Positions 1-60,714 of a DNA stretch of 60,714 nt are shown one piece after another. The translations under genes were made by a program, and so were the position numbers. Position 1 is the first letter of the stretch; the number at the start of each line of letters is the position of its first letter. Origin of the DNA: Planctomycetia bacterium (lineage in GTDB: Bacteria; Planctomycetota; Planctomycetia; Pirellulales; UBA1268); assembly GCA_021414115.1 (NCBI GenBank), contig JAIOPD010000089.1:1-60714 (forward strand). Direction: 5' to 3'. The notes under the pieces were generated by a model, which was given only the letters and a program-made list of their open reading frames with translations, did no database searches and was not told the origin of the DNA.

Positions 1-1872
1 GGCACGGTCGATCCGATCGTGACCAACAACACCGCGACCGACACCGACACGGCCACCCCGGTCTGCGACCTCTCGATCCTGAAGACCGATGGCACGACGA
101 CCTACGTCCCGGGCCTCACGACCTTCTACACCATCACCGTCACCAACGCCGGTCCGAGCTTCCTCGCCGGCGGCCGCGTGACCGACGCCTTCACGGCGTC
201 GATCACCGGCGCGACCTGGGTGGCGGCGTACTTGGGCTCCGGCTCGGGCGGCCCCGCCATCGGCACGGGGAACATCGACGCCCTGATCAACGTGGCCCCC
301 GGCGGCAGCGCCGTGTTCACGGTGACGGCGCCTGTGAAGTCGAATGCGACGGGCAACCTCGTCAACACCGCGACGGTCGCCGTGCCGGCCGGGACGACCG
401 ATCCAACGCCCGGCAACAACAGTTCGACCGACACCGACACGCCTGCTCCCGTCGCCGATCTCGCGATCCTCAAGACCGACGGCACGGGGACCTACCTGGC
501 CGGCCAGCCGACCGTCTACACGGTGACGATCACCAATGTCGGCCCCAGCGACGTCGTCGGCGCCCAGGTGCTCGACACGCTCTCCCCCCTGATCGGCAGC
601 GCCACGTGGAAAGCGGTCTTCACCGGCGGCAGCGGCACCGCAGCCGGCTCTGGCGGCATCAATCAACTCATCAGCCTGACGGCCGGCGGGACCGCGGTGT
701 ACACGATCACCGCGAACGTGCTCGTGTCCGCCAGCGGCAACCTCGTCAACACGGCGACCATCGCGACGCCCGCGGGCACCACGGACCCCAACCCGACCAA
801 CAACTCCGCCACGGACGTGGACGTGCCGCTGCCCCCCGAGAACGGGCTCGTGACCGGCACCGACGACGGCTGCGCGAGCACGCCGCTGGTGCGGGTGCTC
901 GACCCGGCGACCGGGCAGGTGCTCACCCAGTTCCTCGCCTACGAGCCGGGCTTTCGCGGGGGTGTGCGCGTCGCCACCGGCGACCTGAACGGCGATGGAG
1001 TCGACGAGATCGTCACCGCCCCCGGACGCGGGCGGACCGGCGAGGTCCGCGTCTGGACGCAGGCGGGCGTCGAACTCCCCGCGTACCGGACGCTGCCGTT
1101 CGGCAGCGGCTACACGGGGGGCGTCGAGGTGGCGGTCGGCGACGTCACGGGAGATGGCCGGATCGACCTTGTGACCAGCATGTCGCTCGGCGTCGCCACG
1201 GTGCGGGTCTTCCAGGTGCTGCCCCTGGCCCCCGACCCGGTGGTCAACGTGCCGTATCGGTCGTTCGTCCCGTTCCCAGCTCCGTACGCGGGGGGCGTGA
1301 ACATCGCGGTGGCCGATTTCGGCACCTTCGTCAACGGCGTGAAGACGTCACCGCTGCCGGACGGGCGGTGCGAGGTCGTCGTCGGCACGAACGCCGGCAT
1401 CGTCGCGACGGTGCGGATCTACGATCTCTCGGTGACACCGAAGATCGTCGGCACGATCAAGCCCATCGCGCCGACATTCACGGGAGGCGTGACGCTCTCC
1501 ATCGGACGCTGGGACGCGGACGGCGTCCCCGACATCCTCGTGGGGGCGGGAATCAACGGGAAGTCGGTTGTCGAGGTCTATTCGGGCAGCACCTTCGGGC
1601 AACTCGCCCGGCTAACTGCCTTTTCGAGCTTCGCAAAGCCGAACGCCAAGGTCTACGCGACCTCGCTCGACACCAGCGGCGACGGCATCATCGACCGTGT
1701 CTACGCCGTGCAGGGGCAGCAGGGTACTGGCGGCACGAAGGGGGTGACCGTCTGGAATCGGCTGGGCAACGTGACCAGCCTGCTGCCACTCACGTCGGGC
1801 TTCCTGCCCCCGCTGCGGATCACGAACCTGACAAAGCGGAGCCCGCTCACGGTCAGCCCGGGCAGGGCGTGA
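1..1872 (+). CDS. DUF11-repeat / FG-GAP-repeat secreted protein, 3' end of gene
   Basis: The reading frame is open from base 1, so this is the C-terminal part of a longer protein; the GTG at 19 is an in-frame internal codon, not a convincing start. Residues to about 270 contain two DUF11-type beta-sandwich repeats, with phrases such as ITVTNAGPS and ITNVGPSDVVG and repeat ends rich in NNSSTDTDT. The rest holds FG-GAP/VCBS-like beta-propeller blades with DLNGDGVDE and DVTGDGRIDL, which resemble calcium-binding loops. The architecture is typical of large extracellular planctomycete proteins. No enzyme motif is visible, so an adhesive or structural surface role is inferred. It ends three bases before the convergent BBP7 gene, leaving little room for separate terminators. 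Confidence 0.8.
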   Translation, partial: GTVDPIVTNNTATDTDTATPVCDLSILKTDGTTTYVPGLTTFYTITVTNAGPSFLAGGRVTDAFTASITGATWVAAYLGSGSGGPAIGTGNIDALINVAPGGSAVFTVTAPVKSNATGNLVNTATVAVPAGTTDPTPGNNSSTDTDTPAPVADLAILKTDGTGTYLAGQPTVYTVTITNVGPSDVVGAQVLDTLSPLIGSATWKAVFTGGSGTAAGSGGINQLISLTAGGTAVYTITANVLVSASGNLVNTATIATPAGTTDPNPTNNSATDVDVPLPPENGLVTGTDDGCASTPLVRVLDPATGQVLTQFLAYEPGFRGGVRVATGDLNGDGVDEIVTAPGRGRTGEVRVWTQAGVELPAYRTLPFGSGYTGGVEVAVGDVTGDGRIDLVTSMSLGVATVRVFQVLPLAPDPVVNVPYRSFVPFPAPYAGGVNIAVADFGTFVNGVKTSPLPDGRCEVVVGTNAGIVATVRIYDLSVTPKIVGTIKPIAPTFTGGVTLSIGRWDADGVPDILVGAGINGKSVVEVYSGSTFGQLARLTAFSSFAKPNAKVYATSLDTSGDGIIDRVYAVQGQQGTGGTKGVTVWNRLGNVTSLLPLTSGFLPPLRITNLTKRSPLTVSPGRA

Positions 1873-1875
1873 GTC

Positions 1876-2907
1876 TCACCAGCGGGCCTCCAGGCCGAGG
1901 CTCGCGCCGTGCAGGAAGATGCCGCCGCCATTGGCGACGGTGGTGATCGGCCCATCGGCGGCGAACGAGAATTGATCGGGTGCCAGGGCCACGCCGCCGA
2001 TCCAGATCAGGTTGTATCCGGCGCGGATGCCCCACGTGTCGGTGAGCCGGTAGATCGTGGACAGATTGATGTCGCCGATGAAACCGACCTCGGTGGCCGC
2101 CGACGAGGACGCGGGCCGCTGCAGGACGCCCAGGTAATCGACAAGGGCATCCTGGCTCTGCCGTTCGAGCGTTCCCATGAGGCCGGCCTTGGCCCAGCCC
2201 TCGAACGCCCAGCGTTCCCAGGTGAGCCGGCCGCGGGTGCCGACCTGGCCGCCGAACATGTTGTTGCTCGTGCGCACGCCGTACGGCACATACGGGCCTT
2301 CGCAGTCGCAGCTCTTGAGATTCAGGAGCGCCGATTCCTCGACGCTCACGTAGCGGAAGCCGACGAGCCAATCGATCGTCCGCCAGGCCCCGCGTTGGTC
2401 GCTCCATTCGGTGGCGGTGCGAAACACGTTGGCCTCCGCGCCATTGATCGTGGAGTTCCACGCGAGCGTCGCCGCCTCCCCCTGGTCGGTGAGAGAGTCG
2501 CCGAGCGGCCCGGGAGCCTGGAGGAACAGTGGTGGGGCGATGGTCGTGGCGGCGTCGGCGTGCTGCCCATACAGCCCGAAATAGCCGATTTCCCACCCTG
2601 CCTGGTCGGGATTGCGGGCGCCGTAGAATGCCCGAACGCCTCCGCCGAAGGGGAATTGCGCGTCCTTCCCCGAGAGCAGCACGTTGTCCGGATTCCCGAC
2701 CTCGACGACCAGCGGTTGGTTCGCGGCCTGGTTGTCGCGGCCCATGATCAGCGCTTCGGTGAGCCCATAGCTCGTCCAGGCGGGATACGTGCCGAGGTCG
2801 GCTGCGCGGGCGGGCCGATGGTGCGGCAGCGCCCCCGCCACCTGGAACACAGCGGCGAGCAGGCAGGGCCAGCGGAGTGCACGCGCCGTCACGGCGATCG
2901 ACGTCAT
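1876..2907 (-). CDS. BBP7-family outer-membrane beta-barrel protein
   Basis: The 343-aa protein starts with a hydrophobic signal region ending near AARA-A, followed by a Tyr/Trp/Gly-rich sequence without enzymatic motifs. Passages such as WTSYGLTEALIMGRDN near the mature N-terminus, GWEIGYFGLYG, GLMGTLERQ and a C-terminal GGGIFLHGASLGLEARW end resemble the planctomycete BBP7 barrel family, which is predicted to form an outer-membrane beta-barrel. The ATG at 2907 is preceded by a G-rich stretch that can act as ribosome binding site. It is transcribed leftward and converges on the FG-GAP gene. Function beyond outer-membrane location is unknown; family membership comes from pattern recognition only. 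Confidence 0.75.
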   Translation of the reverse strand: MTSIAVTARALRWPCLLAAVFQVAGALPHHRPARAADLGTYPAWTSYGLTEALIMGRDNQAANQPLVVEVGNPDNVLLSGKDAQFPFGGGVRAFYGARNPDQAGWEIGYFGLYGQHADAATTIAPPLFLQAPGPLGDSLTDQGEAATLAWNSTINGAEANVFRTATEWSDQRGAWRTIDWLVGFRYVSVEESALLNLKSCDCEGPYVPYGVRTSNNMFGGQVGTRGRLTWERWAFEGWAKAGLMGTLERQSQDALVDYLGVLQRPASSSAATEVGFIGDINLSTIYRLTDTWGIRAGYNLIWIGGVALAPDQFSFAADGPITTVANGGGIFLHGASLGLEARW

Positions 2908-2927
2908 GGTTCCCCCCAGCGATCACG

Positions 2928-2961
2928 GGCCAAGAAAACAGACACCCCCTCCCCGGGGGTG
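2928..2961 (-). terminator. Probable intrinsic terminator after the AraC-family gene
   Basis: Read on the minus strand, a perfect 7-bp stem (CACCCCC/GGGGGTG, 2943-2961) with a 5-nt loop is followed by TCTGTTTTCTTG. It sits between the AraC-family regulator and the BBP7 gene, both leftward, so it would stop read-through from the regulator. The T-tract is interrupted by C and G, which lowers confidence. Confidence 0.5.
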
Positions 2962-3053
2962 CTCGCAAGAGGGGATCGGGATGTGCGGACGACCATCGCG
3001 AATCCCGCCGCGAAAGGTGGGGTTGCGCAGCGTCAGCCGACTTTGCGGCCACG

Positions 3054-3914
3054 TCAGCCGACCATCGGCCGATGCAGTCTGCGAAACTGCTGGGGCGACA
3101 TTCCCGTGAGGCCGCTGAACAGCCGGGTGAAATGGCTCTGCGAGGAGAAGCCAAGGTCGAGGGCGATGCCGGCCAGTGGATTCGCGCCTGCCTGCAGCAG
3201 CGTGAACGACGCGGCGATGCGACGCGTGTTAATGAAGCGATTCAGGCTCACGCCGGCGGAATGCTGGAACTTCCTGGCAAAGTGCCCCGGTGACAGTTGG
3301 ACGCTGTTGGCCATCCATGCCAGCGACATCGGGACGCCGAGGTGTGCGTCGATGCCGGCTACGAGTTGCCGCATGACGCACGGCCTGAACACGCTCCCAT
3401 CCTTCTGCCACTCAGGGACTGCGCCGCCGCTGATCGCACACAGTCGCAGCACGATCTGGCGGGCAGCGATGTCGTCGCCGATGTCCTCCGAGACCGGATG
3501 TCCTTCGAGCCGCGCGGACAGTCGCAACAGGCTGGCTGCCATGAGTGTGTCCCGAAAGTCGGGGACCGCACGGAGTTCGTGCAGTGACGGCACGCCCTCG
3601 GCGGCACAGACCGCGCGGATGTGCTGATCGGGAACGATCACGTCATACGCCACGAAGCCATCCGCGGACGTGATCGACATGCTGTGCACATGATGGTCGC
3701 ACGGGAAGAACCCGAGGCCCCCGACCGCCGAGTGGTAGCCTATTTCGGTGCCGCACGAACCCCACCGGATGTCCGCTTCGCCGACCGTCGTCAGCAGCAG
3801 ATGGTGGGCGACATGCCGACAATCGTGTGCGTCGAACACCCGCGGCGGGTGGACGGCGAGCCAGTGCGCCAGCCATGAGTGGTGCGGATACGGCGAGCAA
3901 CAATCCCCATCCAT
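3054..3914 (-). CDS. AraC-family transcriptional regulator
   Basis: This 286-aa protein carries a typical C-terminal AraC/XylS DNA-binding module in roughly the last 95 residues. The first HTH is around MANSVQLSPGHFARKFQ; the second is around IALDLGFSSQSHFTRLFS and ends in the family signature GMSPQQFRR. The N-terminal 180 residues are His-rich and look like a cupin-type ligand-binding domain, with GYHSAVGGLGFFPCDHHVH in the middle. It lies alone, leftward, upstream of the BBP7 gene, with a probable terminator between them, so BBP7 need not be its target. The ligand cannot be inferred. The ATG at 3914 has no strong ribosome binding site, and the start may be slightly different. Confidence 0.85.
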   Translation of the reverse strand: MDGDCCSPYPHHSWLAHWLAVHPPRVFDAHDCRHVAHHLLLTTVGEADIRWGSCGTEIGYHSAVGGLGFFPCDHHVHSMSITSADGFVAYDVIVPDQHIRAVCAAEGVPSLHELRAVPDFRDTLMAASLLRLSARLEGHPVSEDIGDDIAARQIVLRLCAISGGAVPEWQKDGSVFRPCVMRQLVAGIDAHLGVPMSLAWMANSVQLSPGHFARKFQHSAGVSLNRFINTRRIAASFTLLQAGANPLAGIALDLGFSSQSHFTRLFSGLTGMSPQQFRRLHRPMVG

Positions 3915-4186
3915 GACCCACCATCTTTGCGGTCGATGCCCGAAGAACCTGCAAACAATCGATTGGCGACCGCTGCTCTCTCACCGATATCCGTCATCAT
4001 ACGCGATGCTGCGTGACTGGCCATCTGCGGACACGTCGCGACCACCCGGAGACGATCGAGTGACGGCGTGGTCATCTCGTGTCTCGGTCGCGCACGTACG
4101 GTGAAATACGGAGCCCGCGTGCCGCGATAGTCTGCCGCCAGTGCCGCACAGGATGTGTCGGCTGCCACGATCCCAAGGAGGCCGTC

Positions 4187-4372
4187 ATGACCGACCACGA
4201 GCACCACACGCCCGCATCTCTCGCCATCTTCACGTTGGCTGCAATCAAGGCTGCGACCGACGCATTCGAGAGCGGCGACACCAATGTGTTGAGCACCTTG
4301 GACGCGATCATCGAGGCGATCGAGCCCTTCCGTACGGCAGCCATCGATCGGGGCCGGCGCGAGGCAGCCTAG
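4187..4372 (+). CDS. Small hypothetical protein (61 aa)
   Basis: The start ATG at 4187 is preceded by AAGGAGG six bases upstream, the best Shine-Dalgarno sequence in this part of the window, which decides this start over upstream in-frame codons. The product is a soluble, mostly helical 61-residue protein with a His-rich N-terminus (MTDHEHHTP), an Ala-rich helix and an Arg-rich end. No domain is recognised. The 272 bases upstream (3915-4186) separate it from the divergent AraC gene and hold no other gene I can support. It converges on the DUF1501 gene with a gap of 63 bases. Function unknown. Confidence 0.5.
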   Translation: MTDHEHHTPASLAIFTLAAIKAATDAFESGDTNVLSTLDAIIEAIEPFRTAAIDRGRREAA

Positions 4373-4435
4373 GCCTCACACAAGCGAATGGCGACCGCAT
4401 GGGAGTCGCTGAAAGCGTGTGTGCCGTGGAATGGA

Positions 4436-5908
4436 CTACGCGATCACGCCCTTGACGATATGGCCGTGCACGTCCGTGAGCCGGAACTGGCGGCCCTGGT
4501 AGCGGAACGTCAGTCTCGTGTGGTCGATGCCAGCGAGATGCATGATCGTCGCCTGCATGTCGTGAACATGAACGGGATCTGCCGTGATGTTCCAGGCGTA
4601 GTCGTCGGTCGAGCCGTAGACGTGCCCCGGCTTCGCGCCGCCTCCCGCCAGCACCCACGTAAAGGCGCGGCCGAAGTGGTCGCGGCCCTTGGGGTTGTTG
4701 GGGTCACCCTGGCCGAACGGCGTGCGGCCGAACTCGCCCCCCCAGGCCACGAGCGTGTCGTCGAGGAGCCCGCGGTCCTTCAGATCCTGGATCAGGGCCG
4801 CGGTCGGCGCGTCGGTGTCCCTGCACATCTCCTCGAGCTTCGTGAACAGGTTGCCGTGCTGGTCCCAGCCGGCATGCATGAGCTGCACGAACCGCGTGCC
4901 CCGCTCCAGGAGCCGGCGGGCGATCAGGCAGTTGTAGGCAAACGTGCCCTTCGTCTTCACGTCTGGCCCGTAGCGGTCGATCACATGCTGCGGCTCGTCG
5001 GAGAAGTCGACGAGATCCGGCACGCTGGCCTGCATGCGGTAGGCCATCTCGTATTGGGCGATCCGTGTGTCGATCTCGGGATCGCCGTAGTCGGCGAGGT
5101 GGGCGGCGTTCATCGCGGCCAGGTCGTCGAGCAGGGCACGGCGGGCTTCGCGGCTGACGCCCTGAGGATTCGCGAGGTAGGGCACCGGGTCGCCCGTGTT
5201 GCGAAACTTCACGCCTTGGAACCGGCTCGGCAGGAAGCCGCTGCCCCAGTAGTAATCGAAGAAGAGCTGCCCGCAGGTCTTGCCTTTGTCGCTTGACGTC
5301 ATCACCACGAACGCCGGCAGGTCGTCGGTCTCGCAGCCGAGACCATAGTTCATCCAGGCGCCCATGCTGGGCCGGCCGGGCACCTGGGCGCCCGAGAGGA
5401 AGAACGTCACGCCCGGCGCGTGGTTCACCGCTTCCGTATTCATGCTGCGGACGAGGCAGAGATCGTCGGCGAGGCTCCCCATCTGCGGCAGCATCGTCGT
5501 GAGTTCCATGCCGCACTGGCCGTATTTCTGAAACGGCTTGATCGGCGAGACGATCGGCCACTTGGCGTAGCCGCTCGACATCGTGGAGAGCCGTGTCTGG
5601 CCCCGGACGCTCGCCGGGATGTCTTGCCCGCCACGCTCGATGAGCGCGGGCTTCGGATCGAAGAGATCGACGTGCGACGGGCCGCCCCCCTGCCAGAGCA
5701 TCACGACCCGCTTGGCCTTCGGCTCGTGGTGGGGCATTCCAGGCAGCCCCGGCGTGCCCCGTCGCTCCGTGGCCCCGGCCGACGCCGCCGCCAGCGTGTC
5801 GCGCTGAAGGAGCGACGCCAGAGCCACCGAGCCGATGCCGAGCCCGGCCGATCCGAACAGCCGCCGGCGGGTGACACGGCTGGCGTTTTCAAGGTGGAGG
5901 TCGGCCAT
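4436..5908 (-). CDS. DUF1501 domain-containing protein, Tat-exported
   Basis: The 490-aa protein opens with a Tat-like signal (TRRRLFGSAGLG, then a hydrophobic stretch) and continues with the DUF1501 fold, an alkaline-phosphatase/sulfatase relative. Typical landmarks are RVVMLWQGGGPSHVDLFDPKP, ALIQDLKDRGLLDDTLVAWGGEFGRTP and the HFGRAFTWVLAGGG segment. Planctomycetes carry many such proteins paired with DUF1553/PSD1 cytochrome-like proteins, exactly as here. The upstream partner stops four bases before this ATG, so the two are a coupled operon. The true substrate of the family is not established. The assignment is secure at family level; any reaction would be a guess. Confidence 0.92.
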   Translation of the reverse strand: MADLHLENASRVTRRRLFGSAGLGIGSVALASLLQRDTLAAASAGATERRGTPGLPGMPHHEPKAKRVVMLWQGGGPSHVDLFDPKPALIERGGQDIPASVRGQTRLSTMSSGYAKWPIVSPIKPFQKYGQCGMELTTMLPQMGSLADDLCLVRSMNTEAVNHAPGVTFFLSGAQVPGRPSMGAWMNYGLGCETDDLPAFVVMTSSDKGKTCGQLFFDYYWGSGFLPSRFQGVKFRNTGDPVPYLANPQGVSREARRALLDDLAAMNAAHLADYGDPEIDTRIAQYEMAYRMQASVPDLVDFSDEPQHVIDRYGPDVKTKGTFAYNCLIARRLLERGTRFVQLMHAGWDQHGNLFTKLEEMCRDTDAPTAALIQDLKDRGLLDDTLVAWGGEFGRTPFGQGDPNNPKGRDHFGRAFTWVLAGGGAKPGHVYGSTDDYAWNITADPVHVHDMQATIMHLAGIDHTRLTFRYQGRQFRLTDVHGHIVKGVIA

Positions 5909-5912
5909 GGGA

Positions 5913-8492
5913 TCATTCCCGTGTGAGGGCTTCGTCGAGGTTGAAGATGGCCAGGCAGACGCTTGTCAGCGCGGCGTGGCCGGTGGGGTCGAGTGATTTG
6001 TCACATGGGCTCTCGCCGACCGCGAGGAGTTGTTTCGCGGCGTCGATGTCGCTGCCGTAGATTTCGAGTTGGCGGGCATGCATCCGCTTCAGGGCGTCGA
6101 GATCGTAGGCCGTCAGCCTGCGGCCGAGGACGCGACGGAAGGCATGCGTGAGCCGCCCATCGAGATCGCCGGCGAACTTCATGCTCTTTTCCGCCAGCAC
6201 CCGCGCCGCCTCGACCCAGGTCGGGTCATTGAGCGTCGTCAGGGCGTGCAGCGGCGTGCTCGTCTGGCTGGCCCGCACCGTGCAAGTCTGACGGTTGGCC
6301 GTATCGAACATGTTTGCCGGGCTCACCGTCCGCCGCCAGAACGTGTAGAGACTGCGGCGGTAGAGGTCGGGGCCGTGCGAGGCGGGGTAGTTGAAGTCGC
6401 GCTCCTTCGTGATCGCCAGCGCCTCCCAGATCTGGTCGGGCTGGTAGGGATAGACAGGCTGGCCGCCGATGCGGAGGTCGATCAGACCACTGGCCGACAG
6501 GGCCACGTCGCGAAGCACCATCGACGGCATCCGGAACCTGGCTGCTCGGGCGTGGAGCCGGTTCTCCGGATCCTTCGCGAGATGCTCGGGCGTCACCTTG
6601 CTCGCCTGACGATACGTGGCACTGGTCACGAGCAGGCGGTGCATCTGCTTCTGACTCCAGCCGCGGTCGCGGAACTCGACGGCCAGCCAGTCGAGCAGAT
6701 CCATGTGCCGCGGATACTCGCTCTGCACGCCCATGTCTTCGGTCGTCTTGACGAGCCCCGTGCCGAAGAACTGCTGCCACATGCGGTTCACCTGCACCCG
6801 CGCCGTGAGCGGATGCTCCGGCAGGAAGAGCCACGTGGCCAACCCGAGCCGATTCCGTGCCGCACCTTCGGGCAGCGACGGGAGGAACGCCGGCGGCAGG
6901 AAAACGAGCTTCTCGCCGATGGGCGAGAGATAGTCGCCTCGATCGAGGATCTTCGTATCCCGCGGCTTGTCGTCGCTCATGACCATCACCCGCGGGATCT
7001 GGTCGCCCTTGTAGTCGTCGTAGGCCCGCTTGGCGGCGTCGTACTTCGTGACCTGCGGCAGGTTCTTGATGAGTTTGTTCTTGACCTTCGCGTCGAAGAA
7101 CTGCCGGAGCTCCCGCTCGATCTCCTTCTTCTCGGCATCCGTCCGCTCCGCCTCGGACTTGAGCAACAGCGGCGGCAGGGTGCGCGGCAGTTCTTCTCCG
7201 TCAGCCGGCTTGCCGTCGGCGAACAGGCCGATTTTCCAGGCGTCATACACGGCCTCGAGAACCGGCTTCGACTCGGCATCCACCGCCTTCATCGCGGCCT
7301 CGAGCTCGGCCAGCCGTTTCTTGTTCTCCTCGGTGGGGAGCTCGAGAACGGGGTTCGCCGCGCGGATCCGGGCCGAGAATTGCGTCGGCGTGCCTGATTC
7401 GGGCACGCGGTTGAACGCGTCGAGCATGCCGTAATAGTCGGTCCGCGTCATCGGGTCGTACTTGTGATCGTGGCACTGGGCGCAGGCCATCGTCAGCCCC
7501 AGCCACGTCGTGCTTGTCGTATCGACGCGGTCGAAGAGATTGTTGAAACGCTGCTCCTCCGGAATGGCACCTCCTTCGCCGTTGAGGAGGTGATTGCGAT
7601 TGAATCCGCTCGCGATCTTCTGCTCGACCGTGGCGCTCGGCAGGAGGTCGCCGGCGAGTTGCTCGATCGAGAATCGATCGAACGGCCTGTCGGCATTGAG
7701 GGCCTTCACCACCCAGTCGCGCCACATCCACTGCCACGTGTCGCCATCCTGCTGGAAGCCGTTGGAATCGGCATACCGCGCGGCGTCGAGCCAGGGCAGG
7801 GCCATTCGCTCCCCATAATGAGGCGAGGCGAGGAGACGATCGACGAGTTTTTCATACGCCGCCGGGTCGGGATCGGCGACGAAGGCATCGACCTCCTCGG
7901 GAGTCGGTGGCAGGCCCACAAGATCGGCGTGGACACGGCGGATGAGCGCGGCCCGGTCGGCCTCGGGCGACGGCTTGAGCCCAGCGGCCTCGATTTTCGC
8001 GAGCACGAACGAGTCGATCTCGTTTCGCGGCCAGCCGGCCTGCTGCACCGCAGGGGCCGCCGGCCGCACCGGTGCCGTGAACGCCCAGTGCTGTTTGTAT
8101 TCGGCGCCCTCCTTGATCCAGCGGTCGAGGAGCTTTTTCTGCGCCTCGGAGAGCCGCCGGTTGGAGTCGGGAGGCGGCATCAAGACGTCGGGGTCGGTCG
8201 AATGGATTCGCTCGAGCACCATGCTCGCGCCGGGATCGCCCGGCACGATCGCTCTCGCCTCGATCGCCGCGGCCCGGTCGTCGAGCCGCAGATCGGCCTC
8301 CCGCTTCTGGCCGTCCTGGCCGTGGCAATAGAAGCAGTTTTCCGAAAGGATCGGGCGAATATCACGGTTGAAGTCGAGCGCTGCCGGAGCATCGGCGGAC
8401 GACGACGCCCAGGTCGGCGCATGACACGCCGCCATCGCCAGCGCTGCGAGATACGGCACATGGCTTCCGCGAGCAGAGATCGAGCAACCCAT
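5913..8492 (-). CDS. PSD1 / DUF1549-DUF1553 cytochrome-c-like exported protein
   Basis: The 859-aa protein has the planctomycete architecture of a signal peptide, a cytochrome-c-like domain (PSCyt1), DUF1549 and DUF1553. After RDIRPILSENC comes the heme-binding motif CFYCH at about residue 52, and an MPPPDS segment near residue 105 could supply a distal Met ligand. DUF1549 follows from about residue 145 (RNEIDSFVLAKIEAAG, then WLDAARYADSNGFQQDG), and the C-terminal half carries DUF1553 features such as VNRMWQQFFGTGLVKTTEDMG and FDTANRQTC. A charged Lys/Glu-rich helical insert lies around residues 385-490. It is the first gene of a two-gene operon with the DUF1501 gene. Periplasmic electron transfer coupled to the DUF1501 partner is an inference. 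Confidence 0.92.
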   Translation of the reverse strand: MGCSISARGSHVPYLAALAMAACHAPTWASSSADAPAALDFNRDIRPILSENCFYCHGQDGQKREADLRLDDRAAAIEARAIVPGDPGASMVLERIHSTDPDVLMPPPDSNRRLSEAQKKLLDRWIKEGAEYKQHWAFTAPVRPAAPAVQQAGWPRNEIDSFVLAKIEAAGLKPSPEADRAALIRRVHADLVGLPPTPEEVDAFVADPDPAAYEKLVDRLLASPHYGERMALPWLDAARYADSNGFQQDGDTWQWMWRDWVVKALNADRPFDRFSIEQLAGDLLPSATVEQKIASGFNRNHLLNGEGGAIPEEQRFNNLFDRVDTTSTTWLGLTMACAQCHDHKYDPMTRTDYYGMLDAFNRVPESGTPTQFSARIRAANPVLELPTEENKKRLAELEAAMKAVDAESKPVLEAVYDAWKIGLFADGKPADGEELPRTLPPLLLKSEAERTDAEKKEIERELRQFFDAKVKNKLIKNLPQVTKYDAAKRAYDDYKGDQIPRVMVMSDDKPRDTKILDRGDYLSPIGEKLVFLPPAFLPSLPEGAARNRLGLATWLFLPEHPLTARVQVNRMWQQFFGTGLVKTTEDMGVQSEYPRHMDLLDWLAVEFRDRGWSQKQMHRLLVTSATYRQASKVTPEHLAKDPENRLHARAARFRMPSMVLRDVALSASGLIDLRIGGQPVYPYQPDQIWEALAITKERDFNYPASHGPDLYRRSLYTFWRRTVSPANMFDTANRQTCTVRASQTSTPLHALTTLNDPTWVEAARVLAEKSMKFAGDLDGRLTHAFRRVLGRRLTAYDLDALKRMHARQLEIYGSDIDAAKQLLAVGESPCDKSLDPTGHAALTSVCLAIFNLDEALTRE

Positions 8493-8618
8493 GGAGCCCG
8501 TTCCTCGGGGTTACCCGCGTCGCCGATCCAGCGGCCGGAGGCCGGGGATCGCGGACCGAAAGGTCGATCGGCGGGCCGTCAGGGAGTTAACTCTACCGTC
8601 CCGCGAAAACCCCGGCCA

Positions 8619-8685
8619 CAGCGCCTTGCCGGCGGCCGGGATCGCACAGCCCGTGTCGAGCGCCGCACAAAAATCAAAACTGGCC
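8619..8685 (-). pseudogene. Remnant of the 5' end of a DHDPS-family gene
   Basis: On the minus strand this 67-nt block aligns without gaps to the first codons of the intact DHDPS-family gene (15838-15904); by hand count 54 of 67 bases match. Translated, it gives FDF-AALD-GCAIPA, like the intact protein. The start codon is lost, the block overlaps the 3' end of the epimerase gene in another frame, and similarity fades below 8619, so no functional gene remains in 8493-8673. Nothing else is recognisable in that gap. Confidence 0.7.
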
Positions 8686-9702
8686 GTCACGCACCTCGAA
8701 ATGCGTCGGTTTTCCAAGGGTCTCCCCGCCGCGACGGACCCAATCGGCCTGGGCGTCGATCATGTCGTCGATGCCAACCGTGGGCGGGCCGAACCAGTCG
8801 TAGGAGCGCTGCGCGTCGAACAGCCACGCGATCGACGACTCGGAGCCCGTGATCAACGGCTCGCGGCCGAGCCGCTCGCCGAACTGGCTGGCGAGCCAGT
8901 GGATCGAGATGGGCTCCAGCCCCGTCACGTTGACCGCGGCCGGGGGCGACGCCGCTCGCGTCAGGCATTGGATCGCGCGGGCGTTGGCGTCGCCCTGCCA
9001 GATGACGTTGGCCGCGGGCATCGTGACGTCGACCGGGAGCCCGCGGGCGACCTTCGTGGCCACGTCGCAGAGCACGCCGTAGCGGAGATCGATCGCATAA
9101 CTGAGGCGGTACATGACCGCGGGCGTGCCATGGAGCTTGGCGAAGTATTCGAACACCCGTTCCCGCCCGACGCAGGAGTTGGCGTAGTCGCCCGGCGGCC
9201 CGAGCGGGTCGTCCTCGTGCGATCCGCGGCTGCCGACGGCCGCCAGCGGATAGACGCAGCCCGTCGAGAAGACGACGGTCCGGGAGTGACGGTAGCGGTC
9301 CGCCACGTTCGCGGGCACGAGCGTGTTCATCACCCAGGTCAGCTCCGGGGCGTCGCTGGTGCCGAACTTTTGGCCGGCCATGAAGATCACGTTGGCCGCG
9401 TCGGGAAGCGAAGCGACGGCATCACGGTCGAGCAGGTCGCAGGCGATGGTCTCCACGCCATGGTTCCGCAGCCCCGCGGCGGCCGCAGCGGACGAGAACC
9501 GCGACACGGCGATCACCCGCCGCGAGGTGTGACCGATCGTGTCGAGGCCGCGGCGGACCATGCGGGCGAGCGTCGGCCCCATCTTGCCGCCGGCGCCGAG
9601 GACGAGCACGTCGCCCTGGAGGCCGCGCAGGGCCTCGATGGCGCCGGGCGTGGGCCGGCTGAGTTCGGTCTCGAGATCCTCGGCTGTATGAATCGCCTGC
9701 AT
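8674..9702 (-). CDS. NAD-dependent epimerase/dehydratase family protein
   Basis: The 342-aa protein is an extended short-chain dehydrogenase. The Rossmann dinucleotide-binding loop GAGGKMG lies at about residues 37-43, followed by basic residues and later a VIFMAGQKFGTSD strand. The cofactor-proximal region includes FSTGCVYPL and an ANSCVGRERVFEYF segment, where classical family members have the YxxxK helix. That position is not a clean YxxxK here, so the catalytic mechanism may be altered. It starts only seven bases after the stop of the upstream squalene-cyclase-fold gene, implying cotranscription. In related genomes I recall such epimerases next to a DHDPS-family gene; a decayed piece of one lies directly downstream here. 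Substrate unknown, presumably a nucleotide sugar or sugar acid. Confidence 0.85.
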   Translation of the reverse strand: MQAIHTAEDLETELSRPTPGAIEALRGLQGDVLVLGAGGKMGPTLARMVRRGLDTIGHTSRRVIAVSRFSSAAAAAGLRNHGVETIACDLLDRDAVASLPDAANVIFMAGQKFGTSDAPELTWVMNTLVPANVADRYRHSRTVVFSTGCVYPLAAVGSRGSHEDDPLGPPGDYANSCVGRERVFEYFAKLHGTPAVMYRLSYAIDLRYGVLCDVATKVARGLPVDVTMPAANVIWQGDANARAIQCLTRAASPPAAVNVTGLEPISIHWLASQFGERLGREPLITGSESSIAWLFDAQRSYDWFGPPTVGIDDMIDAQADWVRRGGETLGKPTHFEVRDGQF

Positions 9703-9709
9703 CCGTGCG

Positions 9710-11383
9710 TTATTCCTTGAACTCGCCGTCCACGCTCTCGTTGCGATACATGGGAAGGTGCCGGTAATAGACCTCGAGGATCAAGGCCGAGAGGGAGGTG
9801 CAGTAGAGCCTCCCGGCGACCTTCGATCCGTGGTCGGCATCCACGCCGTCGTACCAACTGCCGGCCTCGTGGTCCTTGGTGGACTGTGCCGGGAGCAGAA
9901 TGCCCTTCATCTTCGTGTTCCATGCGATCCACATGTCGCCTTCCATGTGGTGCATGATCTGGGTGGCATAGTAATCGAAATAGAGGTTCTTGTTCGGCCC
10001 CCGTTTGGCGAGATCGGCCACGCCGCGCTGGAGGGCGGGGTGATCCTTCTTCCAGCCGAGATACATGCGGCAGAGGAGGCCGACGGCCGTCGTGACAACG
10101 CCTTTGCCAGGTTCGGTGTATCCGTAGAAAGCGCCGCTGTCGTCCTGGACGGAGTCGAGGAACTCGACGGCCTTCTTGATCGTGAGCGGATTGACCTGGA
10201 GATAGGCCATGTTGCCGCTCTTGAGGGCCATGATCTGCCAGCCTACGGCGGACGTGTCGCCAGGCTGCCGCGGCGTGTAACGCCATCCGCCGCCGACCGG
10301 ATCCTGGGCGCTCATGATGTAGTTGATCGCGAGTTGGGCGGGCATCGCGAGTTGGTTGTCCTGTGACATCGCGTAGGCCTCGCTGAGCACGATCCCGGCC
10401 AGCCCCTGGGAATACAGGTTGCCCCTGTCATAGGCTTTGCCCTTTCCCTTGACCGTCATCGTCGCCAGGAAGGCAAGCCCGGCCTGCAGTTGCGGTTTGT
10501 AGGGGCCCTCGCGATGGGTGTAGCCGCGGCCCAGGAACGGCAGCAGCGCCATCGCGGTCGCGGCACAACGATCCAGGCCTATGCCTTTATCGCCGGCGCT
10601 ATGCGAGCACTTGCCCTGGCAGCTGGGGCATGCATTCAGATCGAATGACCAGCCGCCGTCGGGCAACTGGTGGGCGGCGATCCACTTCAAGGCACGATCG
10701 ACCGCGTCCTCGGTGTCTTTGCCGCCGCCGTTGACCGCAGCGACCTGGCCGGTCTTGCCGGCCTGTCGACCGCCGAAGCCGCCCCCTTTTCCGCCGACAG
10801 CGCCCATCGTGGCCATCATGTCGGATGCCGGTGCCGTTTCCGAGCCGAAGTCGGTGAATTCGACCGCCAGCGGGGCCGCATCGAGGTCCGTCGCCGCGGA
10901 GACGACCTCGACGGGTTCGACCACCGACACGTCAGTCGGCACGACCACGTCGCTGACGGCAGCGGAGGGATCGACCGGCGTATCCTGCGGAATCTCGACG
11001 TCCATGTCCTCGAACTCGTCCTCCACCTCGGGGGCGGACGAGGTGATAACCCGGGGCTTCTCCTGCTTGGGCGGCGTGCCGACGACGAGCGCCATGGAGA
11101 GCAGTGCAACAACGTGCACCAGCATGCTGACGCTGCAGGAAATCAGAGACGACCGCAGGCCACCGGCGGCGGAGCCCTCTTGATCGCCACTGACGGCGAC
11201 GTCTGACAGCGGCTGCGGTGCCGGAGCCGTTCCCGCCTTCGCTGCGGCGGGCTTTGCCGCTGGAGCCTTGGCGGGTGGAGTCTTGGCGGAAGCCGGCGTG
11301 GACGCATTGGACCGCGCCGCCGCAGACAGGAGTTGATCGCCTTTTGTGCCCACTGTCTCGCTCCTCTTTGCTGGCAAATCCAT
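9710..11383 (-). CDS. Membrane-anchored squalene-cyclase/prenyltransferase-repeat protein
   Basis: I place the start at the ATG at 11383 (557 aa), because the sequence upstream in the same frame is low-complexity shadow. Residues 1-65 are Ala/Pro/Lys-rich, followed by one membrane segment (LISCSVSMLVHVVALLSMALVVG region), an acidic linker (EVEDEFEDMDVEIPQD) and a Gly-rich stretch. The rest is an alpha/alpha-barrel of prenyltransferase/squalene-oxidase repeats, with QLPDGGWSFDL, GGGWRYTP and DSGAFYGY as repeat cores. A CPSCQGKCSH motif inserted in the first repeat could bind metal. I do not find the DxDD motif of squalene-hopene cyclases, so terpene cyclisation is not supported; a scaffold or binding role is possible. 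The gene is coupled to the epimerase downstream. Confidence 0.8.
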   Translation of the reverse strand: MDLPAKRSETVGTKGDQLLSAAARSNASTPASAKTPPAKAPAAKPAAAKAGTAPAPQPLSDVAVSGDQEGSAAGGLRSSLISCSVSMLVHVVALLSMALVVGTPPKQEKPRVITSSAPEVEDEFEDMDVEIPQDTPVDPSAAVSDVVVPTDVSVVEPVEVVSAATDLDAAPLAVEFTDFGSETAPASDMMATMGAVGGKGGGFGGRQAGKTGQVAAVNGGGKDTEDAVDRALKWIAAHQLPDGGWSFDLNACPSCQGKCSHSAGDKGIGLDRCAATAMALLPFLGRGYTHREGPYKPQLQAGLAFLATMTVKGKGKAYDRGNLYSQGLAGIVLSEAYAMSQDNQLAMPAQLAINYIMSAQDPVGGGWRYTPRQPGDTSAVGWQIMALKSGNMAYLQVNPLTIKKAVEFLDSVQDDSGAFYGYTEPGKGVVTTAVGLLCRMYLGWKKDHPALQRGVADLAKRGPNKNLYFDYYATQIMHHMEGDMWIAWNTKMKGILLPAQSTKDHEAGSWYDGVDADHGSKVAGRLYCTSLSALILEVYYRHLPMYRNESVDGEFKE

Positions 11384-11466
11384 TGCTCGCAATCGTAGTG
11401 GAGAAAAGGCATTCTCGACCGCGTCATGATCCTGGCTTATCGGCCCAAAACGTTGCGTTTTTCCGC

Positions 11467-11490
11467 GGGCAGATTTCACTTTTTCTGCCC
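11467..11490 (-). promoter_or_regulatory. Inverted repeat enclosing the GAAAAAGTGAAA word
   Basis: GGGCAGA (11467-11473) and TCTGCCC (11484-11490) form a perfect 7-bp inverted repeat whose 10-nt centre holds most of the A-rich word (minus strand GAAAAAGTGAAA, 11474-11485). It lies about 85-105 nt upstream of the squalene-cyclase-fold start. No T-run follows on either strand, so it is more likely an operator or promoter-linked element than a terminator. The rest of the gap 11384-11633 shows no gene. Confidence 0.4.
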
Positions 11491-11633
11491 GGTCTTGCCG
11501 TTCGGCCAAAGGCCTCTTCAGCTCGATCTGCTCGTGCGAATCATCTGGCTTTCCGTGAGAGTCGCGAGGTGGAAAGCCTCTATCCCGCGCCCGCGCGTGG
11601 GCTTCCTGACGAGGAGGCGCAACTTCGCGAATG

Positions 11634-12812
11634 TCACCCCCGGCGGACCATTTCGAAGGCGGCGACAGCCCCTTCCAGATCCTGCCGTGAATGAGCCGCC
11701 GAGACCTGCGTGCGGATCCGGGCCTTACCCTGCGGCACCACGGGATAGGAAAACCCGACGACATACACTCCTTGCTCCAGCATGGCATCGGCCATCCGTG
11801 AGGCGAGGGCCGCGTCGCCGAGCATGACCGGCACGATCGGGTGTTCGCCCGGCAGGATGGAGAAGCCGCGGCGAGTCATCTCTTCGCGGAAGAATCGCGT
11901 ATTTTCCTCGAGTCGATCCCGGAGCTCTGCCGAAGCCTCCAGCATCTCGATCGCCCGCAGCGCTCCGGCGGCCACCGGAGGGGCCACCGTGTTGGAGAAG
12001 AGATAGGTCCGCGATCGCTGCCGGAGCCACTCGACCAGCTCGCGCCGCCCCGAGGTGTATCCGCCGCTGGCCCCGCCGAGAGCCTTGCCCAAGGTTCCGG
12101 TGAGGATGTCGATACGGTCCATCACGCCATGATGCTCGTGCGTGCCGCGGCCATGGGGCCCGACGAAGCCGACCGCGTGGGAGTCATCGACCATCACGAG
12201 GGCATCGAAATCGTCCGCCAGTTCGCAGATGGCGGGCAGGTTGGCAAGATAGCCGTCCATGGAAAACACGCCGTCGGTGGCGATGAGCCGGTGGCGGGCA
12301 TCGCGACATTCCTCCAGCCTGGCCCTCAGATCGGCCATGTCATTGTTGCGATACCGGAGCCGACGGGCCTTGCAGAGGCGGATCCCGTCGATGATGCTCG
12401 CATGGTTGAGTTCGTCGGAGATGATCGCATCCTCGGGCCCGAGGATCGTCTCGAACAGCCCGCCGTTGGCATCCCAGCAGGAGTTGTAGAGGATCGTGTC
12501 CTCCTTCCCCACGAAGCCGCTGATCCGGGCCTCGAGGTCCTTGTGGAGCCGCTGCGTGCCGCAGATGAAGCGGACGCTCGCCAGGCCGTAGCCCCACGCG
12601 TCGAGCGACTCTCGGGCCGCCGCCACCACCTCGGGATGGTTGGCCAGGCCGAGATAGTTGTTGGCGCACATGTTGATCACGGACCGGCCCCCGGCCACGC
12701 GGATGTGCGCCGCCTGGGGCGATTCCAAGACCCGTTCCCGCTTGTAGGTGCCGGCCTCCGCCATGGCGGACGTCTGGGCGGCCAGCGACTCGAAGAGCGC
12801 CTCGCGGTTCAT
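11634..12812 (-). CDS. kbl: Glycine C-acetyltransferase (2-amino-3-ketobutyrate CoA ligase)
   Basis: The 392-aa PLP enzyme starts at the ATG at 12812, with GGAGAG seven bases upstream. It converts 2-amino-3-ketobutyrate plus CoA to glycine and acetyl-CoA, the second step of threonine breakdown. Family landmarks are [14 protein letters not shown] near residue 47, [10 protein letters not shown] for the PLP-pyridine region, and [15 protein letters not shown] with the Schiff-base Lys around residue 243. Length matches the E. coli enzyme. Its start overlaps the tdh stop by four bases (ATGA), so the two are translationally coupled in the classical order tdh-kbl, and the metabolic assignment is secure. 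Confidence 0.96.
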
Positions 12813-13849
12813 GCGTCTCTCCAGTTGAGGATCACTTTGCCACTCTCGCCGGACTTCATGGCGGCGAATCCCTTTTCGAACTCGCTGAAATGGAACCGGT
12901 GGGTGATCACCGGCGAGATGTCGAGGCCGCTTTCGATCATCACCGTCATCTTGTACCAGGTCTCGTACATCTCGCGGCCGTAGATGCCCTTGATGGTGAG
13001 CATGTTGAAGACGACGGTGTTCCAGTCGATGGCGATCGGCTCCGATGGAATGCCGAGCATGGCGATCTTTCCGCCATGACACATCACCCCGAGCATCGCC
13101 TGCAAGGCTGCCGGCGACCCCGACATTTCGAGGCCGACGTCGAAGCCCTCCCGCATGCCGAGTTTCTGGATCGCATCCTGCAGCGTGCCCTCGCGGACGT
13201 CCAGGGCGAGCGTGGCCCCCATGCGGCCGGCAAGCTGCAGGCGATACGGGTTGACGTCGGTGATCACCACGTGCCGGGCACCGGCATGCCGGGCCACGGC
13301 CACGGCCATCAGGCCGATCGGGCCGGCACCGGTAATGAGCACGTCTTCCCCCAGCAGGTCGAAACTGAGCGCCGTATGAACGGCGTTGCCCAGCGGATCG
13401 AAGATGGAGGCCACGTCGCGATCGATGTCCGGCGCATGGTGCCAGACGTTCGTCATCGGCAGGGAGAGATATTCCGCAAACGCGCCGGGGCGGTTGACAC
13501 CCACCCCCTCGGTGGCCTTGCAGAGGTGGCGGCGACCGGCAAGGCAGTTTCGGCATCTGCCGCACACCACATGGCCTTCGCCGGAGACGATCTCGCCGGG
13601 GAAGAAATCCCGCACGTTCGACCCCACCTCCACGATCTCCCCGACGAACTCATGCCCCACGACCATCGGAACAGGAATCGTCTTCTGGGCCCAGGCATCC
13701 CAGTTGAAAATATGCAGATCCGTTCCGCAGATGCCCGTCCGGTCGATGCGGACGAGGACGTCGTTGATGCCGATCGAGGGCAAGGGCACGTCTTCCAGCC
13801 AGAGGCCGGGCCGCGCATGCCGTTTGACGAGGGCCTTCATTGTCTGCAT
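12809..13849 (-). CDS. tdh: L-threonine 3-dehydrogenase
   Basis: The 346-aa zinc alcohol-dehydrogenase-family enzyme oxidises L-threonine to 2-amino-3-ketobutyrate with NAD. It matches E. coli Tdh along its length: [13 protein letters not shown] with the catalytic zinc Cys, [12 protein letters not shown], the four structural-zinc cysteines in [28 protein letters not shown], and the NAD-binding GAGPIGLMA. The ATG at 13849 is chosen because GAGGG lies eight bases upstream; the next Met, three codons later, is the family-typical MKALVK start. The frame is open further upstream, but those residues are not family-like. It is followed by kbl with a four-base overlap and sits 61 bases after the nagA-like gene in the same direction. 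Confidence 0.96.
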
Positions 13850-13910
13850 GGTGGTCTGCCCTCGTGCCTGCATGATGTCGAGCGATCGATGTGCGAGGGC
13901 CGGCAGTTGA

Positions 13911-14831
13911 TCATACGAAGCCGGCATCGAAGATGGCCCGCGATGGATTGACCGCGGTCACCTGATCGACTTCTTCGGCCGTCAGTCCGATGGTCTTTTG
14001 CAGAACTTCGCGAATGAAGCTCATCGAGGCGGTGGAACCCACGAAGTGAGAGCGGTCAGCCGCCCAGGCGGCTCCGTCGTCGCCGACGACCACGTCCTGC
14101 CCGGCCAGCCGGTAGTTGCCCGGCCCCATGCCGCCGGCCGCGGTGGCGTCGGTGACCGCGATCGTGCGGGCAATCCCGATCCGTCGGATGTAGTCGCCAA
14201 GCACCCGGGGAGGAATGTGCACGCCGTCAGGGATCACCATCACCCAGCGGAGACCGTTCGTCATGAGCACCCGCTGAATGATGTTGTCATGCCGGTGCAT
14301 CAGGAGCGGGCAGCCATTGCCGAGGTGCGTAAAGCCCGAGAGGCCGGCATCCACGGCTTCGCGGAGTTGGTCCAGAGACGCATCGCAGTGACCGGCCGAA
14401 ACGAAGATGCCCTGCTCCGCGAGCCAGCGGGTGGTGGCCATGCCCCTGTCGTGCTCCGGCGCCAACGTGACCAGACGCACGAGGCCGCGGCCGGCCTCGA
14501 CGAGCTGTCGCGCGGCGGAAACTTCGGCGGGAATCGCGTGGGCCACCGGATGGGCGCCCACGTATCCCGGCAGTGGGCTGATGAAGGGCCCTTCGATGTG
14601 AATCCCCGCCATCACCTCGCGGGCCGATGGATCCGCGGCGTGCAGTTCGGCCAGCCGAGCGATCCGGGCGATCATGCGATCGAGCCGATCGGTGATCACG
14701 GTCGCCAGCATCCGCCCGCCGCCATCGGTCCGAACCGCAGCACAGGACCGCTGCAGGTCGTCCAGTGAAAGCCCGTCAGAGTTGAAGTCCACTCCGCCAT
14801 AGCCGTTGAGTTGGAGATCAAGGGGGATCAT
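13911..14831 (-). CDS. nagA: N-acetylglucosamine-6-phosphate deacetylase-like amidohydrolase (short form)
   Basis: The 306-aa protein matches the catalytic TIM-barrel of Nag[12 protein letters not shown] at the start, HIEGPF with the metal-ligand Glu, SAGHCDA and THLGNG with the two metal His residues, and VTDATAAGG with the catalytic Asp. It begins where the barrel begins, lacking the roughly 50 N-terminal residues and the C-terminal strands that make the small beta-sandwich domain of E. coli NagA (382 aa). All visible active-site residues are retained. It would deacetylate GlcNAc-6-phosphate or a related sugar. It lies downstream of the DHDPS-family and nagB-like genes, so an amino-sugar pathway is well supported. 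AGGTG precedes the ATG. Confidence 0.85.
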
Positions 14832-14886
14832 GCGTCACCTGCGTGCGGAAATGCTGCGGGAAAATACTGCAGGAATGCTGTCGGAA

Positions 14887-15906
14887 TTACTCGAACCACT
14901 CGTGCCGGTGCTTCAAGACGAAGTCGTCGTCGTTGAGGTGTGGATAGGCAGTGTAGACCCGGTCGATCTCGGCCAACTGCCCAGGGCCGAGCGTCTCATG
15001 CTCGTCGAGGCACCACAGCCCCTCGAGCAGGCCCTGCCGTCTGAGCACCTCGTGCAGCCCGGCAATACAGCCGTGGAAGCCGTTGGCGGCATCGAAAAAC
15101 GCGGCGTTGGAGTCGGTGACTTCCACGCCCAGCCGGAGCAGCTCCGGCGTGGAGTCGGCGAGGCGGCAGCGATCGAGCAGCTCGACGGCCTTGCGGGTCC
15201 AGACCGACCAGTGGCCGAGCAGGCCGCCGACAATCCGTCGCTCCGTGCCGCCGAAGCGGAAGGGAGTAAGCAGGTCGGCGACGATGGCATCGTCGTTGCC
15301 CGTGTAGAGGGCGATGTCGGTGCGGTCCGCGTCGATGACGGCCCGCACAACGTCCTGCGTCTGGTAGCGGTTGAAGGGGGCGATCTTGATCGCGACCACG
15401 CCCTCGATCTCGGCAAACCGGCGCCAGAACGCGTAGGAAAGCACCCGGCCCCCGACGCTCGGCTGCAGGTAGAACCCCACGACGGGGATCACCGCGGCCA
15501 CGGCCCGGCAGTGGTCGATGAGCCGATCCACGTCGGCGCTTCCCAAGGCCGCGAGGCTGAGCAGCCCCGCGTGGTAGCCCAGATCCCGGAGGATCCCGGC
15601 CTCGGCCGTCGCCTGCGGCGTGAGGCCGCAGATGCCCGCGACGCGTACCAGCGGCCGGCCAGCACGGCTCATCTCCTCGGCGGCCAGTTCCAGCACCGGG
15701 CGAAACAGGCCGATCTTCGGGTCGCGGATCGCGAATTGCGTGGTGTGCACGCCGACGGCGAGTCCGCCCACTCCGGCGGCGATGTAATAGCGGGCAAGGG
15801 CCCGCTGCCGCCGCTCGTCGAGTCGCCTTGAGGCCGTCAGCGCGAGGGGGTGGGCCGGGATGGCACAGCCGGCGTCGAGCGCCGCACGGAAATCAAAATT
15901 GGCCAT
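14887..15906 (-). CDS. Dihydrodipicolinate synthase (DapA/NanA)-family aldolase
   Basis: The ATG at 15906 gives 339 aa; a TTG at 15924 is also in frame, but homology to the remnant at 8619-8685 begins at the codon after this ATG. The TIM-barrel features of the class I pyruvate aldolase/lyase family are present: GVHTTQF with the paired Thr, GFYLQPSVGG with the Tyr position, and AIKIAPFNRY with the Schiff-base Lys near residue 169. Members include dihydrodipicolinate synthase, N-acetylneuraminate lyase and keto-deoxy-sugar aldolases. Placed between nagB-like and nagA-like genes, a lyase for an amino or acidic sugar is more likely than lysine synthesis, but the substrate cannot be read from sequence. 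It is one of two copies traceable in the window. Confidence 0.85.
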   Translation of the reverse strand: MANFDFRAALDAGCAIPAHPLALTASRRLDERRQRALARYYIAAGVGGLAVGVHTTQFAIRDPKIGLFRPVLELAAEEMSRAGRPLVRVAGICGLTPQATAEAGILRDLGYHAGLLSLAALGSADVDRLIDHCRAVAAVIPVVGFYLQPSVGGRVLSYAFWRRFAEIEGVVAIKIAPFNRYQTQDVVRAVIDADRTDIALYTGNDDAIVADLLTPFRFGGTERRIVGGLLGHWSVWTRKAVELLDRCRLADSTPELLRLGVEVTDSNAAFFDAANGFHGCIAGLHEVLRRQGLLEGLWCLDEHETLGPGQLAEIDRVYTAYPHLNDDDFVLKHRHEWFE

Positions 15907-15920
15907 AAGGTTGAACGGTA

Positions 15921-16661
15921 TCAAGCCCGCAGCAGGGCGGCTGAACCGCGGTCGAGATGGAGGCGACAGTCCCGGTGCTGCCGCAGGATGGATGCGGGAA
16001 CATCTGGCGTGAGCGGGCCTTCCACCGACGCCCGCACCGCCTCAGCCTTTCGCTGATCGGGCACCGAACAGATGAGCGTGCGGGCCGCGAGAATCCTTCG
16101 GACCGACATCGATATGGCCTGGGTCGGGACGTCGGCGAGCGTTGGAAACCAGCCCTCTCCCACCTGCTGGCGACGGCAGCCCTCGTCGAGCGACACGACC
16201 AAATAGGGTTCCTGGCTGTCGAAGTCGGCGGGCGGATCGTTGAATGCCAGATGGGCATTCTCGCCGATCCCGATCAGGGCCACGTCGAAATCGCCGGCGG
16301 GCACGAGGCCCGCGAGCCGGCGGACCTCTTCTCGAGGATCGGCGGTGCCGTTGATCTCGTGGAATGCGGCCGGTCGCTTCGGAAGTCGCTCGACGAACCG
16401 CTCGCGAAGATACAGCCGAAAGCTCGCTGGATGGCTGTCCGGGAGCCCGACATATTCATCGAGGTGAAACACCGTGATCGCCTCCCAGGGGATCGTGTGC
16501 ATTTCGCTCAATGCCGCGAGCACCTCGAACTGCGACGCACCGGTGGCGACGACGAGGTTGGCGGACCCGCGTTCCCGGCACGTGGCCAGGAGTGACTCGG
16601 CGGCCTGATCGGCGGCCGCGCGACCGAGCGCGGGGCGATCCGCATGGATCAAGATGTTCAT
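15921..16661 (-). CDS. nagB: Glucosamine-6-phosphate deaminase-like protein
   Basis: The 246-aa protein belongs to the NagB/6-phosphogluconolactonase fold. The start is set at the ATG at 16661, where the family N-terminus (MNILIHADRPALG) begins. HLDEYVGL contains the catalytic Asp equivalent to E. coli Asp72, and GIGENAHLAFNDP is the active-site loop. In that loop the E. coli Asp141 position is Asn and the Glu148 position is Asp, while His143 is kept. Variants of this kind occur in some NagB-like subgroups as I recall, so activity on glucosamine-6-phosphate is likely but not certain. It is the first gene of a leftward run with the DHDPS-family and nagA-like genes, and it is divergent from the XylR-type regulator. 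Confidence 0.82.
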   Translation of the reverse strand: MNILIHADRPALGRAAADQAAESLLATCRERGSANLVVATGASQFEVLAALSEMHTIPWEAITVFHLDEYVGLPDSHPASFRLYLRERFVERLPKRPAAFHEINGTADPREEVRRLAGLVPAGDFDVALIGIGENAHLAFNDPPADFDSQEPYLVVSLDEGCRRQQVGEGWFPTLADVPTQAISMSVRRILAARTLICSVPDQRKAEAVRASVEGPLTPDVPASILRQHRDCRLHLDRGSAALLRA

Positions 16662-16937
16662 GGTGTTCGATTCCGGGTGGTGACGCAGTCGACGCGATGC
16701 GTTGCATGCGAACCCCAAATCTATCGCCTCGATGGTGGCATGAAGACCCGTCTTCCTGTTGGATTGGAGGTGCGTTTTGTTTCACTTTTTCGATCACTGA
16801 TTGCGTTTTTGCCGCCTCCGTTTGCTCGGCGCACCAAACCCGCTGCTGGTGCAGCAAGACGAGCCGACGCGTATACTGCGAACGTAGCAGGCTCTCGGCA
16901 TTCCGACGGCCACACCGAGTGCAGTAGACGCGGGCCC
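16662..16937. promoter_or_regulatory. Divergent control region between nagB-like and XylR-type genes
   Basis: This 276-bp gap separates two divergent genes. It holds the exact word GAAAAAGTGAAA on the minus strand (16780-16791), about 120 nt upstream of the nagB-like start, an inverted repeat TGCTG-GTG-CAGCA at 16844-16856, and a TATACT hexamer at 16872-16877, about 60 nt upstream of the regulator. A clear -35 partner is not visible. The regulator's own operator is expected here by analogy with XylR-type systems. Confidence 0.4.
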
Positions 16938-18203
16938 ATGAATCGGAAACCACGCACGACGCCTGGCCCCGTACCGGCCCGTCCGGCTCGGCTCAGCGTG
17001 GCCGTGCTGGTCGATTTGTCGGAGACGTTTTTTCGCGAGATCGTGGCCGGTGCCGCGCAGTACGCCCGCGAGGCGGGCGACTGGCAGTTGTACGCCGGCC
17101 AGCAATCAGTCGACCGGCTGCCCGCCTTGCACGATTGGCACGGCGACGGAATCATCGCCTGCCTCAACGAGGAGCGAATCGCACGGGCCGTCGTGGAAAA
17201 GGGTCTGCCGTCCGTGGCCGTGGGGAGTCCGGGCAATCGCGAACCGGGCTCCTCGATTCCGCACGTCGACACCGACAACAAACTCGTCGCTAAATTGGCG
17301 TTTGACCACCTGCGGGAGCGCGGCCTGACCCGCTTCGGCTACTACGGCGTGCCGTCGTCGACCACGACCCGGTGGTCCGACATCCGGGGCGATGCCTTCG
17401 AGGCCCGTGTGACGGCCGCCGGCTATGAATGTGGTCGTCTCACGGCGGTCGATCCAGACGTGAGAACGGAGGCGTCGCGGGCCGAATTGTGTCAGTGGCT
17501 CACGGAACTCCCCAAGCCCGTGGGCATCATGGCCTGCAGCGACTTTCACGCCCGGCACGTACTGGAGGCCTGTCGGTCGCTGGGCCTTCGGGTTCCGCAC
17601 GACGTGGCTGTCATCGGCGTCGACGACGACGAACTGGAGTGCGAACTGGCGATGCCTCCACTCACGAGCATCGCACAGTCGGCCCGACGGATCGGCCACG
17701 AGGCTGCCCGCCTGCTCGACAGGCTGATGCGACCGCAGCATTTCACGGACGGTGGTCAGGAGGCCACCGTGCCGGAAGACACGGCCATTCCGCCCGCGGG
17801 CATCGTCGCCCGGGCATCGACCGAGACATTCGCCGTGGCCGATCAGGTGATCGCCCGCGTGATCGAGGCCGTGCGGGATCGCGCCTGCAAGGGGTTGACG
17901 ATCGCCGACCTCGTGAGCGTGGCCGGAATGCCCCGCTGGAAGCTTGAAAAGCGGTTCAAGGAGATCGTCGGTCATTCGATCCACGAAGACATGGTCCGCG
18001 TGCGGCTCGCGGAGACCCAGCGATTGATTCGCACGACCGATCTGCCGTTGAAGGTGGTGTCGATCAGGAGCGGCTTCCACTCGGTGGCCTACATGACCAC
18101 CATTTTTCGCCGCAGTTTCGGGATCACGCCGGCCCTCTATCGCCGCCTGGAGCAGGGGAGCGTGGTCCGGTCGCCGAATGCCGAAGACGAGCCGGCCGGC
18201 TGA
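16938..18203 (+). CDS. XylR-type transcriptional regulator (LacI-like sensor plus AraC HTH)
   Basis: Starting at the ATG at 16938 the protein has 421 aa. Residues 20-300 form a periplasmic-binding-protein-like sensor: LSVAVLVDLSETFFREIVAGAAQYA at the start, then VDTDNKLVAKLAFDHLRERG and DVAVIGVDDDELECELAMPPLTSI, typical of LacI and XylR sensors. The last 100 residues are an AraC DNA-binding module ending in FRRSFGITPALYRR. This arrangement is that of E. coli XylR, where sugar binding activates transcription. It is divergent from the amino-sugar run starting with the nagB-like gene and 55 bp upstream of a sugar isomerase gene, so it probably controls one or both. Xylose itself is not implied. 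Confidence 0.88.
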   Translation: MNRKPRTTPGPVPARPARLSVAVLVDLSETFFREIVAGAAQYAREAGDWQLYAGQQSVDRLPALHDWHGDGIIACLNEERIARAVVEKGLPSVAVGSPGNREPGSSIPHVDTDNKLVAKLAFDHLRERGLTRFGYYGVPSSTTTRWSDIRGDAFEARVTAAGYECGRLTAVDPDVRTEASRAELCQWLTELPKPVGIMACSDFHARHVLEACRSLGLRVPHDVAVIGVDDDELECELAMPPLTSIAQSARRIGHEAARLLDRLMRPQHFTDGGQEATVPEDTAIPPAGIVARASTETFAVADQVIARVIEAVRDRACKGLTIADLVSVAGMPRWKLEKRFKEIVGHSIHEDMVRVRLAETQRLIRTTDLPLKVVSIRSGFHSVAYMTTIFRRSFGITPALYRRLEQGSVVRSPNAEDEPAG

Positions 18204-18257
18204 TGCGGCGCCATCTCACCCCGTTTCCACACGTCTTGCACCCCGCGGAGATTTTTC

Positions 18258-19280
18258 ATGGCACAGGTTCCGAGCGTTCTCCTTTCAGCACTGGCGGATG
18301 AGGCGACGTTTACGCCCAACGCGGTGGAGCAGTTCACCGCGATGGCGGCGCTCGGGCTCGAGTATTACAGCCTCCGGTTCATCGACGTCGGCAAGGGCGT
18401 CAAGAACGCCATGCTGCTGACCAAGCCCGAGATCGACGCGATCAAGCGGCTGCACGCGGTGTATGGCCTCAAGGTCGCCTCGATCGCATCGCCGATCGGC
18501 AAGGTCAAGCTTGCCGACATCGAAGACGGCACGAAGAACCGCTATGTGCCCTTCAAAAGCTATCTGGCCAAGGATGTCCGCCGGGCCTGCGATCTGGCCC
18601 ATACCTTCGACACCCGCCTGATCCGCGGCTTCTCCTTCTATCCGCCGCGCGACGCCGACCCCGCCCTCTTTATGGAAGAAGCCTGCGACCGGCTCGGGCG
18701 GATCGCCGAGGTCTGCGACCGTGAGGGGCTCACGTTTGGCCTCGAGGTGGAGCCGAATCTCGTCGGGCAGACGGGCATGCTGCTGGCGGAGATTCATCGC
18801 CTGGTGAATTCCCCCGCGCTCGTGCTCGTGTTCGATGCCGCCAATCTGGTGGCCCAGGGATTCTCCGGCGCGAGCCTGGTTCGGGAATGGGAGGCGATGA
18901 AGCCGGGGCTGGGCTGGGTGCACATCAAGGACTACCGAAAGGTGAGCGCGGCCATGAAGGGGCGGCATGTCGACGAGGCGAGCCTCGCCAACTTCGTGCC
19001 GGTCGATCGCGGCTCGGCCAACCATGCGAGGATTCTCGCCGATCTGCGAACGATGCTGCCGGCGCTCACGAAGCGGCTCGCCCGCCGCGGCGTGCCGGGC
19101 GTGTTTCTCGACCTCGAGCCGCATGTGCGGGGCGGCGGCCAGTTTGGCGGCACGAGCGGTCCCGACGGCATGGGCATCGCATTGCGAAGCCTCTGCACGA
19201 TGCTCGATCGGGTAAAGATCGGCTACCACCTCCGCGACTTCGACGATCTGCTGGCGGCCAGAGGCCTGGCAAAGTCCTGA
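18258..19280 (+). CDS. Sugar phosphate isomerase/epimerase (xylose-isomerase-like TIM barrel)
   Basis: The 340-aa protein is an AP-endonuclease-2/xylose-isomerase-like TIM barrel. GCGGAG precedes the ATG. Metal-binding positions expected for the fold are visible: a Glu in GLEVEPN near residue 164, an Asp in LVFDAANL, a His in GWVHIKDY, and a late acidic residue in FLDLEPH. Such proteins isomerise or epimerise keto-sugars, inosose or related compounds, and planctomycetes carry many with unknown substrates. It follows the XylR-type regulator by 54 bases in the same direction, suggesting that the regulator and enzyme handle the same sugar. No signal peptide, so cytoplasmic. Confidence 0.85.
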   Translation: MAQVPSVLLSALADEATFTPNAVEQFTAMAALGLEYYSLRFIDVGKGVKNAMLLTKPEIDAIKRLHAVYGLKVASIASPIGKVKLADIEDGTKNRYVPFKSYLAKDVRRACDLAHTFDTRLIRGFSFYPPRDADPALFMEEACDRLGRIAEVCDREGLTFGLEVEPNLVGQTGMLLAEIHRLVNSPALVLVFDAANLVAQGFSGASLVREWEAMKPGLGWVHIKDYRKVSAAMKGRHVDEASLANFVPVDRGSANHARILADLRTMLPALTKRLARRGVPGVFLDLEPHVRGGGQFGGTSGPDGMGIALRSLCTMLDRVKIGYHLRDFDDLLAARGLAKS

Positions 19281-19386
19281 GGCATGCGGCGATGCCGGCC
19301 CTGCGAAGCGTTTCTTCCGACGGAGTTCCTTGATAGGATCAGAGAGCGTGATCTCACCCATGCGATTTCCCGCGAGGACACGACCG

Positions 19387-19605
19387 ATGACAACGCTCCT
19401 TGAACAAGCGATCGATCAACTGCGGAAGTGCAGCCCCGCCGAGCAAGATACGATCGCAGCCTTGATTCTCGAAGAAATCGCGGACGACACCCGCTGGGAG
19501 GAGGCATTCGCCGCCTCGCAGCCCGAGATCAAGCAGCTGGCCGAAAAGGTTCGGGCCAAGATTCGCTCTGGCCAAGCCCGCGATATGCGGATCGAAGACC
19601 TGTGA
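19387..19605 (+). CDS. Antitoxin-like small protein of a type II toxin-antitoxin pair
   Basis: The ATG at 19387, with GAGGA about nine bases upstream, gives 72 aa. The sequence (AIDQLRKCSPAEQDTIAALI, LEEIADDTRWEEAFA, then a Lys/Arg-rich helix and a final DMRIEDL) matches my memory of the antitoxin partner of RelE/ParE-like toxins ending in WFWIGSHADYD. That toxin tail is present directly downstream, but the rest of the toxin is gone. The antitoxin is therefore an orphan, perhaps kept as an autoregulator or protective antitoxin. Family-level recognition only. Confidence 0.65.
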   Translation: MTTLLEQAIDQLRKCSPAEQDTIAALILEEIADDTRWEEAFAASQPEIKQLAEKVRAKIRSGQARDMRIEDL

Positions 19606-19726
19606 AGTCAAGTTTCGTGTTCAGGAAGAAAGGTTCGACCGGGGTGTGGTCGACGATGACACGATCACGTGGTTTTGGATCGGATCGCACGCCGACTACG
19701 ACACGCTTGTGAAGTCGCTGCAATAG
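19602..19726 (+). pseudogene. Internally deleted RelE/ParE-type toxin remnant
   Basis: A GTG at 19602 overlaps the antitoxin stop by four bases (GTGA), the usual toxin start position, and reads KSSFV, a typical toxin opening, before going off frame. In the frame from 19607, the sequence ends in DDDTITWFWIGSHADYDTLV plus four residues and a TAG at 19724-19726, the characteristic C-terminus of this toxin family. Only about 40 codons remain of an expected 85-90, so an internal deletion with frameshift has removed the core. Its tail overlaps, antisense, the last codons of the PEP-CTERM gene. Confidence 0.65.
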
Positions 19727-22700
19727 ACGGCGGTGCGACGCCGCTTGCAGAACGACCAGCCGGCCAGGGCGATGCCGATGCCCGCCAGGGCCATCGTGCC
19801 CGGCTCGGGCACGATGATGAACTGCATCGCATAACCGTTGCTGACGGTGTTGCCAGAGAAGTTGGCCGTAGCCACCTGCACCGTGGAGCGGGTCACCTGC
19901 GACGGGTCGAGAGTGACATAACTGTTTCCATTGAACGTGAATGCTCCACTGCCAGAGCCCTGCACGAAGTACTGGTACGTCGCACCACCGATCAGCGATT
20001 CAAAGTCCGACTGCTTGTCGGTGAACAGACCGCCCACGTAGGTCTCGCTCCCTGCAGCTGTGGCGAAGTAGATATTGAAGACGTTCGCCGTGGTGGCCGA
20101 TCCAACGAGCGGCGTCGAGAGGTTCGTGAGCCGGAGGACATCGTTGCCGCTGGCCGTGCCGCTCGACCATGTCGGAGAGCCGGTCTGCATGAACTCGAAG
20201 GCGAAGTCGACGCCGCCCGTGAGGTCAACCGCGGGAGCCGTGAGGATTCCCGGGCTGTTGCCCGGCGAAATGAGACCGGCTCCGGTGATCGCGGCCACGC
20301 TGCCGCTCCCACCGAGCGTGGCACCGGATGCCACGGCCACACCCGAGGAGGAGAGAATGTTGCCGTCGACGACGAGCGAGCCACCGCTGACCGTCGTCGC
20401 ACCGGTGTAGCCACTCGAGCCGGTGAACGTGAGGGCACCGGCACCAGACTGGATGACCCCGCCCGTACCAGTGATCGCGCCGGCATAGGTCAGGGCGTCA
20501 GATCGCTTGAACTCGAGCGCGGCGCTGTTCGCCACGTTGCCGACGAGCGAACCGGTGGTGCCGTTGTTGCCGATCTGCAGTTTGCCGCCGGAGATCGTCA
20601 CGCCGGCCCCATAGACGTTCGCACCCGTGAGCGTCAGCGTCGACGGTCCGGTCTTCGTCAGCGATCCCAGGCTTCCTGTGCCGGAGACCGAGGAGGCGAT
20701 GACAAGATTATTGCTCGTGCCGCTCACGTTGAGCGCGCCGGTGTTTTCAATGTCGTCCGCGCTGAACTGGCTGAGATCGACCAGGTTGAGCGTGGCTTGA
20801 TTGACGAAGTGGGCTCCGCTGCCCACCGGCCCGGTGACGGTCGCCGTGCCGGACGTCACCGTCACCGCCGCATCGACGGGGCCGGAGAGGGTGGCCCGGC
20901 CACCGTTGACGACCACGGCCGAGTTGTCGGCCGACGAGCCACTGATGGTCACAACGCCGCCATTCACATTGACCTGCGAGCTTGCGGCCAGCGGGCCAGA
21001 GAGCGTGGCGGACCCCGAAGTGGACGTGGTGAGGGTGCCGAACAGCGTGCTCACAAGCGACGCCGAGCCGTTTGTGACGTTGATGTTGGACGACCCGGAA
21101 ACCGCGCCAGAGAAGGTTGCCAGGCCGCCGCCGGTCACGTTCACCGCAGAGCCGACATACTGATCGGAAAATGTGCCGTTGCCGCCGGCGACCACGTCGT
21201 AGTTGCCCAGGATCGAGGCGATTCCACCAACCTGGGTGGTGCCGCTGACCGTTGTTGGGCCGTTGATCGTGGTCGTCGATGTCGGGTTTTGGTTGAGGAC
21301 CGTGCCGGACGTCACGACAAGCCGATTGCCGAGCGACAGGCCGTTCACGTCGAGTGTCGATCCGTTCGAAAGCGTGATCGCGCCCGTGCCGAGGGGCGTG
21401 GTGCCAGAGATGAGGTTCACACGGCCGCCGGTAATCGACACGGCACCTGAGAACGAATTGCTGTTGTTGTTGACGTCCAAGGTGCCGGCGCCCGACTTCG
21501 TCAGGCTGCTGGAGCCGCTCAACGTCGAATGGAGTGAGAAACTTGCCCCGGATGCCACGGCGACTTCAAGGGCGGAGCCGAGCGTGAGCGCCGGGTGCAG
21601 CACGTTCACGTTGCCGCCGACAGACGCAGTGCCGCTGAGCACGTTGATCAGGGCGAGGCCGGACGTGCTGCTCATGGTCAGCGTACCCGCGGCGGTGGGC
21701 AGATAGCCGCCGGCGCCGGTGATGTCGATGCGGGAGAGCGAGCCGCTATGCGAGCCGATGTCGAGCGTGCCGACATTGCCGGCACTGCCGAGCGTGACCT
21801 GGGATCCGACCGCGAGGGCGTTGGGCGTGCCGAAGGCGAGCGTGCCCGCGGAAACAGTCGTGGCGCCGGTGTAGGTGTTGGCTGCACCGAGCGTGAGCTT
21901 GGCCGTGCCGAGTTTGATGAGCGAACCGGTTCCCGACACCGTGCCGCTGTAGGTGAGGTCGTCCGAACGAAAGAACGCGAGCGCCGCGTTATTCACGACG
22001 GGACTCGCGGTGGCCAGCGAACCGGTCGTGCCGTTGTTGCCGATCTGAAGCGTGCCGGCGGAGATCGTCGTCGTGCCGGTGTAGGTGTTGGCGGCCGTGA
22101 GCGCCAGCACGCCGCTCCCGGTCTTCGTCAGGCCGCCGCTACCGGAGGCGTTGTTAATGACGCCGGACATGATCGCGTCGACATCCGATTGTCCGTTGTT
22201 GACCTTGATCGTTCGTGCAGCGGAAATGCTGGACAAATTAAGCGGGTTTTGAAAGTCGATTGCGTGCGTGGCGTCGTTCGCTCCGAGAACGAGGATGGCG
22301 CCAGCAGCGTTTACAAAACCGGACTGTCCCCATCCCAGGGTACCGGACACCCCACCAAGATTCACGGCCTGACCGGCCGCATACGCGGCGAATCCGCCGC
22401 CATACTGCAAGTTGACTTGGCTCGTGCCACCGCCGTAGTTCCTCGCGAAAGTTCCGGTGGTGAGGCCAACGACGCCGTCGTTTTGGCCGCCCACAATGCC
22501 CAACTGGAGGTTACTCAGGCCGCCGCTCACACCGATACCGCCGGGCAGTGCATTAGCCGAATTGAGCAGCAGAACGCCAGCACTCACGGCTGTGACGCCC
22601 GTATACGAGTTGCTTCCGGAGAGTGTGACAGTGTTGTCGCTGGCTTTGTTCAATGCGCCGGAGCCAGCAATGGCCCCCGACAACGTAAAATTGTTCACGC

Positions 22701-23793
22701 CACCCAACACGCCGGCCCCTCCAGCAATTGGGTTCGCGATGGTCATATTTGCATTCGTCTGAAACGTGCCACTTGTCAGCGTGACTGTTCCGCTGCCGAG
22801 AGCAGAGCCGTTGCGAATTTCAAGGACACCGCCATTTAACGTGATGCTTGACCTTGAAAATCCTGCCGCGGCCGCGTCGGTGATCACAAGTGTGCCCGCA
22901 CCCTGTTTGGTGAACGTTCCCGCACTGGCTATTCCAGGCTGATTGTCGAGCGATCTGAGCGTGAGCGTGCTCGCTCCGATGCTAATGCCAAGATTGCCGT
23001 TACCCAGCAGCGTCGTCCCGGTAAACGCGATCGACTTTGAGGTCACAAAGGTTGATACGCCTCCGCTACTGTCGACCAGCAGGGGGTTTGTGAACTCGTC
23101 CGGACCGCCTGACGCATCGAGGGTAGCCCTCAACCCTAATCTCAAAGTGCCATTGCCTCCAAAGGCACTTGAGCTCGAGAGAATCAACGAGCTGTTGGTG
23201 TTCAAGAATGTCGTGCCGGATGCCAAGAAAGTGTTGGTGCCGGACAGAACCAACCTCGAACCCGAACCGCTGATGGTTAGCCCGAAGCCGGAAAGGTTAC
23301 CGCCGAGAACAAGAGTCGAGCCGCTCGAACCAGTTATTGTTTTCGCACTGGGGCCCAAGTTCATGCCAAAACCGATCGTGTTCGTGCCGCTCGTGATGTT
23401 GTTCGTGATGTTGCCGTCAAGCGTGAGTGCGTTTCCACTCAGGGTGAATCCGCTTGAGTTGAACGTGATGCTGGTTGCCGTCCCGCTCGTCAGGTCGTTC
23501 GTATTCGATAGACCGTTAACGCCGGTGAACACATACGCCCTCGTTCCGCTGTTCACAGGCGCCGTGCCGAGCCAGTTGGCTGCTGTGCTCCAGTTGGTGT
23601 TCGCTCCGGTGCCGGTCCAGGTGATCTGAGCGGCAGCCTCACGAGGGGCCGTCGCACCGAGAACGGCGGCGGCGAACAGGCAGCAGACCCAATACGGGCA
23701 CCGACAGCGCTGCAGCCAGGTCACTTGACGTGATCCGTTATGAGCACTGGGTTGGCTGAGTGGCTGCATGATTGCCCTCGCGATCAACTTCAA
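19696..23793 (-). CDS. Autotransporter-associated beta-strand-repeat protein with PEP-CTERM anchor
   Basis: The 1365-aa exported protein has an N-terminal signal (WVCCLFAAAVLGATAPREAAA) and a mature start typical of the family (ITWTGTGANTNWSTAANW). Most of the chain consists of autotransporter-associated beta-strand repeats with cores such as GSGVLALTAANTYTGTTTIS and GTLQIGNNGTTGSL, predicting a long right-handed beta-helix. The C-terminus carries a PEP-CTERM signal: VPEPGTMALAGIGIALAGW, a membrane helix, and the Arg-rich KRRR. PEP-CTERM proteins are sorted and cleaved by an exosortase, which is not in this window. The last 11 codons run past the Arg cluster into the toxin scar. An alternative Met start lies at 23769. 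A surface or matrix role is inferred. Confidence 0.88.
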   Translation of the reverse strand: MKLIARAIMQPLSQPSAHNGSRQVTWLQRCRCPYWVCCLFAAAVLGATAPREAAAQITWTGTGANTNWSTAANWLGTAPVNSGTRAYVFTGVNGLSNTNDLTSGTATSITFNSSGFTLSGNALTLDGNITNNITSGTNTIGFGMNLGPSAKTITGSSGSTLVLGGNLSGFGLTISGSGSRLVLSGTNTFLASGTTFLNTNSSLILSSSSAFGGNGTLRLGLRATLDASGGPDEFTNPLLVDSSGGVSTFVTSKSIAFTGTTLLGNGNLGISIGASTLTLRSLDNQPGIASAGTFTKQGAGTLVITDAAAAGFSRSSITLNGGVLEIRNGSALGSGTVTLTSGTFQTNANMTIANPIAGGAGVLGGVNNFTLSGAIAGSGALNKASDNTVTLSGSNSYTGVTAVSAGVLLLNSANALPGGIGVSGGLSNLQLGIVGGQNDGVVGLTTGTFARNYGGGTSQVNLQYGGGFAAYAAGQAVNLGGVSGTLGWGQSGFVNAAGAILVLGANDATHAIDFQNPLNLSSISAARTIKVNNGQSDVDAIMSGVINNASGSGGLTKTGSGVLALTAANTYTGTTTISAGTLQIGNNGTTGSLATASPVVNNAALAFFRSDDLTYSGTVSGTGSLIKLGTAKLTLGAANTYTGATTVSAGTLAFGTPNALAVGSQVTLGSAGNVGTLDIGSHSGSLSRIDITGAGGYLPTAAGTLTMSSTSGLALINVLSGTASVGGNVNVLHPALTLGSALEVAVASGASFSLHSTLSGSSSLTKSGAGTLDVNNNSNSFSGAVSITGGRVNLISGTTPLGTGAITLSNGSTLDVNGLSLGNRLVVTSGTVLNQNPTSTTTINGPTTVSGTTQVGGIASILGNYDVVAGGNGTFSDQYVGSAVNVTGGGLATFSGAVSGSSNINVTNGSASLVSTLFGTLTTSTSGSATLSGPLAASSQVNVNGGVVTISGSSADNSAVVVNGGRATLSGPVDAAVTVTSGTATVTGPVGSGAHFVNQATLNLVDLSQFSADDIENTGALNVSGTSNNLVIASSVSGTGSLGSLTKTGPSTLTLTGANVYGAGVTISGGKLQIGNNGTTGSLVGNVANSAALEFKRSDALTYAGAITGTGGVIQSGAGALTFTGSSGYTGATTVSGGSLVVDGNILSSSGVAVASGATLGGSGSVAAITGAGLISPGNSPGILTAPAVDLTGGVDFAFEFMQTGSPTWSSGTASGNDVLRLTNLSTPLVGSATTANVFNIYFATAAGSETYVGGLFTDKQSDFESLIGGATYQYFVQGSGSGAFTFNGNSYVTLDPSQVTRSTVQVATANFSGNTVSNGYAMQFIIVPEPGTMALAGIGIALAGWSFCKRRRTAVYCSDFTSVS

Positions 23794-24125
23794 AATGTGG
23801 GGTTAGACCGATGTCCCTCCGCCAGAACCAATTCTAATGCTGACTGCGCAATCTGGATACGCTTGGGCGGGCATTCAGTTCAAGTTTTTGGAGTCGCCAG
23901 ATAATGCTTGAATTCTGATGAAAACTTCGCTTTTTGGATAAAAAGTGAAAGCGCGGCGTGGACTGCTGAAAGATTTTCCAGGCTCCACGACGGTGCCAGC
24001 ATGCCCGGAGATAGATGGGGGCGATATTGGACGGGCTTGACTGCTGTTCAACCGCAGTCTGCAAACCCGCCGCCCAGGGTCGATGATCGCCGCTTCGTGC
24101 GGCGGCAGACTTGTTCCACGCTCTG
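23794..24125. other. Intergenic region upstream of the PEP-CTERM gene
   Basis: This 332-bp stretch is AT-richer than its surroundings near 23880-23960. I see no convincing gene; the short ORFs crossing it have no family features. It contains TAAAAAGTGAAA at 23939-23950 on the plus strand, a near copy of the recurring A-rich word, but pointing away from the leftward PEP-CTERM gene. The promoter of that gene should lie here. Confidence 0.5.
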
Positions 24126-25454
24126 CTACGGAAGCTTCTTGATGCGGATGTTGCGAAAGGCCACGGAGTCGCTGTGACCGCAGAAGCCAAAAAACCCGCT
24201 CGGGCGATCCTTTCCCGGATGCGGTTTATCGTCCATGAACTCCGTCACGGGCGCGACGTCGGCGTCGAGTACGGTGAAGCCGTTGACTTCCACGGTGATC
24301 GTCGAGCCCTTCACCGTGACGAGCTGGTGGTTCCACTCGCCGATCGGCCGCTGGTAGCCGCCCACTGCTCCCACCATGCCGTAGACCGAGCCGTGCACCT
24401 GCCGCGGGTCGATGCCTTCGTAGCCGTCGTCGAGAATCTGCACTTCAGTCATCCCGAAGCAGGCGGCATTGACGCCGCCGCCCGGATAGCGAATCGCCAG
24501 GCCGTTGTTGCCCTTCGGCGGCATCAGAAACTCGAGCGACACCTGGAAGTTGGCGTATTCCTCGATCGTGTAGATGTTGCCGCTCCCCTTGGGCTTGCAG
24601 CGGATGGCGCCATCGACCACCTCGTAGGCGTCCACCGGGCCCTGCCAGCCGGTGAAATCGCGGCCGTTGAACACGGGCTCGAAGCCCATGCCCTCGTGCT
24701 TGGTCAGCAGCGCATTCGCCTCGACACTGCCGATTTCGCGAATGAAAAGGTTGCGCCAGCGAATCTCGCCGCCGTGCGTCTGGAGCAGGATGCGGCCCTG
24801 CTTGGGCAGTGGCACGGCCGGATTCCAGTAGTTCTTGAGGCGGGCGTGATCGACGACGAGCCTGTCGTTGAGATAGACGGTGGTCCGCTCGCCCACCTGG
24901 ATGATCCGAAACGAGTTCCATTCGCCGAAGGGCTTGTCGGCCCTCACGAGCGGATCCCTGCCGGGCCAGTCGCCGTTGTTGAACAGGCCGCCGCTGCCCG
25001 TGAGGCCGCCAGGGCGCCCGTCGGGATCCTTGCCCGCATCCTCGATCTGCACCTGCGGCGTGTTTCTGATGTAGATGCCGCTGTCGGTCTCGGGCGGAAC
25101 CTTGAATTCGACGAGCAGTTCGCAGTCGCCATACTCCCGGTCGGTGGCGAGATACGCGCCGTGTCCGTCGTTGACGAGTTCGCCATCCTTCACGGACCAA
25201 TGCTGCCGGGCGTCGGCCGTCCAGGCGGCAAATGCCCGCTGCCGCTCTTCGTCCGAAAGCTTTTCCACCTCCGACGGCTTGCCACCCTCGGAGTGGATGG
25301 CCCAGCCGCGCCAGCCGGCGAGGTCTTTGCCATTGAACAAGGGCGTGAATCCGGGCGGTGGCTCGGCAACCGCGGCCCCAGCCATGGAGAGCCACACAGC
25401 CAGAATCGGAGCGAGCCCGTGAAAACGCTGTCGGTTCGGATGTCGAGTGATCAT
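24126..25454 (-). CDS. Double 3-keto-disaccharide hydrolase (DUF1080) domain protein
   Basis: I take the ATG at 25454 (442 aa), which gives a proper signal peptide (FHGLAPILAVWLSMAGAAVA). Two DUF1080 domains follow, each opening with the family signature: FTPLFNGKDLAGWRGW near residue 37 and FEPVFNGRDFTGWQGP near residue 245. The first domain has SGIYIRNTPQVQIEDAG; the second has NNGLAIRYPGGG and GMTEVQILDDGYEGID. This fold is now linked to hydrolysis of 3-keto-glycosides, and planctomycetes have many copies. Both domains retain the sugar-binding-like loops, so either may be active. The product would act outside the cytoplasm. It is divergent from the esterase-like gene with a 144-bp gap. Confidence 0.88.
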   Translation of the reverse strand: MITRHPNRQRFHGLAPILAVWLSMAGAAVAEPPPGFTPLFNGKDLAGWRGWAIHSEGGKPSEVEKLSDEERQRAFAAWTADARQHWSVKDGELVNDGHGAYLATDREYGDCELLVEFKVPPETDSGIYIRNTPQVQIEDAGKDPDGRPGGLTGSGGLFNNGDWPGRDPLVRADKPFGEWNSFRIIQVGERTTVYLNDRLVVDHARLKNYWNPAVPLPKQGRILLQTHGGEIRWRNLFIREIGSVEANALLTKHEGMGFEPVFNGRDFTGWQGPVDAYEVVDGAIRCKPKGSGNIYTIEEYANFQVSLEFLMPPKGNNGLAIRYPGGGVNAACFGMTEVQILDDGYEGIDPRQVHGSVYGMVGAVGGYQRPIGEWNHQLVTVKGSTITVEVNGFTVLDADVAPVTEFMDDKPHPGKDRPSGFFGFCGHSDSVAFRNIRIKKLP

Positions 25455-25598
25455 GGTGCCTATATAGCAGGCGTTCGCGGCGATGCACGATGCGATTGAA
25501 AAAATGAAACGGAGCGTTGCGGGATGGAAAAACGGACAAGTGAGTGGTGGAATGGACCGGGCATCCGACGGGCCGGCCGATGCCGTAGACTCGGCTCC

Positions 25599-27725
25599 AT
25601 GCGAAGGACTCGTACCATCGGCGTTGGATCGTGGGCCGTGATGGCGTTGATCATCTCTGCCGGCTCTTGGCTGGGGGCCGCCGAGCCGGCGGTGGAGTCC
25701 CCCGGCGACGCCCCTCTTGCGGAATATTTCCGCCGTGAAACCGGTGCCTTGCGGGATGCCTGTCTCGACGGCATAGAAACGCTGGGAGACTGGGAGAGCC
25801 ACCGCGGCGAGTATCGCCGCCAGCTCCTGGAGATGCTCGGCCTCGACCCGCTGCCCGCAAAGACGCCACTCGAGCCGATCGTCACGGGCACGGTCGCGCA
25901 CGACGAGTTCACGGTCGAAAATCTGCACTTCCAGTCGCGGCCGGGGCTGTATGTCACCGGCAACCTCTATCTGCCCAAGGGGCAGTCAAAGCCCGCGCCG
26001 GCGATTCTCTATGTCTGCGGCCATGCCCCCGCGAAAAAGGAGGGCATCAGCTACGGCAACAAAACGAAATACCAGCACCATGGGGAGTGGTTCGCTCGGC
26101 ACGGCTACGTCTGCCTGACGATCGACACGCTGCAGTTCGGCGAGATCGAGGGCATCCACCACGGCACGCACCACCTGAACCGGTGGTGGTGGCTGAGCCG
26201 GGGCTACACGCCCGCGGGCGTGGAGGCCTGGAACTGCATCCGGGCCATCGACTACCTCCAGTCGCGGCCCGAGGTCGATCACGAAAAGATCGGCATGACG
26301 GGCCGCAGTGGCGGCGGGGCCTACAGCTGGTGGGCGGCGGCCATCGACGACCGGGTCAAGGCCGCCGTGCCCGTCGCCGGGATCACCGACCTCGAAAATC
26401 ATGTGGTTGACGGCTGCGTCGAAAACCACTGCGACTGCATGTTCGTCGTCAACACGTTTCGCTGGGACTACCCGCTGGTCGCCGCCTTGGTCGCCCCACG
26501 GCCGCTGCTGATTACCAACACCGACAGCGACCGCATCTTTCCGCTCAACGGCATCGTCCGCACCTACGAGAAGGCGAAGCGGATCTACGAGCTTTACGAC
26601 GCAGGCGACAAGATCGGCCTCGCGATCGGCCCCGGCGGGCACCGCGACACGCAGGATCTGCAGGTGCCGGCGCTCCGCTGGTTTGACCGGCATCTCAAGG
26701 GGGAAGACCGCGTCATCGAAACAGCCGCCGTGCCCCTCCTGCCGATGGAGCGGCTGCGGGTGTTTGCCGAGCTGCCGGCCGACCAGATCAATACCCGTAT
26801 CGACGAGCTTTTCGTGCCGGCGGCAAAACCGGCCATGGCTTCCCCCGCCGCTGCCGCGGCCTGGGCGGCCCAGCGCGACGCCTGGCTCGCCGCCCTCCGC
26901 GACAAGACCTTTGGTGGCTGGCCATCGACGCCCGAGCCGCTCGATGTCACGGAGGCCTGGTCGGCCGATCGCGATGGCGTGACGCTCCAGGCCTACGACT
27001 TCACGAGCCAGGGGCCGTTTCGCCTGCGGCTCTACGTCGCCAGTCGCACCGGCCTGGAAAAACCCGAACGCCTTGTGCTCGACGTGCTCGACCAGCAGGG
27101 CTGGAGCGACTTTCTCGGCGCCTACCGAGCGGCTTTCGCCGACACGCTTCCCGCATTGCCGCCGGAAGATACCGCTGCCGGGAAGCCGCCTGCTCTCTCT
27201 TCTGCTGCCTTCGCGGATGCAAAGCAGATGCTCGCGGCCAACGACTGGGCGATCATCTTCGTGGCACCGCGGGGTGTCGGGCCGACGGCCTGGGATCCCC
27301 GACCGAAGAAACAGACCCATATTCGCCGACGCTTTTATCTGCTCGGCCAGACGCTCGAAGGCATGCAGGTGTATGACGTCCGGCGGGCCCTGCAGGCGAT
27401 TCGCACGCTGCCGGGGCAGAGCGAATCCCCGCTGTGGCTCGAGAGCCGGGGCGAGATGGCCGGCGTGGCGGTTTATGCATCGCTCTTCGAGCCGCGGATC
27501 ACCGGCCTCGATCTCTGGAATCTGCCTCGGTCGCATCGCGACGGCCCTGCGCTGCTCAACGTGCAGCAGACGCTCGACATGCCGCAGGCCGTCGCGATGG
27601 CCGCCGAGCGTTCGCAGGTCGTCCTCCATGAGTCGGCAGACAGCCCTTCCGACTGGAAGTATCCACAAGCGGTAACAAAAACGTTGGGGTGGCCCGCCGA
27701 CCGTCTCCGGGTCATGCAGAAGTAA
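25599..27725 (+). CDS. Secreted alpha/beta hydrolase, acetyl-xylan-esterase/dienelactone-hydrolase-like
   Basis: From the ATG at 25599 the protein has 708 aa with a signal peptide (VMALIISAGSWLGAAEP). Residues 70-370 form an alpha/beta hydrolase domain related to AXE1 acetyl esterases. GMTGRSGGGAYSWW carries the nucleophile Ser near residue 236, NTDSDRIFP the acid near 311, and GPGGHRDTQ the His near 348. The C-terminal 340 residues form a second, degenerate hydrolase-like region without an obvious triad. A likely role is removing acetyl or other ester groups from extracellular polysaccharide, fitting the DUF1080 neighbour. GAAAAAATGAAA, a near copy of the recurring word, lies about 95 nt upstream (25498-25509). 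Confidence 0.85.
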   Translation: MRRTRTIGVGSWAVMALIISAGSWLGAAEPAVESPGDAPLAEYFRRETGALRDACLDGIETLGDWESHRGEYRRQLLEMLGLDPLPAKTPLEPIVTGTVAHDEFTVENLHFQSRPGLYVTGNLYLPKGQSKPAPAILYVCGHAPAKKEGISYGNKTKYQHHGEWFARHGYVCLTIDTLQFGEIEGIHHGTHHLNRWWWLSRGYTPAGVEAWNCIRAIDYLQSRPEVDHEKIGMTGRSGGGAYSWWAAAIDDRVKAAVPVAGITDLENHVVDGCVENHCDCMFVVNTFRWDYPLVAALVAPRPLLITNTDSDRIFPLNGIVRTYEKAKRIYELYDAGDKIGLAIGPGGHRDTQDLQVPALRWFDRHLKGEDRVIETAAVPLLPMERLRVFAELPADQINTRIDELFVPAAKPAMASPAAAAAWAAQRDAWLAALRDKTFGGWPSTPEPLDVTEAWSADRDGVTLQAYDFTSQGPFRLRLYVASRTGLEKPERLVLDVLDQQGWSDFLGAYRAAFADTLPALPPEDTAAGKPPALSSAAFADAKQMLAANDWAIIFVAPRGVGPTAWDPRPKKQTHIRRRFYLLGQTLEGMQVYDVRRALQAIRTLPGQSESPLWLESRGEMAGVAVYASLFEPRITGLDLWNLPRSHRDGPALLNVQQTLDMPQAVAMAAERSQVVLHESADSPSDWKYPQAVTKTLGWPADRLRVMQK

Positions 27726-27775
27726 CGTGATGCCGCCCGGCTACCCGTCGCTCGCGTTCCGGGCTTCCTGCCGAA

Positions 27776-30700
27776 CTACCGAAAGACAGTAAATTTGTTC
27801 TGCAAGTGTCGGATCGTCATCGACACGTCCTGGAAGCCCATTACGAAAAGCGGAAATCTCGCCCGCGAGGCAACCGATTCCAGCGCCGGCACGGCCAGCC
27901 GCGAGGCGTTGCCGGCCGCGTCGGTGATCGATGCCCCCGAAGGCAGCGAGATCGGCCGTGGAAGCCTCAGCACTCCGGCCGCCATGTCGCGGCGGAGCAC
28001 CGTGTATTCAAACATCAGCACCTTGCTGCCCGACCCGGCGACATATCGGGCCTGCCGCTTGGCAGTGCCCACGGCAAACTCGAGCACAGGCACGCCCGTC
28101 ACCCGCACAGCCTCCGAAAAGCGGACGGCGAAGACGAGTTTCTGGCCGACTGTGGCGCTCGCGTTGGACGGCACCAGTGCCCAGCCCGTCGGCCTGGGGG
28201 CAGAGGTGTCGATCCGCACGTCACGCGTGTTCACGGCGGGCAGTTTCCTGGAGAAGGCCCTGCCTTCGGGGTCGCGGATGACAGCCTTTCGTGAAAAAGC
28301 CACCAGCGACTGCGCCAAGGTCACGCGCAAGTTGCGAACCGGGGCATCCGCGGCGCGGACCACGTAGACGAACGTCAACTGGTTGGTGCCGGAGCCGCTT
28401 TCATACGTGGCTGCCCGCGCCGACGTGCCGATCATGAGGCGGATCGCCGGCAGGCCCTTCACCGTCATGGGCTGCGTGGCAACCAGGGTGAATCGCAGCA
28501 CGCTGCCCGTTCCATAGAGGCCCGCCGCCGGCTGCCTGATGTGATCGACCGCTGCGGCCTCCGGCCTGTCGATGACGATGATGGTGAATACCTTCACGAC
28601 CGAAAGCCCGCCCGCGTCGGTGGACCGGACGCGGACCGAATAACTGGACCGGAGCTCGAAATTAAAAGTCTGGGCAGACAACAGTTTGCTGCCACTGATC
28701 GAGAAGGCCGCGTTGTCGGCGTCGCCTTCTCCCGAGACGAGCGTGTAGGTGAACGTGTCGTCGACGTTGGCATCGCTCGTGGAAAGGATCCCGACCAGAG
28801 TCCCGACAGCATCGTTCTCGGCGATCGTGTTCGCAGAGAGGGCGATATCGGTCGGCGACTCGTTGGCGTCGGTCACCCTGACCGTCAAGGCGTAGCTGCC
28901 GCTGCCATCACCCCACGATGAGGCGGTGATCGTATATGTCCCGCTGGTGGGGGCGACGACGACGATGCGGGCATTGCGTCCGTCGGCTCCACTGGTGTCG
29001 TCGGCCGCCAGCAGGCCGCCATTCACGCCGAAGACATCCAGCTTCATGTCTGGGGAGTCTCTGAGCGACGGGATATCCCCGGCGGGGGTCAGCGTCTCGA
29101 CGGTGAGGGACTGTCCAGCTGTCAGGAAGATGCTGTACGTATCGACATCAGGGGCTGCGGTCTGGCCGCCGACGGCAGCGGGCCGGCCTAGGTGGCCGAG
29201 CACCGTGTCGCCCGCATTCACGGCCTGGGCCGCGGCGTCGTTGTCTTCGATCTCCAAGCGGCCGTCGGCCACGATCACCAGGCTGTAATCGCCAGCCTGG
29301 GCGCCCGTCACCTCCACGCGGTAGCTGCCCGCCACGACTGGCCCGAAGCCGTCAATCGCGGCGGCGAGGTCGGCCGTCGGGGAGCCGACGGCCACGACCG
29401 CCCCGTTTGCATCCATCACCCGGAGGGTGAGCCCCGCAGTCCCGGCGACCGCGAACGATGCCCGTCCGGCGGGCAGGGCCACGAGGTAGTTGTCGACGTC
29501 GTCGCCGGTCGCGGAGGAGACCACGATGTCGTCCCAGCCCCGGCCACCGAACGGGAGGGTTCCCAGGCCGTAGTACTGGAACTTGATGAGACAGTCGGCG
29601 CCGAGCGTGATTCCTGCCTCTGCGGCGGCGGCGGAGAGGTCGACGGTGTGGCGTCCCCAGGCGGCCTCGTCGCCCGTGGCATCCCAGATCGGGTACCAGG
29701 TGACGCCGTCGGCGCTGATGGCGACGCCGTCGGCCTCGGCATGGTCGGTGAACTCGCCGGCGAACGGGTTGTCTTGGTCGCCAAAGTTTCGATGCGAGAA
29801 CCCGAGGCTCACGCCGGAGCGACCGGAGAGATCGACCTTCAAGACGGCCTCGACGAGGCCGAGATCCTCGGCATCCGGGTCCGAATCCATCACCAGCAGG
29901 AAATTCCCCGCCGCGGCGGGCTGCTCGCCGCTCACGCGCGCCCGTTCGTACGGGCCCGACGTGGAGGTCGCCCACGCGCCGCCCAGGCTGCCGGCCTCGA
30001 AGCCCTCGGTGACAAGCGGGCTCATGCTCGGCGAAATCCGCCCCGCCACGGCGACGCGTGTCGCGGAACCGACGGTGACGAGTGAGGTCCCGAGCGGCTG
30101 GGCAGCGGCCGGCAGATCGTTGGAGGCCCCGCCGGTGCTCTCCGCCTCGACGTCCGCGCCGAGCGTGACGATCGTGCTTGCGATCCCCGTCGTACCACCG
30201 ACACCGCTGAACCGCAGCGTGCACGCGCCACCACCCGTGGTGACGGCCAGCGGGGCGATGACGATCGGCTGGCCGGGCCCGGCCGCAGTGAACGTGCCGA
30301 GCGGTTCGCCATACGGATCGAGCACCGTGACCGAGGCCCGCAACAGCCTGCTCGTCTCGATGATGGCGGAGATCGTGGTGACGCCGGAGCCGATCTCGAT
30401 GAACACCTCATCAACGTCGTCCGCGGAGCCGATCACCGTTTGGTGGGCCGCGGCGGAGCGATAGACGAGCCCGCCGAGCGGTGCGACCGTGGTGAGGCCG
30501 CCGAGGAGCGTCGCGTCGCCGTCCACCGAAAACGGAATCGTCAGGTACCCACCAGCGGACCCGTTGCCGTCGCCATCCAGTTGGTTGCCGACGAGGTCGC
30601 GCAGGCCATTGGCGCTGGCGGACACATACAAGACGTACGCGTCCTCCGGCACCGCCGCGAAGGTCAGGGTGATGACGGTGCGATCCGACGCATCCGTCGT

Positions 30701-33700
30701 CACGGCGACTGCGGCGGGCAGCGCTGTCGTGCCGGACAGCGTTCCCGAAAGCGAGAAATCGTTCTTGTCGATCAGGCTCTCATCCAGCAACTCGCTGAAG
30801 GTGAGCGTGATCGGGACGGAGAGGCCCGCTTTAGGCAGCACCGCGGCCGGCACGATCGACGACTCCACCAGCGTGGGCGGGGTGAGATCGAGCGTGAACC
30901 CCATGGCGAACGCGTCGTTCGGCACGCCGCCGACGCTTTGCACTTCGCCCGCGGCGAGTTCCACCGTGTGCGGGCCTTCCGTGAAGAGCGGAGAAAGCGT
31001 GAACGTCAGCGTGCGATCGTCGACGATGGTCACGTCCGCCGCGGGCTCTCCATCGATCAGCAGATCCGTCGCGTCCACGGTCGAGAGCAGCAGGCTCGAG
31101 CCGAACGTGAGCGTCACCTGCGGGGCCGCCATGAACACCCCGCCGTCGGCGGGCGTGTGCGACACGACCGTGAACGCCGCCGGCCCGCCTGTGGCTCCCG
31201 TCACCCCGAGCAGATATTCACCCGTGCCGGCAGCGGCGGTCACCCGCACCCGGTAGAGGCCGGTCTGATCCGCGAAGTGCCGGATCAGGACGTTGCGGCC
31301 ATCGGCGGCGCTGTTGTCGTCGAAGTCGACCAGCGTTCCGTCGGGGGCGAAGAGTTCCACCTGCGGATCGAGCAGGTTGACGAACTCGCCCACGCCGTCG
31401 CCGGGAGTGAGCGTCGTGATCTCGAGCTGGTCGCCGGCCGTCACAGGCACGGAGTAGAAGTCTTCGGTATCGAGCGCCCGCAGCACCTTCTCGGCGTTGA
31501 GCCGGCCACCGGTGACGGTCTTGCCCGCGAGGGCAGGGAGGTGATCGACGTTGTCGAGCAGCAGCGCCTTGAGGTCGGCGACGCCGAGATTCGGGGCTCT
31601 GGCCAGGGCAAGGGCCGCGACGCCCGAGACCTGGGGCGCCGCCATGCTCGTGCCGTTCTTGATGCCGTAGGCATTGCCGGGAAGCGTGCTGAGGATGTCG
31701 TCGCCCGGAGCCGCCAGATCGACCGTCGTCGCCCCGTAGTTGCTGTACGAGGCGAGACTGTCGGTGTTGTCCGTCGCCGCCACGCTCAGGATGAACGGGG
31801 AGTCGTAGTTCGTGGGATAGACGGGCCAGGCATCGTTGTCGCTGCGGCTGTTGCCGGCCGCGGCGACGAAGAGGATTCCCGCTTCACCGCCGGCGTTGAT
31901 CGCATCGAGGAGCCCCTGATCGAATTTGTCGCCGCCCCAGCTGTTGTTCGTGATCCCCACGTTCACGCCGTACATCGACCGCATCATCGTGGCGTAGTTC
32001 ACTGCCTGGATCGCAGCGGCAGTGTCGCCCGTTCCCGCGGCGTTCATGAACTTGAGCGCCATGAGCGAGACCTGCCAGGCGACGCCCGTCACGCCGATGC
32101 CGTTGTTGCCGACGGCGCCGATCGTTCCGGCAACGTGCGTGCCGTGGCCGTCGTCGTCCCAGGGGTCGCCGTCGCCGTTGATGAAGTCGTAGCCGTGGAC
32201 GTCGTCGACGAAGCCGTTGCCGTCGTTGTCGATGCCGTCGTTCGCGAACTCGCCGGACTCGCCGGGGTTGGTCCAGATGTTGCCGACGAGGTCTTGGTGC
32301 GTGTAGTCGATTCCCGAATCGATCACTGCGACGACCACCGAACGGGAGCCCGTCGTGTATTGCCAGGCTTCGGGGGCGTCGATGTCGGCGTCAGGCGTGC
32401 CGCCGTTTTGGCCGATGTTGTCGAGGCCGTAGAGCTCGCCGAACCGCGGATCGTTGGCGACGGCGGCCCGGCGGACCACGCGATTGGGCTCCGCGTAGGC
32501 CACGCCGCGAATCCCATGGAGGTAGCTCCGCACCTCGGCGTCGCCGCTGCCGGCACGCACGAGAAGCTGCCCCGGCAGCCCGAGGCCGCGGACCACCTCG
32601 AGGCCGAGATGCTGGTCGTCGAGAAAGGCCGCCGCCTCGGCGACCGTCCGCACGGTTTCCAGCGTCGTTGCAGAAAGCCGGACGATCCACTCGCCCCGAC
32701 CAGAGGCCAGGCCCGTGGTCTGGCCGGCAGCCTGTTCCGCTGCGGGCCGCAGCGACTGGAACCATATCGGCGCGGGCGCGGATCCTGTTCCCGGCAGGGG
32801 AGCCGCGGCCGCCTGCAATGGGCCGACTGCAGCAACCGGGAGGGTGGCCACGTGGCCAAACACGGCGTAGCCCGCTGCTGCGGAGCCGGCGAGCGGCCGT
32901 GCCGCGTCGGATGATTCGTTGTAGCGATCCTCCAACACCGCGTTACGGGTCACGACGAGCTTGTACGCACCGCTGCCGGCGGCCGAGACGACGAGGAAGT
33001 AGGTCCCGGTGGCCGACGCCACCAACGGCTCGAGCACCGCGTCGAAGCCGACGGTCGGCCGGCCCTGCGCCAGCAGGGTGCCCGCGGCGTCGCGAAGCGC
33101 CAGCGTGACGTTGCTCGATGTCTCGGCAACCGCCGCCGACAACGTCATGCCCGCATCGAGCGTGAGCGAATACCAGTCGGCGTCCGTCGCCGACGGGCCG
33201 CCCGCCAGCGGGCCCTGACCGAGAACCGTGACAATCGCCGCGGAGCCGACCGCCACGAAGGCCGAATCGAGCGACTGTGCACGGGCCTTGTCGTCGTTGG
33301 CCGGCCCACCGACAGCCTCCGCCTCCGGCGCGGCGTTGAGGGACAGCTGCAGCGAGTACTTCACCGCTTCGGAGACACGCAGCGCAGCGACGCCGTCATC
33401 CAAGCGGGAGATGGTCACCGTCCACGTCCCGGCGGACGTGACCGGGATTGATCCGAGCGAGACGGCCGCTCCGACCGATGCCGAATCGCCCTCGACGACG
33501 ACCGTACCCGTGGGATCCTGCACCCGCACCCGCAGACCGACGGCCGCGCCGGATAGCGCGGTGGCGACGATGGAGAGCGTCTGGCCGGCATCGAGCGTGA
33601 TCGTGAAGGAGTCTTCGTCGAGCGAGTCGCCCAGAAATCCGGTGCGGGTTGCACCGTAGGCCAGACTGCCAAGGGGGCCAATCGGTGCGAGCGGCGACGG

Positions 33701-35845
33701 GAAGGGAACGGAGACCACGTCGAGCATCACCGCCAGAGTGTGCGGCTGCGACGGATTGCCAAACTCGTCCTCGAGGGCGCCCGCGCGGAGCGTGACCTCG
33801 AGCGGCCCCTCGTCCGGCACGCCGGCGAGCACGTATCGCACCGTGTCATCCCCGACGACCGAGAACCCGGTGACGGTGCCGCTGGAGAGGATCAGGTCGT
33901 CCTTTCCGGCCGAGGCGGGATCAAAGGCCTCGTTCAACGTGAACTCGATGACCGTGAGCGGTACGCTGACGGTGGAGGCATCCGCGGGCGTCGTGCTGAC
34001 GACCGCCATCGGCAGGGCGTCATACCTGAAGTCTGCGCTGTACGGCAGCGACGCCGCGCCGTCGGCCAACCGCGTGAGCACTCCCGCCGCCATGCTGATC
34101 GTCTGCCGCCCCTGCGACGTCACGGGGCTCGTCGTGAACCGAAAGGTGATCGCTGTGGCCGACACGATATCAAACGAGTCGGCCGGAACGCCGTTGACGG
34201 TGAAGTCGTCGGCTGCGACGGTCGCCTCATCAAAGGCTTCGTTGAACGTCACCGTGAATTCGCTCGGCGGCGTCGTGACCACGTCGCCGCTCGCCGGCGT
34301 CGTGGCGACCGGCGCGAGGCCGCTGGCCTGCACGGCGCGGCCCACATTGAGCCGTCCGCCGGTCACGATGAGATCCTTGAGCGAGTCGAGCGGATCGACC
34401 GTGGCGAGGAGCAGGCTCTTGAGTTCGGCGACGGTGAGGTTGGGTGCGGCGGCGACGGCAAGTGCCGCCGCACCGGCGACGTAGGGCGCCGCCATGCTCG
34501 TGCCACTCAGCGTGCCGTAGCGGTTGCCCGGCAGCGTGCTCAGGATGTTCACCCCGGGTGCCGCGAGGTCGACCGTCGTCGGGCCGATGTTGCTGAACGG
34601 GGCGATCGCGTCGGCGTCGTCCGTCGCCGCCACGCTGACGATGGCGGACGATTCGTAGGACGACGGATAGTCGGCGATCTGGTCGATGTCGGTGGTGTCG
34701 TTGCCGGCCGCCGCGACGAAGAGGATTCCCGCGTCGCCGCCGGCATTGATCGCGTCGAGCAGGCCGTCATTGCGGAGCGCCCCGCCCCAGCTGTTGTTCG
34801 TCACGCGGACGTTCACATCGTAGATCGTCCGCATCATGGTGGCGTAGTTCACCGCGGCGATCGCGTCGGAGGTCAATCCGCTCCCACCGGCGTCGGTGAA
34901 CTTGAGCGCCATGAGCGAGACCTGCCAGGCGACGCCCACCACGCCGATGCCGTTGTTGCCGACGGCGCCGATCGTGCCGGCCACGTGCGTGCCGTGACCA
35001 TCGTCGTCCATCGGGTCGCTGTCATTATTGAAGAAGTCGTAGCCGTGGACGTCGTCGACGAAGCCATTTTCGTCATTGTCGATGCCGTCACCCGCTATCT
35101 CGCCGGGGTTGGTCCAGATGTTGCCGACCAAGTCCTCATGCGTGTAATCGATTCCCGAATCGATCACGGCGACGACGACCGAGGAGGAGCCCGTCGTGTA
35201 TCGCCAGGCTTCGGGAGCGTCGATGGCGGCGTCCGCAGTGCCGCCGGTCTGGCCCGTGTTGTCGAGGCCGTAGAGCTCTCCATACCGCGGATCGTTCGGC
35301 AGGGCGGCCCGCTGAATGATGCTGTTGGGCTCCGCGTAGGCCACCCCAGGGATGCCGCGCAGATAACTCCGGACATCGCCAGCGGCGGCGTTGGCCCGCA
35401 CGAGAAGCTGCCCCGGCAGGCCCAGGCCGCGAACCACCTCGAGGCCCGGCCCCTGGTGGTTGAGGTACTGCGCGGCCTCGCCGACGGTCCGCACCGTTTC
35501 CAGCGTCGTCTTCGAGAGCCGCACGATCCATTCGCCGGGCAACGCCGCAGGCCCAGCCGACTGAGGCACGATCGACGCCGTGGAATAACCGGACGAGACG
35601 ATCGTGGGCTGCCGAACGGAGGCGGCGACCGATTGAAACCAAGCCGACGTCGCCGTGACGTATTGGGAGTCGTCAGCGAGCGGCGGCGTGACCGAGAGCA
35701 GATGCCGCTGCTCGAGCCCCTCGAGCGACAAGGCCGCGATGGCCCCCGGCCGCGGACCGCCTGCCGACCGGGTCTGGCGACCCTTTGTCCGCCCTCGACG
35801 CTCCCGGTAGCGCTTCGTCCATGAAGACCAGGATTTCCGAGGCAT
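27776..35845 (-). CDS. Giant exported protein with two complete subtilisin (S8) modules
   Basis: The 2689-aa protein opens with a basic region and LEGLEQRHLLS near residue 42, a variant of the planctomycete LEPR-XLL N-terminal signature. Two S8 protease units follow, each with an inhibitor-I9-like propeptide (GEWIVRLS...). Unit 1 has triad positions near Asp228 (VIDSGIDYTH), His284 (DGHGTHVAGT) and Ser447 (SGTSMAAP), with oxyanion VTNNSWGG. Unit 2 repeats them near Asp1178, His1235 and Ser1398. Between and after them are Big-5-like Ig domains (TTPADASTVSVP), pre-peptidase C-terminal domains, and a cadherin-like domain with SPTDIALSANTIAEND near residue 2330. Both proteases look intact. Surface-bound proteolysis is inferred. 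The near copy GAAAAAGAAA (minus strand) lies about 90 nt upstream. Confidence 0.9.
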   Translation of the reverse strand: MPRKSWSSWTKRYRERRGRTKGRQTRSAGGPRPGAIAALSLEGLEQRHLLSVTPPLADDSQYVTATSAWFQSVAASVRQPTIVSSGYSTASIVPQSAGPAALPGEWIVRLSKTTLETVRTVGEAAQYLNHQGPGLEVVRGLGLPGQLLVRANAAAGDVRSYLRGIPGVAYAEPNSIIQRAALPNDPRYGELYGLDNTGQTGGTADAAIDAPEAWRYTTGSSSVVVAVIDSGIDYTHEDLVGNIWTNPGEIAGDGIDNDENGFVDDVHGYDFFNNDSDPMDDDGHGTHVAGTIGAVGNNGIGVVGVAWQVSLMALKFTDAGGSGLTSDAIAAVNYATMMRTIYDVNVRVTNNSWGGALRNDGLLDAINAGGDAGILFVAAAGNDTTDIDQIADYPSSYESSAIVSVAATDDADAIAPFSNIGPTTVDLAAPGVNILSTLPGNRYGTLSGTSMAAPYVAGAAALAVAAAPNLTVAELKSLLLATVDPLDSLKDLIVTGGRLNVGRAVQASGLAPVATTPASGDVVTTPPSEFTVTFNEAFDEATVAADDFTVNGVPADSFDIVSATAITFRFTTSPVTSQGRQTISMAAGVLTRLADGAASLPYSADFRYDALPMAVVSTTPADASTVSVPLTVIEFTLNEAFDPASAGKDDLILSSGTVTGFSVVGDDTVRYVLAGVPDEGPLEVTLRAGALEDEFGNPSQPHTLAVMLDVVSVPFPSPLAPIGPLGSLAYGATRTGFLGDSLDEDSFTITLDAGQTLSIVATALSGAAVGLRVRVQDPTGTVVVEGDSASVGAAVSLGSIPVTSAGTWTVTISRLDDGVAALRVSEAVKYSLQLSLNAAPEAEAVGGPANDDKARAQSLDSAFVAVGSAAIVTVLGQGPLAGGPSATDADWYSLTLDAGMTLSAAVAETSSNVTLALRDAAGTLLAQGRPTVGFDAVLEPLVASATGTYFLVVSAAGSGAYKLVVTRNAVLEDRYNESSDAARPLAGSAAAGYAVFGHVATLPVAAVGPLQAAAAPLPGTGSAPAPIWFQSLRPAAEQAAGQTTGLASGRGEWIVRLSATTLETVRTVAEAAAFLDDQHLGLEVVRGLGLPGQLLVRAGSGDAEVRSYLHGIRGVAYAEPNRVVRRAAVANDPRFGELYGLDNIGQNGGTPDADIDAPEAWQYTTGSRSVVVAVIDSGIDYTHQDLVGNIWTNPGESGEFANDGIDNDGNGFVDDVHGYDFINGDGDPWDDDGHGTHVAGTIGAVGNNGIGVTGVAWQVSLMALKFMNAAGTGDTAAAIQAVNYATMMRSMYGVNVGITNNSWGGDKFDQGLLDAINAGGEAGILFVAAAGNSRSDNDAWPVYPTNYDSPFILSVAATDNTDSLASYSNYGATTVDLAAPGDDILSTLPGNAYGIKNGTSMAAPQVSGVAALALARAPNLGVADLKALLLDNVDHLPALAGKTVTGGRLNAEKVLRALDTEDFYSVPVTAGDQLEITTLTPGDGVGEFVNLLDPQVELFAPDGTLVDFDDNSAADGRNVLIRHFADQTGLYRVRVTAAAGTGEYLLGVTGATGGPAAFTVVSHTPADGGVFMAAPQVTLTFGSSLLLSTVDATDLLIDGEPAADVTIVDDRTLTFTLSPLFTEGPHTVELAAGEVQSVGGVPNDAFAMGFTLDLTPPTLVESSIVPAAVLPKAGLSVPITLTFSELLDESLIDKNDFSLSGTLSGTTALPAAVAVTTDASDRTVITLTFAAVPEDAYVLYVSASANGLRDLVGNQLDGDGNGSAGGYLTIPFSVDGDATLLGGLTTVAPLGGLVYRSAAAHQTVIGSADDVDEVFIEIGSGVTTISAIIETSRLLRASVTVLDPYGEPLGTFTAAGPGQPIVIAPLAVTTGGGACTLRFSGVGGTTGIASTIVTLGADVEAESTGGASNDLPAAAQPLGTSLVTVGSATRVAVAGRISPSMSPLVTEGFEAGSLGGAWATSTSGPYERARVSGEQPAAAGNFLLVMDSDPDAEDLGLVEAVLKVDLSGRSGVSLGFSHRNFGDQDNPFAGEFTDHAEADGVAISADGVTWYPIWDATGDEAAWGRHTVDLSAAAAEAGITLGADCLIKFQYYGLGTLPFGGRGWDDIVVSSATGDDVDNYLVALPAGRASFAVAGTAGLTLRVMDANGAVVAVGSPTADLAAAIDGFGPVVAGSYRVEVTGAQAGDYSLVIVADGRLEIEDNDAAAQAVNAGDTVLGHLGRPAAVGGQTAAPDVDTYSIFLTAGQSLTVETLTPAGDIPSLRDSPDMKLDVFGVNGGLLAADDTSGADGRNARIVVVAPTSGTYTITASSWGDGSGSYALTVRVTDANESPTDIALSANTIAENDAVGTLVGILSTSDANVDDTFTYTLVSGEGDADNAAFSISGSKLLSAQTFNFELRSSYSVRVRSTDAGGLSVVKVFTIIVIDRPEAAAVDHIRQPAAGLYGTGSVLRFTLVATQPMTVKGLPAIRLMIGTSARAATYESGSGTNQLTFVYVVRAADAPVRNLRVTLAQSLVAFSRKAVIRDPEGRAFSRKLPAVNTRDVRIDTSAPRPTGWALVPSNASATVGQKLVFAVRFSEAVRVTGVPVLEFAVGTAKRQARYVAGSGSKVLMFEYTVLRRDMAAGVLRLPRPISLPSGASITDAAGNASRLAVPALESVASRARFPLFVMGFQDVSMTIRHLQNKFTVFR
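31490..32700 (-). repeat. Second copy of the propeptide-subtilisin module (coding repeat)
   Basis: This roughly 1.2-kb segment encodes propeptide plus S8 domain and is closely similar in DNA and protein to 34340-35545. For example, the GVAWQVSLMALKF and GEWIVRLS regions are nearly identical in both. The bounds are estimated from where the protein similarity starts and stops. Confidence 0.8.
34340..35545 (-). repeat. First copy of the propeptide-subtilisin module (coding repeat)
   Basis: Partner of 31490-32700 inside the giant protein gene. Both copies are about 1.2 kb long and retain all triad residues, indicating tandem duplication of the whole propeptide-protease unit. Bounds approximate. 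Confidence 0.8.
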
Positions 35846-36071
35846 GCAAAACGACCTGCTGAGAGGAAACGGTCATGGCGATGAAGCCGCCATACAGTTC
35901 ATCGGAAACTAGCTCAGCCCTCGTGCGTGGGCAATTTCTTTTTCAGCAGGATGAACGGGCCGCAAACTCCGTCGCAGCCGAAGCCGAGAAACAGCCGAGC
36001 CCGACGGACTTCGAACGAAAAAAAGGAAAGCCGCGACGTGTGCATCGAAAGATTTTCAGGCTGCGGCTCGA

Positions 36072-37271
36072 TTACAGCTTCACTTGCGATACGGCGAACA
36101 CGTGCGACGAGCCGGCGAGCCGAGCGAGCGTGTCATCGGCCAGTTCGCCCACGGTGGAGATCCGGGCACAGGCGGCATGACCGCCCGAGAAGATGATGTT
36201 TTGCATCGTCTCCACGTTGATGTCGGCCTCCCGGAGGATGGCCAACACACCCGCGAGCACGCCCACCTTGTCGGCGTGGCGGATCACGAGCTGATGCGTC
36301 GCCGGAGTGCGGGTGGCGAGGTTCACGCAGTTGGGGATCGCGCTGCCGGCATGGTAAGCGGCCACGATCTCCACCACCGCCGCGCCCACGGCCTCCTCCG
36401 ACTGGTCGGTCGAGGCGCCGATGTGGTGCGTGCCGTAGACGGCCGGGGAGTCGACGAGCGGATCGGCGAACGTGCCGGTCGCGGTCGTGGGCTCCTTGGC
36501 AAACACGTCGAGCCCCACCCGGAGCTGCTTATCGGTGACAGCACGCAGCAACGCCTCCTCGTCGACGACCTCGGCCCGGGCCGTGTTGATGAAGAAGGCT
36601 CCGGGCTTCATCGCCGCGAAAACTGCTGCGCCGACGAACCCGCGGGTTTCTGGCGAAAGCGCCAGATGCACGCTCACTGCATCGGCGTTCGCCACAGCGG
36701 CCTCCGGCGACTCCGCACGCTCGACACCGAGCGCAGCGGCAGCCGCCGGGGTGAGCGACCGCGACCAGGCCACGATCTTCATGCCGAACGCCCGGGCCCG
36801 AGTGATCGTCTCCTGACCGATCTGGCCCACGCCCAAGACGGCGAGCGTGCGGCCAAAGAGCCCCCGCGCCGCGCCGAACTGCTTCTTGTCCCAGCGGTGC
36901 TCCCGCAGGGCCGCCACGTTGTCGGCGATCCGGCGGTCGAGGTTGATCAGGTGGCCGATCGCCAGTTCGGCGACAGCGATCGCGTTTTTGCCCGGGCAAT
37001 TCGCCACATAGACCCCGCGAGCGGAGGCCGCGGCCAGGTCGATCGTGTTGACGCCCGCCCCGGCGCGGATGACCAGCGCGAGTGCGCGGCCCGCCTCGAT
37101 GTCGGCGGCGGTGACCTTCGTGCTGCGAACGATCAAAACCTCGGGATTGCGATCGGCGATCGCGCGGGTGAGCGCCGCATCCTTCGCGGCGGTATCGACG
37201 GTGACTGTTCCGAATGCTGACAACTCGCGAACCACCGCGGGCGCGAGTTTATCGACGACGAGAATCTGCAT
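36072..37271 (-). CDS. serA: D-3-phosphoglycerate dehydrogenase-like 2-hydroxyacid dehydrogenase with ACT domain
   Basis: The 399-aa enzyme has the D-2-hydroxyacid dehydrogenase fold. VIRAGAGVNTIDL and NCPGKNAIAVAEL form the substrate-binding region, LGVGQIGQETI is the NAD loop near residue 155, and NTARAEVVDE, the late Glu in FAKEP and HHIGASTDQSEEA follow, the latter carrying the catalytic His. The last 80 residues form an ACT domain (HADKVGVLAGVLAILREADINVETMQN), typical of SerA, where serine binding gives feedback control. It would oxidise 3-phosphoglycerate in serine synthesis. It stands alone, leftward; a palindrome lies just before its start. Other hydroxyacid dehydrogenases have the same fold, but the ACT domain favours SerA. 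Confidence 0.88.
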   Translation of the reverse strand: MQILVVDKLAPAVVRELSAFGTVTVDTAAKDAALTRAIADRNPEVLIVRSTKVTAADIEAGRALALVIRAGAGVNTIDLAAASARGVYVANCPGKNAIAVAELAIGHLINLDRRIADNVAALREHRWDKKQFGAARGLFGRTLAVLGVGQIGQETITRARAFGMKIVAWSRSLTPAAAAALGVERAESPEAAVANADAVSVHLALSPETRGFVGAAVFAAMKPGAFFINTARAEVVDEEALLRAVTDKQLRVGLDVFAKEPTTATGTFADPLVDSPAVYGTHHIGASTDQSEEAVGAAVVEIVAAYHAGSAIPNCVNLATRTPATHQLVIRHADKVGVLAGVLAILREADINVETMQNIIFSGGHAACARISTVGELADDTLARLAGSSHVFAVSQVKL

Positions 37272-37274
37272 GGT

Positions 37275-37288
37275 TCACCAGATGGTGA
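37275..37288. promoter_or_regulatory. Perfect inverted repeat just upstream of the serA-like start
   Basis: TCACCA-GA-TGGTGA lies four bases from the start codon of the phosphoglycerate-dehydrogenase-like gene and covers its ribosome-binding position. With only two central bases it cannot form a normal hairpin, so a dimeric protein operator is the more natural reading. The remaining 37289-37498 gap shows no gene. Confidence 0.3.
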
Positions 37289-37498
37289 GAGCATCGAACG
37301 CAATGGCCCGGATCATACAGAGACGCCAGTCACAATCGGACGGGTGCATCGGCTGCTGGCTTTCGTTTCCTGCATGCTTTCTTCCGTTATTTTCGTTCCT
37401 GTCGGAGATAGGCGCGGAGGGCAGAGTGCCATAGTCTCGATATGGCGGTCCGTGTGGCAGACATTCCTAGCCATCACCTTTAGAAAGTGATCCGAAGC

Positions 37499-39739
37499 AT
37501 GCGATGCATCGTCGAATCCCTTTTTACAGTGATCATGCCGCTCGCGATGGGCATGGCGGCCGATGCCGCTGCCAACGAGTGGAAGCCCGTCGCGCAGCCG
37601 AACCTCGCCGCCGCGCTTGACGCCGCGCCGCCCCTCGCCTTCGAGGAGCTCGCCGACGGCCCAGACAGTTGCTGGCAGGGACCGCTCTGGTGGATGCCCA
37701 ATCCCGACGGCAAGACCTGGGATTTCGTGTTCATCTACTACAAGTCGTACAGCGGCCCGAACGAGGCCTTCATCTACGATACCGGCACGAAGCAGGTGAC
37801 GAAGGCCCGCTGCCCCGAGCTCGCCACGGTGCCCTTCGGATTCCACATGAACCGCCCGCTGCTCTTCGGCGGCAAGGGCTATCTCGTGAGCGGCGCGGGG
37901 GGGCCCGGCGTGTTCGTCTACGACCCGGCGACCAACGAGTTCACCTACGGCGGCGAGCCGCTCGGCGCGGAGGGGGAGCGAGTCGTCCGCGGCGGCGAGG
38001 GCACCGTCACGCCCAACGACGACGGCACCCGCATCGCCGGCTTCGGGCCGCTTGCCGTCGATCGCGACCGGTCGCGGGTGGGCTTCTTCACGATCGACCC
38101 GACGACGCTCGCCGGGGAGTTTCTCGGCGAGGTGGGCCCGCCCAACCCGAACTACCAGTGGGAGTATCGCAGCGTCGTGACCGACGGCGACTGGATCTAC
38201 GGCCGCGTCGGTCACACTCCGTGGCGGCTGCTCGGCATGAATGTGAAGACGCGAGAGGGGAAGGTGATCGCCGAGACCGAACGGTTCGTCGGCGACCGAT
38301 ACACGATTCGGTTCCAACGCCACCCCGACTACCCCGGCGTCCACGTCACGATCACCGGCCTGAAGGGCGGCTCCAAGGATAAGACCCAGGCCTTCTGGCT
38401 TCTCGACGGCACGCTGACGCCCTGCGAGCCGGCCCCTAAGAACGCGGCCCCGCTGCCGCCGGCAGGCGTCGCGAAGCTGGCGCAGCCCCGCGCGGCCCGA
38501 GTGGTGGCGTTCAGCGCAAACGATCCCCCACCCAAGGGCCTGCAGATATTTCGCGGTGCGCTCGACCTTGAAGGACGGGCGGTATGCTGGTTTCGCTTCA
38601 CCGACGCGGCCATGGCCGCGGCAAACGGGGTCGAGACGAACGCGTGGCAGCGGATTGAACTACCGCCGGTCACGCTCTACCCGTCCACGATTAACCGCTT
38701 GGCGGCCTTGGAAAACGGATCGCTGTTCGCGCTCACCAATGGATATGGCCGCGCGGTGACCTTCGACCCGAAGAGCAAAAAACGCACATCGCTCGGCGAG
38801 ACGATGTCGGTGTATTCGCTCCTGCCGTTCGAACGGAAGCTCTATCTCTGCGGGTATTCAGGTTCGATGGTCTGGATCTACGACCCGGCCCAGCCCTGGA
38901 CGGCCGGCAAAAGCCTCGATGCCCCCCCCGTGGATCCCGCCGCCACGCGCGAGGAGAAGGCGACCCGCGACACAAACCCGGCCCATGTCGCCACCCTCAA
39001 GGAATTTACCGACGTCCACATGCCCTGGGCGGCCGCAGCCGGCGCCGACGGCCGCATCTACTTCGGCGGCAAGGTCGTGCGGATCGGAAACGGCGGTGGC
39101 CTCGGCTGGTGGGACACCAAGAAAAACGAGGGGGGCGGCATCCACGATCCGTTCGAGATGTTCCCCATCTATTGGATGTGCTCGGCCGCCGAGGGCCGCT
39201 CCATCCTTTGTTCCACCAAGGCGGTCGCTGCAGCCGACAATCCCGACGTCGTGCCGCCGCGTGGGAAGCTCTTCGTCTACGACACGACGACCCAGGAGAT
39301 CGTCCACCAGGTGGATGACGAGCGACTGGCACCATACCCGGGCTTCATCACCGAGGCCCTGCCCGGGCTCGTGATGGGCTACACGGTCGCGAAGGACGCC
39401 GCGGGCATCGAGTCGGGGCTCCTCTACGGCTTCGATCCAGCGGCCGGCAAGGTGCTCTGGACGAAGCCGGTGCCCCGGCCCCCCGCCACCGGCTTCTCTG
39501 CCATCAAGAACGGCCGCCAATGCTTCACGACGGGGCCCGACGGGTTCATCTGGGCCGCGATGGGGGGCGTGCTTGCCCGCATCGACCCGCGAACCGCCGA
39601 GGTGCTGCCGGTCGGCACCATGGACGATGCCCCGATCGCGTTCCTCGACGGCGACGTGTACGTGGGCGGCTCGAAGAACTTCCGGAGGATCAAAGGCATC
39701 CCCAAGGTCACGCCCCTGACCGTTCCATCAAAGCTTTGA
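37499..39739 (+). CDS. Secreted beta-propeller-like protein of unknown function
   Basis: The ATG at 37499 (746 aa) is preferred over an in-frame GTG at 37487. The first 28 residues form a signal peptide (LFTVIMPLAMGMAADAAA). The chain contains repeated strands naming values, such as FVYDPATNEFTYGG, FTNGYGR-like AVTFDPKSKKRTSLG, KLFVYDTTTQEIVHQ and LLYGFDPAAGKVLW, which suggest a Kelch/PQQ-like propeller of about six to eight blades. No catalytic residues can be identified. It is followed 29 bases later by another secreted propeller-like protein, probably in the same operon. I do not recognise a characterised homologue; carbohydrate recognition or hydrolysis is a guess. Confidence 0.7.
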   Translation: MRCIVESLFTVIMPLAMGMAADAAANEWKPVAQPNLAAALDAAPPLAFEELADGPDSCWQGPLWWMPNPDGKTWDFVFIYYKSYSGPNEAFIYDTGTKQVTKARCPELATVPFGFHMNRPLLFGGKGYLVSGAGGPGVFVYDPATNEFTYGGEPLGAEGERVVRGGEGTVTPNDDGTRIAGFGPLAVDRDRSRVGFFTIDPTTLAGEFLGEVGPPNPNYQWEYRSVVTDGDWIYGRVGHTPWRLLGMNVKTREGKVIAETERFVGDRYTIRFQRHPDYPGVHVTITGLKGGSKDKTQAFWLLDGTLTPCEPAPKNAAPLPPAGVAKLAQPRAARVVAFSANDPPPKGLQIFRGALDLEGRAVCWFRFTDAAMAAANGVETNAWQRIELPPVTLYPSTINRLAALENGSLFALTNGYGRAVTFDPKSKKRTSLGETMSVYSLLPFERKLYLCGYSGSMVWIYDPAQPWTAGKSLDAPPVDPAATREEKATRDTNPAHVATLKEFTDVHMPWAAAAGADGRIYFGGKVVRIGNGGGLGWWDTKKNEGGGIHDPFEMFPIYWMCSAAEGRSILCSTKAVAAADNPDVVPPRGKLFVYDTTTQEIVHQVDDERLAPYPGFITEALPGLVMGYTVAKDAAGIESGLLYGFDPAAGKVLWTKPVPRPPATGFSAIKNGRQCFTTGPDGFIWAAMGGVLARIDPRTAEVLPVGTMDDAPIAFLDGDVYVGGSKNFRRIKGIPKVTPLTVPSKL

Positions 39740-39768
39740 CGACTTTTCATGATCTGAGGATGAACACT

Positions 39769-41292
39769 ATGCGACATGACTCGTGCCGCCGACTATTCGC
39801 GGCAGCAATCACTGCAGCGATTATTGTGGGCGCTGCCCTGCACGCAGTTGCCGAAGGCGTGGCCCCGATCGAGATCGGGTCGCGGCTCGAACTCTTCGTC
39901 GATCGGCACCTGATCGACCGACTCGATGGGGCGGTCCTCGAGCTTCACTCCCCGACGCCGCGGGAGATCGTCTTCCGTCTCGACGCACCCTGGGAGGGGA
40001 GCTACTGCGGCTACCAGGCCTTCGTGAAGGACGGGGACGTGCTCCGCACCTTCTACCGTGGAGCCCAGCGGCTGCCGAACGTCCGCAACCAGTTCGAGCA
40101 CATGGTGACGGGCGTCGCCGAGAGCACCGACGGCATTCACTGGAAGCGGCCGACACTCGGGCTCTTCGAGTTCCAGGGCTCGAAGGACAACAACATCATC
40201 TGGCGGAACGAGAGCACCGGCGGATTCGAGGGCTACAGCAGCTGCTTCATGGTGGCGCTGAACGACAACCCGGCGGCCAAGCCCGAGGAACGCTACATCG
40301 CGATCGCACACTCCGAGAAGGTCGGCACGACGGCCGACGGCAATCCGATCGGCCGCCACGTGATCTTCACGTCGCCCGACGGCTACCGGTTCACGATGAA
40401 GCCCACGCCGGTCATGGAGCGGCCGCAGAGCGACGCCGGTGGCGACGTCGTCTTCTGGGACACGAACCTCGGCAAATACGTTACCTACCTGCGGGCCTAC
40501 TACGACGCCGAGACCGGCACGATCGGCGGCTACAAGAGCAAGGGGGTCCGCTCCCAGATCCGCCTCACGTCGCCCGACCTCGAGCACTGGTCGGAGCCTG
40601 AGGTCGTGGACTACGGCGACGCGCCGCCCGAGAACCTCTACACGATGATGCCGCAGCAATACTTCCGCGCGCCGCACGTCTACGTCGGCACGCCCTCGCG
40701 GTTCATGGAAAAGCGGAAAGCCGTCAAGGAGTGGTGGCGCGACGGCGTCAACGACGGCGTGTTCGTGACGAGCCGCGACGGCCTCCGCTGGAATCGCACG
40801 TTCCTGGAGGCCTTCGTGCGGCCGGGGTTGGACCGCGACAACTGGACGTCGCGGTCGATCAACGTCAGCCGTGGCATCGTGCAGACCGGGCCGACCGAGA
40901 TGTCGGTCTTCTGGGGTGAGCACTGCGACCACGGCCGCACGGAGATGCACGTGCGGCGTGGCACGCTGCGGCTCGACGGGTTTGCCTCGGTGAGCGCTCC
41001 CTTTGCAGGCGGCGAGATGGTCACGAAGCCAATCGTGTTCGCGGGCGGGCCGCTCGTGCTCAACTACTCCACCTCGGCCGCTGGCAGCATCCGCGTGGAG
41101 ATCCAGGATGCCAACGGCACGCCGATCCCGGGATTCACGCTCGACGAGTTCCCCGAGCGTTACGGCGACGAGATCGAGGGCGTGATCGAGTGGACAAGCG
41201 GCGCCGATGTACGAACGCTGGCGGGCAAGCCCGTGCGGCTGAGGTTTGTGCTCAAGGACGCCGATCTGTTTTCGCTCCGCTTCACCGAATAG
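39769..41292 (+). CDS. Secreted five-bladed-propeller glycosidase-like protein
   Basis: The ATG at 39769 has GAGGA nine bases upstream; another in-frame ATG at 39760 overlaps that site. The 507-aa product has a signal peptide (RLFAAAITAAIIVGAALHAVAEG). Its body resembles GH32/GH43/GH62-like five-bladed propellers found in planctomycetes: GVAESTDGIHWKRPTLGLFE, HVIFTSPDGYRF, GDVVFWDTNLGKYVTYLRAY, IRLTSPDLEHWSEPE and SRDGLRWNRTF recur as blade cores. The C-terminal 110 residues look like a beta-sandwich. A hydrolase acting on extracellular polysaccharide is plausible, but catalytic residues cannot be fixed. It follows the other propeller gene and is 31 bases upstream of the SDR gene. Confidence 0.72.
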   Translation: MRHDSCRRLFAAAITAAIIVGAALHAVAEGVAPIEIGSRLELFVDRHLIDRLDGAVLELHSPTPREIVFRLDAPWEGSYCGYQAFVKDGDVLRTFYRGAQRLPNVRNQFEHMVTGVAESTDGIHWKRPTLGLFEFQGSKDNNIIWRNESTGGFEGYSSCFMVALNDNPAAKPEERYIAIAHSEKVGTTADGNPIGRHVIFTSPDGYRFTMKPTPVMERPQSDAGGDVVFWDTNLGKYVTYLRAYYDAETGTIGGYKSKGVRSQIRLTSPDLEHWSEPEVVDYGDAPPENLYTMMPQQYFRAPHVYVGTPSRFMEKRKAVKEWWRDGVNDGVFVTSRDGLRWNRTFLEAFVRPGLDRDNWTSRSINVSRGIVQTGPTEMSVFWGEHCDHGRTEMHVRRGTLRLDGFASVSAPFAGGEMVTKPIVFAGGPLVLNYSTSAAGSIRVEIQDANGTPIPGFTLDEFPERYGDEIEGVIEWTSGADVRTLAGKPVRLRFVLKDADLFSLRFTE

Positions 41293-41323
41293 GGGCAGTC
41301 TGTACGGACGTACCATCACCACG

Positions 41324-42076
41324 ATGTTTCCAATCGATCTTGCGGGCAAAACAGCGGTGGTGACAGGGGGCGGCCAGGGCCTGGGCCGGGCCGCAGCGCA
41401 GACGCTCCACGACGCCGGAGCGAATCTGGTCATCAACTATGTTCCAGATGCCGACGGCACCAACCGCGCGAAGGCCGAGCAGACCGCCACGGAACTCGGG
41501 CCCCAGGCGGTGGCGTTCCCGGCCGATGTCCGCGACCCCGCGGCACTCGCCGGCTTGCTCGACCAAACGATCGATCGCTTCGGCGGCCTCGACATTCTCG
41601 TCAACAACGCCGGGATCCTGCGGGACCGCACGGTGCGGAAGATGTCTGCGGCGGAATGGCAGGACGTGATCGACATAAACCTCACCGGCACGTTCAACGC
41701 CTGCCAGGCGGCCGCGGAGCGGCTGCGAGACGGCGGTCGAATCGTGAACGTCGCCTCGCTCGCCGCGTTTGTGGGCTTCTTCGGCCAGGCCAACTACGCC
41801 GCTTCGAAGGCGGGCGTCGTGGGCCTCACGAGGGTTCTGGCCCGTGAACTCGCCAAACGCAGCATCACCGTCAACGCCATCGCTCCGGGCGTCGTGCTCA
41901 CCGAAATGGGCAGGTCGATTCCGGAGGAGACTCGGGCAACGATGCTGGCAAGCATTCCGTTGGGCCGGTTCGGCGAGCCCAGCGAGGTCGCCGAGGCCGT
42001 GCTCTTCCTCGCGAGCCCGATGGCGTCGTACATCACCGGCCAGACACTGCATGTCAACGGAGGCTGGTGGGGATGA
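41324..42076 (+). CDS. Short-chain dehydrogenase/reductase (SDR), FabG-like
   Basis: From the ATG at 41324 the protein has 250 aa, the standard SDR size. All classical motifs are present: VVTGGGQGLG for NAD(P) binding near residue 10, NNAGI, a Ser in VASLAAFVG, YAASKAG with catalytic Tyr and Lys, and the C-terminal ASYITGQTLHVNGGWWG. It would oxidise or reduce a hydroxyacyl, hydroxy or keto substrate. Its position ahead of an acyl-CoA carboxylase subunit and an AtuA-type protein recalls the SDR genes (atuB, atuG) of acyclic-terpene clusters, but SDR specificity cannot be told from sequence. The next gene begins 137 bases downstream. Confidence 0.88.
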   Translation: MFPIDLAGKTAVVTGGGQGLGRAAAQTLHDAGANLVINYVPDADGTNRAKAEQTATELGPQAVAFPADVRDPAALAGLLDQTIDRFGGLDILVNNAGILRDRTVRKMSAAEWQDVIDINLTGTFNACQAAAERLRDGGRIVNVASLAAFVGFFGQANYAASKAGVVGLTRVLARELAKRSITVNAIAPGVVLTEMGRSIPEETRATMLASIPLGRFGEPSEVAEAVLFLASPMASYITGQTLHVNGGWWG

Positions 42077-42212
42077 CCGGCTCCACGTTCGAGACCAATC
42101 CGGCAGCGGATGGCTCATGTCCTTGCCAGCAATCGGCAGTAGCCGCAGAATCCTGTTCTTTCGTCCGGCTGCGGATCACGGTGAGCCGACGACGCCTTTG
42201 GGGAAACCAAGC

Positions 42213-43799
42213 ATGCCCACGCTCCGCGAAGTGACCGAATCGACTGTCCGCGACGAGAACACCCTGCGCCAGGGGGGCGGCAAGGCGGGCTGGGAGCGGC
42301 AGAAAAAACTCGGCCGCCTGCCCGTTCGCGAACGCCTCGAACTTTTGCTCGACCCGGGAGCACCCTTTCTCGAACTCGGCCTCTGGGCCGCGTGGAAGAT
42401 GTATCCGGAGTGGGGTGACGTGCCCGCGGCCGGCATCGTCACGGGCATCGGCACGATCAGCGGACGGCCCTGCCTCGTCGCCGCCAACGACGCGACGGTC
42501 AAAGCTGGCGCGATGTTCCCACAGTCGGTCAAGAAGCTCATCCGCGTCCAGAAGATCGCTCACCTGCTCCGACTGCCGCTGGTCTACCTCGTCGACTCGG
42601 CGGGTGTGTTTCTGCCGCTGCAGGCCGAGATCTTTCCAGACGAGGACGACTTCGGCCGGATCTTCCGCAACAACTCCGTGCTCTCGGCCGAGGGGATCCC
42701 GCAGTACGCGGCGGTCATGGGCAACTGCATCGCCGGCGGCGCCTACATGCCGGTGCTTTGCGACAAGATTCTCATGACCGAGGGCAGCTCGCTGTGCCTG
42801 GCAGGGCCGGCGCTCGTGAAGGCGGCGGTCGGACAGACCGTCGATCCCGAGGAACTCGGCGGTGCCGCGATGCACTCGAGTGTGAGCGGCACCGTCGACT
42901 TCCGTGAGCCGAACGACCAGGCCTGCCTGGCCCGGTTGCGGTCGCTCGTGGCGCTGCTGCCCGACCCTGGCGTGGCCGCGGCCGGAAAGCCGCCCGAGCG
43001 AGCCGTCGAAGACGTGTATGACCTCGTCCCCGCCGACGGCCGCGGGGAATACGAGATCCGCGACGTGCTGAAGGCGATCGTTGACCGGGATAGCCTGCAG
43101 GAGTTTCGGCCCGAACACGGACGGACGCTCGTCACGGCCTACGTGCGGATCGACGGCCGACCGGCGGGCGTGGTGGCCAACGCGCGGAAGCGGGCCCAGA
43201 CAGCCGAAGGGGAGGTGCAGATCGGCGGCGTGCTCTACGGCGACGCGGCTGAAAAGGCGGCGCGGTTCGTGGACGACTGCGATCAGAACCGGGTGCCGCT
43301 CATCTTCATTCAGGACGTGCAGGGCTTCATGGTCGGCAGGCAGGCTGAGCAGTCGGGCATCATCCGCTCGGGCGCAGAGCTCGTTCGGGCGATGAGCATC
43401 GCCACGGTGCCCAAGTTCACGGTGATCGTCGGCAGTTCCTACGGTGCCGGGCATTATGCGATGTGTGGTCGGGCCTACGATCCTGCGCTGATCCTCGCCT
43501 GGCCCAACGCCCGCTATGCCGTGATGGGAGGCAATCAGGCGGCCGACACGCTGCTCTCCCTGCGGATCCGCGATGCGGAGAAGTCGGGCAAGCCGCTCGC
43601 GGAGCGGGAGGTCGCCGAGCTCCGCGACGCGGTCCGCAGCTCGTACGCGGAGGAGACCGACATCCGCTACGGCGCCGCCCGGGGCTGGGTCGACGCAATC
43701 ATTCCGCCGCACGAGACGCGGATGTGGCTGGCGGCGGCGCTGGCCACGATCAGACCCGAGGATCTCCGCCATCCGCCCGGCATCGCGAGGTACGTGTGA
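42213..43799 (+). CDS. Acyl-CoA carboxylase beta (carboxyltransferase) subunit
   Basis: The ATG at 42213 gives 528 aa, the size of methylcrotonyl-, geranyl- and propionyl-CoA carboxylase beta subunits. Both halves of the carboxyltransferase fold are visible: AGIVTGIGTISGRPCLVAAN and AGGAYMPVLCDKILM, GPALVKAAVGQ in the N-half; FIQDVQGFMVGRQAEQSGII, VGSSYGAGHYAMCGRAYDP and WPNARYAVMGGNQAADTL in the C-half. AtuC/LiuB-type enzymes are the closest by memory, matching the AtuA neighbour. A beta subunit needs a biotin-carboxylase/biotin-carrier alpha subunit, absent from this window. Its stop overlaps the next start (GTGA), so it is coupled to the AtuA fusion gene. Confidence 0.9.
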   Translation: MPTLREVTESTVRDENTLRQGGGKAGWERQKKLGRLPVRERLELLLDPGAPFLELGLWAAWKMYPEWGDVPAAGIVTGIGTISGRPCLVAANDATVKAGAMFPQSVKKLIRVQKIAHLLRLPLVYLVDSAGVFLPLQAEIFPDEDDFGRIFRNNSVLSAEGIPQYAAVMGNCIAGGAYMPVLCDKILMTEGSSLCLAGPALVKAAVGQTVDPEELGGAAMHSSVSGTVDFREPNDQACLARLRSLVALLPDPGVAAAGKPPERAVEDVYDLVPADGRGEYEIRDVLKAIVDRDSLQEFRPEHGRTLVTAYVRIDGRPAGVVANARKRAQTAEGEVQIGGVLYGDAAEKAARFVDDCDQNRVPLIFIQDVQGFMVGRQAEQSGIIRSGAELVRAMSIATVPKFTVIVGSSYGAGHYAMCGRAYDPALILAWPNARYAVMGGNQAADTLLSLRIRDAEKSGKPLAEREVAELRDAVRSSYAEETDIRYGAARGWVDAIIPPHETRMWLAAALATIRPEDLRHPPGIARYV

Positions 43800-46700
43800 A
43801 AGATTTCATCAGGATCGGCAACGCGCAGGCCTTCTGGGGAGACCGGCCCTCGGCCGCACGGGATCTGCTCCGTCAGGAGCCAGACCTCGACTTTCTCACG
43901 ATGGACTACCTCGCCGAGGTGTCGATGTCGATCCTCGCCAGCCAGCGGGAGAAGGATCCGCGGCTCGGCTACGCGCGGGACTTCGTCGAAGTAACGCGGT
44001 CGCTGGCCGATTACTGGGCCACGGGCGGCCGCTGCCGCCTGATCGTCAACGCGGGCGGCCTCAATCCCGCCGGCTGCGCCGCCGCCTGCCGGGCGGCGCT
44101 CGAGGAGGCCGGTTGCCGGCCGCTCGTGATCGGCGTCGTCTCCGGTGACGACGTGCTCGAGGAACTTCAGCGCAACACGCCGGCGGGTGACGTGCATGCA
44201 AACCTCGACTCCGGCGAGCCGCTCCGGCTGTTCGCGGATCGACTCGTGACGGCCAACGCCTACATGAGCGCGGCTGGGATCGTGGAGGCGCTCGACCGCG
44301 GCGCCGACATCGTGATCACCGGCCGCGTGGCCGACCCATCACTCGTGGTGGCGGCCTGCCGGCACGCCTTCGGCTGGCGGCCTGACGAGTGGGACAAGCT
44401 GGCAGGCGCGACGGTGGCAGGCCACCTGCTCGAATGTGGAACGCAGGTCACCGGCGGCATCTCCACCGACTGGCTCGACGTGCCCGACCCGGCGCATATC
44501 GCGTTTCCCGTGGCGGAGGTGGACCGACACGGAGCGTGCGTGGTGACGAAGTCCGCCGCGGCCGGCGGCTGGGTCACACCCGCGACCGTGAAGGAGCAAC
44601 TCGTCTACGAGATCGGCGATCCCGCGCGGTACGTGAGCCCGGATGTCAGCGTGTCGTTCCTCGGCCTCGAGATCGCAGAGGTCGGCCACGACCGGGTGCA
44701 TGTACGTGGGGCACAGGGCGGTCCACCGCCCGCCACGCTCAAGGTGAGCGCGACCTTGCGTGATGGCTTCCGCGCCGCCGGAATGCTCACGATCTTCGGG
44801 CCAGACTCGGCCGCCAAGGCGCGGCGGTGCGGGACGATCGTGCTCGACCGGCTGCGCGAGGCCGGCTGCGTCTACCGTGACACGGTCGTCGAGTGCCTCG
44901 GCCGGGCTGACAGCGTGCCTGTCGTGCCGCCGGCGGTCCGCGGAGAGGATGGACTGGAGACAGTGCTGCGGATCGCGGTCGAAGGGGCGTCGCGAAGCGA
45001 CGTCGAGGCGTTCACCCGCGAACTCATGCCGCTGGTCACGGCCGGCCCACAGGGCACCACTGGCTACGCCGAGGGAAGGCCGCGGGTACATCCGGTGTTT
45101 CGCTACTGGCCCTGCCTCGTCGATGCCCGGCGAGTCGTGCCGCTGGTCGAAACCTTCGCCACCACCGATACGCGGGCCGGACGCGCGGCTGCCCCATCGT
45201 GGCCCGTCTCGCCTGCGGCCGGAACCATGGCTCCCGCACCGCGACCGGCCCGAGCGCGGGTTTCACCGGCGGAGGCAGCCACCCTCGCTGACGTCGCCCA
45301 TGGACGCAGCGGCGACAAGGGCACCGGCGCGAATATAGGCATCCTCGTTCGCAATCCAGCCGACTATCCCTGGCTGGTCGAGTGGCTCACGGCCGAGCGC
45401 GTCCAGGAATACTTCGCCTCTCGCGGCGTCACGTCCGTCGAGCGGCACGAACTTCCCAACCTCGGTGGGCTGAACTTTGTGATCCGCGGCATCCTCCGCC
45501 GCGGCCTACGGAACGATGCTCAGGGCAAGGCGCTCGCCCAGGCGGTCTTGGCGATGCCGCTTCGCAGCCGTCCGCTGGTCGATGCGGGGGCGGCACCGGA
45601 TTCTGCCGCGGTTCGAGACGAAGACATGCCCTGGGTCGAGGGACTCACGATCGGGCAGGTGCTCCGCGCGACGAGCCGCCGCGTGCCCGACCGGCTGGCG
45701 GTCTCCTTCCCGAGCCTCGGGCTGCGGATGACCTGGGCCGAGTTCGACCGCGAGGTCGATCGCGTGGCCCGGGCCCTGTTGGCGGCGGGCTTTCGTCGTG
45801 GCGATCACTTCGGTGTCTGGTCCACCAACGTGCCCGAGTGGGTGCTGCTCCAGTTCGCGACCGCCCGGGTCGGCATGGTGCTCGTAACGGTAAACCCAGC
45901 GTATCGTCCCGCTGAACTGGCCTTCGTGCTCGAGCAGGCCGATATCAAGGGACTCGCGGTCATCGACCGCTTCAAGACGACCGACTACCACGCCATCCTC
46001 CGCGAGGTCGTGCCCGAAATGGCCGCCGCCGGCCCGGATGGAATCGCGAGCACGGCGTTTCCGCGGCTCCAGACGGTGGTCTCGCTCCGCGGTGATACGC
46101 CGCCGGGGACCATCTCCTGGGAGGCGTTTCTGGCCGCCGCCGATGAGGTGTCGCCGGAGTGGTTTGCGGACGCGGAGGCCGAGGCATCGTGCCACGATCC
46201 GGTGAACGTCCAGTTCACGTCCGGCACCACCGGCACCCCCAAGGGCGCGACGCTCTCCCATCGCAACATCCTCGTCAACGCCTTCTACGCGGGCGTCAAC
46301 CAGCGATTCACGTCCCGCGATGCCCTGTGCATCCCGGTGCCGCTCTATCACTGCTTCGGCTGCGTGCTGGGGTCGCTATGCGCCGTCGTCCACGGGGTCG
46401 CGATGGTATTTCCCGGAGAAGGCTTCCAGCCCGACGCGACGCTGCGGGCCATCGAGGCGGAGCGGTGCACGGCAGTCTATGGCGTGCCCACGATGTTCAT
46501 CGCGCTGCTCGAGCACCCCGACTATTCCCGCAGCGACCTCCGCTCCCTGCGGACCGGCATGATGGCCGGCAGCCCTTGCCCGGTGGAGCTGATGAAGCGG
46601 GTGACCGGCGAGATGGGGGCCAAGGAGATGACGATCGGCTACGGGCAGACCGAGGCCTCCCCGCTCATCACGCAGACCCGCACCGACGATCCCCTCGAAC

Positions 46701-47293
46701 TCCGAGTTGGCACCATCGGGCGGCCGCTGCCTGGTCTCGAGGTGCGAATCGTGGACCCGGACACGGGCCGACCCCTGCCGGACATGCAGTCGGGCGAACT
46801 CTGCACCCGCGGTCATTGTGTGATGCTGGGCTACTACCGAATGCCGGAGATGACCGCCAAGACCGTCGATGCCGATGGCTGGCTGCACACCGGCGACCTC
46901 GCTCTCCGCGAGCCCAACGGCTATCTGCGGATCACCGGCCGCCTCAAGGATCTCGTGATCCGCGGCGGCGAAAACATCTATCCGAGGGAGGTGGAGGAGG
47001 TGCTCTACCGACATCCTGCCGTCCGCGACGCGCAGGTGATCGGCGTGCCGGACGTGAAGTTTGGCGAGCAGGTGATGGCCTGGATCTGCCTGCGGGACGG
47101 CCGCGCGGCCACCGACGAGGAACTCCGCGAGCACTGTCGGACGAACCTCGCCCACTTCAAGGTGCCGCACTACTGGAAGTTCGTGGAGACCTTTCCGATG
47201 ACGGTCACCGGAAAGATACAGAAATTCCGGATGCGCGAGATGAGCATCGAAGAACTCGGACTGCAGGACGCCGCCCGAATCGAGACGGCATAG
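43796..47293 (+). CDS. AtuA-type protein fused to an AMP-dependent acyl-CoA synthetase
   Basis: The GTG at 43796 overlaps the carboxylase stop by four bases and gives 1165 aa. Residues 1 to about 350 match the AtuA/DUF1446 core (VKDFIRIGNAQAFWGDRPSA, RCRLIVNAGGLNPAGCA, ITGRVADPSLVVA); residues about 495-595 match the C-terminal AtuA domain (DVAHGRSGDKGTGANIGILV, FVIRGILRRG). After a short linker, residues 615-1165 are a complete acyl-CoA synthetase: TSGTTGTPKG near residue 808, GYGQTEASPL, GWLHTGDLA, GRLKDLVIRGGENIYP and the late Lys in TGKIQKFRMRE. No stop separates the parts. An internal ATG at 45626 (DEDMPWVEG) could allow separate synthesis of the synthetase. In Pseudomonas, as I recall, AtuA and the synthetase AtuH are separate. 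Confidence 0.9.
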   Translation: MKDFIRIGNAQAFWGDRPSAARDLLRQEPDLDFLTMDYLAEVSMSILASQREKDPRLGYARDFVEVTRSLADYWATGGRCRLIVNAGGLNPAGCAAACRAALEEAGCRPLVIGVVSGDDVLEELQRNTPAGDVHANLDSGEPLRLFADRLVTANAYMSAAGIVEALDRGADIVITGRVADPSLVVAACRHAFGWRPDEWDKLAGATVAGHLLECGTQVTGGISTDWLDVPDPAHIAFPVAEVDRHGACVVTKSAAAGGWVTPATVKEQLVYEIGDPARYVSPDVSVSFLGLEIAEVGHDRVHVRGAQGGPPPATLKVSATLRDGFRAAGMLTIFGPDSAAKARRCGTIVLDRLREAGCVYRDTVVECLGRADSVPVVPPAVRGEDGLETVLRIAVEGASRSDVEAFTRELMPLVTAGPQGTTGYAEGRPRVHPVFRYWPCLVDARRVVPLVETFATTDTRAGRAAAPSWPVSPAAGTMAPAPRPARARVSPAEAATLADVAHGRSGDKGTGANIGILVRNPADYPWLVEWLTAERVQEYFASRGVTSVERHELPNLGGLNFVIRGILRRGLRNDAQGKALAQAVLAMPLRSRPLVDAGAAPDSAAVRDEDMPWVEGLTIGQVLRATSRRVPDRLAVSFPSLGLRMTWAEFDREVDRVARALLAAGFRRGDHFGVWSTNVPEWVLLQFATARVGMVLVTVNPAYRPAELAFVLEQADIKGLAVIDRFKTTDYHAILREVVPEMAAAGPDGIASTAFPRLQTVVSLRGDTPPGTISWEAFLAAADEVSPEWFADAEAEASCHDPVNVQFTSGTTGTPKGATLSHRNILVNAFYAGVNQRFTSRDALCIPVPLYHCFGCVLGSLCAVVHGVAMVFPGEGFQPDATLRAIEAERCTAVYGVPTMFIALLEHPDYSRSDLRSLRTGMMAGSPCPVELMKRVTGEMGAKEMTIGYGQTEASPLITQTRTDDPLELRVGTIGRPLPGLEVRIVDPDTGRPLPDMQSGELCTRGHCVMLGYYRMPEMTAKTVDADGWLHTGDLALREPNGYLRITGRLKDLVIRGGENIYPREVEEVLYRHPAVRDAQVIGVPDVKFGEQVMAWICLRDGRAATDEELREHCRTNLAHFKVPHYWKFVETFPMTVTGKIQKFRMREMSIEELGLQDAARIETA

Positions 47294-47367
47294 TCACCGG
47301 CACTGGTGTCCCGAAGCCGGGATGGGCGAGCTTCGGCAAGGCAAGCGAGGCGTGTCTCGACGCCGGA

Positions 47368-48141
47368 TCAGGTCGCCCACGAGGGCGGCCGCTTCTCCAG
47401 GAAGGCCCGCAGGCCTTCGGCGGCCTCGGGACTGCGTCTGGCCGCGAGGTGCTCCGTGATCGATGCCTCCGCGGCAGCCGCGTCGTGCGGGCCGTGGTCG
47501 TAGGCGGCGTGTAGGAGCTTCTTGGTTTCGACGATCGTCGCGGGGCCGCCGGCGAGAATGCCCGCAGCGATCCCGAGGGCCTCGTCGAGCAGCCGCTCCG
47601 CGGGCACGACCCGCTGGAGGAGGCCGATCTGGCGGGCGCGGTCGGCGTCGATCGTGTTGCCGACGAGAAACAGTTCCGCGAGATCTCCCTCGCGAACCTT
47701 CACGCGGAGCACGTCGCAGACGAGCGCCGGTAGAAGGCCGCGCTGCGCCTCTGGAAAACAGATCTTGAAGTCGCTGGTACCGACGGCGATGTCGCAGGCC
47801 GCCATCAGCCCCGCGCCGCCGGCATAGGCGCCGCCATGCACGGCGGCCACCGTGACGAGCGGCGAGTGCCGCAGGGCGGAGAGCCCCGCGGCGACGCACC
47901 GGGCCGACCGCTCCACGAGGTCAGGGTTCGCAGCCTCGGCAAGGTCGAGCCCCGCCGAGAACACGGGCCCCGCACCACGCAGAATGGCCACGCGAGCGGT
48001 GCCCTCCCGGGCGAGACCGTCGAGTTCGCCGACGAGTTTGTCGAGCAGGCCGATCGAGAGCGCGTTGCGGCGCTCGGCACGGTCGAGGGTGAGCACCGCG
48101 ACCCCTGGCCGCGGATGGTCGACGAGCACGGATTCGGGCAC
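47368..48141 (-). CDS. Enoyl-CoA hydratase/isomerase-family protein, LiuC/AtuE-like
   Basis: A GTG at 48141 with GGGAG eight bases upstream gives 257 aa, the usual crotonase length. The oxyanion-hole regions are GPVFSAGLDLAEA and AAVHGGAYAGGAGLMAACD; ICFPEAQRGLLPALV follows. The first catalytic Glu of classical hydratases (GGGCEL) is replaced by Gly in GGAGL, while the second (FPE) remains. As I recall, methylglutaconyl/isohexenylglutaconyl-CoA hydratases of the liu and atu pathways show the same GGxGL form, which fits hydration of a carboxylated branched enoyl-CoA. It converges on the AtuA fusion gene with a 74-base gap and follows the acyl-CoA dehydrogenase by 50 bases in the same direction. 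Confidence 0.87.
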   Translation of the reverse strand: MPESVLVDHPRPGVAVLTLDRAERRNALSIGLLDKLVGELDGLAREGTARVAILRGAGPVFSAGLDLAEAANPDLVERSARCVAAGLSALRHSPLVTVAAVHGGAYAGGAGLMAACDIAVGTSDFKICFPEAQRGLLPALVCDVLRVKVREGDLAELFLVGNTIDADRARQIGLLQRVVPAERLLDEALGIAAGILAGGPATIVETKKLLHAAYDHGPHDAAAAEASITEHLAARRSPEAAEGLRAFLEKRPPSWAT

Positions 48142-48191
48142 GGAGTGACTCCCAGGAAAGCGTGCGGCGAAGCGCCGCGAGATCGACGAAG

Positions 48192-50243
48192 TTAAATGTA
48201 GAGATCGATCGAACGTGGGTCGAGCGGGATGCGGCTGACCTCGATGTCGGCGATGAGGTCCTTGTAGAGTGCGGTGTCGCCGGTCATCACGAGCCGGCCG
48301 ATCTCCGCCCAACGCCGCTGCAACTCTGCCGACGGCGACCGGCGGCGCATGAGCAACTCCGCCTCGAGGTCGAGAGCCTCGGCGACGAGCGCGTATTCCC
48401 GCTCCGTCCGGTCGTTGGCGATCGCGTAGACCAGCGCCGCGGTCGACGCGCAGAGCTGGTCGAAGATGCCCCCCTCGTCGCCGAGCAGAAAGCTTTCTTC
48501 GATGAAACTTTTCTGATATCGCGTGATGAGGAGGAGGATCCGGCGGCCCAGAACGCGGTTGCGACGCAGCGCCCGGTGGACGAGCCTCCGCCGGGCGGGC
48601 CCGAGCCGTTCCATCCCCGTGAATGATCCGGCCGCGGGGTTGAACGAGCCAATCACCGTGCGGACGACGTACCAGCCGAAGGCCGCCTTGGCGGCCCAGC
48701 CGAACTTCCCCTTGGCTTCGGCCAGACCGATCGGCTCGAGGAACCGCGTGCGGATGCCGCGGGTCATGGCGTTGGCCGCGCCCACGTCGGCAAGCACGGG
48801 ATTCGGCCCCTCGTAGACCGTGGCGATCACGAACTCGTGCATGTTTTCGCCGATGTAGTTCTCGATCATGCCGGCGCCGGCCGCCATATCCTCGCGCCGC
48901 CGAGCGGCGGCCCGCCGCTCATCGACGTGGACCGAACGGCCACCCTGCACCTGGTAGGCGTGGATCGCCGTGTCGAGCAGCGCCTTGGTGGAAAAGACCT
49001 TGGCGATCATCCCCATCGTCTCGTCGCGGACGCCGTTGGCGGCCAGCCGGAAGCACACGTCGCCGAGCACTCTGCTTGCCAGCGCATGCGCGGTCGCACG
49101 GCCGAACCAGGCGCTGATGCGGGGCGACTCGCCGATCGGGCGGCCGAAAGTATTGCGAAAATGCACCCAGCCGCCCGGCTGCTTTCCAGCGGCCGACCGT
49201 TTCTCGACTTCCGGGTCCTGGATGAGTTGGGCGAGCAGCCGGAAGATCTTCGCGGCACTGTTGACGCAGATGCCCCCGCGGCCCTTGGCCAGCGAACTGA
49301 AGGCCTGGGCAAGTCCCTTGCCCGGCGGACCGAGGAGATTGCCGGCCGGCACGGGGCAGTCGGTCAGCCGAAACCGCGCGTTCCAGAGATAGTCGAAGGC
49401 GCTGAGTCGATTCCGGATCATGCGGAAGTGTGCGTCGTCGGCCTTCGGCACCTCGAAAATCAGCATCGCGGAATCGCGGCCCTTGGGCAGGCCTTCCCCG
49501 TCCAGCTTGAGGACGAGGACGCAGATGCCGCCGTAGATCACGTTGGTGATCGGCCATTTCACGCCCGACACGAGCCAGCGGTCGCCGTCCCGCCGAGCCG
49601 TGAGCGATAGCCGACTGGGGTCCGCACCGACGCCCGGCTCCGTGAGTGCGAACGACCCGAGCAGTTCGCCCCGGGCCATCATCGGCAGGTAATGGTCCTT
49701 CTGCGCGTCGGTGCCGAAGTCGAGCAGCGGCGTGACGGGCCCGAGAAAGTTGTGCACCTCGAACATCACGGCGAGGTCCGGGTGAATGAGCGTCAGCGCC
49801 CGCAGGAGCGGCCCGAGATCACCGAGCTTCGCCCCGCTGCCGGCATACCGCTTGGGGATCGCCAGGCCGAAGAACCCTCGTTCCGCGAGGCCGGCGATCG
49901 TCGCGTCGGCGAACAGCATCCGCTCGTGGTCCAGGAGCGTGCCGGCCCGCTTCCGCTCGAGCAAAAACTCCAGACACGCCGCCATGGTTGCAGCCACCTC
50001 TGGCGTCGGGCTGAAACGCCCCGCATCGAACTCGCTGACCCGGGCTTGGCCGAAGAGCGTCGCCAGCGTGGGCGGCTCGCCGGAGAACTGTCCCTCGGCG
50101 GCGCGGTCTGCCTCGTCGAGCGTCGCCAGCGAGGCAATCTCTTCCGGGCTCCGGCCAGCCTGGGCAAGGATCATCGAGATCGCATCATGTCCGGCGGTGA
50201 CCTGCCGATCACCGGCCGGTTCGGCTTCATGGGGGCGGAGCAT
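48192..50243 (-). CDS. Acyl-CoA dehydrogenase, long (FadE/VLCAD-like) form
   Basis: The ATG at 50243 gives 683 aa. The central acyl-CoA dehydrogenase domain is clear: GFFGLAIPKRYAGSGA, GSFALTEPGVGADPS for FAD/substrate binding, WLVSGVKWPITN, HAYQVQGGRSVHVDE and VIATVYEGPNPVL, with the Glu of the YEG motif as probable catalytic base. About 180 C-terminal residues extend beyond it, as in FadE, VLCAD and ACAD9 types, suggesting membrane association or dimer stabilisation; an Arg-rich segment (ARRRLVHRALRRNRVLGRR) could contact membrane. It would introduce the alpha-beta double bond before carboxylation or hydration. It is transcribed with the downstream hydratase and is divergent from the FadB-like gene. 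Confidence 0.9.
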   Translation of the reverse strand: MLRPHEAEPAGDRQVTAGHDAISMILAQAGRSPEEIASLATLDEADRAAEGQFSGEPPTLATLFGQARVSEFDAGRFSPTPEVAATMAACLEFLLERKRAGTLLDHERMLFADATIAGLAERGFFGLAIPKRYAGSGAKLGDLGPLLRALTLIHPDLAVMFEVHNFLGPVTPLLDFGTDAQKDHYLPMMARGELLGSFALTEPGVGADPSRLSLTARRDGDRWLVSGVKWPITNVIYGGICVLVLKLDGEGLPKGRDSAMLIFEVPKADDAHFRMIRNRLSAFDYLWNARFRLTDCPVPAGNLLGPPGKGLAQAFSSLAKGRGGICVNSAAKIFRLLAQLIQDPEVEKRSAAGKQPGGWVHFRNTFGRPIGESPRISAWFGRATAHALASRVLGDVCFRLAANGVRDETMGMIAKVFSTKALLDTAIHAYQVQGGRSVHVDERRAAARRREDMAAGAGMIENYIGENMHEFVIATVYEGPNPVLADVGAANAMTRGIRTRFLEPIGLAEAKGKFGWAAKAAFGWYVVRTVIGSFNPAAGSFTGMERLGPARRRLVHRALRRNRVLGRRILLLITRYQKSFIEESFLLGDEGGIFDQLCASTAALVYAIANDRTEREYALVAEALDLEAELLMRRRSPSAELQRRWAEIGRLVMTGDTALYKDLIADIEVSRIPLDPRSIDLYI

Positions 50244-50461
50244 GGTCGAAGACTTCCCTCGGGGATACACGCAGGCCGCGGCGAGAGCCGCGGCTCTCAC
50301 GACCACAGTGCAGCGCGGCAATACGCGTTCGGCACTTCGAGACGCGTTGAAGTTCCATTACATCATTTCGGCTTGTGAGTCGCCAACAAAGAGCTATACC
50401 GTTGTGCGTCGACTCATGCATGACTCGTGAAAAAGTGAAAGACGCCCCGGAAATCATCGCC
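50244..50461. promoter_or_regulatory. Divergent promoter region of the acyl-CoA island
   Basis: The gap separates the leftward acyl-CoA dehydrogenase/hydratase pair from the rightward FadB-like/thiolase pair, so both promoters should lie here. An exact GAAAAAGTGAAA occurs on the plus strand at 50429-50440, about 20 bases before the preferred FadB-like start. No clear -35/-10 pair is recognised. Confidence 0.4.
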
Positions 50462-52438
50462 ATGCCGCAGAACGTTCGCTTTGAGCGCGATGCCGATCGC
50501 ATCGCGACCGTGTGGTTTGACGTGCAGGGCAAGTCGGTCAACGCCGTCTCGTCGGCGGTGATGGCAGAACTCGACGCCGTGGTGCGGGAACTCGAGGCCG
50601 ACCCGCCCGTCGGCGTGATCTTCGCGTCCGAAAAGCCTGGGACATTCATCGTCGGCGGCGACCTGTTCGAGATTTGGAACGCGGACGAGGCCGGCCTCGA
50701 CGCCTTCCTTGCGCGAGGGCAACAGGTGTTCGACCGAATCGCCGCCTTGGGTGTGACCACGGTCGCCGCGCTCTCCGGCGACACGCTCGGTGGCGGCTAC
50801 GAACTTGCTCTCGCCTGCCGGCACCGCATCGTTGCAGATGTGCCTCACAGCCGCATCGGCCTCCCCGAAACGGCGATCGGCATCATTCCCGGCTGGGGAG
50901 GCACGCTTCGGCTGCCGCGACTCGTCGGCATCGAGGCGGGGCTGAAACTGCTCGTGACGGGCAAGACCCTCGGGCCACAAGAGGCATTGCAACTCGGCAT
51001 GGTCGATGAGGTCGTGCCGCCCGATCGCCTGCTCGACGAGGCCCGTCGCCGGGTTCTCGATCCGAAACCACGCCCCACCACCATGCACCCCGCGGCCGAA
51101 GAGGACGCGACGGCATGTGCCGAGTCCTGCGACCGCTCCCGCGCCGAAACCCGCGCACGCTCCGGTGACCACCTGCCCGCGCCCCTCCGGATTGTGGACG
51201 TCGTCGAGATCTCCTACCGCGAGGGACTCGCTGCGGGGGCCGATGCCGAACGACGGGTCCTCATCGAACTCCTGCGCGGCGACGCGGGCAGGAACCTGTT
51301 GCGGTTCTTCTTTCTGCGATCGGGGGGCAAGAAGGCCGCCGCGCAGCGGGCCGGCGGCAGGCCGCGGGATGTGAAGCGGGCCGCCGTCATCGGCGGCGGA
51401 ACGATGGGCGCTGGGATCGCGCTGGCCCTGGCGCGGACGGGGATGGACGTCCAGGTGATCGAGGCCGACGAGGCCGCGTCTGCCGCCGCCTCCGCCCGCA
51501 TCGCCGCGACCGATGGTGGAAAGAAACCACTTGTGACGACCGACTGGTCGACCGTCGCCATGGCCGATTTCATCGTCGAGGCGGTCGTCGAATCGCTGCC
51601 GGTCAAGCTCGACGTCTTTCGCAGGCTCGACGATGTCGTGCGGCAGGATGCGGTGCTCGCGAGCAACACGAGTTCCTTGGGGATCGCGGCGATCGCGGCC
51701 GCAACGCGACACCCGGAGCGGGTCATCGGCCTGCACTTTTTCAACCCTGTCGCCAAGATGCCGCTCGTGGAGGTCGTCCGTGCGAAGCAATCCTCAGCCG
51801 ACGCCGTCGCAACTGGCGTGGCGATCGCCGCGCGAGCGGGCAAGATACCGGTCGTGGTGAACGACGCACCGGGGTTCGTCGTCAACCGTGTGCTTTTTCC
51901 CTACCTGCGGGAGGCCGCCGCGGTCTTCGACGAAGGTGCCGCTGTCGACGACGTCGATGCCGCGGTCCGCGGCTGGGGGATGCCGATGGGGCCGTTTGCC
52001 CTTCTCGACGAGATCGGTCTCGACACGAGTCTCTTCATCTTCGAGTCGCTCGCCGCAGCGTTGGGCGGGCGTTTCGCCACACCGCCGTCGGTGGCCCGCG
52101 CGGTGGCCTGCGGCTGGCTGGGACGCAAATCCGGCCGCGGTTTCTACGATCATCCACAAGACGGGCGACCGACGCCAAACTCCGAATGGCCGCTCGCATC
52201 GGGTGGCAGGGTCCGGTTCCCGCCAACGGACATCGCCGACCGGCTGCTCAAGCCGATGATGGAGGAGGCGCGGCTGGTGCTCGCCGACGGCGTCGTCGAA
52301 TCAGCCGATGCGCTCGATCTCGCCAGCGTTCTGGGCATCGGGTTTCCGGCGTTCCGCGGCGGTCTGGCCACGTTCGCCGGTCTCGCCGAGTCGCCCGACA
52401 GATACAGTTCGAAGAGACCGCCCAAGGAGCATTCATGA
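50462..52438 (+). CDS. Bifunctional enoyl-CoA hydratase / 3-hydroxyacyl-CoA dehydrogenase (FadB/FadJ-like)
   Basis: I prefer the ATG at 50462 (658 aa), where the crotonase fold begins (MPQNVRFERDADRIATVWFD); an in-frame ATG at 50420 is possible. The hydratase half keeps both catalytic Glu residues (GGGYELALAC and GLPETAIGIIPGWGG). The dehydrogenase half has AAVIGGGTMGAGIALAL for NAD binding, HFFNPVAKMPLVEVV with catalytic His and Glu, and NDAPGFVVNRVLFPYLREA. A variable Ala/Arg-rich linker (about residues 225-270) joins them. It performs hydration and oxidation in beta-oxidation. Its stop overlaps the thiolase start by four bases, so the pair would act sequentially. Somewhat shorter than E. 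coli FadB (729 aa). Confidence 0.92.
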   Translation: MPQNVRFERDADRIATVWFDVQGKSVNAVSSAVMAELDAVVRELEADPPVGVIFASEKPGTFIVGGDLFEIWNADEAGLDAFLARGQQVFDRIAALGVTTVAALSGDTLGGGYELALACRHRIVADVPHSRIGLPETAIGIIPGWGGTLRLPRLVGIEAGLKLLVTGKTLGPQEALQLGMVDEVVPPDRLLDEARRRVLDPKPRPTTMHPAAEEDATACAESCDRSRAETRARSGDHLPAPLRIVDVVEISYREGLAAGADAERRVLIELLRGDAGRNLLRFFFLRSGGKKAAAQRAGGRPRDVKRAAVIGGGTMGAGIALALARTGMDVQVIEADEAASAAASARIAATDGGKKPLVTTDWSTVAMADFIVEAVVESLPVKLDVFRRLDDVVRQDAVLASNTSSLGIAAIAAATRHPERVIGLHFFNPVAKMPLVEVVRAKQSSADAVATGVAIAARAGKIPVVVNDAPGFVVNRVLFPYLREAAAVFDEGAAVDDVDAAVRGWGMPMGPFALLDEIGLDTSLFIFESLAAALGGRFATPPSVARAVACGWLGRKSGRGFYDHPQDGRPTPNSEWPLASGGRVRFPPTDIADRLLKPMMEEARLVLADGVVESADALDLASVLGIGFPAFRGGLATFAGLAESPDRYSSKRPPKEHS

Positions 52439-53664
52439 GCCGTCATGTGCATGTCATCGGTATCGCCAGAACCGACTTCAAGCGGAACTTCCGCAAGGAA
52501 GGGCTGACGCTCCGCGACGCGGTCGTCGAGGTCGGTCGGGCCGCCATTGCCGACGCGGGGCTCGAGCCGGCCGCCGTCGAAGCGGGCATCGTCGGCAATT
52601 TCGCCGCGGGTCTCTACACGCGACAGCTCCACCTCGGATCGCTGCTGGTCGATATCGACGAGGCGTTGGTCGGCATTCCCACGCTCCACACCGAGGCCGC
52701 CTGTGCCTCGGGCTCCGTGGCGGTTCTGAACGCGGCCCACTGGATCGCCGCCGGTCTCCACGACGTGGTGCTGGTCGTCGGCGCTGAGCAGCAGAAGACG
52801 ATGTCTCCTGCCGAGGGCTCCGAGGTGCTCGCGGCTGCCGGCGACTGGAACGTCGAGAAACCGCTCTACGGCGAGCACATGATGCCCAAAATGTTCGCCG
52901 GCATCGCCGACCGCTACGCCGCACTGCACGGCCTCTCCGAGCGGGAACTCTCGACCGTGGTGCTCAAGAACTATGCACACGCCGCTCGCAATCCGCTGGC
53001 CCAGATGCGGGCGGCCGAGATGACGCTCGAGAAAGCACTCACGGCCTGCGACGCCAATCCACGGTTCGCCCCCCCGCTCAAGATCAGCGACTGTTCCCAG
53101 ATCACCGACGGTGCCGCCGCAGTCGTGCTCGCCTCCGAACGCTTCGCCCGGAGGCGGGGTCTGCGGCTGCTCGGGTTCGGCCACACGACGGACCACCTGC
53201 GGATCGACCAGAAACGCGTGCCTGAATTTCCCCAGGTACGCCGGGCGGCGGAGCAGGCTTATGCGATGGCGGGCGTGGGGCCGCGCGACCTGCACACTGC
53301 CGAACTACACGACTGCTTCTCGATCACGGAGCTCGTCACCTACGAGGCGCTCGGCTGGGCGGAGCAGGGGGGCGGGGCGGCGCTGCTCGCTTCGGGGGCC
53401 ACGACACTGCCGCAGGACAGGGACCGCGTGGGCGTCGGCATGAAACCCGCCTTCTCGCTGCCAGTGAACACCGGCGGTGGCCTGATCGCCGACGGTCATC
53501 CTGTCGGCGCGACAGGCGTGCGGCAGGTGGTCGAGGTATTTCAACAGGTGAATCGCGAGGCCGGCGACCGGCAGGTGGATGGGGCCCGGACCGCGATGAC
53601 CTTCAACATGGGTGGCTCGCTGACGACGAGCGTCGCCATGATCTGGGGCGGGGCTGCGGGATAA
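52435..53664 (+). CDS. Thiolase-family acyl-CoA acetyltransferase
   Basis: The ATG at 52435, with AAGGAG ahead of it, gives 409 aa. The nucleophile Cys is in EAACASGSVAVL near residue 88, the second active-site region is HDCFSITE, and GGGLIADGHPVGATGVRQ contains the catalytic His. The form (HVHVIGIARTDFKRNF at the start, GMKPAFSLPVNTGGG late) is that of SCP-X/archaeal-type thiolases rather than FadA. As I recall, this subgroup uses a His in HDCF in place of the usual second Cys. It cleaves 3-ketoacyl-CoA to acetyl-CoA and a shortened acyl-CoA, completing the cycle with the overlapping FadB-like gene. The following 116 bases hold no gene I can identify. Confidence 0.92.
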   Translation: MSRHVHVIGIARTDFKRNFRKEGLTLRDAVVEVGRAAIADAGLEPAAVEAGIVGNFAAGLYTRQLHLGSLLVDIDEALVGIPTLHTEAACASGSVAVLNAAHWIAAGLHDVVLVVGAEQQKTMSPAEGSEVLAAAGDWNVEKPLYGEHMMPKMFAGIADRYAALHGLSERELSTVVLKNYAHAARNPLAQMRAAEMTLEKALTACDANPRFAPPLKISDCSQITDGAAAVVLASERFARRRGLRLLGFGHTTDHLRIDQKRVPEFPQVRRAAEQAYAMAGVGPRDLHTAELHDCFSITELVTYEALGWAEQGGGAALLASGATTLPQDRDRVGVGMKPAFSLPVNTGGGLIADGHPVGATGVRQVVEVFQQVNREAGDRQVDGARTAMTFNMGGSLTTSVAMIWGGAAG

Positions 53665-53780
53665 GAGCCTCGCGGCCGTGGGCTGCGGTCGATGAGGCAA
53701 GGATCCGTCTGGACCTGTTCATGCTCCTGACCTATCAGGGTGTAGATCGGTCGACGGCACTTCGGCGAGCTGCAGCAGTC

Positions 53781-55811
53781 CTAGTATTTCCGCGACGCAG
53801 TCACCGCCGGGAAGTCGTCGGTGCGAAACGGAGCCGCCAGGAGGCCGGCGTCGTTGGCGAGGTTGCAGGTGGGGTTGTCGGCCCAGGCGTAGCGAACCGC
53901 CACCGGGGCGGACACCGCGGCGGACGACACGATCACGGTATGGCCCTCGATCGTGGCGTCGGCCCAGTGCCAGACCTTGTCGGCCCCGCATACCGCGAAG
54001 CCCTCTACCTCACTGCCGGGACTCGTTCGCACCAGCGGGGCCGTGCGGCCCTTCAACGTCTCCACGTCGTAGGTCGCGGGCAGCGGTAGCGCCACGAGAC
54101 CGCCGGCGACGTCGGTGAATGTGACGACGGCCTTGCCGCCGGCGATCTTCAGCGACTCGTACCGCGGCCCTGAATAGGGAATCTTCTTGCCATAGTCGCG
54201 GGCCAGGGCGATCCGCGCGAGCCGCTCGCCCGCCGGCTGCTTGTTCCGCGGATGGATGTCGGCCGATTCGCCGAGGTCGAGGAGCACCGCCTGGCCGGTG
54301 TTCGGCAGTGAGAGCGTCAGCGTCTGCGATTCCCGTAGCTCAGCCCACGGGGCCTCCCGCGGCTGTGGCAGCTTCTGACCGTAGCCGGGGAGCTGGCAGA
54401 AGTAGAAGGGAAAGTCGCCCTGGTTCCACCGCTTTCGCCAATCGGTGATGAGGAGGGGAAAGGCCGTGCGGTAGTGGTATCCGCGGGCGGCGTTGTGCTC
54501 CCCCTGATACCAGATCGCCCCCCGAATCCCATAGGGCACGAGCGGGTGGATCATGCCCTGGTAGAGATGCGCGGCAATGCTCGCTCCCCCTGGGGGCAGC
54601 TGGGGCGGCACCGGGGCCGGCTCGGTCGGGTCTTCGAAGCCGCGTTCGAGCTTGATGCGCCACGGCCCGGCCAGCGTGCACTGAACCTTCTCCACGGTCG
54701 CCGGCTGAACCACGCGGATCGCGAGGACGTTGCGTCCCGGCCGCGCCGTCCCGGCCGGCAGGCGATCCTTGCTGAGCACGAGGTTCAGGCCCGCGCCGGT
54801 GAGCTGTTCAAGCCCCGCCGCGCCGACCACGACGCCGTTGAGGTACACCGTCGCAACGCTCCGGCTTCGGCACGTGATCGGAAACACGCCCGCGAGATCG
54901 GCAGGGGCGTCGAACTCGCACCGCAGCCAGAAGATGCCGGTTCGCGGCAGCCCGTCGGCGGCGATCTCTCCGGGCAGTTTGATCGGCGTCCAGCCGTCGG
55001 CGGCGACATCGGGCCCAGCGAACGTGGCAGGATCGGCGGCGCGGTCGTCGGCCCGCCCGGTGGCGGCAATCCACGCCTTCATATCGGGCACGAAACTCGC
55101 CTTTCGCCGGTCGTAGTCGTCGAGTTCCTTCCAGATGCGGTCTTTCGCCGCCTTCAGATCCGGAACCGTGTCGAGGGCCTCCGCGCTCGTCCACGCCTCG
55201 ACGACGCTCCCGCCGATCCCTGCGTGGATCACGCCGACCGGCACGTCCAGCTCCTCGTTCAGCCGCCTGGCGAAAAAGTAGCCCACCGCCGAGAACTTGC
55301 CGGTCGTCTGGGGCGAAGCGGCGGCCCACTTGCCGCTGCCCTGCTCGAGCGGCACGGCTGACACGCCGCCGGCCACGCTGAACTGCCGCACGAGCGGATT
55401 CTCCGATGCCGCGACCGCTTCGGGCCCGCCGATGGCCCCGGCCACAGGCCACTCCATGTTCGACTGGCCCACGGCGAGCCACACCTCACCCACTGCCACG
55501 TTCGCGATCGTCAGCGTGTTGTCGCCGCGGACCGTCATCTCGAACGGGCCCGGGCCGGCGTCCTCCAGGTCGAGGGCCACTCGCCAGCGGCCGTTCGCAT
55601 CGGCCTGCGCTTCGGCCGTCCTGCCGTCGACCGCCACCCTGACCTGCTCACCGGGCTTCGCCCAGCCCCACACGGGCACCCGCGCCGACCGCTGCAGCAC
55701 CATGCCGTTCGAGAAGATGGCCGGCAGGCGAACGTTGGCCCGCGCCACGCCGGCCGAAGCAACGAGGAACACGAGCGCTGCCGTAGCAGAGCGGATCACT
55801 CCATGGAGCAC
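53781..55811 (-). CDS. Sialate O-acetylesterase-family SGNH hydrolase, secreted
   Basis: A GTG at 55811 with AAGGAG about ten bases upstream gives 676 aa and places a signal peptide at the N-terminus (SATAALVFLVASAGVARA). The SGNH nucleophile motif GQSNMEWPV is near residue 105, and the acid-base pair lies in SADIHPRNKQPAGERLA. Between them is an inserted jelly-roll-like domain (IFWLRCEFDAPADLAG, SVATVYLNGVVVGAAG), usual for this family, and GAIWYQGEHNAARGYHYR follows. The family removes acetyl groups from sialic acids or, in environmental bacteria, other acetylated polysaccharides. Its start lies three bases from the stop of the upstream gene, so the two are cotranscribed. Confidence 0.9.
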   Translation of the reverse strand: MLHGVIRSATAALVFLVASAGVARANVRLPAIFSNGMVLQRSARVPVWGWAKPGEQVRVAVDGRTAEAQADANGRWRVALDLEDAGPGPFEMTVRGDNTLTIANVAVGEVWLAVGQSNMEWPVAGAIGGPEAVAASENPLVRQFSVAGGVSAVPLEQGSGKWAAASPQTTGKFSAVGYFFARRLNEELDVPVGVIHAGIGGSVVEAWTSAEALDTVPDLKAAKDRIWKELDDYDRRKASFVPDMKAWIAATGRADDRAADPATFAGPDVAADGWTPIKLPGEIAADGLPRTGIFWLRCEFDAPADLAGVFPITCRSRSVATVYLNGVVVGAAGLEQLTGAGLNLVLSKDRLPAGTARPGRNVLAIRVVQPATVEKVQCTLAGPWRIKLERGFEDPTEPAPVPPQLPPGGASIAAHLYQGMIHPLVPYGIRGAIWYQGEHNAARGYHYRTAFPLLITDWRKRWNQGDFPFYFCQLPGYGQKLPQPREAPWAELRESQTLTLSLPNTGQAVLLDLGESADIHPRNKQPAGERLARIALARDYGKKIPYSGPRYESLKIAGGKAVVTFTDVAGGLVALPLPATYDVETLKGRTAPLVRTSPGSEVEGFAVCGADKVWHWADATIEGHTVIVSSAAVSAPVAVRYAWADNPTCNLANDAGLLAAPFRTDDFPAVTASRKY

Positions 55812-55813
55812 GA

Positions 55814-57265
55814 TCAGTTCTCCTTCTTGACCTTCGGGATACCGATGAGCAGACCAGCCGGCGGAGGCACGCGGATGGGAATCAGCGGGGGCAGGGCCTC
55901 CACTGTACGTCCCACCATCGCCTTCTCGAGTTCTGCGATCTTCGTGCGGCACAGCACGCGGTGCTTCTCCCGCTGCTTCTCGGATCGTGGCATGTGGTCG
56001 GCGGCCCAGAGGGCCTGCCGGTAGATCGCGCAGGCTTGCGCATGCATGCCAAGTTTCTCGAATGGCCGGGCCGCCCAACAGTAGAAGTCGGCGTTAAACT
56101 GACTGTTCTCCATGGCGATCAGGATGTTGAAGATCGCCAGCCGCCGCTCCTCCTCGGTGAGCCGCTCGTTTTCGCAGATGCCCCGACCGCTGAGGATGTA
56201 GCCGAAGTCATAGGGCTGGCGGTAAGCCCCTTCCATATACGCCTCCATCTCGGTCATCGTGCCGGGAACGTCGGGATGGTCGCGCCGCCCCGCGGCGAGC
56301 CGGGCGTAGGGGGTGGCGAAGTCCTTGTCGAGCCGCGCCGCATCCAGATAGACGGCCTCCGCCGCGGTGATCTCCTTCTCCGCCACGAGCGCGTCGCCCA
56401 GACGGAGGAGCGCCGCGGGCTTCTGCGACGCGGGCATGTCTCGCACCGCCGTCTCCCAGGCAGCGGTGGCGTCGGCCACGTCGGCTGCGACACGCACGTC
56501 GATCGTGAACACGAGCCGTGACTCGGGGGCAAGCACGAGTGGCTTGGCCGGCACTGGCACCGGCACATCCCCCGTCACTCCTCCGGTCGCGACGAGCCCG
56601 AGCGACCCATTGGCGGTCTTTACGAGCATCGGCCCGGCCGGGAGCAGCGACACGTCGAACCGGGCGCCGGTGGGTAACCCTTGGGGATCGTGGCAGGTGC
56701 GAGTGAATCGCCCTGCGGGCGACTGCCGGACGTCGGCGATCGCCTCGCTAGCCAGCGGCGCCGCAAATCCCATGGTCGTTCGGAACATGTCCGGCTCGTG
56801 GATGACGACCTTGCGAGTAAAGCGAAAGTCGCACTCGATCTGCAGCCGCGGCTCCGTGTCATGCAGCACGATCCGGCGCTCGACCGCGGCGAATGAATTG
56901 GTGTACGTCGTCCGCACGGTCGTCACGCCGTCCGCCCGCATCACCTCCGTGGTCGCGGGCCCCACGTCGGTGGCAAACCGCGGCTCGTCCTTGCCCGCCC
57001 AGACGTGCCGGTTCTCCTCCCGGTAGATCTTGCTGCGGAATTCGAACGAGGTGAACGACCAGCCCAGCCCGCGCTTGGCATCGAGGAGTTCGGTCCCGCG
57101 CCACTGCAGCGAAACGGGCAGCCCGGCGTTGTCGTCGTCGAGCGCAAGCCGGTACTGTTCGTTCTCGACCACTCGCTCCGCAGCGCCGGCGGCCACCCAC
57201 GGCGTCATCGCAACCAGGACGAGCGAACAGGCAAGCGTTTGGTTCAGGAAAACGCTCGTTGGCAT
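55814..57265 (-). CDS. Secreted protein of unknown function with TPR-like C-terminal half
   Basis: The ATG at 57265 has a strong GGAGG site immediately upstream and gives 483 aa with a signal peptide (TLACSLVLVAMTPWVAAGA). Residues 25-260 are strand-rich and look like a sugar-mutarotase/galactose-binding-like beta-sandwich (NEQYRLALDDDNAGLPVSLQW, LLDAKRGLGWSFTSFEF). Residues 270-440 are helical and repeat-like (AEAVYLDAARLDKDFATPYARLA, AQACAIYRQALWAAD), suggesting tetratricopeptide-like repeats. The C-terminus is Pro-rich. I do not recognise a named family. It is the first gene of a pair with the sialate O-acetylesterase, so a role in polysaccharide binding or processing is inferred. Confidence 0.65.
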   Translation of the reverse strand: MPTSVFLNQTLACSLVLVAMTPWVAAGAAERVVENEQYRLALDDDNAGLPVSLQWRGTELLDAKRGLGWSFTSFEFRSKIYREENRHVWAGKDEPRFATDVGPATTEVMRADGVTTVRTTYTNSFAAVERRIVLHDTEPRLQIECDFRFTRKVVIHEPDMFRTTMGFAAPLASEAIADVRQSPAGRFTRTCHDPQGLPTGARFDVSLLPAGPMLVKTANGSLGLVATGGVTGDVPVPVPAKPLVLAPESRLVFTIDVRVAADVADATAAWETAVRDMPASQKPAALLRLGDALVAEKEITAAEAVYLDAARLDKDFATPYARLAAGRRDHPDVPGTMTEMEAYMEGAYRQPYDFGYILSGRGICENERLTEEERRLAIFNILIAMENSQFNADFYCWAARPFEKLGMHAQACAIYRQALWAADHMPRSEKQREKHRVLCRTKIAELEKAMVGRTVEALPPLIPIRVPPPAGLLIGIPKVKKEN

Positions 57266-57358
57266 GGATGCCTCCGTGGGATGGTTTGCGTACACCCGTA
57301 GCTCGAGCAAAAGTGAAAAGGTCGCTGCGGAATCTGCAGACTGCGGCGAGCCAGCCCT

Positions 57359-58945
57359 TCACCTCTGCGGCCGCTCCTCGACGATGCGGCCCTCGTTGCC
57401 GGTGGCCTTCGACGTCAGGCCGCGGATCACGATGTCGGCCGTCTTGTGACCGGAGAGGTGGTTGCCCTCGATCGTCGACTCGTCGACCATCACGAGTCCC
57501 GTGGCCGGATCGGCCTTGTCCTCGTGGCCTTTCACGGGCGGCGCGTGCCGTTCCTCGATTCCCACCCACTGTGTCGGATTCGAGAGCGAGCTCTCAATCG
57601 TGTTGTCACGAATGACCGCGCCACTGCCCCCCTCTTTCCAACTTGCCGTGATCAGCAACCCCGGATACTTGCCCGGCGTTGCCCGGGAGTTGTCGCGGAT
57701 CGTGTTGCCGACGACCGTGTTGCCGTGGTTCTTCGGCCCCCCCATCATCTCGACCCCTGCCAGCCCGTTGCCTTCGATCAGGGTGCCCTCGACCAGATTC
57801 CCGCTGTCGCCGGGGATGCCGAGTCCGCCCACGCCGCATCCGCCGTTGCCTGTCAGTTTCGAATCGCGGATGTTCACGTGATGATTGTTCCAGCAGTAGT
57901 AAAAGCCGTCCGCGGCATTGCGCTCGCTCTTAATTCTCCGAAACTCGGCCTCCGTGAACCCGGTGCCGGGATGGAAGCCATGGCCGAAATTGGCGGTGGC
58001 CGTGCAATCCTCGACGACGAGGTCGCCGCCGCTCTGAAAGCTGAAGGCGTCGGAGTGCCAGTTGCGGACGGTGACCCGGCGAACGGCGATCTTCTTCGAT
58101 TCGTTCGTGTGCAGGGCGGCCAGATAGAAGCCGCCGCCGGCCGGCTTGCGCTCATCCGCAAACCACTCGAGCACGAGATCCTCGACGCCGACGTTTTCCA
58201 CGCCCTCGGCCGTGATCAGGGAATGCATCCGCCGCGCGATCGATCCCGCCTCGGGTGAAACGGTGAGCGGCCAGGCCAGGTGCAGCGTGTCGCCCTCGAT
58301 TCTTTCGACCTGGTTCCAATGGTGGTTCCATGTGTCACCCGGCCCGGTGAGCGCGATGCCGACGCCGACACCGAAGATGGCGGGATCGGCGACCCTCACC
58401 GACTTCTCGCCGGCCTTGGCGGCGGCAGCGACGGACGTTCTGAGGCCCCAGGCCACGAACGCCCCGGTCTTCGTCTGGATTCCGAACGGTTGCTCGAGCG
58501 AAACCCTCTTGCCGTCGATCGACTTCACCACCGCCTGCTTCCGGTGCGAATGATGCGACAGGCGGCCTGACGGCCAGAGCGAAAGCATCCGCCCCGGTGC
58601 GAGCGAGGAAAGATCCCCTTCCAGTTCGATCGTCGTCGCATCCTTCGCCAGACCTGGTGCGACTTCCGCGCGATGCTCATCCAACGCCGCGGCGAGCACG
58701 GTGTCGTTGCCCTGGCCTTTGAGCGTGACACCGCTCTTGAGCACGAGGCTGCGATCGAGAGGAAATCGTCCTGCGGGGAGGACGACCGTGCCTCCGCCGG
58801 TCGACGCAGCTTCGTCGATCAGGGCCTGGATTCCGCAGTCGGGCCGCGAGGTGTCGATTCGCGGTTCAGCGGCAGATGCTGCGGCGAGGCACAGCGCGGA
58901 GACGAGCGAGAGCCCGACGATGCGGGCACGGGAAGGCTGTGGCAT
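57359..58945 (-). CDS. Secreted right-handed parallel beta-helix protein (polysaccharide lyase/epimerase-like)
   Basis: From the ATG at 58945 the protein has 528 aa with a signal peptide (IVGLSLVSALCLAAASAAEP). The N-terminal part (IQALIDEAASTGGGTVVLPAGRF, then VLKSGVTLKGQGNDTVL) is the classic start of pectate-lyase-like beta-helix proteins. Repeated coils follow: VENVGVEDLVLEWF, GDLVVEDCTATANFGHGFH, HHVNIRDSKLTGNGGCGVGG, NLVEGTLIEGNGLAGVEMMG and NTVVGNTIRDNS. Such proteins cleave or epimerise uronate-rich polysaccharides, or simply bind them. Catalytic residues cannot be fixed. It is leftward, 93 bases upstream of the unknown secreted protein, and probably part of the same operon as the esterase. 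An earlier in-frame extension has no family similarity. Confidence 0.82.
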   Translation of the reverse strand: MPQPSRARIVGLSLVSALCLAAASAAEPRIDTSRPDCGIQALIDEAASTGGGTVVLPAGRFPLDRSLVLKSGVTLKGQGNDTVLAAALDEHRAEVAPGLAKDATTIELEGDLSSLAPGRMLSLWPSGRLSHHSHRKQAVVKSIDGKRVSLEQPFGIQTKTGAFVAWGLRTSVAAAAKAGEKSVRVADPAIFGVGVGIALTGPGDTWNHHWNQVERIEGDTLHLAWPLTVSPEAGSIARRMHSLITAEGVENVGVEDLVLEWFADERKPAGGGFYLAALHTNESKKIAVRRVTVRNWHSDAFSFQSGGDLVVEDCTATANFGHGFHPGTGFTEAEFRRIKSERNAADGFYYCWNNHHVNIRDSKLTGNGGCGVGGLGIPGDSGNLVEGTLIEGNGLAGVEMMGGPKNHGNTVVGNTIRDNSRATPGKYPGLLITASWKEGGSGAVIRDNTIESSLSNPTQWVGIEERHAPPVKGHEDKADPATGLVMVDESTIEGNHLSGHKTADIVIRGLTSKATGNEGRIVEERPQR

Positions 58946-59150
58946 GGGGTCGATGTTCCGAGGCCTGCGAACTCTGCACGTCGTTCGAGCATATGACCGG
59001 CAGCGCCGCGTTCGCAACGCGCCGCTCGCGGCCAGCCGCCGGCGAAAAGAGTGAAACGCTGGCCACAAAGACCTGAAGAAATTACGCCGTAACCTGTCGG
59101 CGATGTGGGATCATGTTCTTGCATAGCCCTCCCTCCGAAAGGAACACTCC

Positions 59151-60347
59151 ATGGTTCAGTCGTCCCTGCCCGTGGCCCGATCGACGATGGCGTTCGTGCT
59201 TGGGGCGTTCGCCTGCGGAGCATGGCTCTGCGCGTCGGCCACGGCCGAGGACTACACCGTCCTGCCGCGGAAGCCGGACCTCGTCCGCGATGCGGAGACG
59301 ACCTTTCTCATCGACTTCTCCCGCGACGGCGACCCGGTCGCGTTCGCTGCAGGCGAGCGGTCGATCGATCCAGCCCCCGCCCGCGACAACGGAGCCGCCA
59401 CGGGCCCGTTCACCGTCGCGGCCAGCAGGAACTTCGCCCCGGAGGCCTTCACGATCGAGATGATCCTTCGAGTGCCCACAGGCAGCCCCGCGAAATTGGC
59501 CACGCCCATCGCCGAATGGCAGGCTCCGGAAAACTACACCGCAGTCGTGAGGCTCGACTCGCTCCGGATCTACGGCCGTCAGGGCTGGGCCGGCCGCGAC
59601 AAAGAGTTCCACATGGCCGCGGCGTTCGCCGGCAACGGCATGGGCATTCTGCCGCAGGCGCAGGGGAAGTGGGTGCACCTCGCGGTCGGCACCGACTTCG
59701 CCGCCGGCCGCAGCGGCGCCATGGTCCGCGACCTCGATGGCAACGTGCTGCTCCGAAATGCCACCTTCATGGCCCAGGGAGAACTGGTGAACACGAGTGA
59801 CGCGGCCGATGCCCGCGTTCGGTGGCAGGCGATGGCCAAGGCCGTGGCCGCCGCCGCGGGCAACAACCAGCCCGCGAGCCTGCGGTTCGGAGCGGCGGGT
59901 GTCGACCTCCGCGCGGTGCGGATCTCCCGCGGCCTGCGGGCAGAGCTCATCGAGCCGGAGATCGCGCCGCTGGCCGAAAACGTCACGACGGACAACCACA
60001 TGCGGCGCGGAATCCCGGCGACGGGCGTGGCATCGTGGGACGCAAAAGCACTCGACGCGAGCCGCGCCGTGACCGAGCGGGTCCGCCGCGCGGTCGGCTT
60101 CGACGTGAACAACGCCCGGGAGTTCACGATCGACGAGACCTACGTGCCCCTCAAGCCCGGCGACGCGCCGGTCACGATCAAGCTCCCCGACCTAAAGATC
60201 GGTCTCTCCACGTTCACGCTCTACGGCACGATCGATCCCGCCGGCCGCGACTGGCCCACGGCCGGCGGCTCGCCAAGCAGGGCTTCGCGCCCCGGCGGCT
60301 TCAGGGCTTTCATCTCCATGTCGACCGGCCCGGCGACCACTCGGTGA
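59151..60347 (+). CDS. LamG/concanavalin-like secreted protein, 5' part before an apparent frameshift
   Basis: The ATG at 59151 follows a GGAAC-type site and begins a signal peptide (TMAFVLGAFACGAWLCASATA). Residues 80-280 resemble a LamG/concanavalin-A-like jelly roll (FAPEAFTIEMILRVPTGSPA, GKWVHLAVGTDFAAG, LRFGAAGVDLRAVRISRGLR). Residues 330-365 form a strand-rich segment (PVTIKLPDLKIGLSTFTLYG). After about base 60250 this frame becomes Ser/Arg-rich and stops at 60347, while the neighbouring frame carries a sensible protein to the window end. The gene is therefore either broken or affected by a sequencing error. GAAAAGAGTGAAA, a near copy of the recurring word, lies about 100 nt upstream (59044-59056). 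Function unknown. Confidence 0.7.
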   Translation: MVQSSLPVARSTMAFVLGAFACGAWLCASATAEDYTVLPRKPDLVRDAETTFLIDFSRDGDPVAFAAGERSIDPAPARDNGAATGPFTVAASRNFAPEAFTIEMILRVPTGSPAKLATPIAEWQAPENYTAVVRLDSLRIYGRQGWAGRDKEFHMAAAFAGNGMGILPQAQGKWVHLAVGTDFAAGRSGAMVRDLDGNVLLRNATFMAQGELVNTSDAADARVRWQAMAKAVAAAAGNNQPASLRFGAAGVDLRAVRISRGLRAELIEPEIAPLAENVTTDNHMRRGIPATGVASWDAKALDASRAVTERVRRAVGFDVNNAREFTIDETYVPLKPGDAPVTIKLPDLKIGLSTFTLYGTIDPAGRDWPTAGGSPSRASRPGGFRAFISMSTGPATTR

Positions 60348-60714
60348 CGTTCCGCGTGGGCGAACGTGGCCATGAGACCGCGCGGCTGATGCAGGTGGTG
60401 ATGACCGACGAGCTCGAGGGGCTGCCCGTCGGCCCGATCAAGAGGAAGCAGACGCTCGCCACGCCGGAGAAGCCGATGCGGCGGCTCGAGTCGCTCGACG
60501 AGGCCCGCCGGGAGCGGGACGACCTCGTCTGGCACACGTTTCCGCCGCTCAACATCCACCTCCAGGTGCACGGCCAGGATCCGGTGTTCCTGGCCGGCGC
60601 TAAACAGCTCGGCCTGCCCCGGTGGGAGACGGCGTCGTTCGCGGACGGCAAGACGAAGAGCGTTCAGGCTGGTGCCATCGGCCGGCTCGACCTCGTGAAC
60701 CTCGACACGAAGGA
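60251..60714 (+). pseudogene. 3' continuation of the LamG-like gene in another frame, cut by the window end
   Basis: In the frame shifted by one base relative to the upstream part, the sequence reads LAHGRRLAKQGFAPRRLQGF, then HVDRPGDHSVTFRVGERGHE and a long charged, non-repetitive stretch, open to base 60714. The join with the upstream frame lies between about 60240 and 60260, consistent with loss of one base. Whether this is a real mutation cannot be told from one sequence. Confidence 0.6.

Follow-up and report, generated by a model that had tools for sequence, protein, structure and literature searches.

Two sister propeptide-subtilase cassettes in a giant planctomycete protein and their probable origin and maturation

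Two complete propeptide-subtilisin units, both belonging to the S8 family, lie within a single giant protein of a Planctomycetia bacterium of the order Pirellulales (GenBank assembly GCA_021414115.1, contig JAIOPD010000089.1, positions 1 to 60,714; this whole stretch of 60,714 nucleotides is referred to here as the window). The protein is best explained, with a probability of about 0.58, as a multidomain subtilase, secreted or borne on the surface, with a protease cassette that was copied or converted, units that each mature on their own and active sites whose P1 preferences have drifted. Nearly all of the subtilase frames examined have one catalytic domain, and while tandem subtilases and polyserases are already known, the new feature is the presence of two intact sister S8 cassettes in one chain. 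Such a chain may yield two enzymes, each with its own activation segment. With one cassette in the middle of the chain, it is also a natural test case for the folding and release of a protease by its propeptide from such a position.

Domain organization of the protein

The gene is a single uninterrupted open reading frame at positions 27776-35845 on the minus strand, as are all parts of it described below, with an ATG start and 2689 codons for amino acids. A Pfam scan of the protein gave two Peptidase_S8, four PPC and four Big_5 stretches and no match to P_proprotein or PKD; the S8 stretches (PF00082) score 204 and 183 bits against a cut-off of 21.8. The N-terminal region (aa 1-60, 35666-35845) consists of a basic stretch followed by LEGLEQRHLLS, which by eye resembles the surface-sorting motif of planctomycetes. 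In the scan of these 60 residues no family was found at E ≤ 1, the surface signal PF07595 (Planctomycete extracellular motif) included, and this family was matched near the N-terminus of some relatives, in keeping with the planctomycete look of the genome. A signal of the PF07595 type is credited to Studholme et al. 2004 in an excerpt of PMC8567305.

The first unit (aa 104-505, 34331-35536) is composed of a propeptide (aa 104-183, 35297-35536) and a catalytic domain (aa 184-505, 34331-35296) with D229, H284, N382 and S450. It is followed by linker 1 (aa 506-889, 33178-34330), which contains Big_5/CopC-like and other beta domains and belongs to a clan of linkers that follow S8 domains in relatives, and by a further beta region (aa 890-1027, 32765-33177; weak Lc1-type match at aa 886-1001) that reaches the second cassette. 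This begins with a WFQS stretch and propeptide 2 (together aa 1028-1130, 32456-32764; propeptide core aa 1051-1130) and continues into the second catalytic domain (aa 1131-1455, 31481-32455) with D1176, H1234, N1332 and S1400, so that unit 2 proper spans aa 1051-1455 (31481-32695). The WFQS stretch is common to both units (aa 69 and 1028). Each motif occurs once per unit, with residue numbers derived from the motif positions, and the Asp/His/Ser triad and the oxyanion Asn are present in both rows of the S8 alignment. The preliminary description of two full propeptide-subtilisin units is thus borne out, and the coordinates it had given (34340-35545 and 31490-32700) agree with ours to about 10 nt.

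Behind unit 2 lie a PPC domain (aa 1460-1545, 31211-31468; best PF04151 stretch 1461-1537) and linker 2 (aa 1557-1959, 29969-31177), a Big_5 pair plus a beta domain from a clan that is not adjacent to S8 in relatives. A block that we label jelly-roll-like (aa 2005-2120, 29486-29833) was recognized with a home-made profile, bears no Pfam name and also occurs in relatives L031 and L097. The chain continues with another PPC domain (aa 2235-2318, 28892-29143), a cadherin-like block (aa 2335-2430, 28556-28843; PF00028 at 15.4 bits, below the cut-off of 28.8, with a counterpart in the congener L036 at 67.5) and a C-terminal beta region (aa 2436-2680, 27806-28540), which was modelled from the window alone and aligns in part to L036.

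Divergence of the units and age of the copy

The units are 77.7% identical in DNA and 73.4% in protein over 402 aligned codons, in keeping with the high DNA similarity first noted for them. Comparing their synonymous sites and the gene with itself, as had been proposed, gave a Nei-Gojobori dS of 0.52 (dN 0.195) and similarity that is confined to the two units, with none over the linkers. The same codon is used at 223 of the 295 identical residues, where 150.5 would be expected if the choices were independent, and the synonymous similarity is therefore well beyond chance. DNA identity in 40-codon windows ranges from 63 to 89%, with no patch of near-identity.

As a clock, rpoB was used, since the neighbouring SerA gene is unmatched in 21 congeners; 21 of 22 genomes had an rpoB match. 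The dS of rpoB between this genome and 18 congener loci is 0.50-0.95, with 0.50 for the nearest congener. The dS between the units is close to this last value, which argues that the copy event was not very recent, and its age appears to be of about the same order as the split from the nearest congener. Of the recent duplication or gene conversion suggested at the outset, the duplication or conversion stands, for the cassette only (see the trees below), and the recency does not; a very recent duplication is not supported at 22% DNA difference. The SerA-like 2-hydroxyacid dehydrogenase itself (36072-37271, minus strand) has no match at E ≤ 1e-60 in 21 congeneric genomes and was possibly acquired or replaced.

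Rarity of the arrangement

The complete PF00082 listing of 72 genomes of the family (59 with a match at 1e-25) contains no other frame with two S8 hits. Among the matches listed for genomes of the order, a batch of 50 contained two double-S8 frames, both from genome G148, and in a batch of 56 none was visible by eye; the listing of 396 genomes holds best matches only. Only three S8-bearing frames in the fetched stretches have two S8 domains, namely the window gene and the two G148 frames, L093 (4227 aa) and L094 (3262 aa). The units of the latter are only 22% and 27% identical, so that these frames are fusions of different S8 lineages, and their beta-helix or FG-GAP tails differ from those of the window protein. 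A scan of genome contigs gave one weak locus and no useful relative. Among the papers listed on tandem S8 proteins, PMC6795024 included, none was seen to describe tandem active S8 cassettes; another listed paper concerns Plasmodium Sub1. The parts are familiar, and the arrangement of two sister cassettes looks rare.

Other S8 loci deserve mention in their own right. Contig 1 of genome G388 has a tandem array of giant S8-bearing frames (about 34.6-66.3 kb), four of them in succession on the same strand and each of 3164-3513 aa; two adjoining S8 genes with an equal score of 205.7 bits (G336, contig 147, 8437-14032) probably represent a recent gene duplication; and in L044 (G022, contig 13) an in-frame TGA breaks the S8 gene.

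Origin of the second cassette

Relatives were collected by searching 60 genomes (our own included), 44 of which had a match at 1e-30, and by taking 20 and then 12 further stretches. The S8 tree comprises 59 rows, that is, 65 domain rows minus six that are partial or distant, with nine redundant loci omitted beforehand. In this tree the two units are sisters (support 100/98), and the pair adjoins the single-S8 congener L036 (96/71). The linkers tell a different history: in a tree of 15 rows, linkers 1 and 2 fall into separate clans, each with support 100/100, of which the former is made up of linkers directly behind S8 in relatives and of L034_a, whose frame lacks an S8, and the latter of modules not directly behind S8. 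Forcing the two together is 57 log units worse (p-AU 5e-5), and by this test and the linker tree a tandem duplication of the whole module, S8 plus linker, is rejected. The linkers behind the two units thus belong to two old, separate clans. In addition, L031/G047 has the same PPC-Lc2-jelly-roll-PPC order as that behind unit 2, without an S8 domain in front.

The two clans and this S8-less block suggest that the protease cassette was copied or converted into an existing chain, and the trees support a duplication or conversion limited to the cassette, which starts with the WFQS stretch and closes with S8. Judging from sequence and trees, a site about 950 residues further along the chain, preceding an already existing PPC-Big5-jelly-roll-PPC block, came to hold a complete propeptide-S8 cassette, either as a copy of the N-terminal one or through conversion to its sequence. 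The gene also shows a catalytic cassette moving inside such giant surface proteins of bacteria independently of the linkers, whose history stays separate.

How the second site came to hold an S8 domain admits another, somewhat less favoured account, in which the chain already had a second S8 in its middle that was later overwritten by conversion from unit 1, with no new insertion. This is drawn from L032, a frame from another family of the order, in which a PPC domain 55% identical to that behind unit 2 comes after a mid-chain S8 and which aligns collinearly with aa 513-1831 of the two-protease protein, and because of it both insertion and conversion are retained as readings. However, the S8-less state of the same block in L031, the single S8 of the congener L036 and the lack of a near-identity patch between the units all speak against overwriting. 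Far less credible is a chimera, that is, two separate subtilase genes, from one strain or two, joined during metagenome assembly. The source is a draft in 144 contigs and the double gene is known from this one genome, yet both units are complete within one open frame and differ by 22% in DNA, and a junction would have to sit in the linker. Moreover, the units have no exact stretch in common that is longer than 41 nt, and no direct repeat in the window exceeds this length. Elsewhere in the genome the gene is matched over short stretches only, at 68-81% DNA identity (68-72% for the longer ones); the longest of these matches covers about 720 nt of another S8 gene at 72%. These short and diverged matches make a repeat artefact unlikely, and the collapsed or expanded assembly repeat considered in the preliminary description finds no support.

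Propeptides and maturation

The propeptide block, a candidate for the I9-like inhibitory or chaperone fold of S8 propeptides, is common to 23 relatives, including its WIV start and EP end. It stays below every Pfam cut-off, with a weak Fervidolysin_NPro-like match (E 0.04), and its profile gave weak matches against the PDB (E 0.2 and 1.1). AlphaFold models of the units made from two-row input are poor (mean pLDDT 33.1 and 36.1), and in both of them the propeptide follows the order strand-helix-strand-strand-helix-strand (pLDDT about 50-70). The closest solved catalytic domain is that of deseasin MCP-01 (PDB 3vv3; 1.9e-108), whose chain starts a few residues before NDPR. From this register and the alignment of the 23 relatives, the propeptide junctions are predicted near R179 in unit 1 (cleavage at about aa 179-183) and near R1126 in unit 2 (about aa 1126-1130), and the NDP junction of each unit resembles that of single-S8 relatives.

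The propeptides of the two units differ by a dN of 0.197 at a dS of 0.66. The ratio of propeptide to catalytic dN is 0.97 between the units; in the other 54 of the 55 pairs among 11 sequences it is 1.41-4.27, the propeptide being the less conserved part. Since the propeptide is as conserved between the units as the catalytic domain, propeptide 2 is not decaying; the catalytic domains have perhaps diverged more than usual. By analogy with subtilisins and from the MCP-01 register, it is most likely that both propeptides act within their own units, each folding the catalytic domain there and being cut off at its own NDP junction. If the chain is cut at the second of these junctions, two products would result: a protease and its linker from the N-terminal part, and a protease bearing PPC and other domains of the binding type from the C-terminal part. 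In light of known subtilisin biology and the conservation of propeptide 2, autoprocessing of the chain into a pair of active proteases is plausible.

The dN/dS between the units is about 0.4, and in some pairs of relatives with similar dS it is about 0.03-0.06. The pairs of the units with the single-S8 congener L036 are equally high (0.28/0.74 and 0.286/0.61); as the high ratio is common to this relative, it is not ascribed to specialization after copying, and we make no claim that such specialization drove the fast divergence of the catalytic domains. A possible functional difference lies at the base of the S1 pocket, at the position that we take, from the GYP/YP motif, to be equivalent to residue 166 of subtilisin BPN'. 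This position is Asp in unit 1 (D392) and Val in unit 2 (V1342), residues found in 0 and 2, respectively, of the 49 relatives (out of 53) in which the motif was located. In engineered subtilisin, acidic residues at position 166 favour a basic P1. To judge from this one position, the P1 preferences of the two active sites have probably diverged.

Separation of the two enzymes is not forced by anything in the sequence, and both domains might instead be active within one chain, with propeptide 2 nicked and still bound, or cut without separation; the result would be a two-headed protease in which the beta domains hold the parts together. There are precedents in human polyserase-3 and polyserase-2, which keep two and three protease domains in one chain according to the portion of PMC1435904 available. 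This arrangement is nevertheless unlikely here, because each unit has its own propeptide and NDP junction like those of single-S8 relatives, and a mid-chain cut would follow if unit 2 matures as subtilisins do. The Asp of unit 1 and the known effect of acidic residues give rise to a more speculative idea, which we rate as improbable, of a cascade within one chain: unit 1 would prefer a basic P1, cut after Arg-Arg (about R1126) and release unit 2. The first enzyme would thus switch on, within one and the same chain, a second one of different specificity and with its own PPC-type binding tail. Slightly more doubtful still is the idea that one of the units is turning into a pseudoprotease, or into a domain with a structural or sensory role, as seen in CspBA. 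At sites where the units differ from each other, unit 1 deviates at 12 and unit 2 at 9 from residues that at least 75% of 53 relatives conserve, but the departures are similar in number, and the triads and oxyanion Asn are intact in both. Each unit has the appearance of an intact enzyme, with no sign of decay in either. The preferred reading remains that of two proteases which mature separately.

Comparison with known systems

MCP-01, an S8 collagenolytic protease of Pseudoalteromonas sp. SM9913, resembles the window protein in its NDPR start and in having C-terminal extension domains. It has one S8 domain, whereas the window protein combines two with PPC and Big_5 domains and lacks the P-proprotein and PKD domains of a deseasin. 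According to an excerpt of PMC11294657, P-proprotein and PKD domains form the C-terminus of MCP-01, and in several collagenolytic proteases of bacteria the PPC and PKD domains are collagen-binding. It is a reasonable guess by analogy that the tails of the window protein bind some insoluble substrate.

CspBA of Clostridioides difficile likewise has two subtilisin-like domains in one polypeptide; the triad of its CspA part is lost, and a separate protease, YabG, cuts the fusion apart (PMC12880746, in the part available). In contrast, the window protein has both triads intact, its units are sisters and its chain is multidomain, and it scores 70.6 bits with the NCBIfam CspBA model NF040809, far below the cut-off of 1250. 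Polyserases are animal proteins with the trypsin-like S1 fold, which is unrelated to S8, and although polyserases 1-3 also have several serine-protease domains per chain, the likeness is one of analogy only. Both outcomes occur among the human members, as the protease domains of polyserase-1 are released and those of polyserase-2 and polyserase-3 are kept in one chain (PMC1435904, same portion).

Closer at hand are the giant extracellular proteins of the same order with a single S8 domain (L031, L036, L032, L037 and L041), which belong to the same S8 subfamily, several with Big_5, PPC or cadherin-like tails and some with S8 in mid-chain; the G148 frames, from the same order, share two S8 domains in one giant frame. 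In the giant single-S8 frames L032, L037, L041, L098 and L099, the protease and a propeptide-like block lie mid-chain, from hundreds to more than 2000 residues in.

Other genes of the window

An open reading frame at 24126-25928 on the minus strand has two 3-keto-disaccharide hydrolase stretches. On the plus strand, a 1276-aa frame at 43463-47293 carries AtuA (acyclic terpene utilisation) and AMP-binding enzyme domains, apparently as a fusion, and adjoins a carboxyl-transferase gene at 41769-43799.
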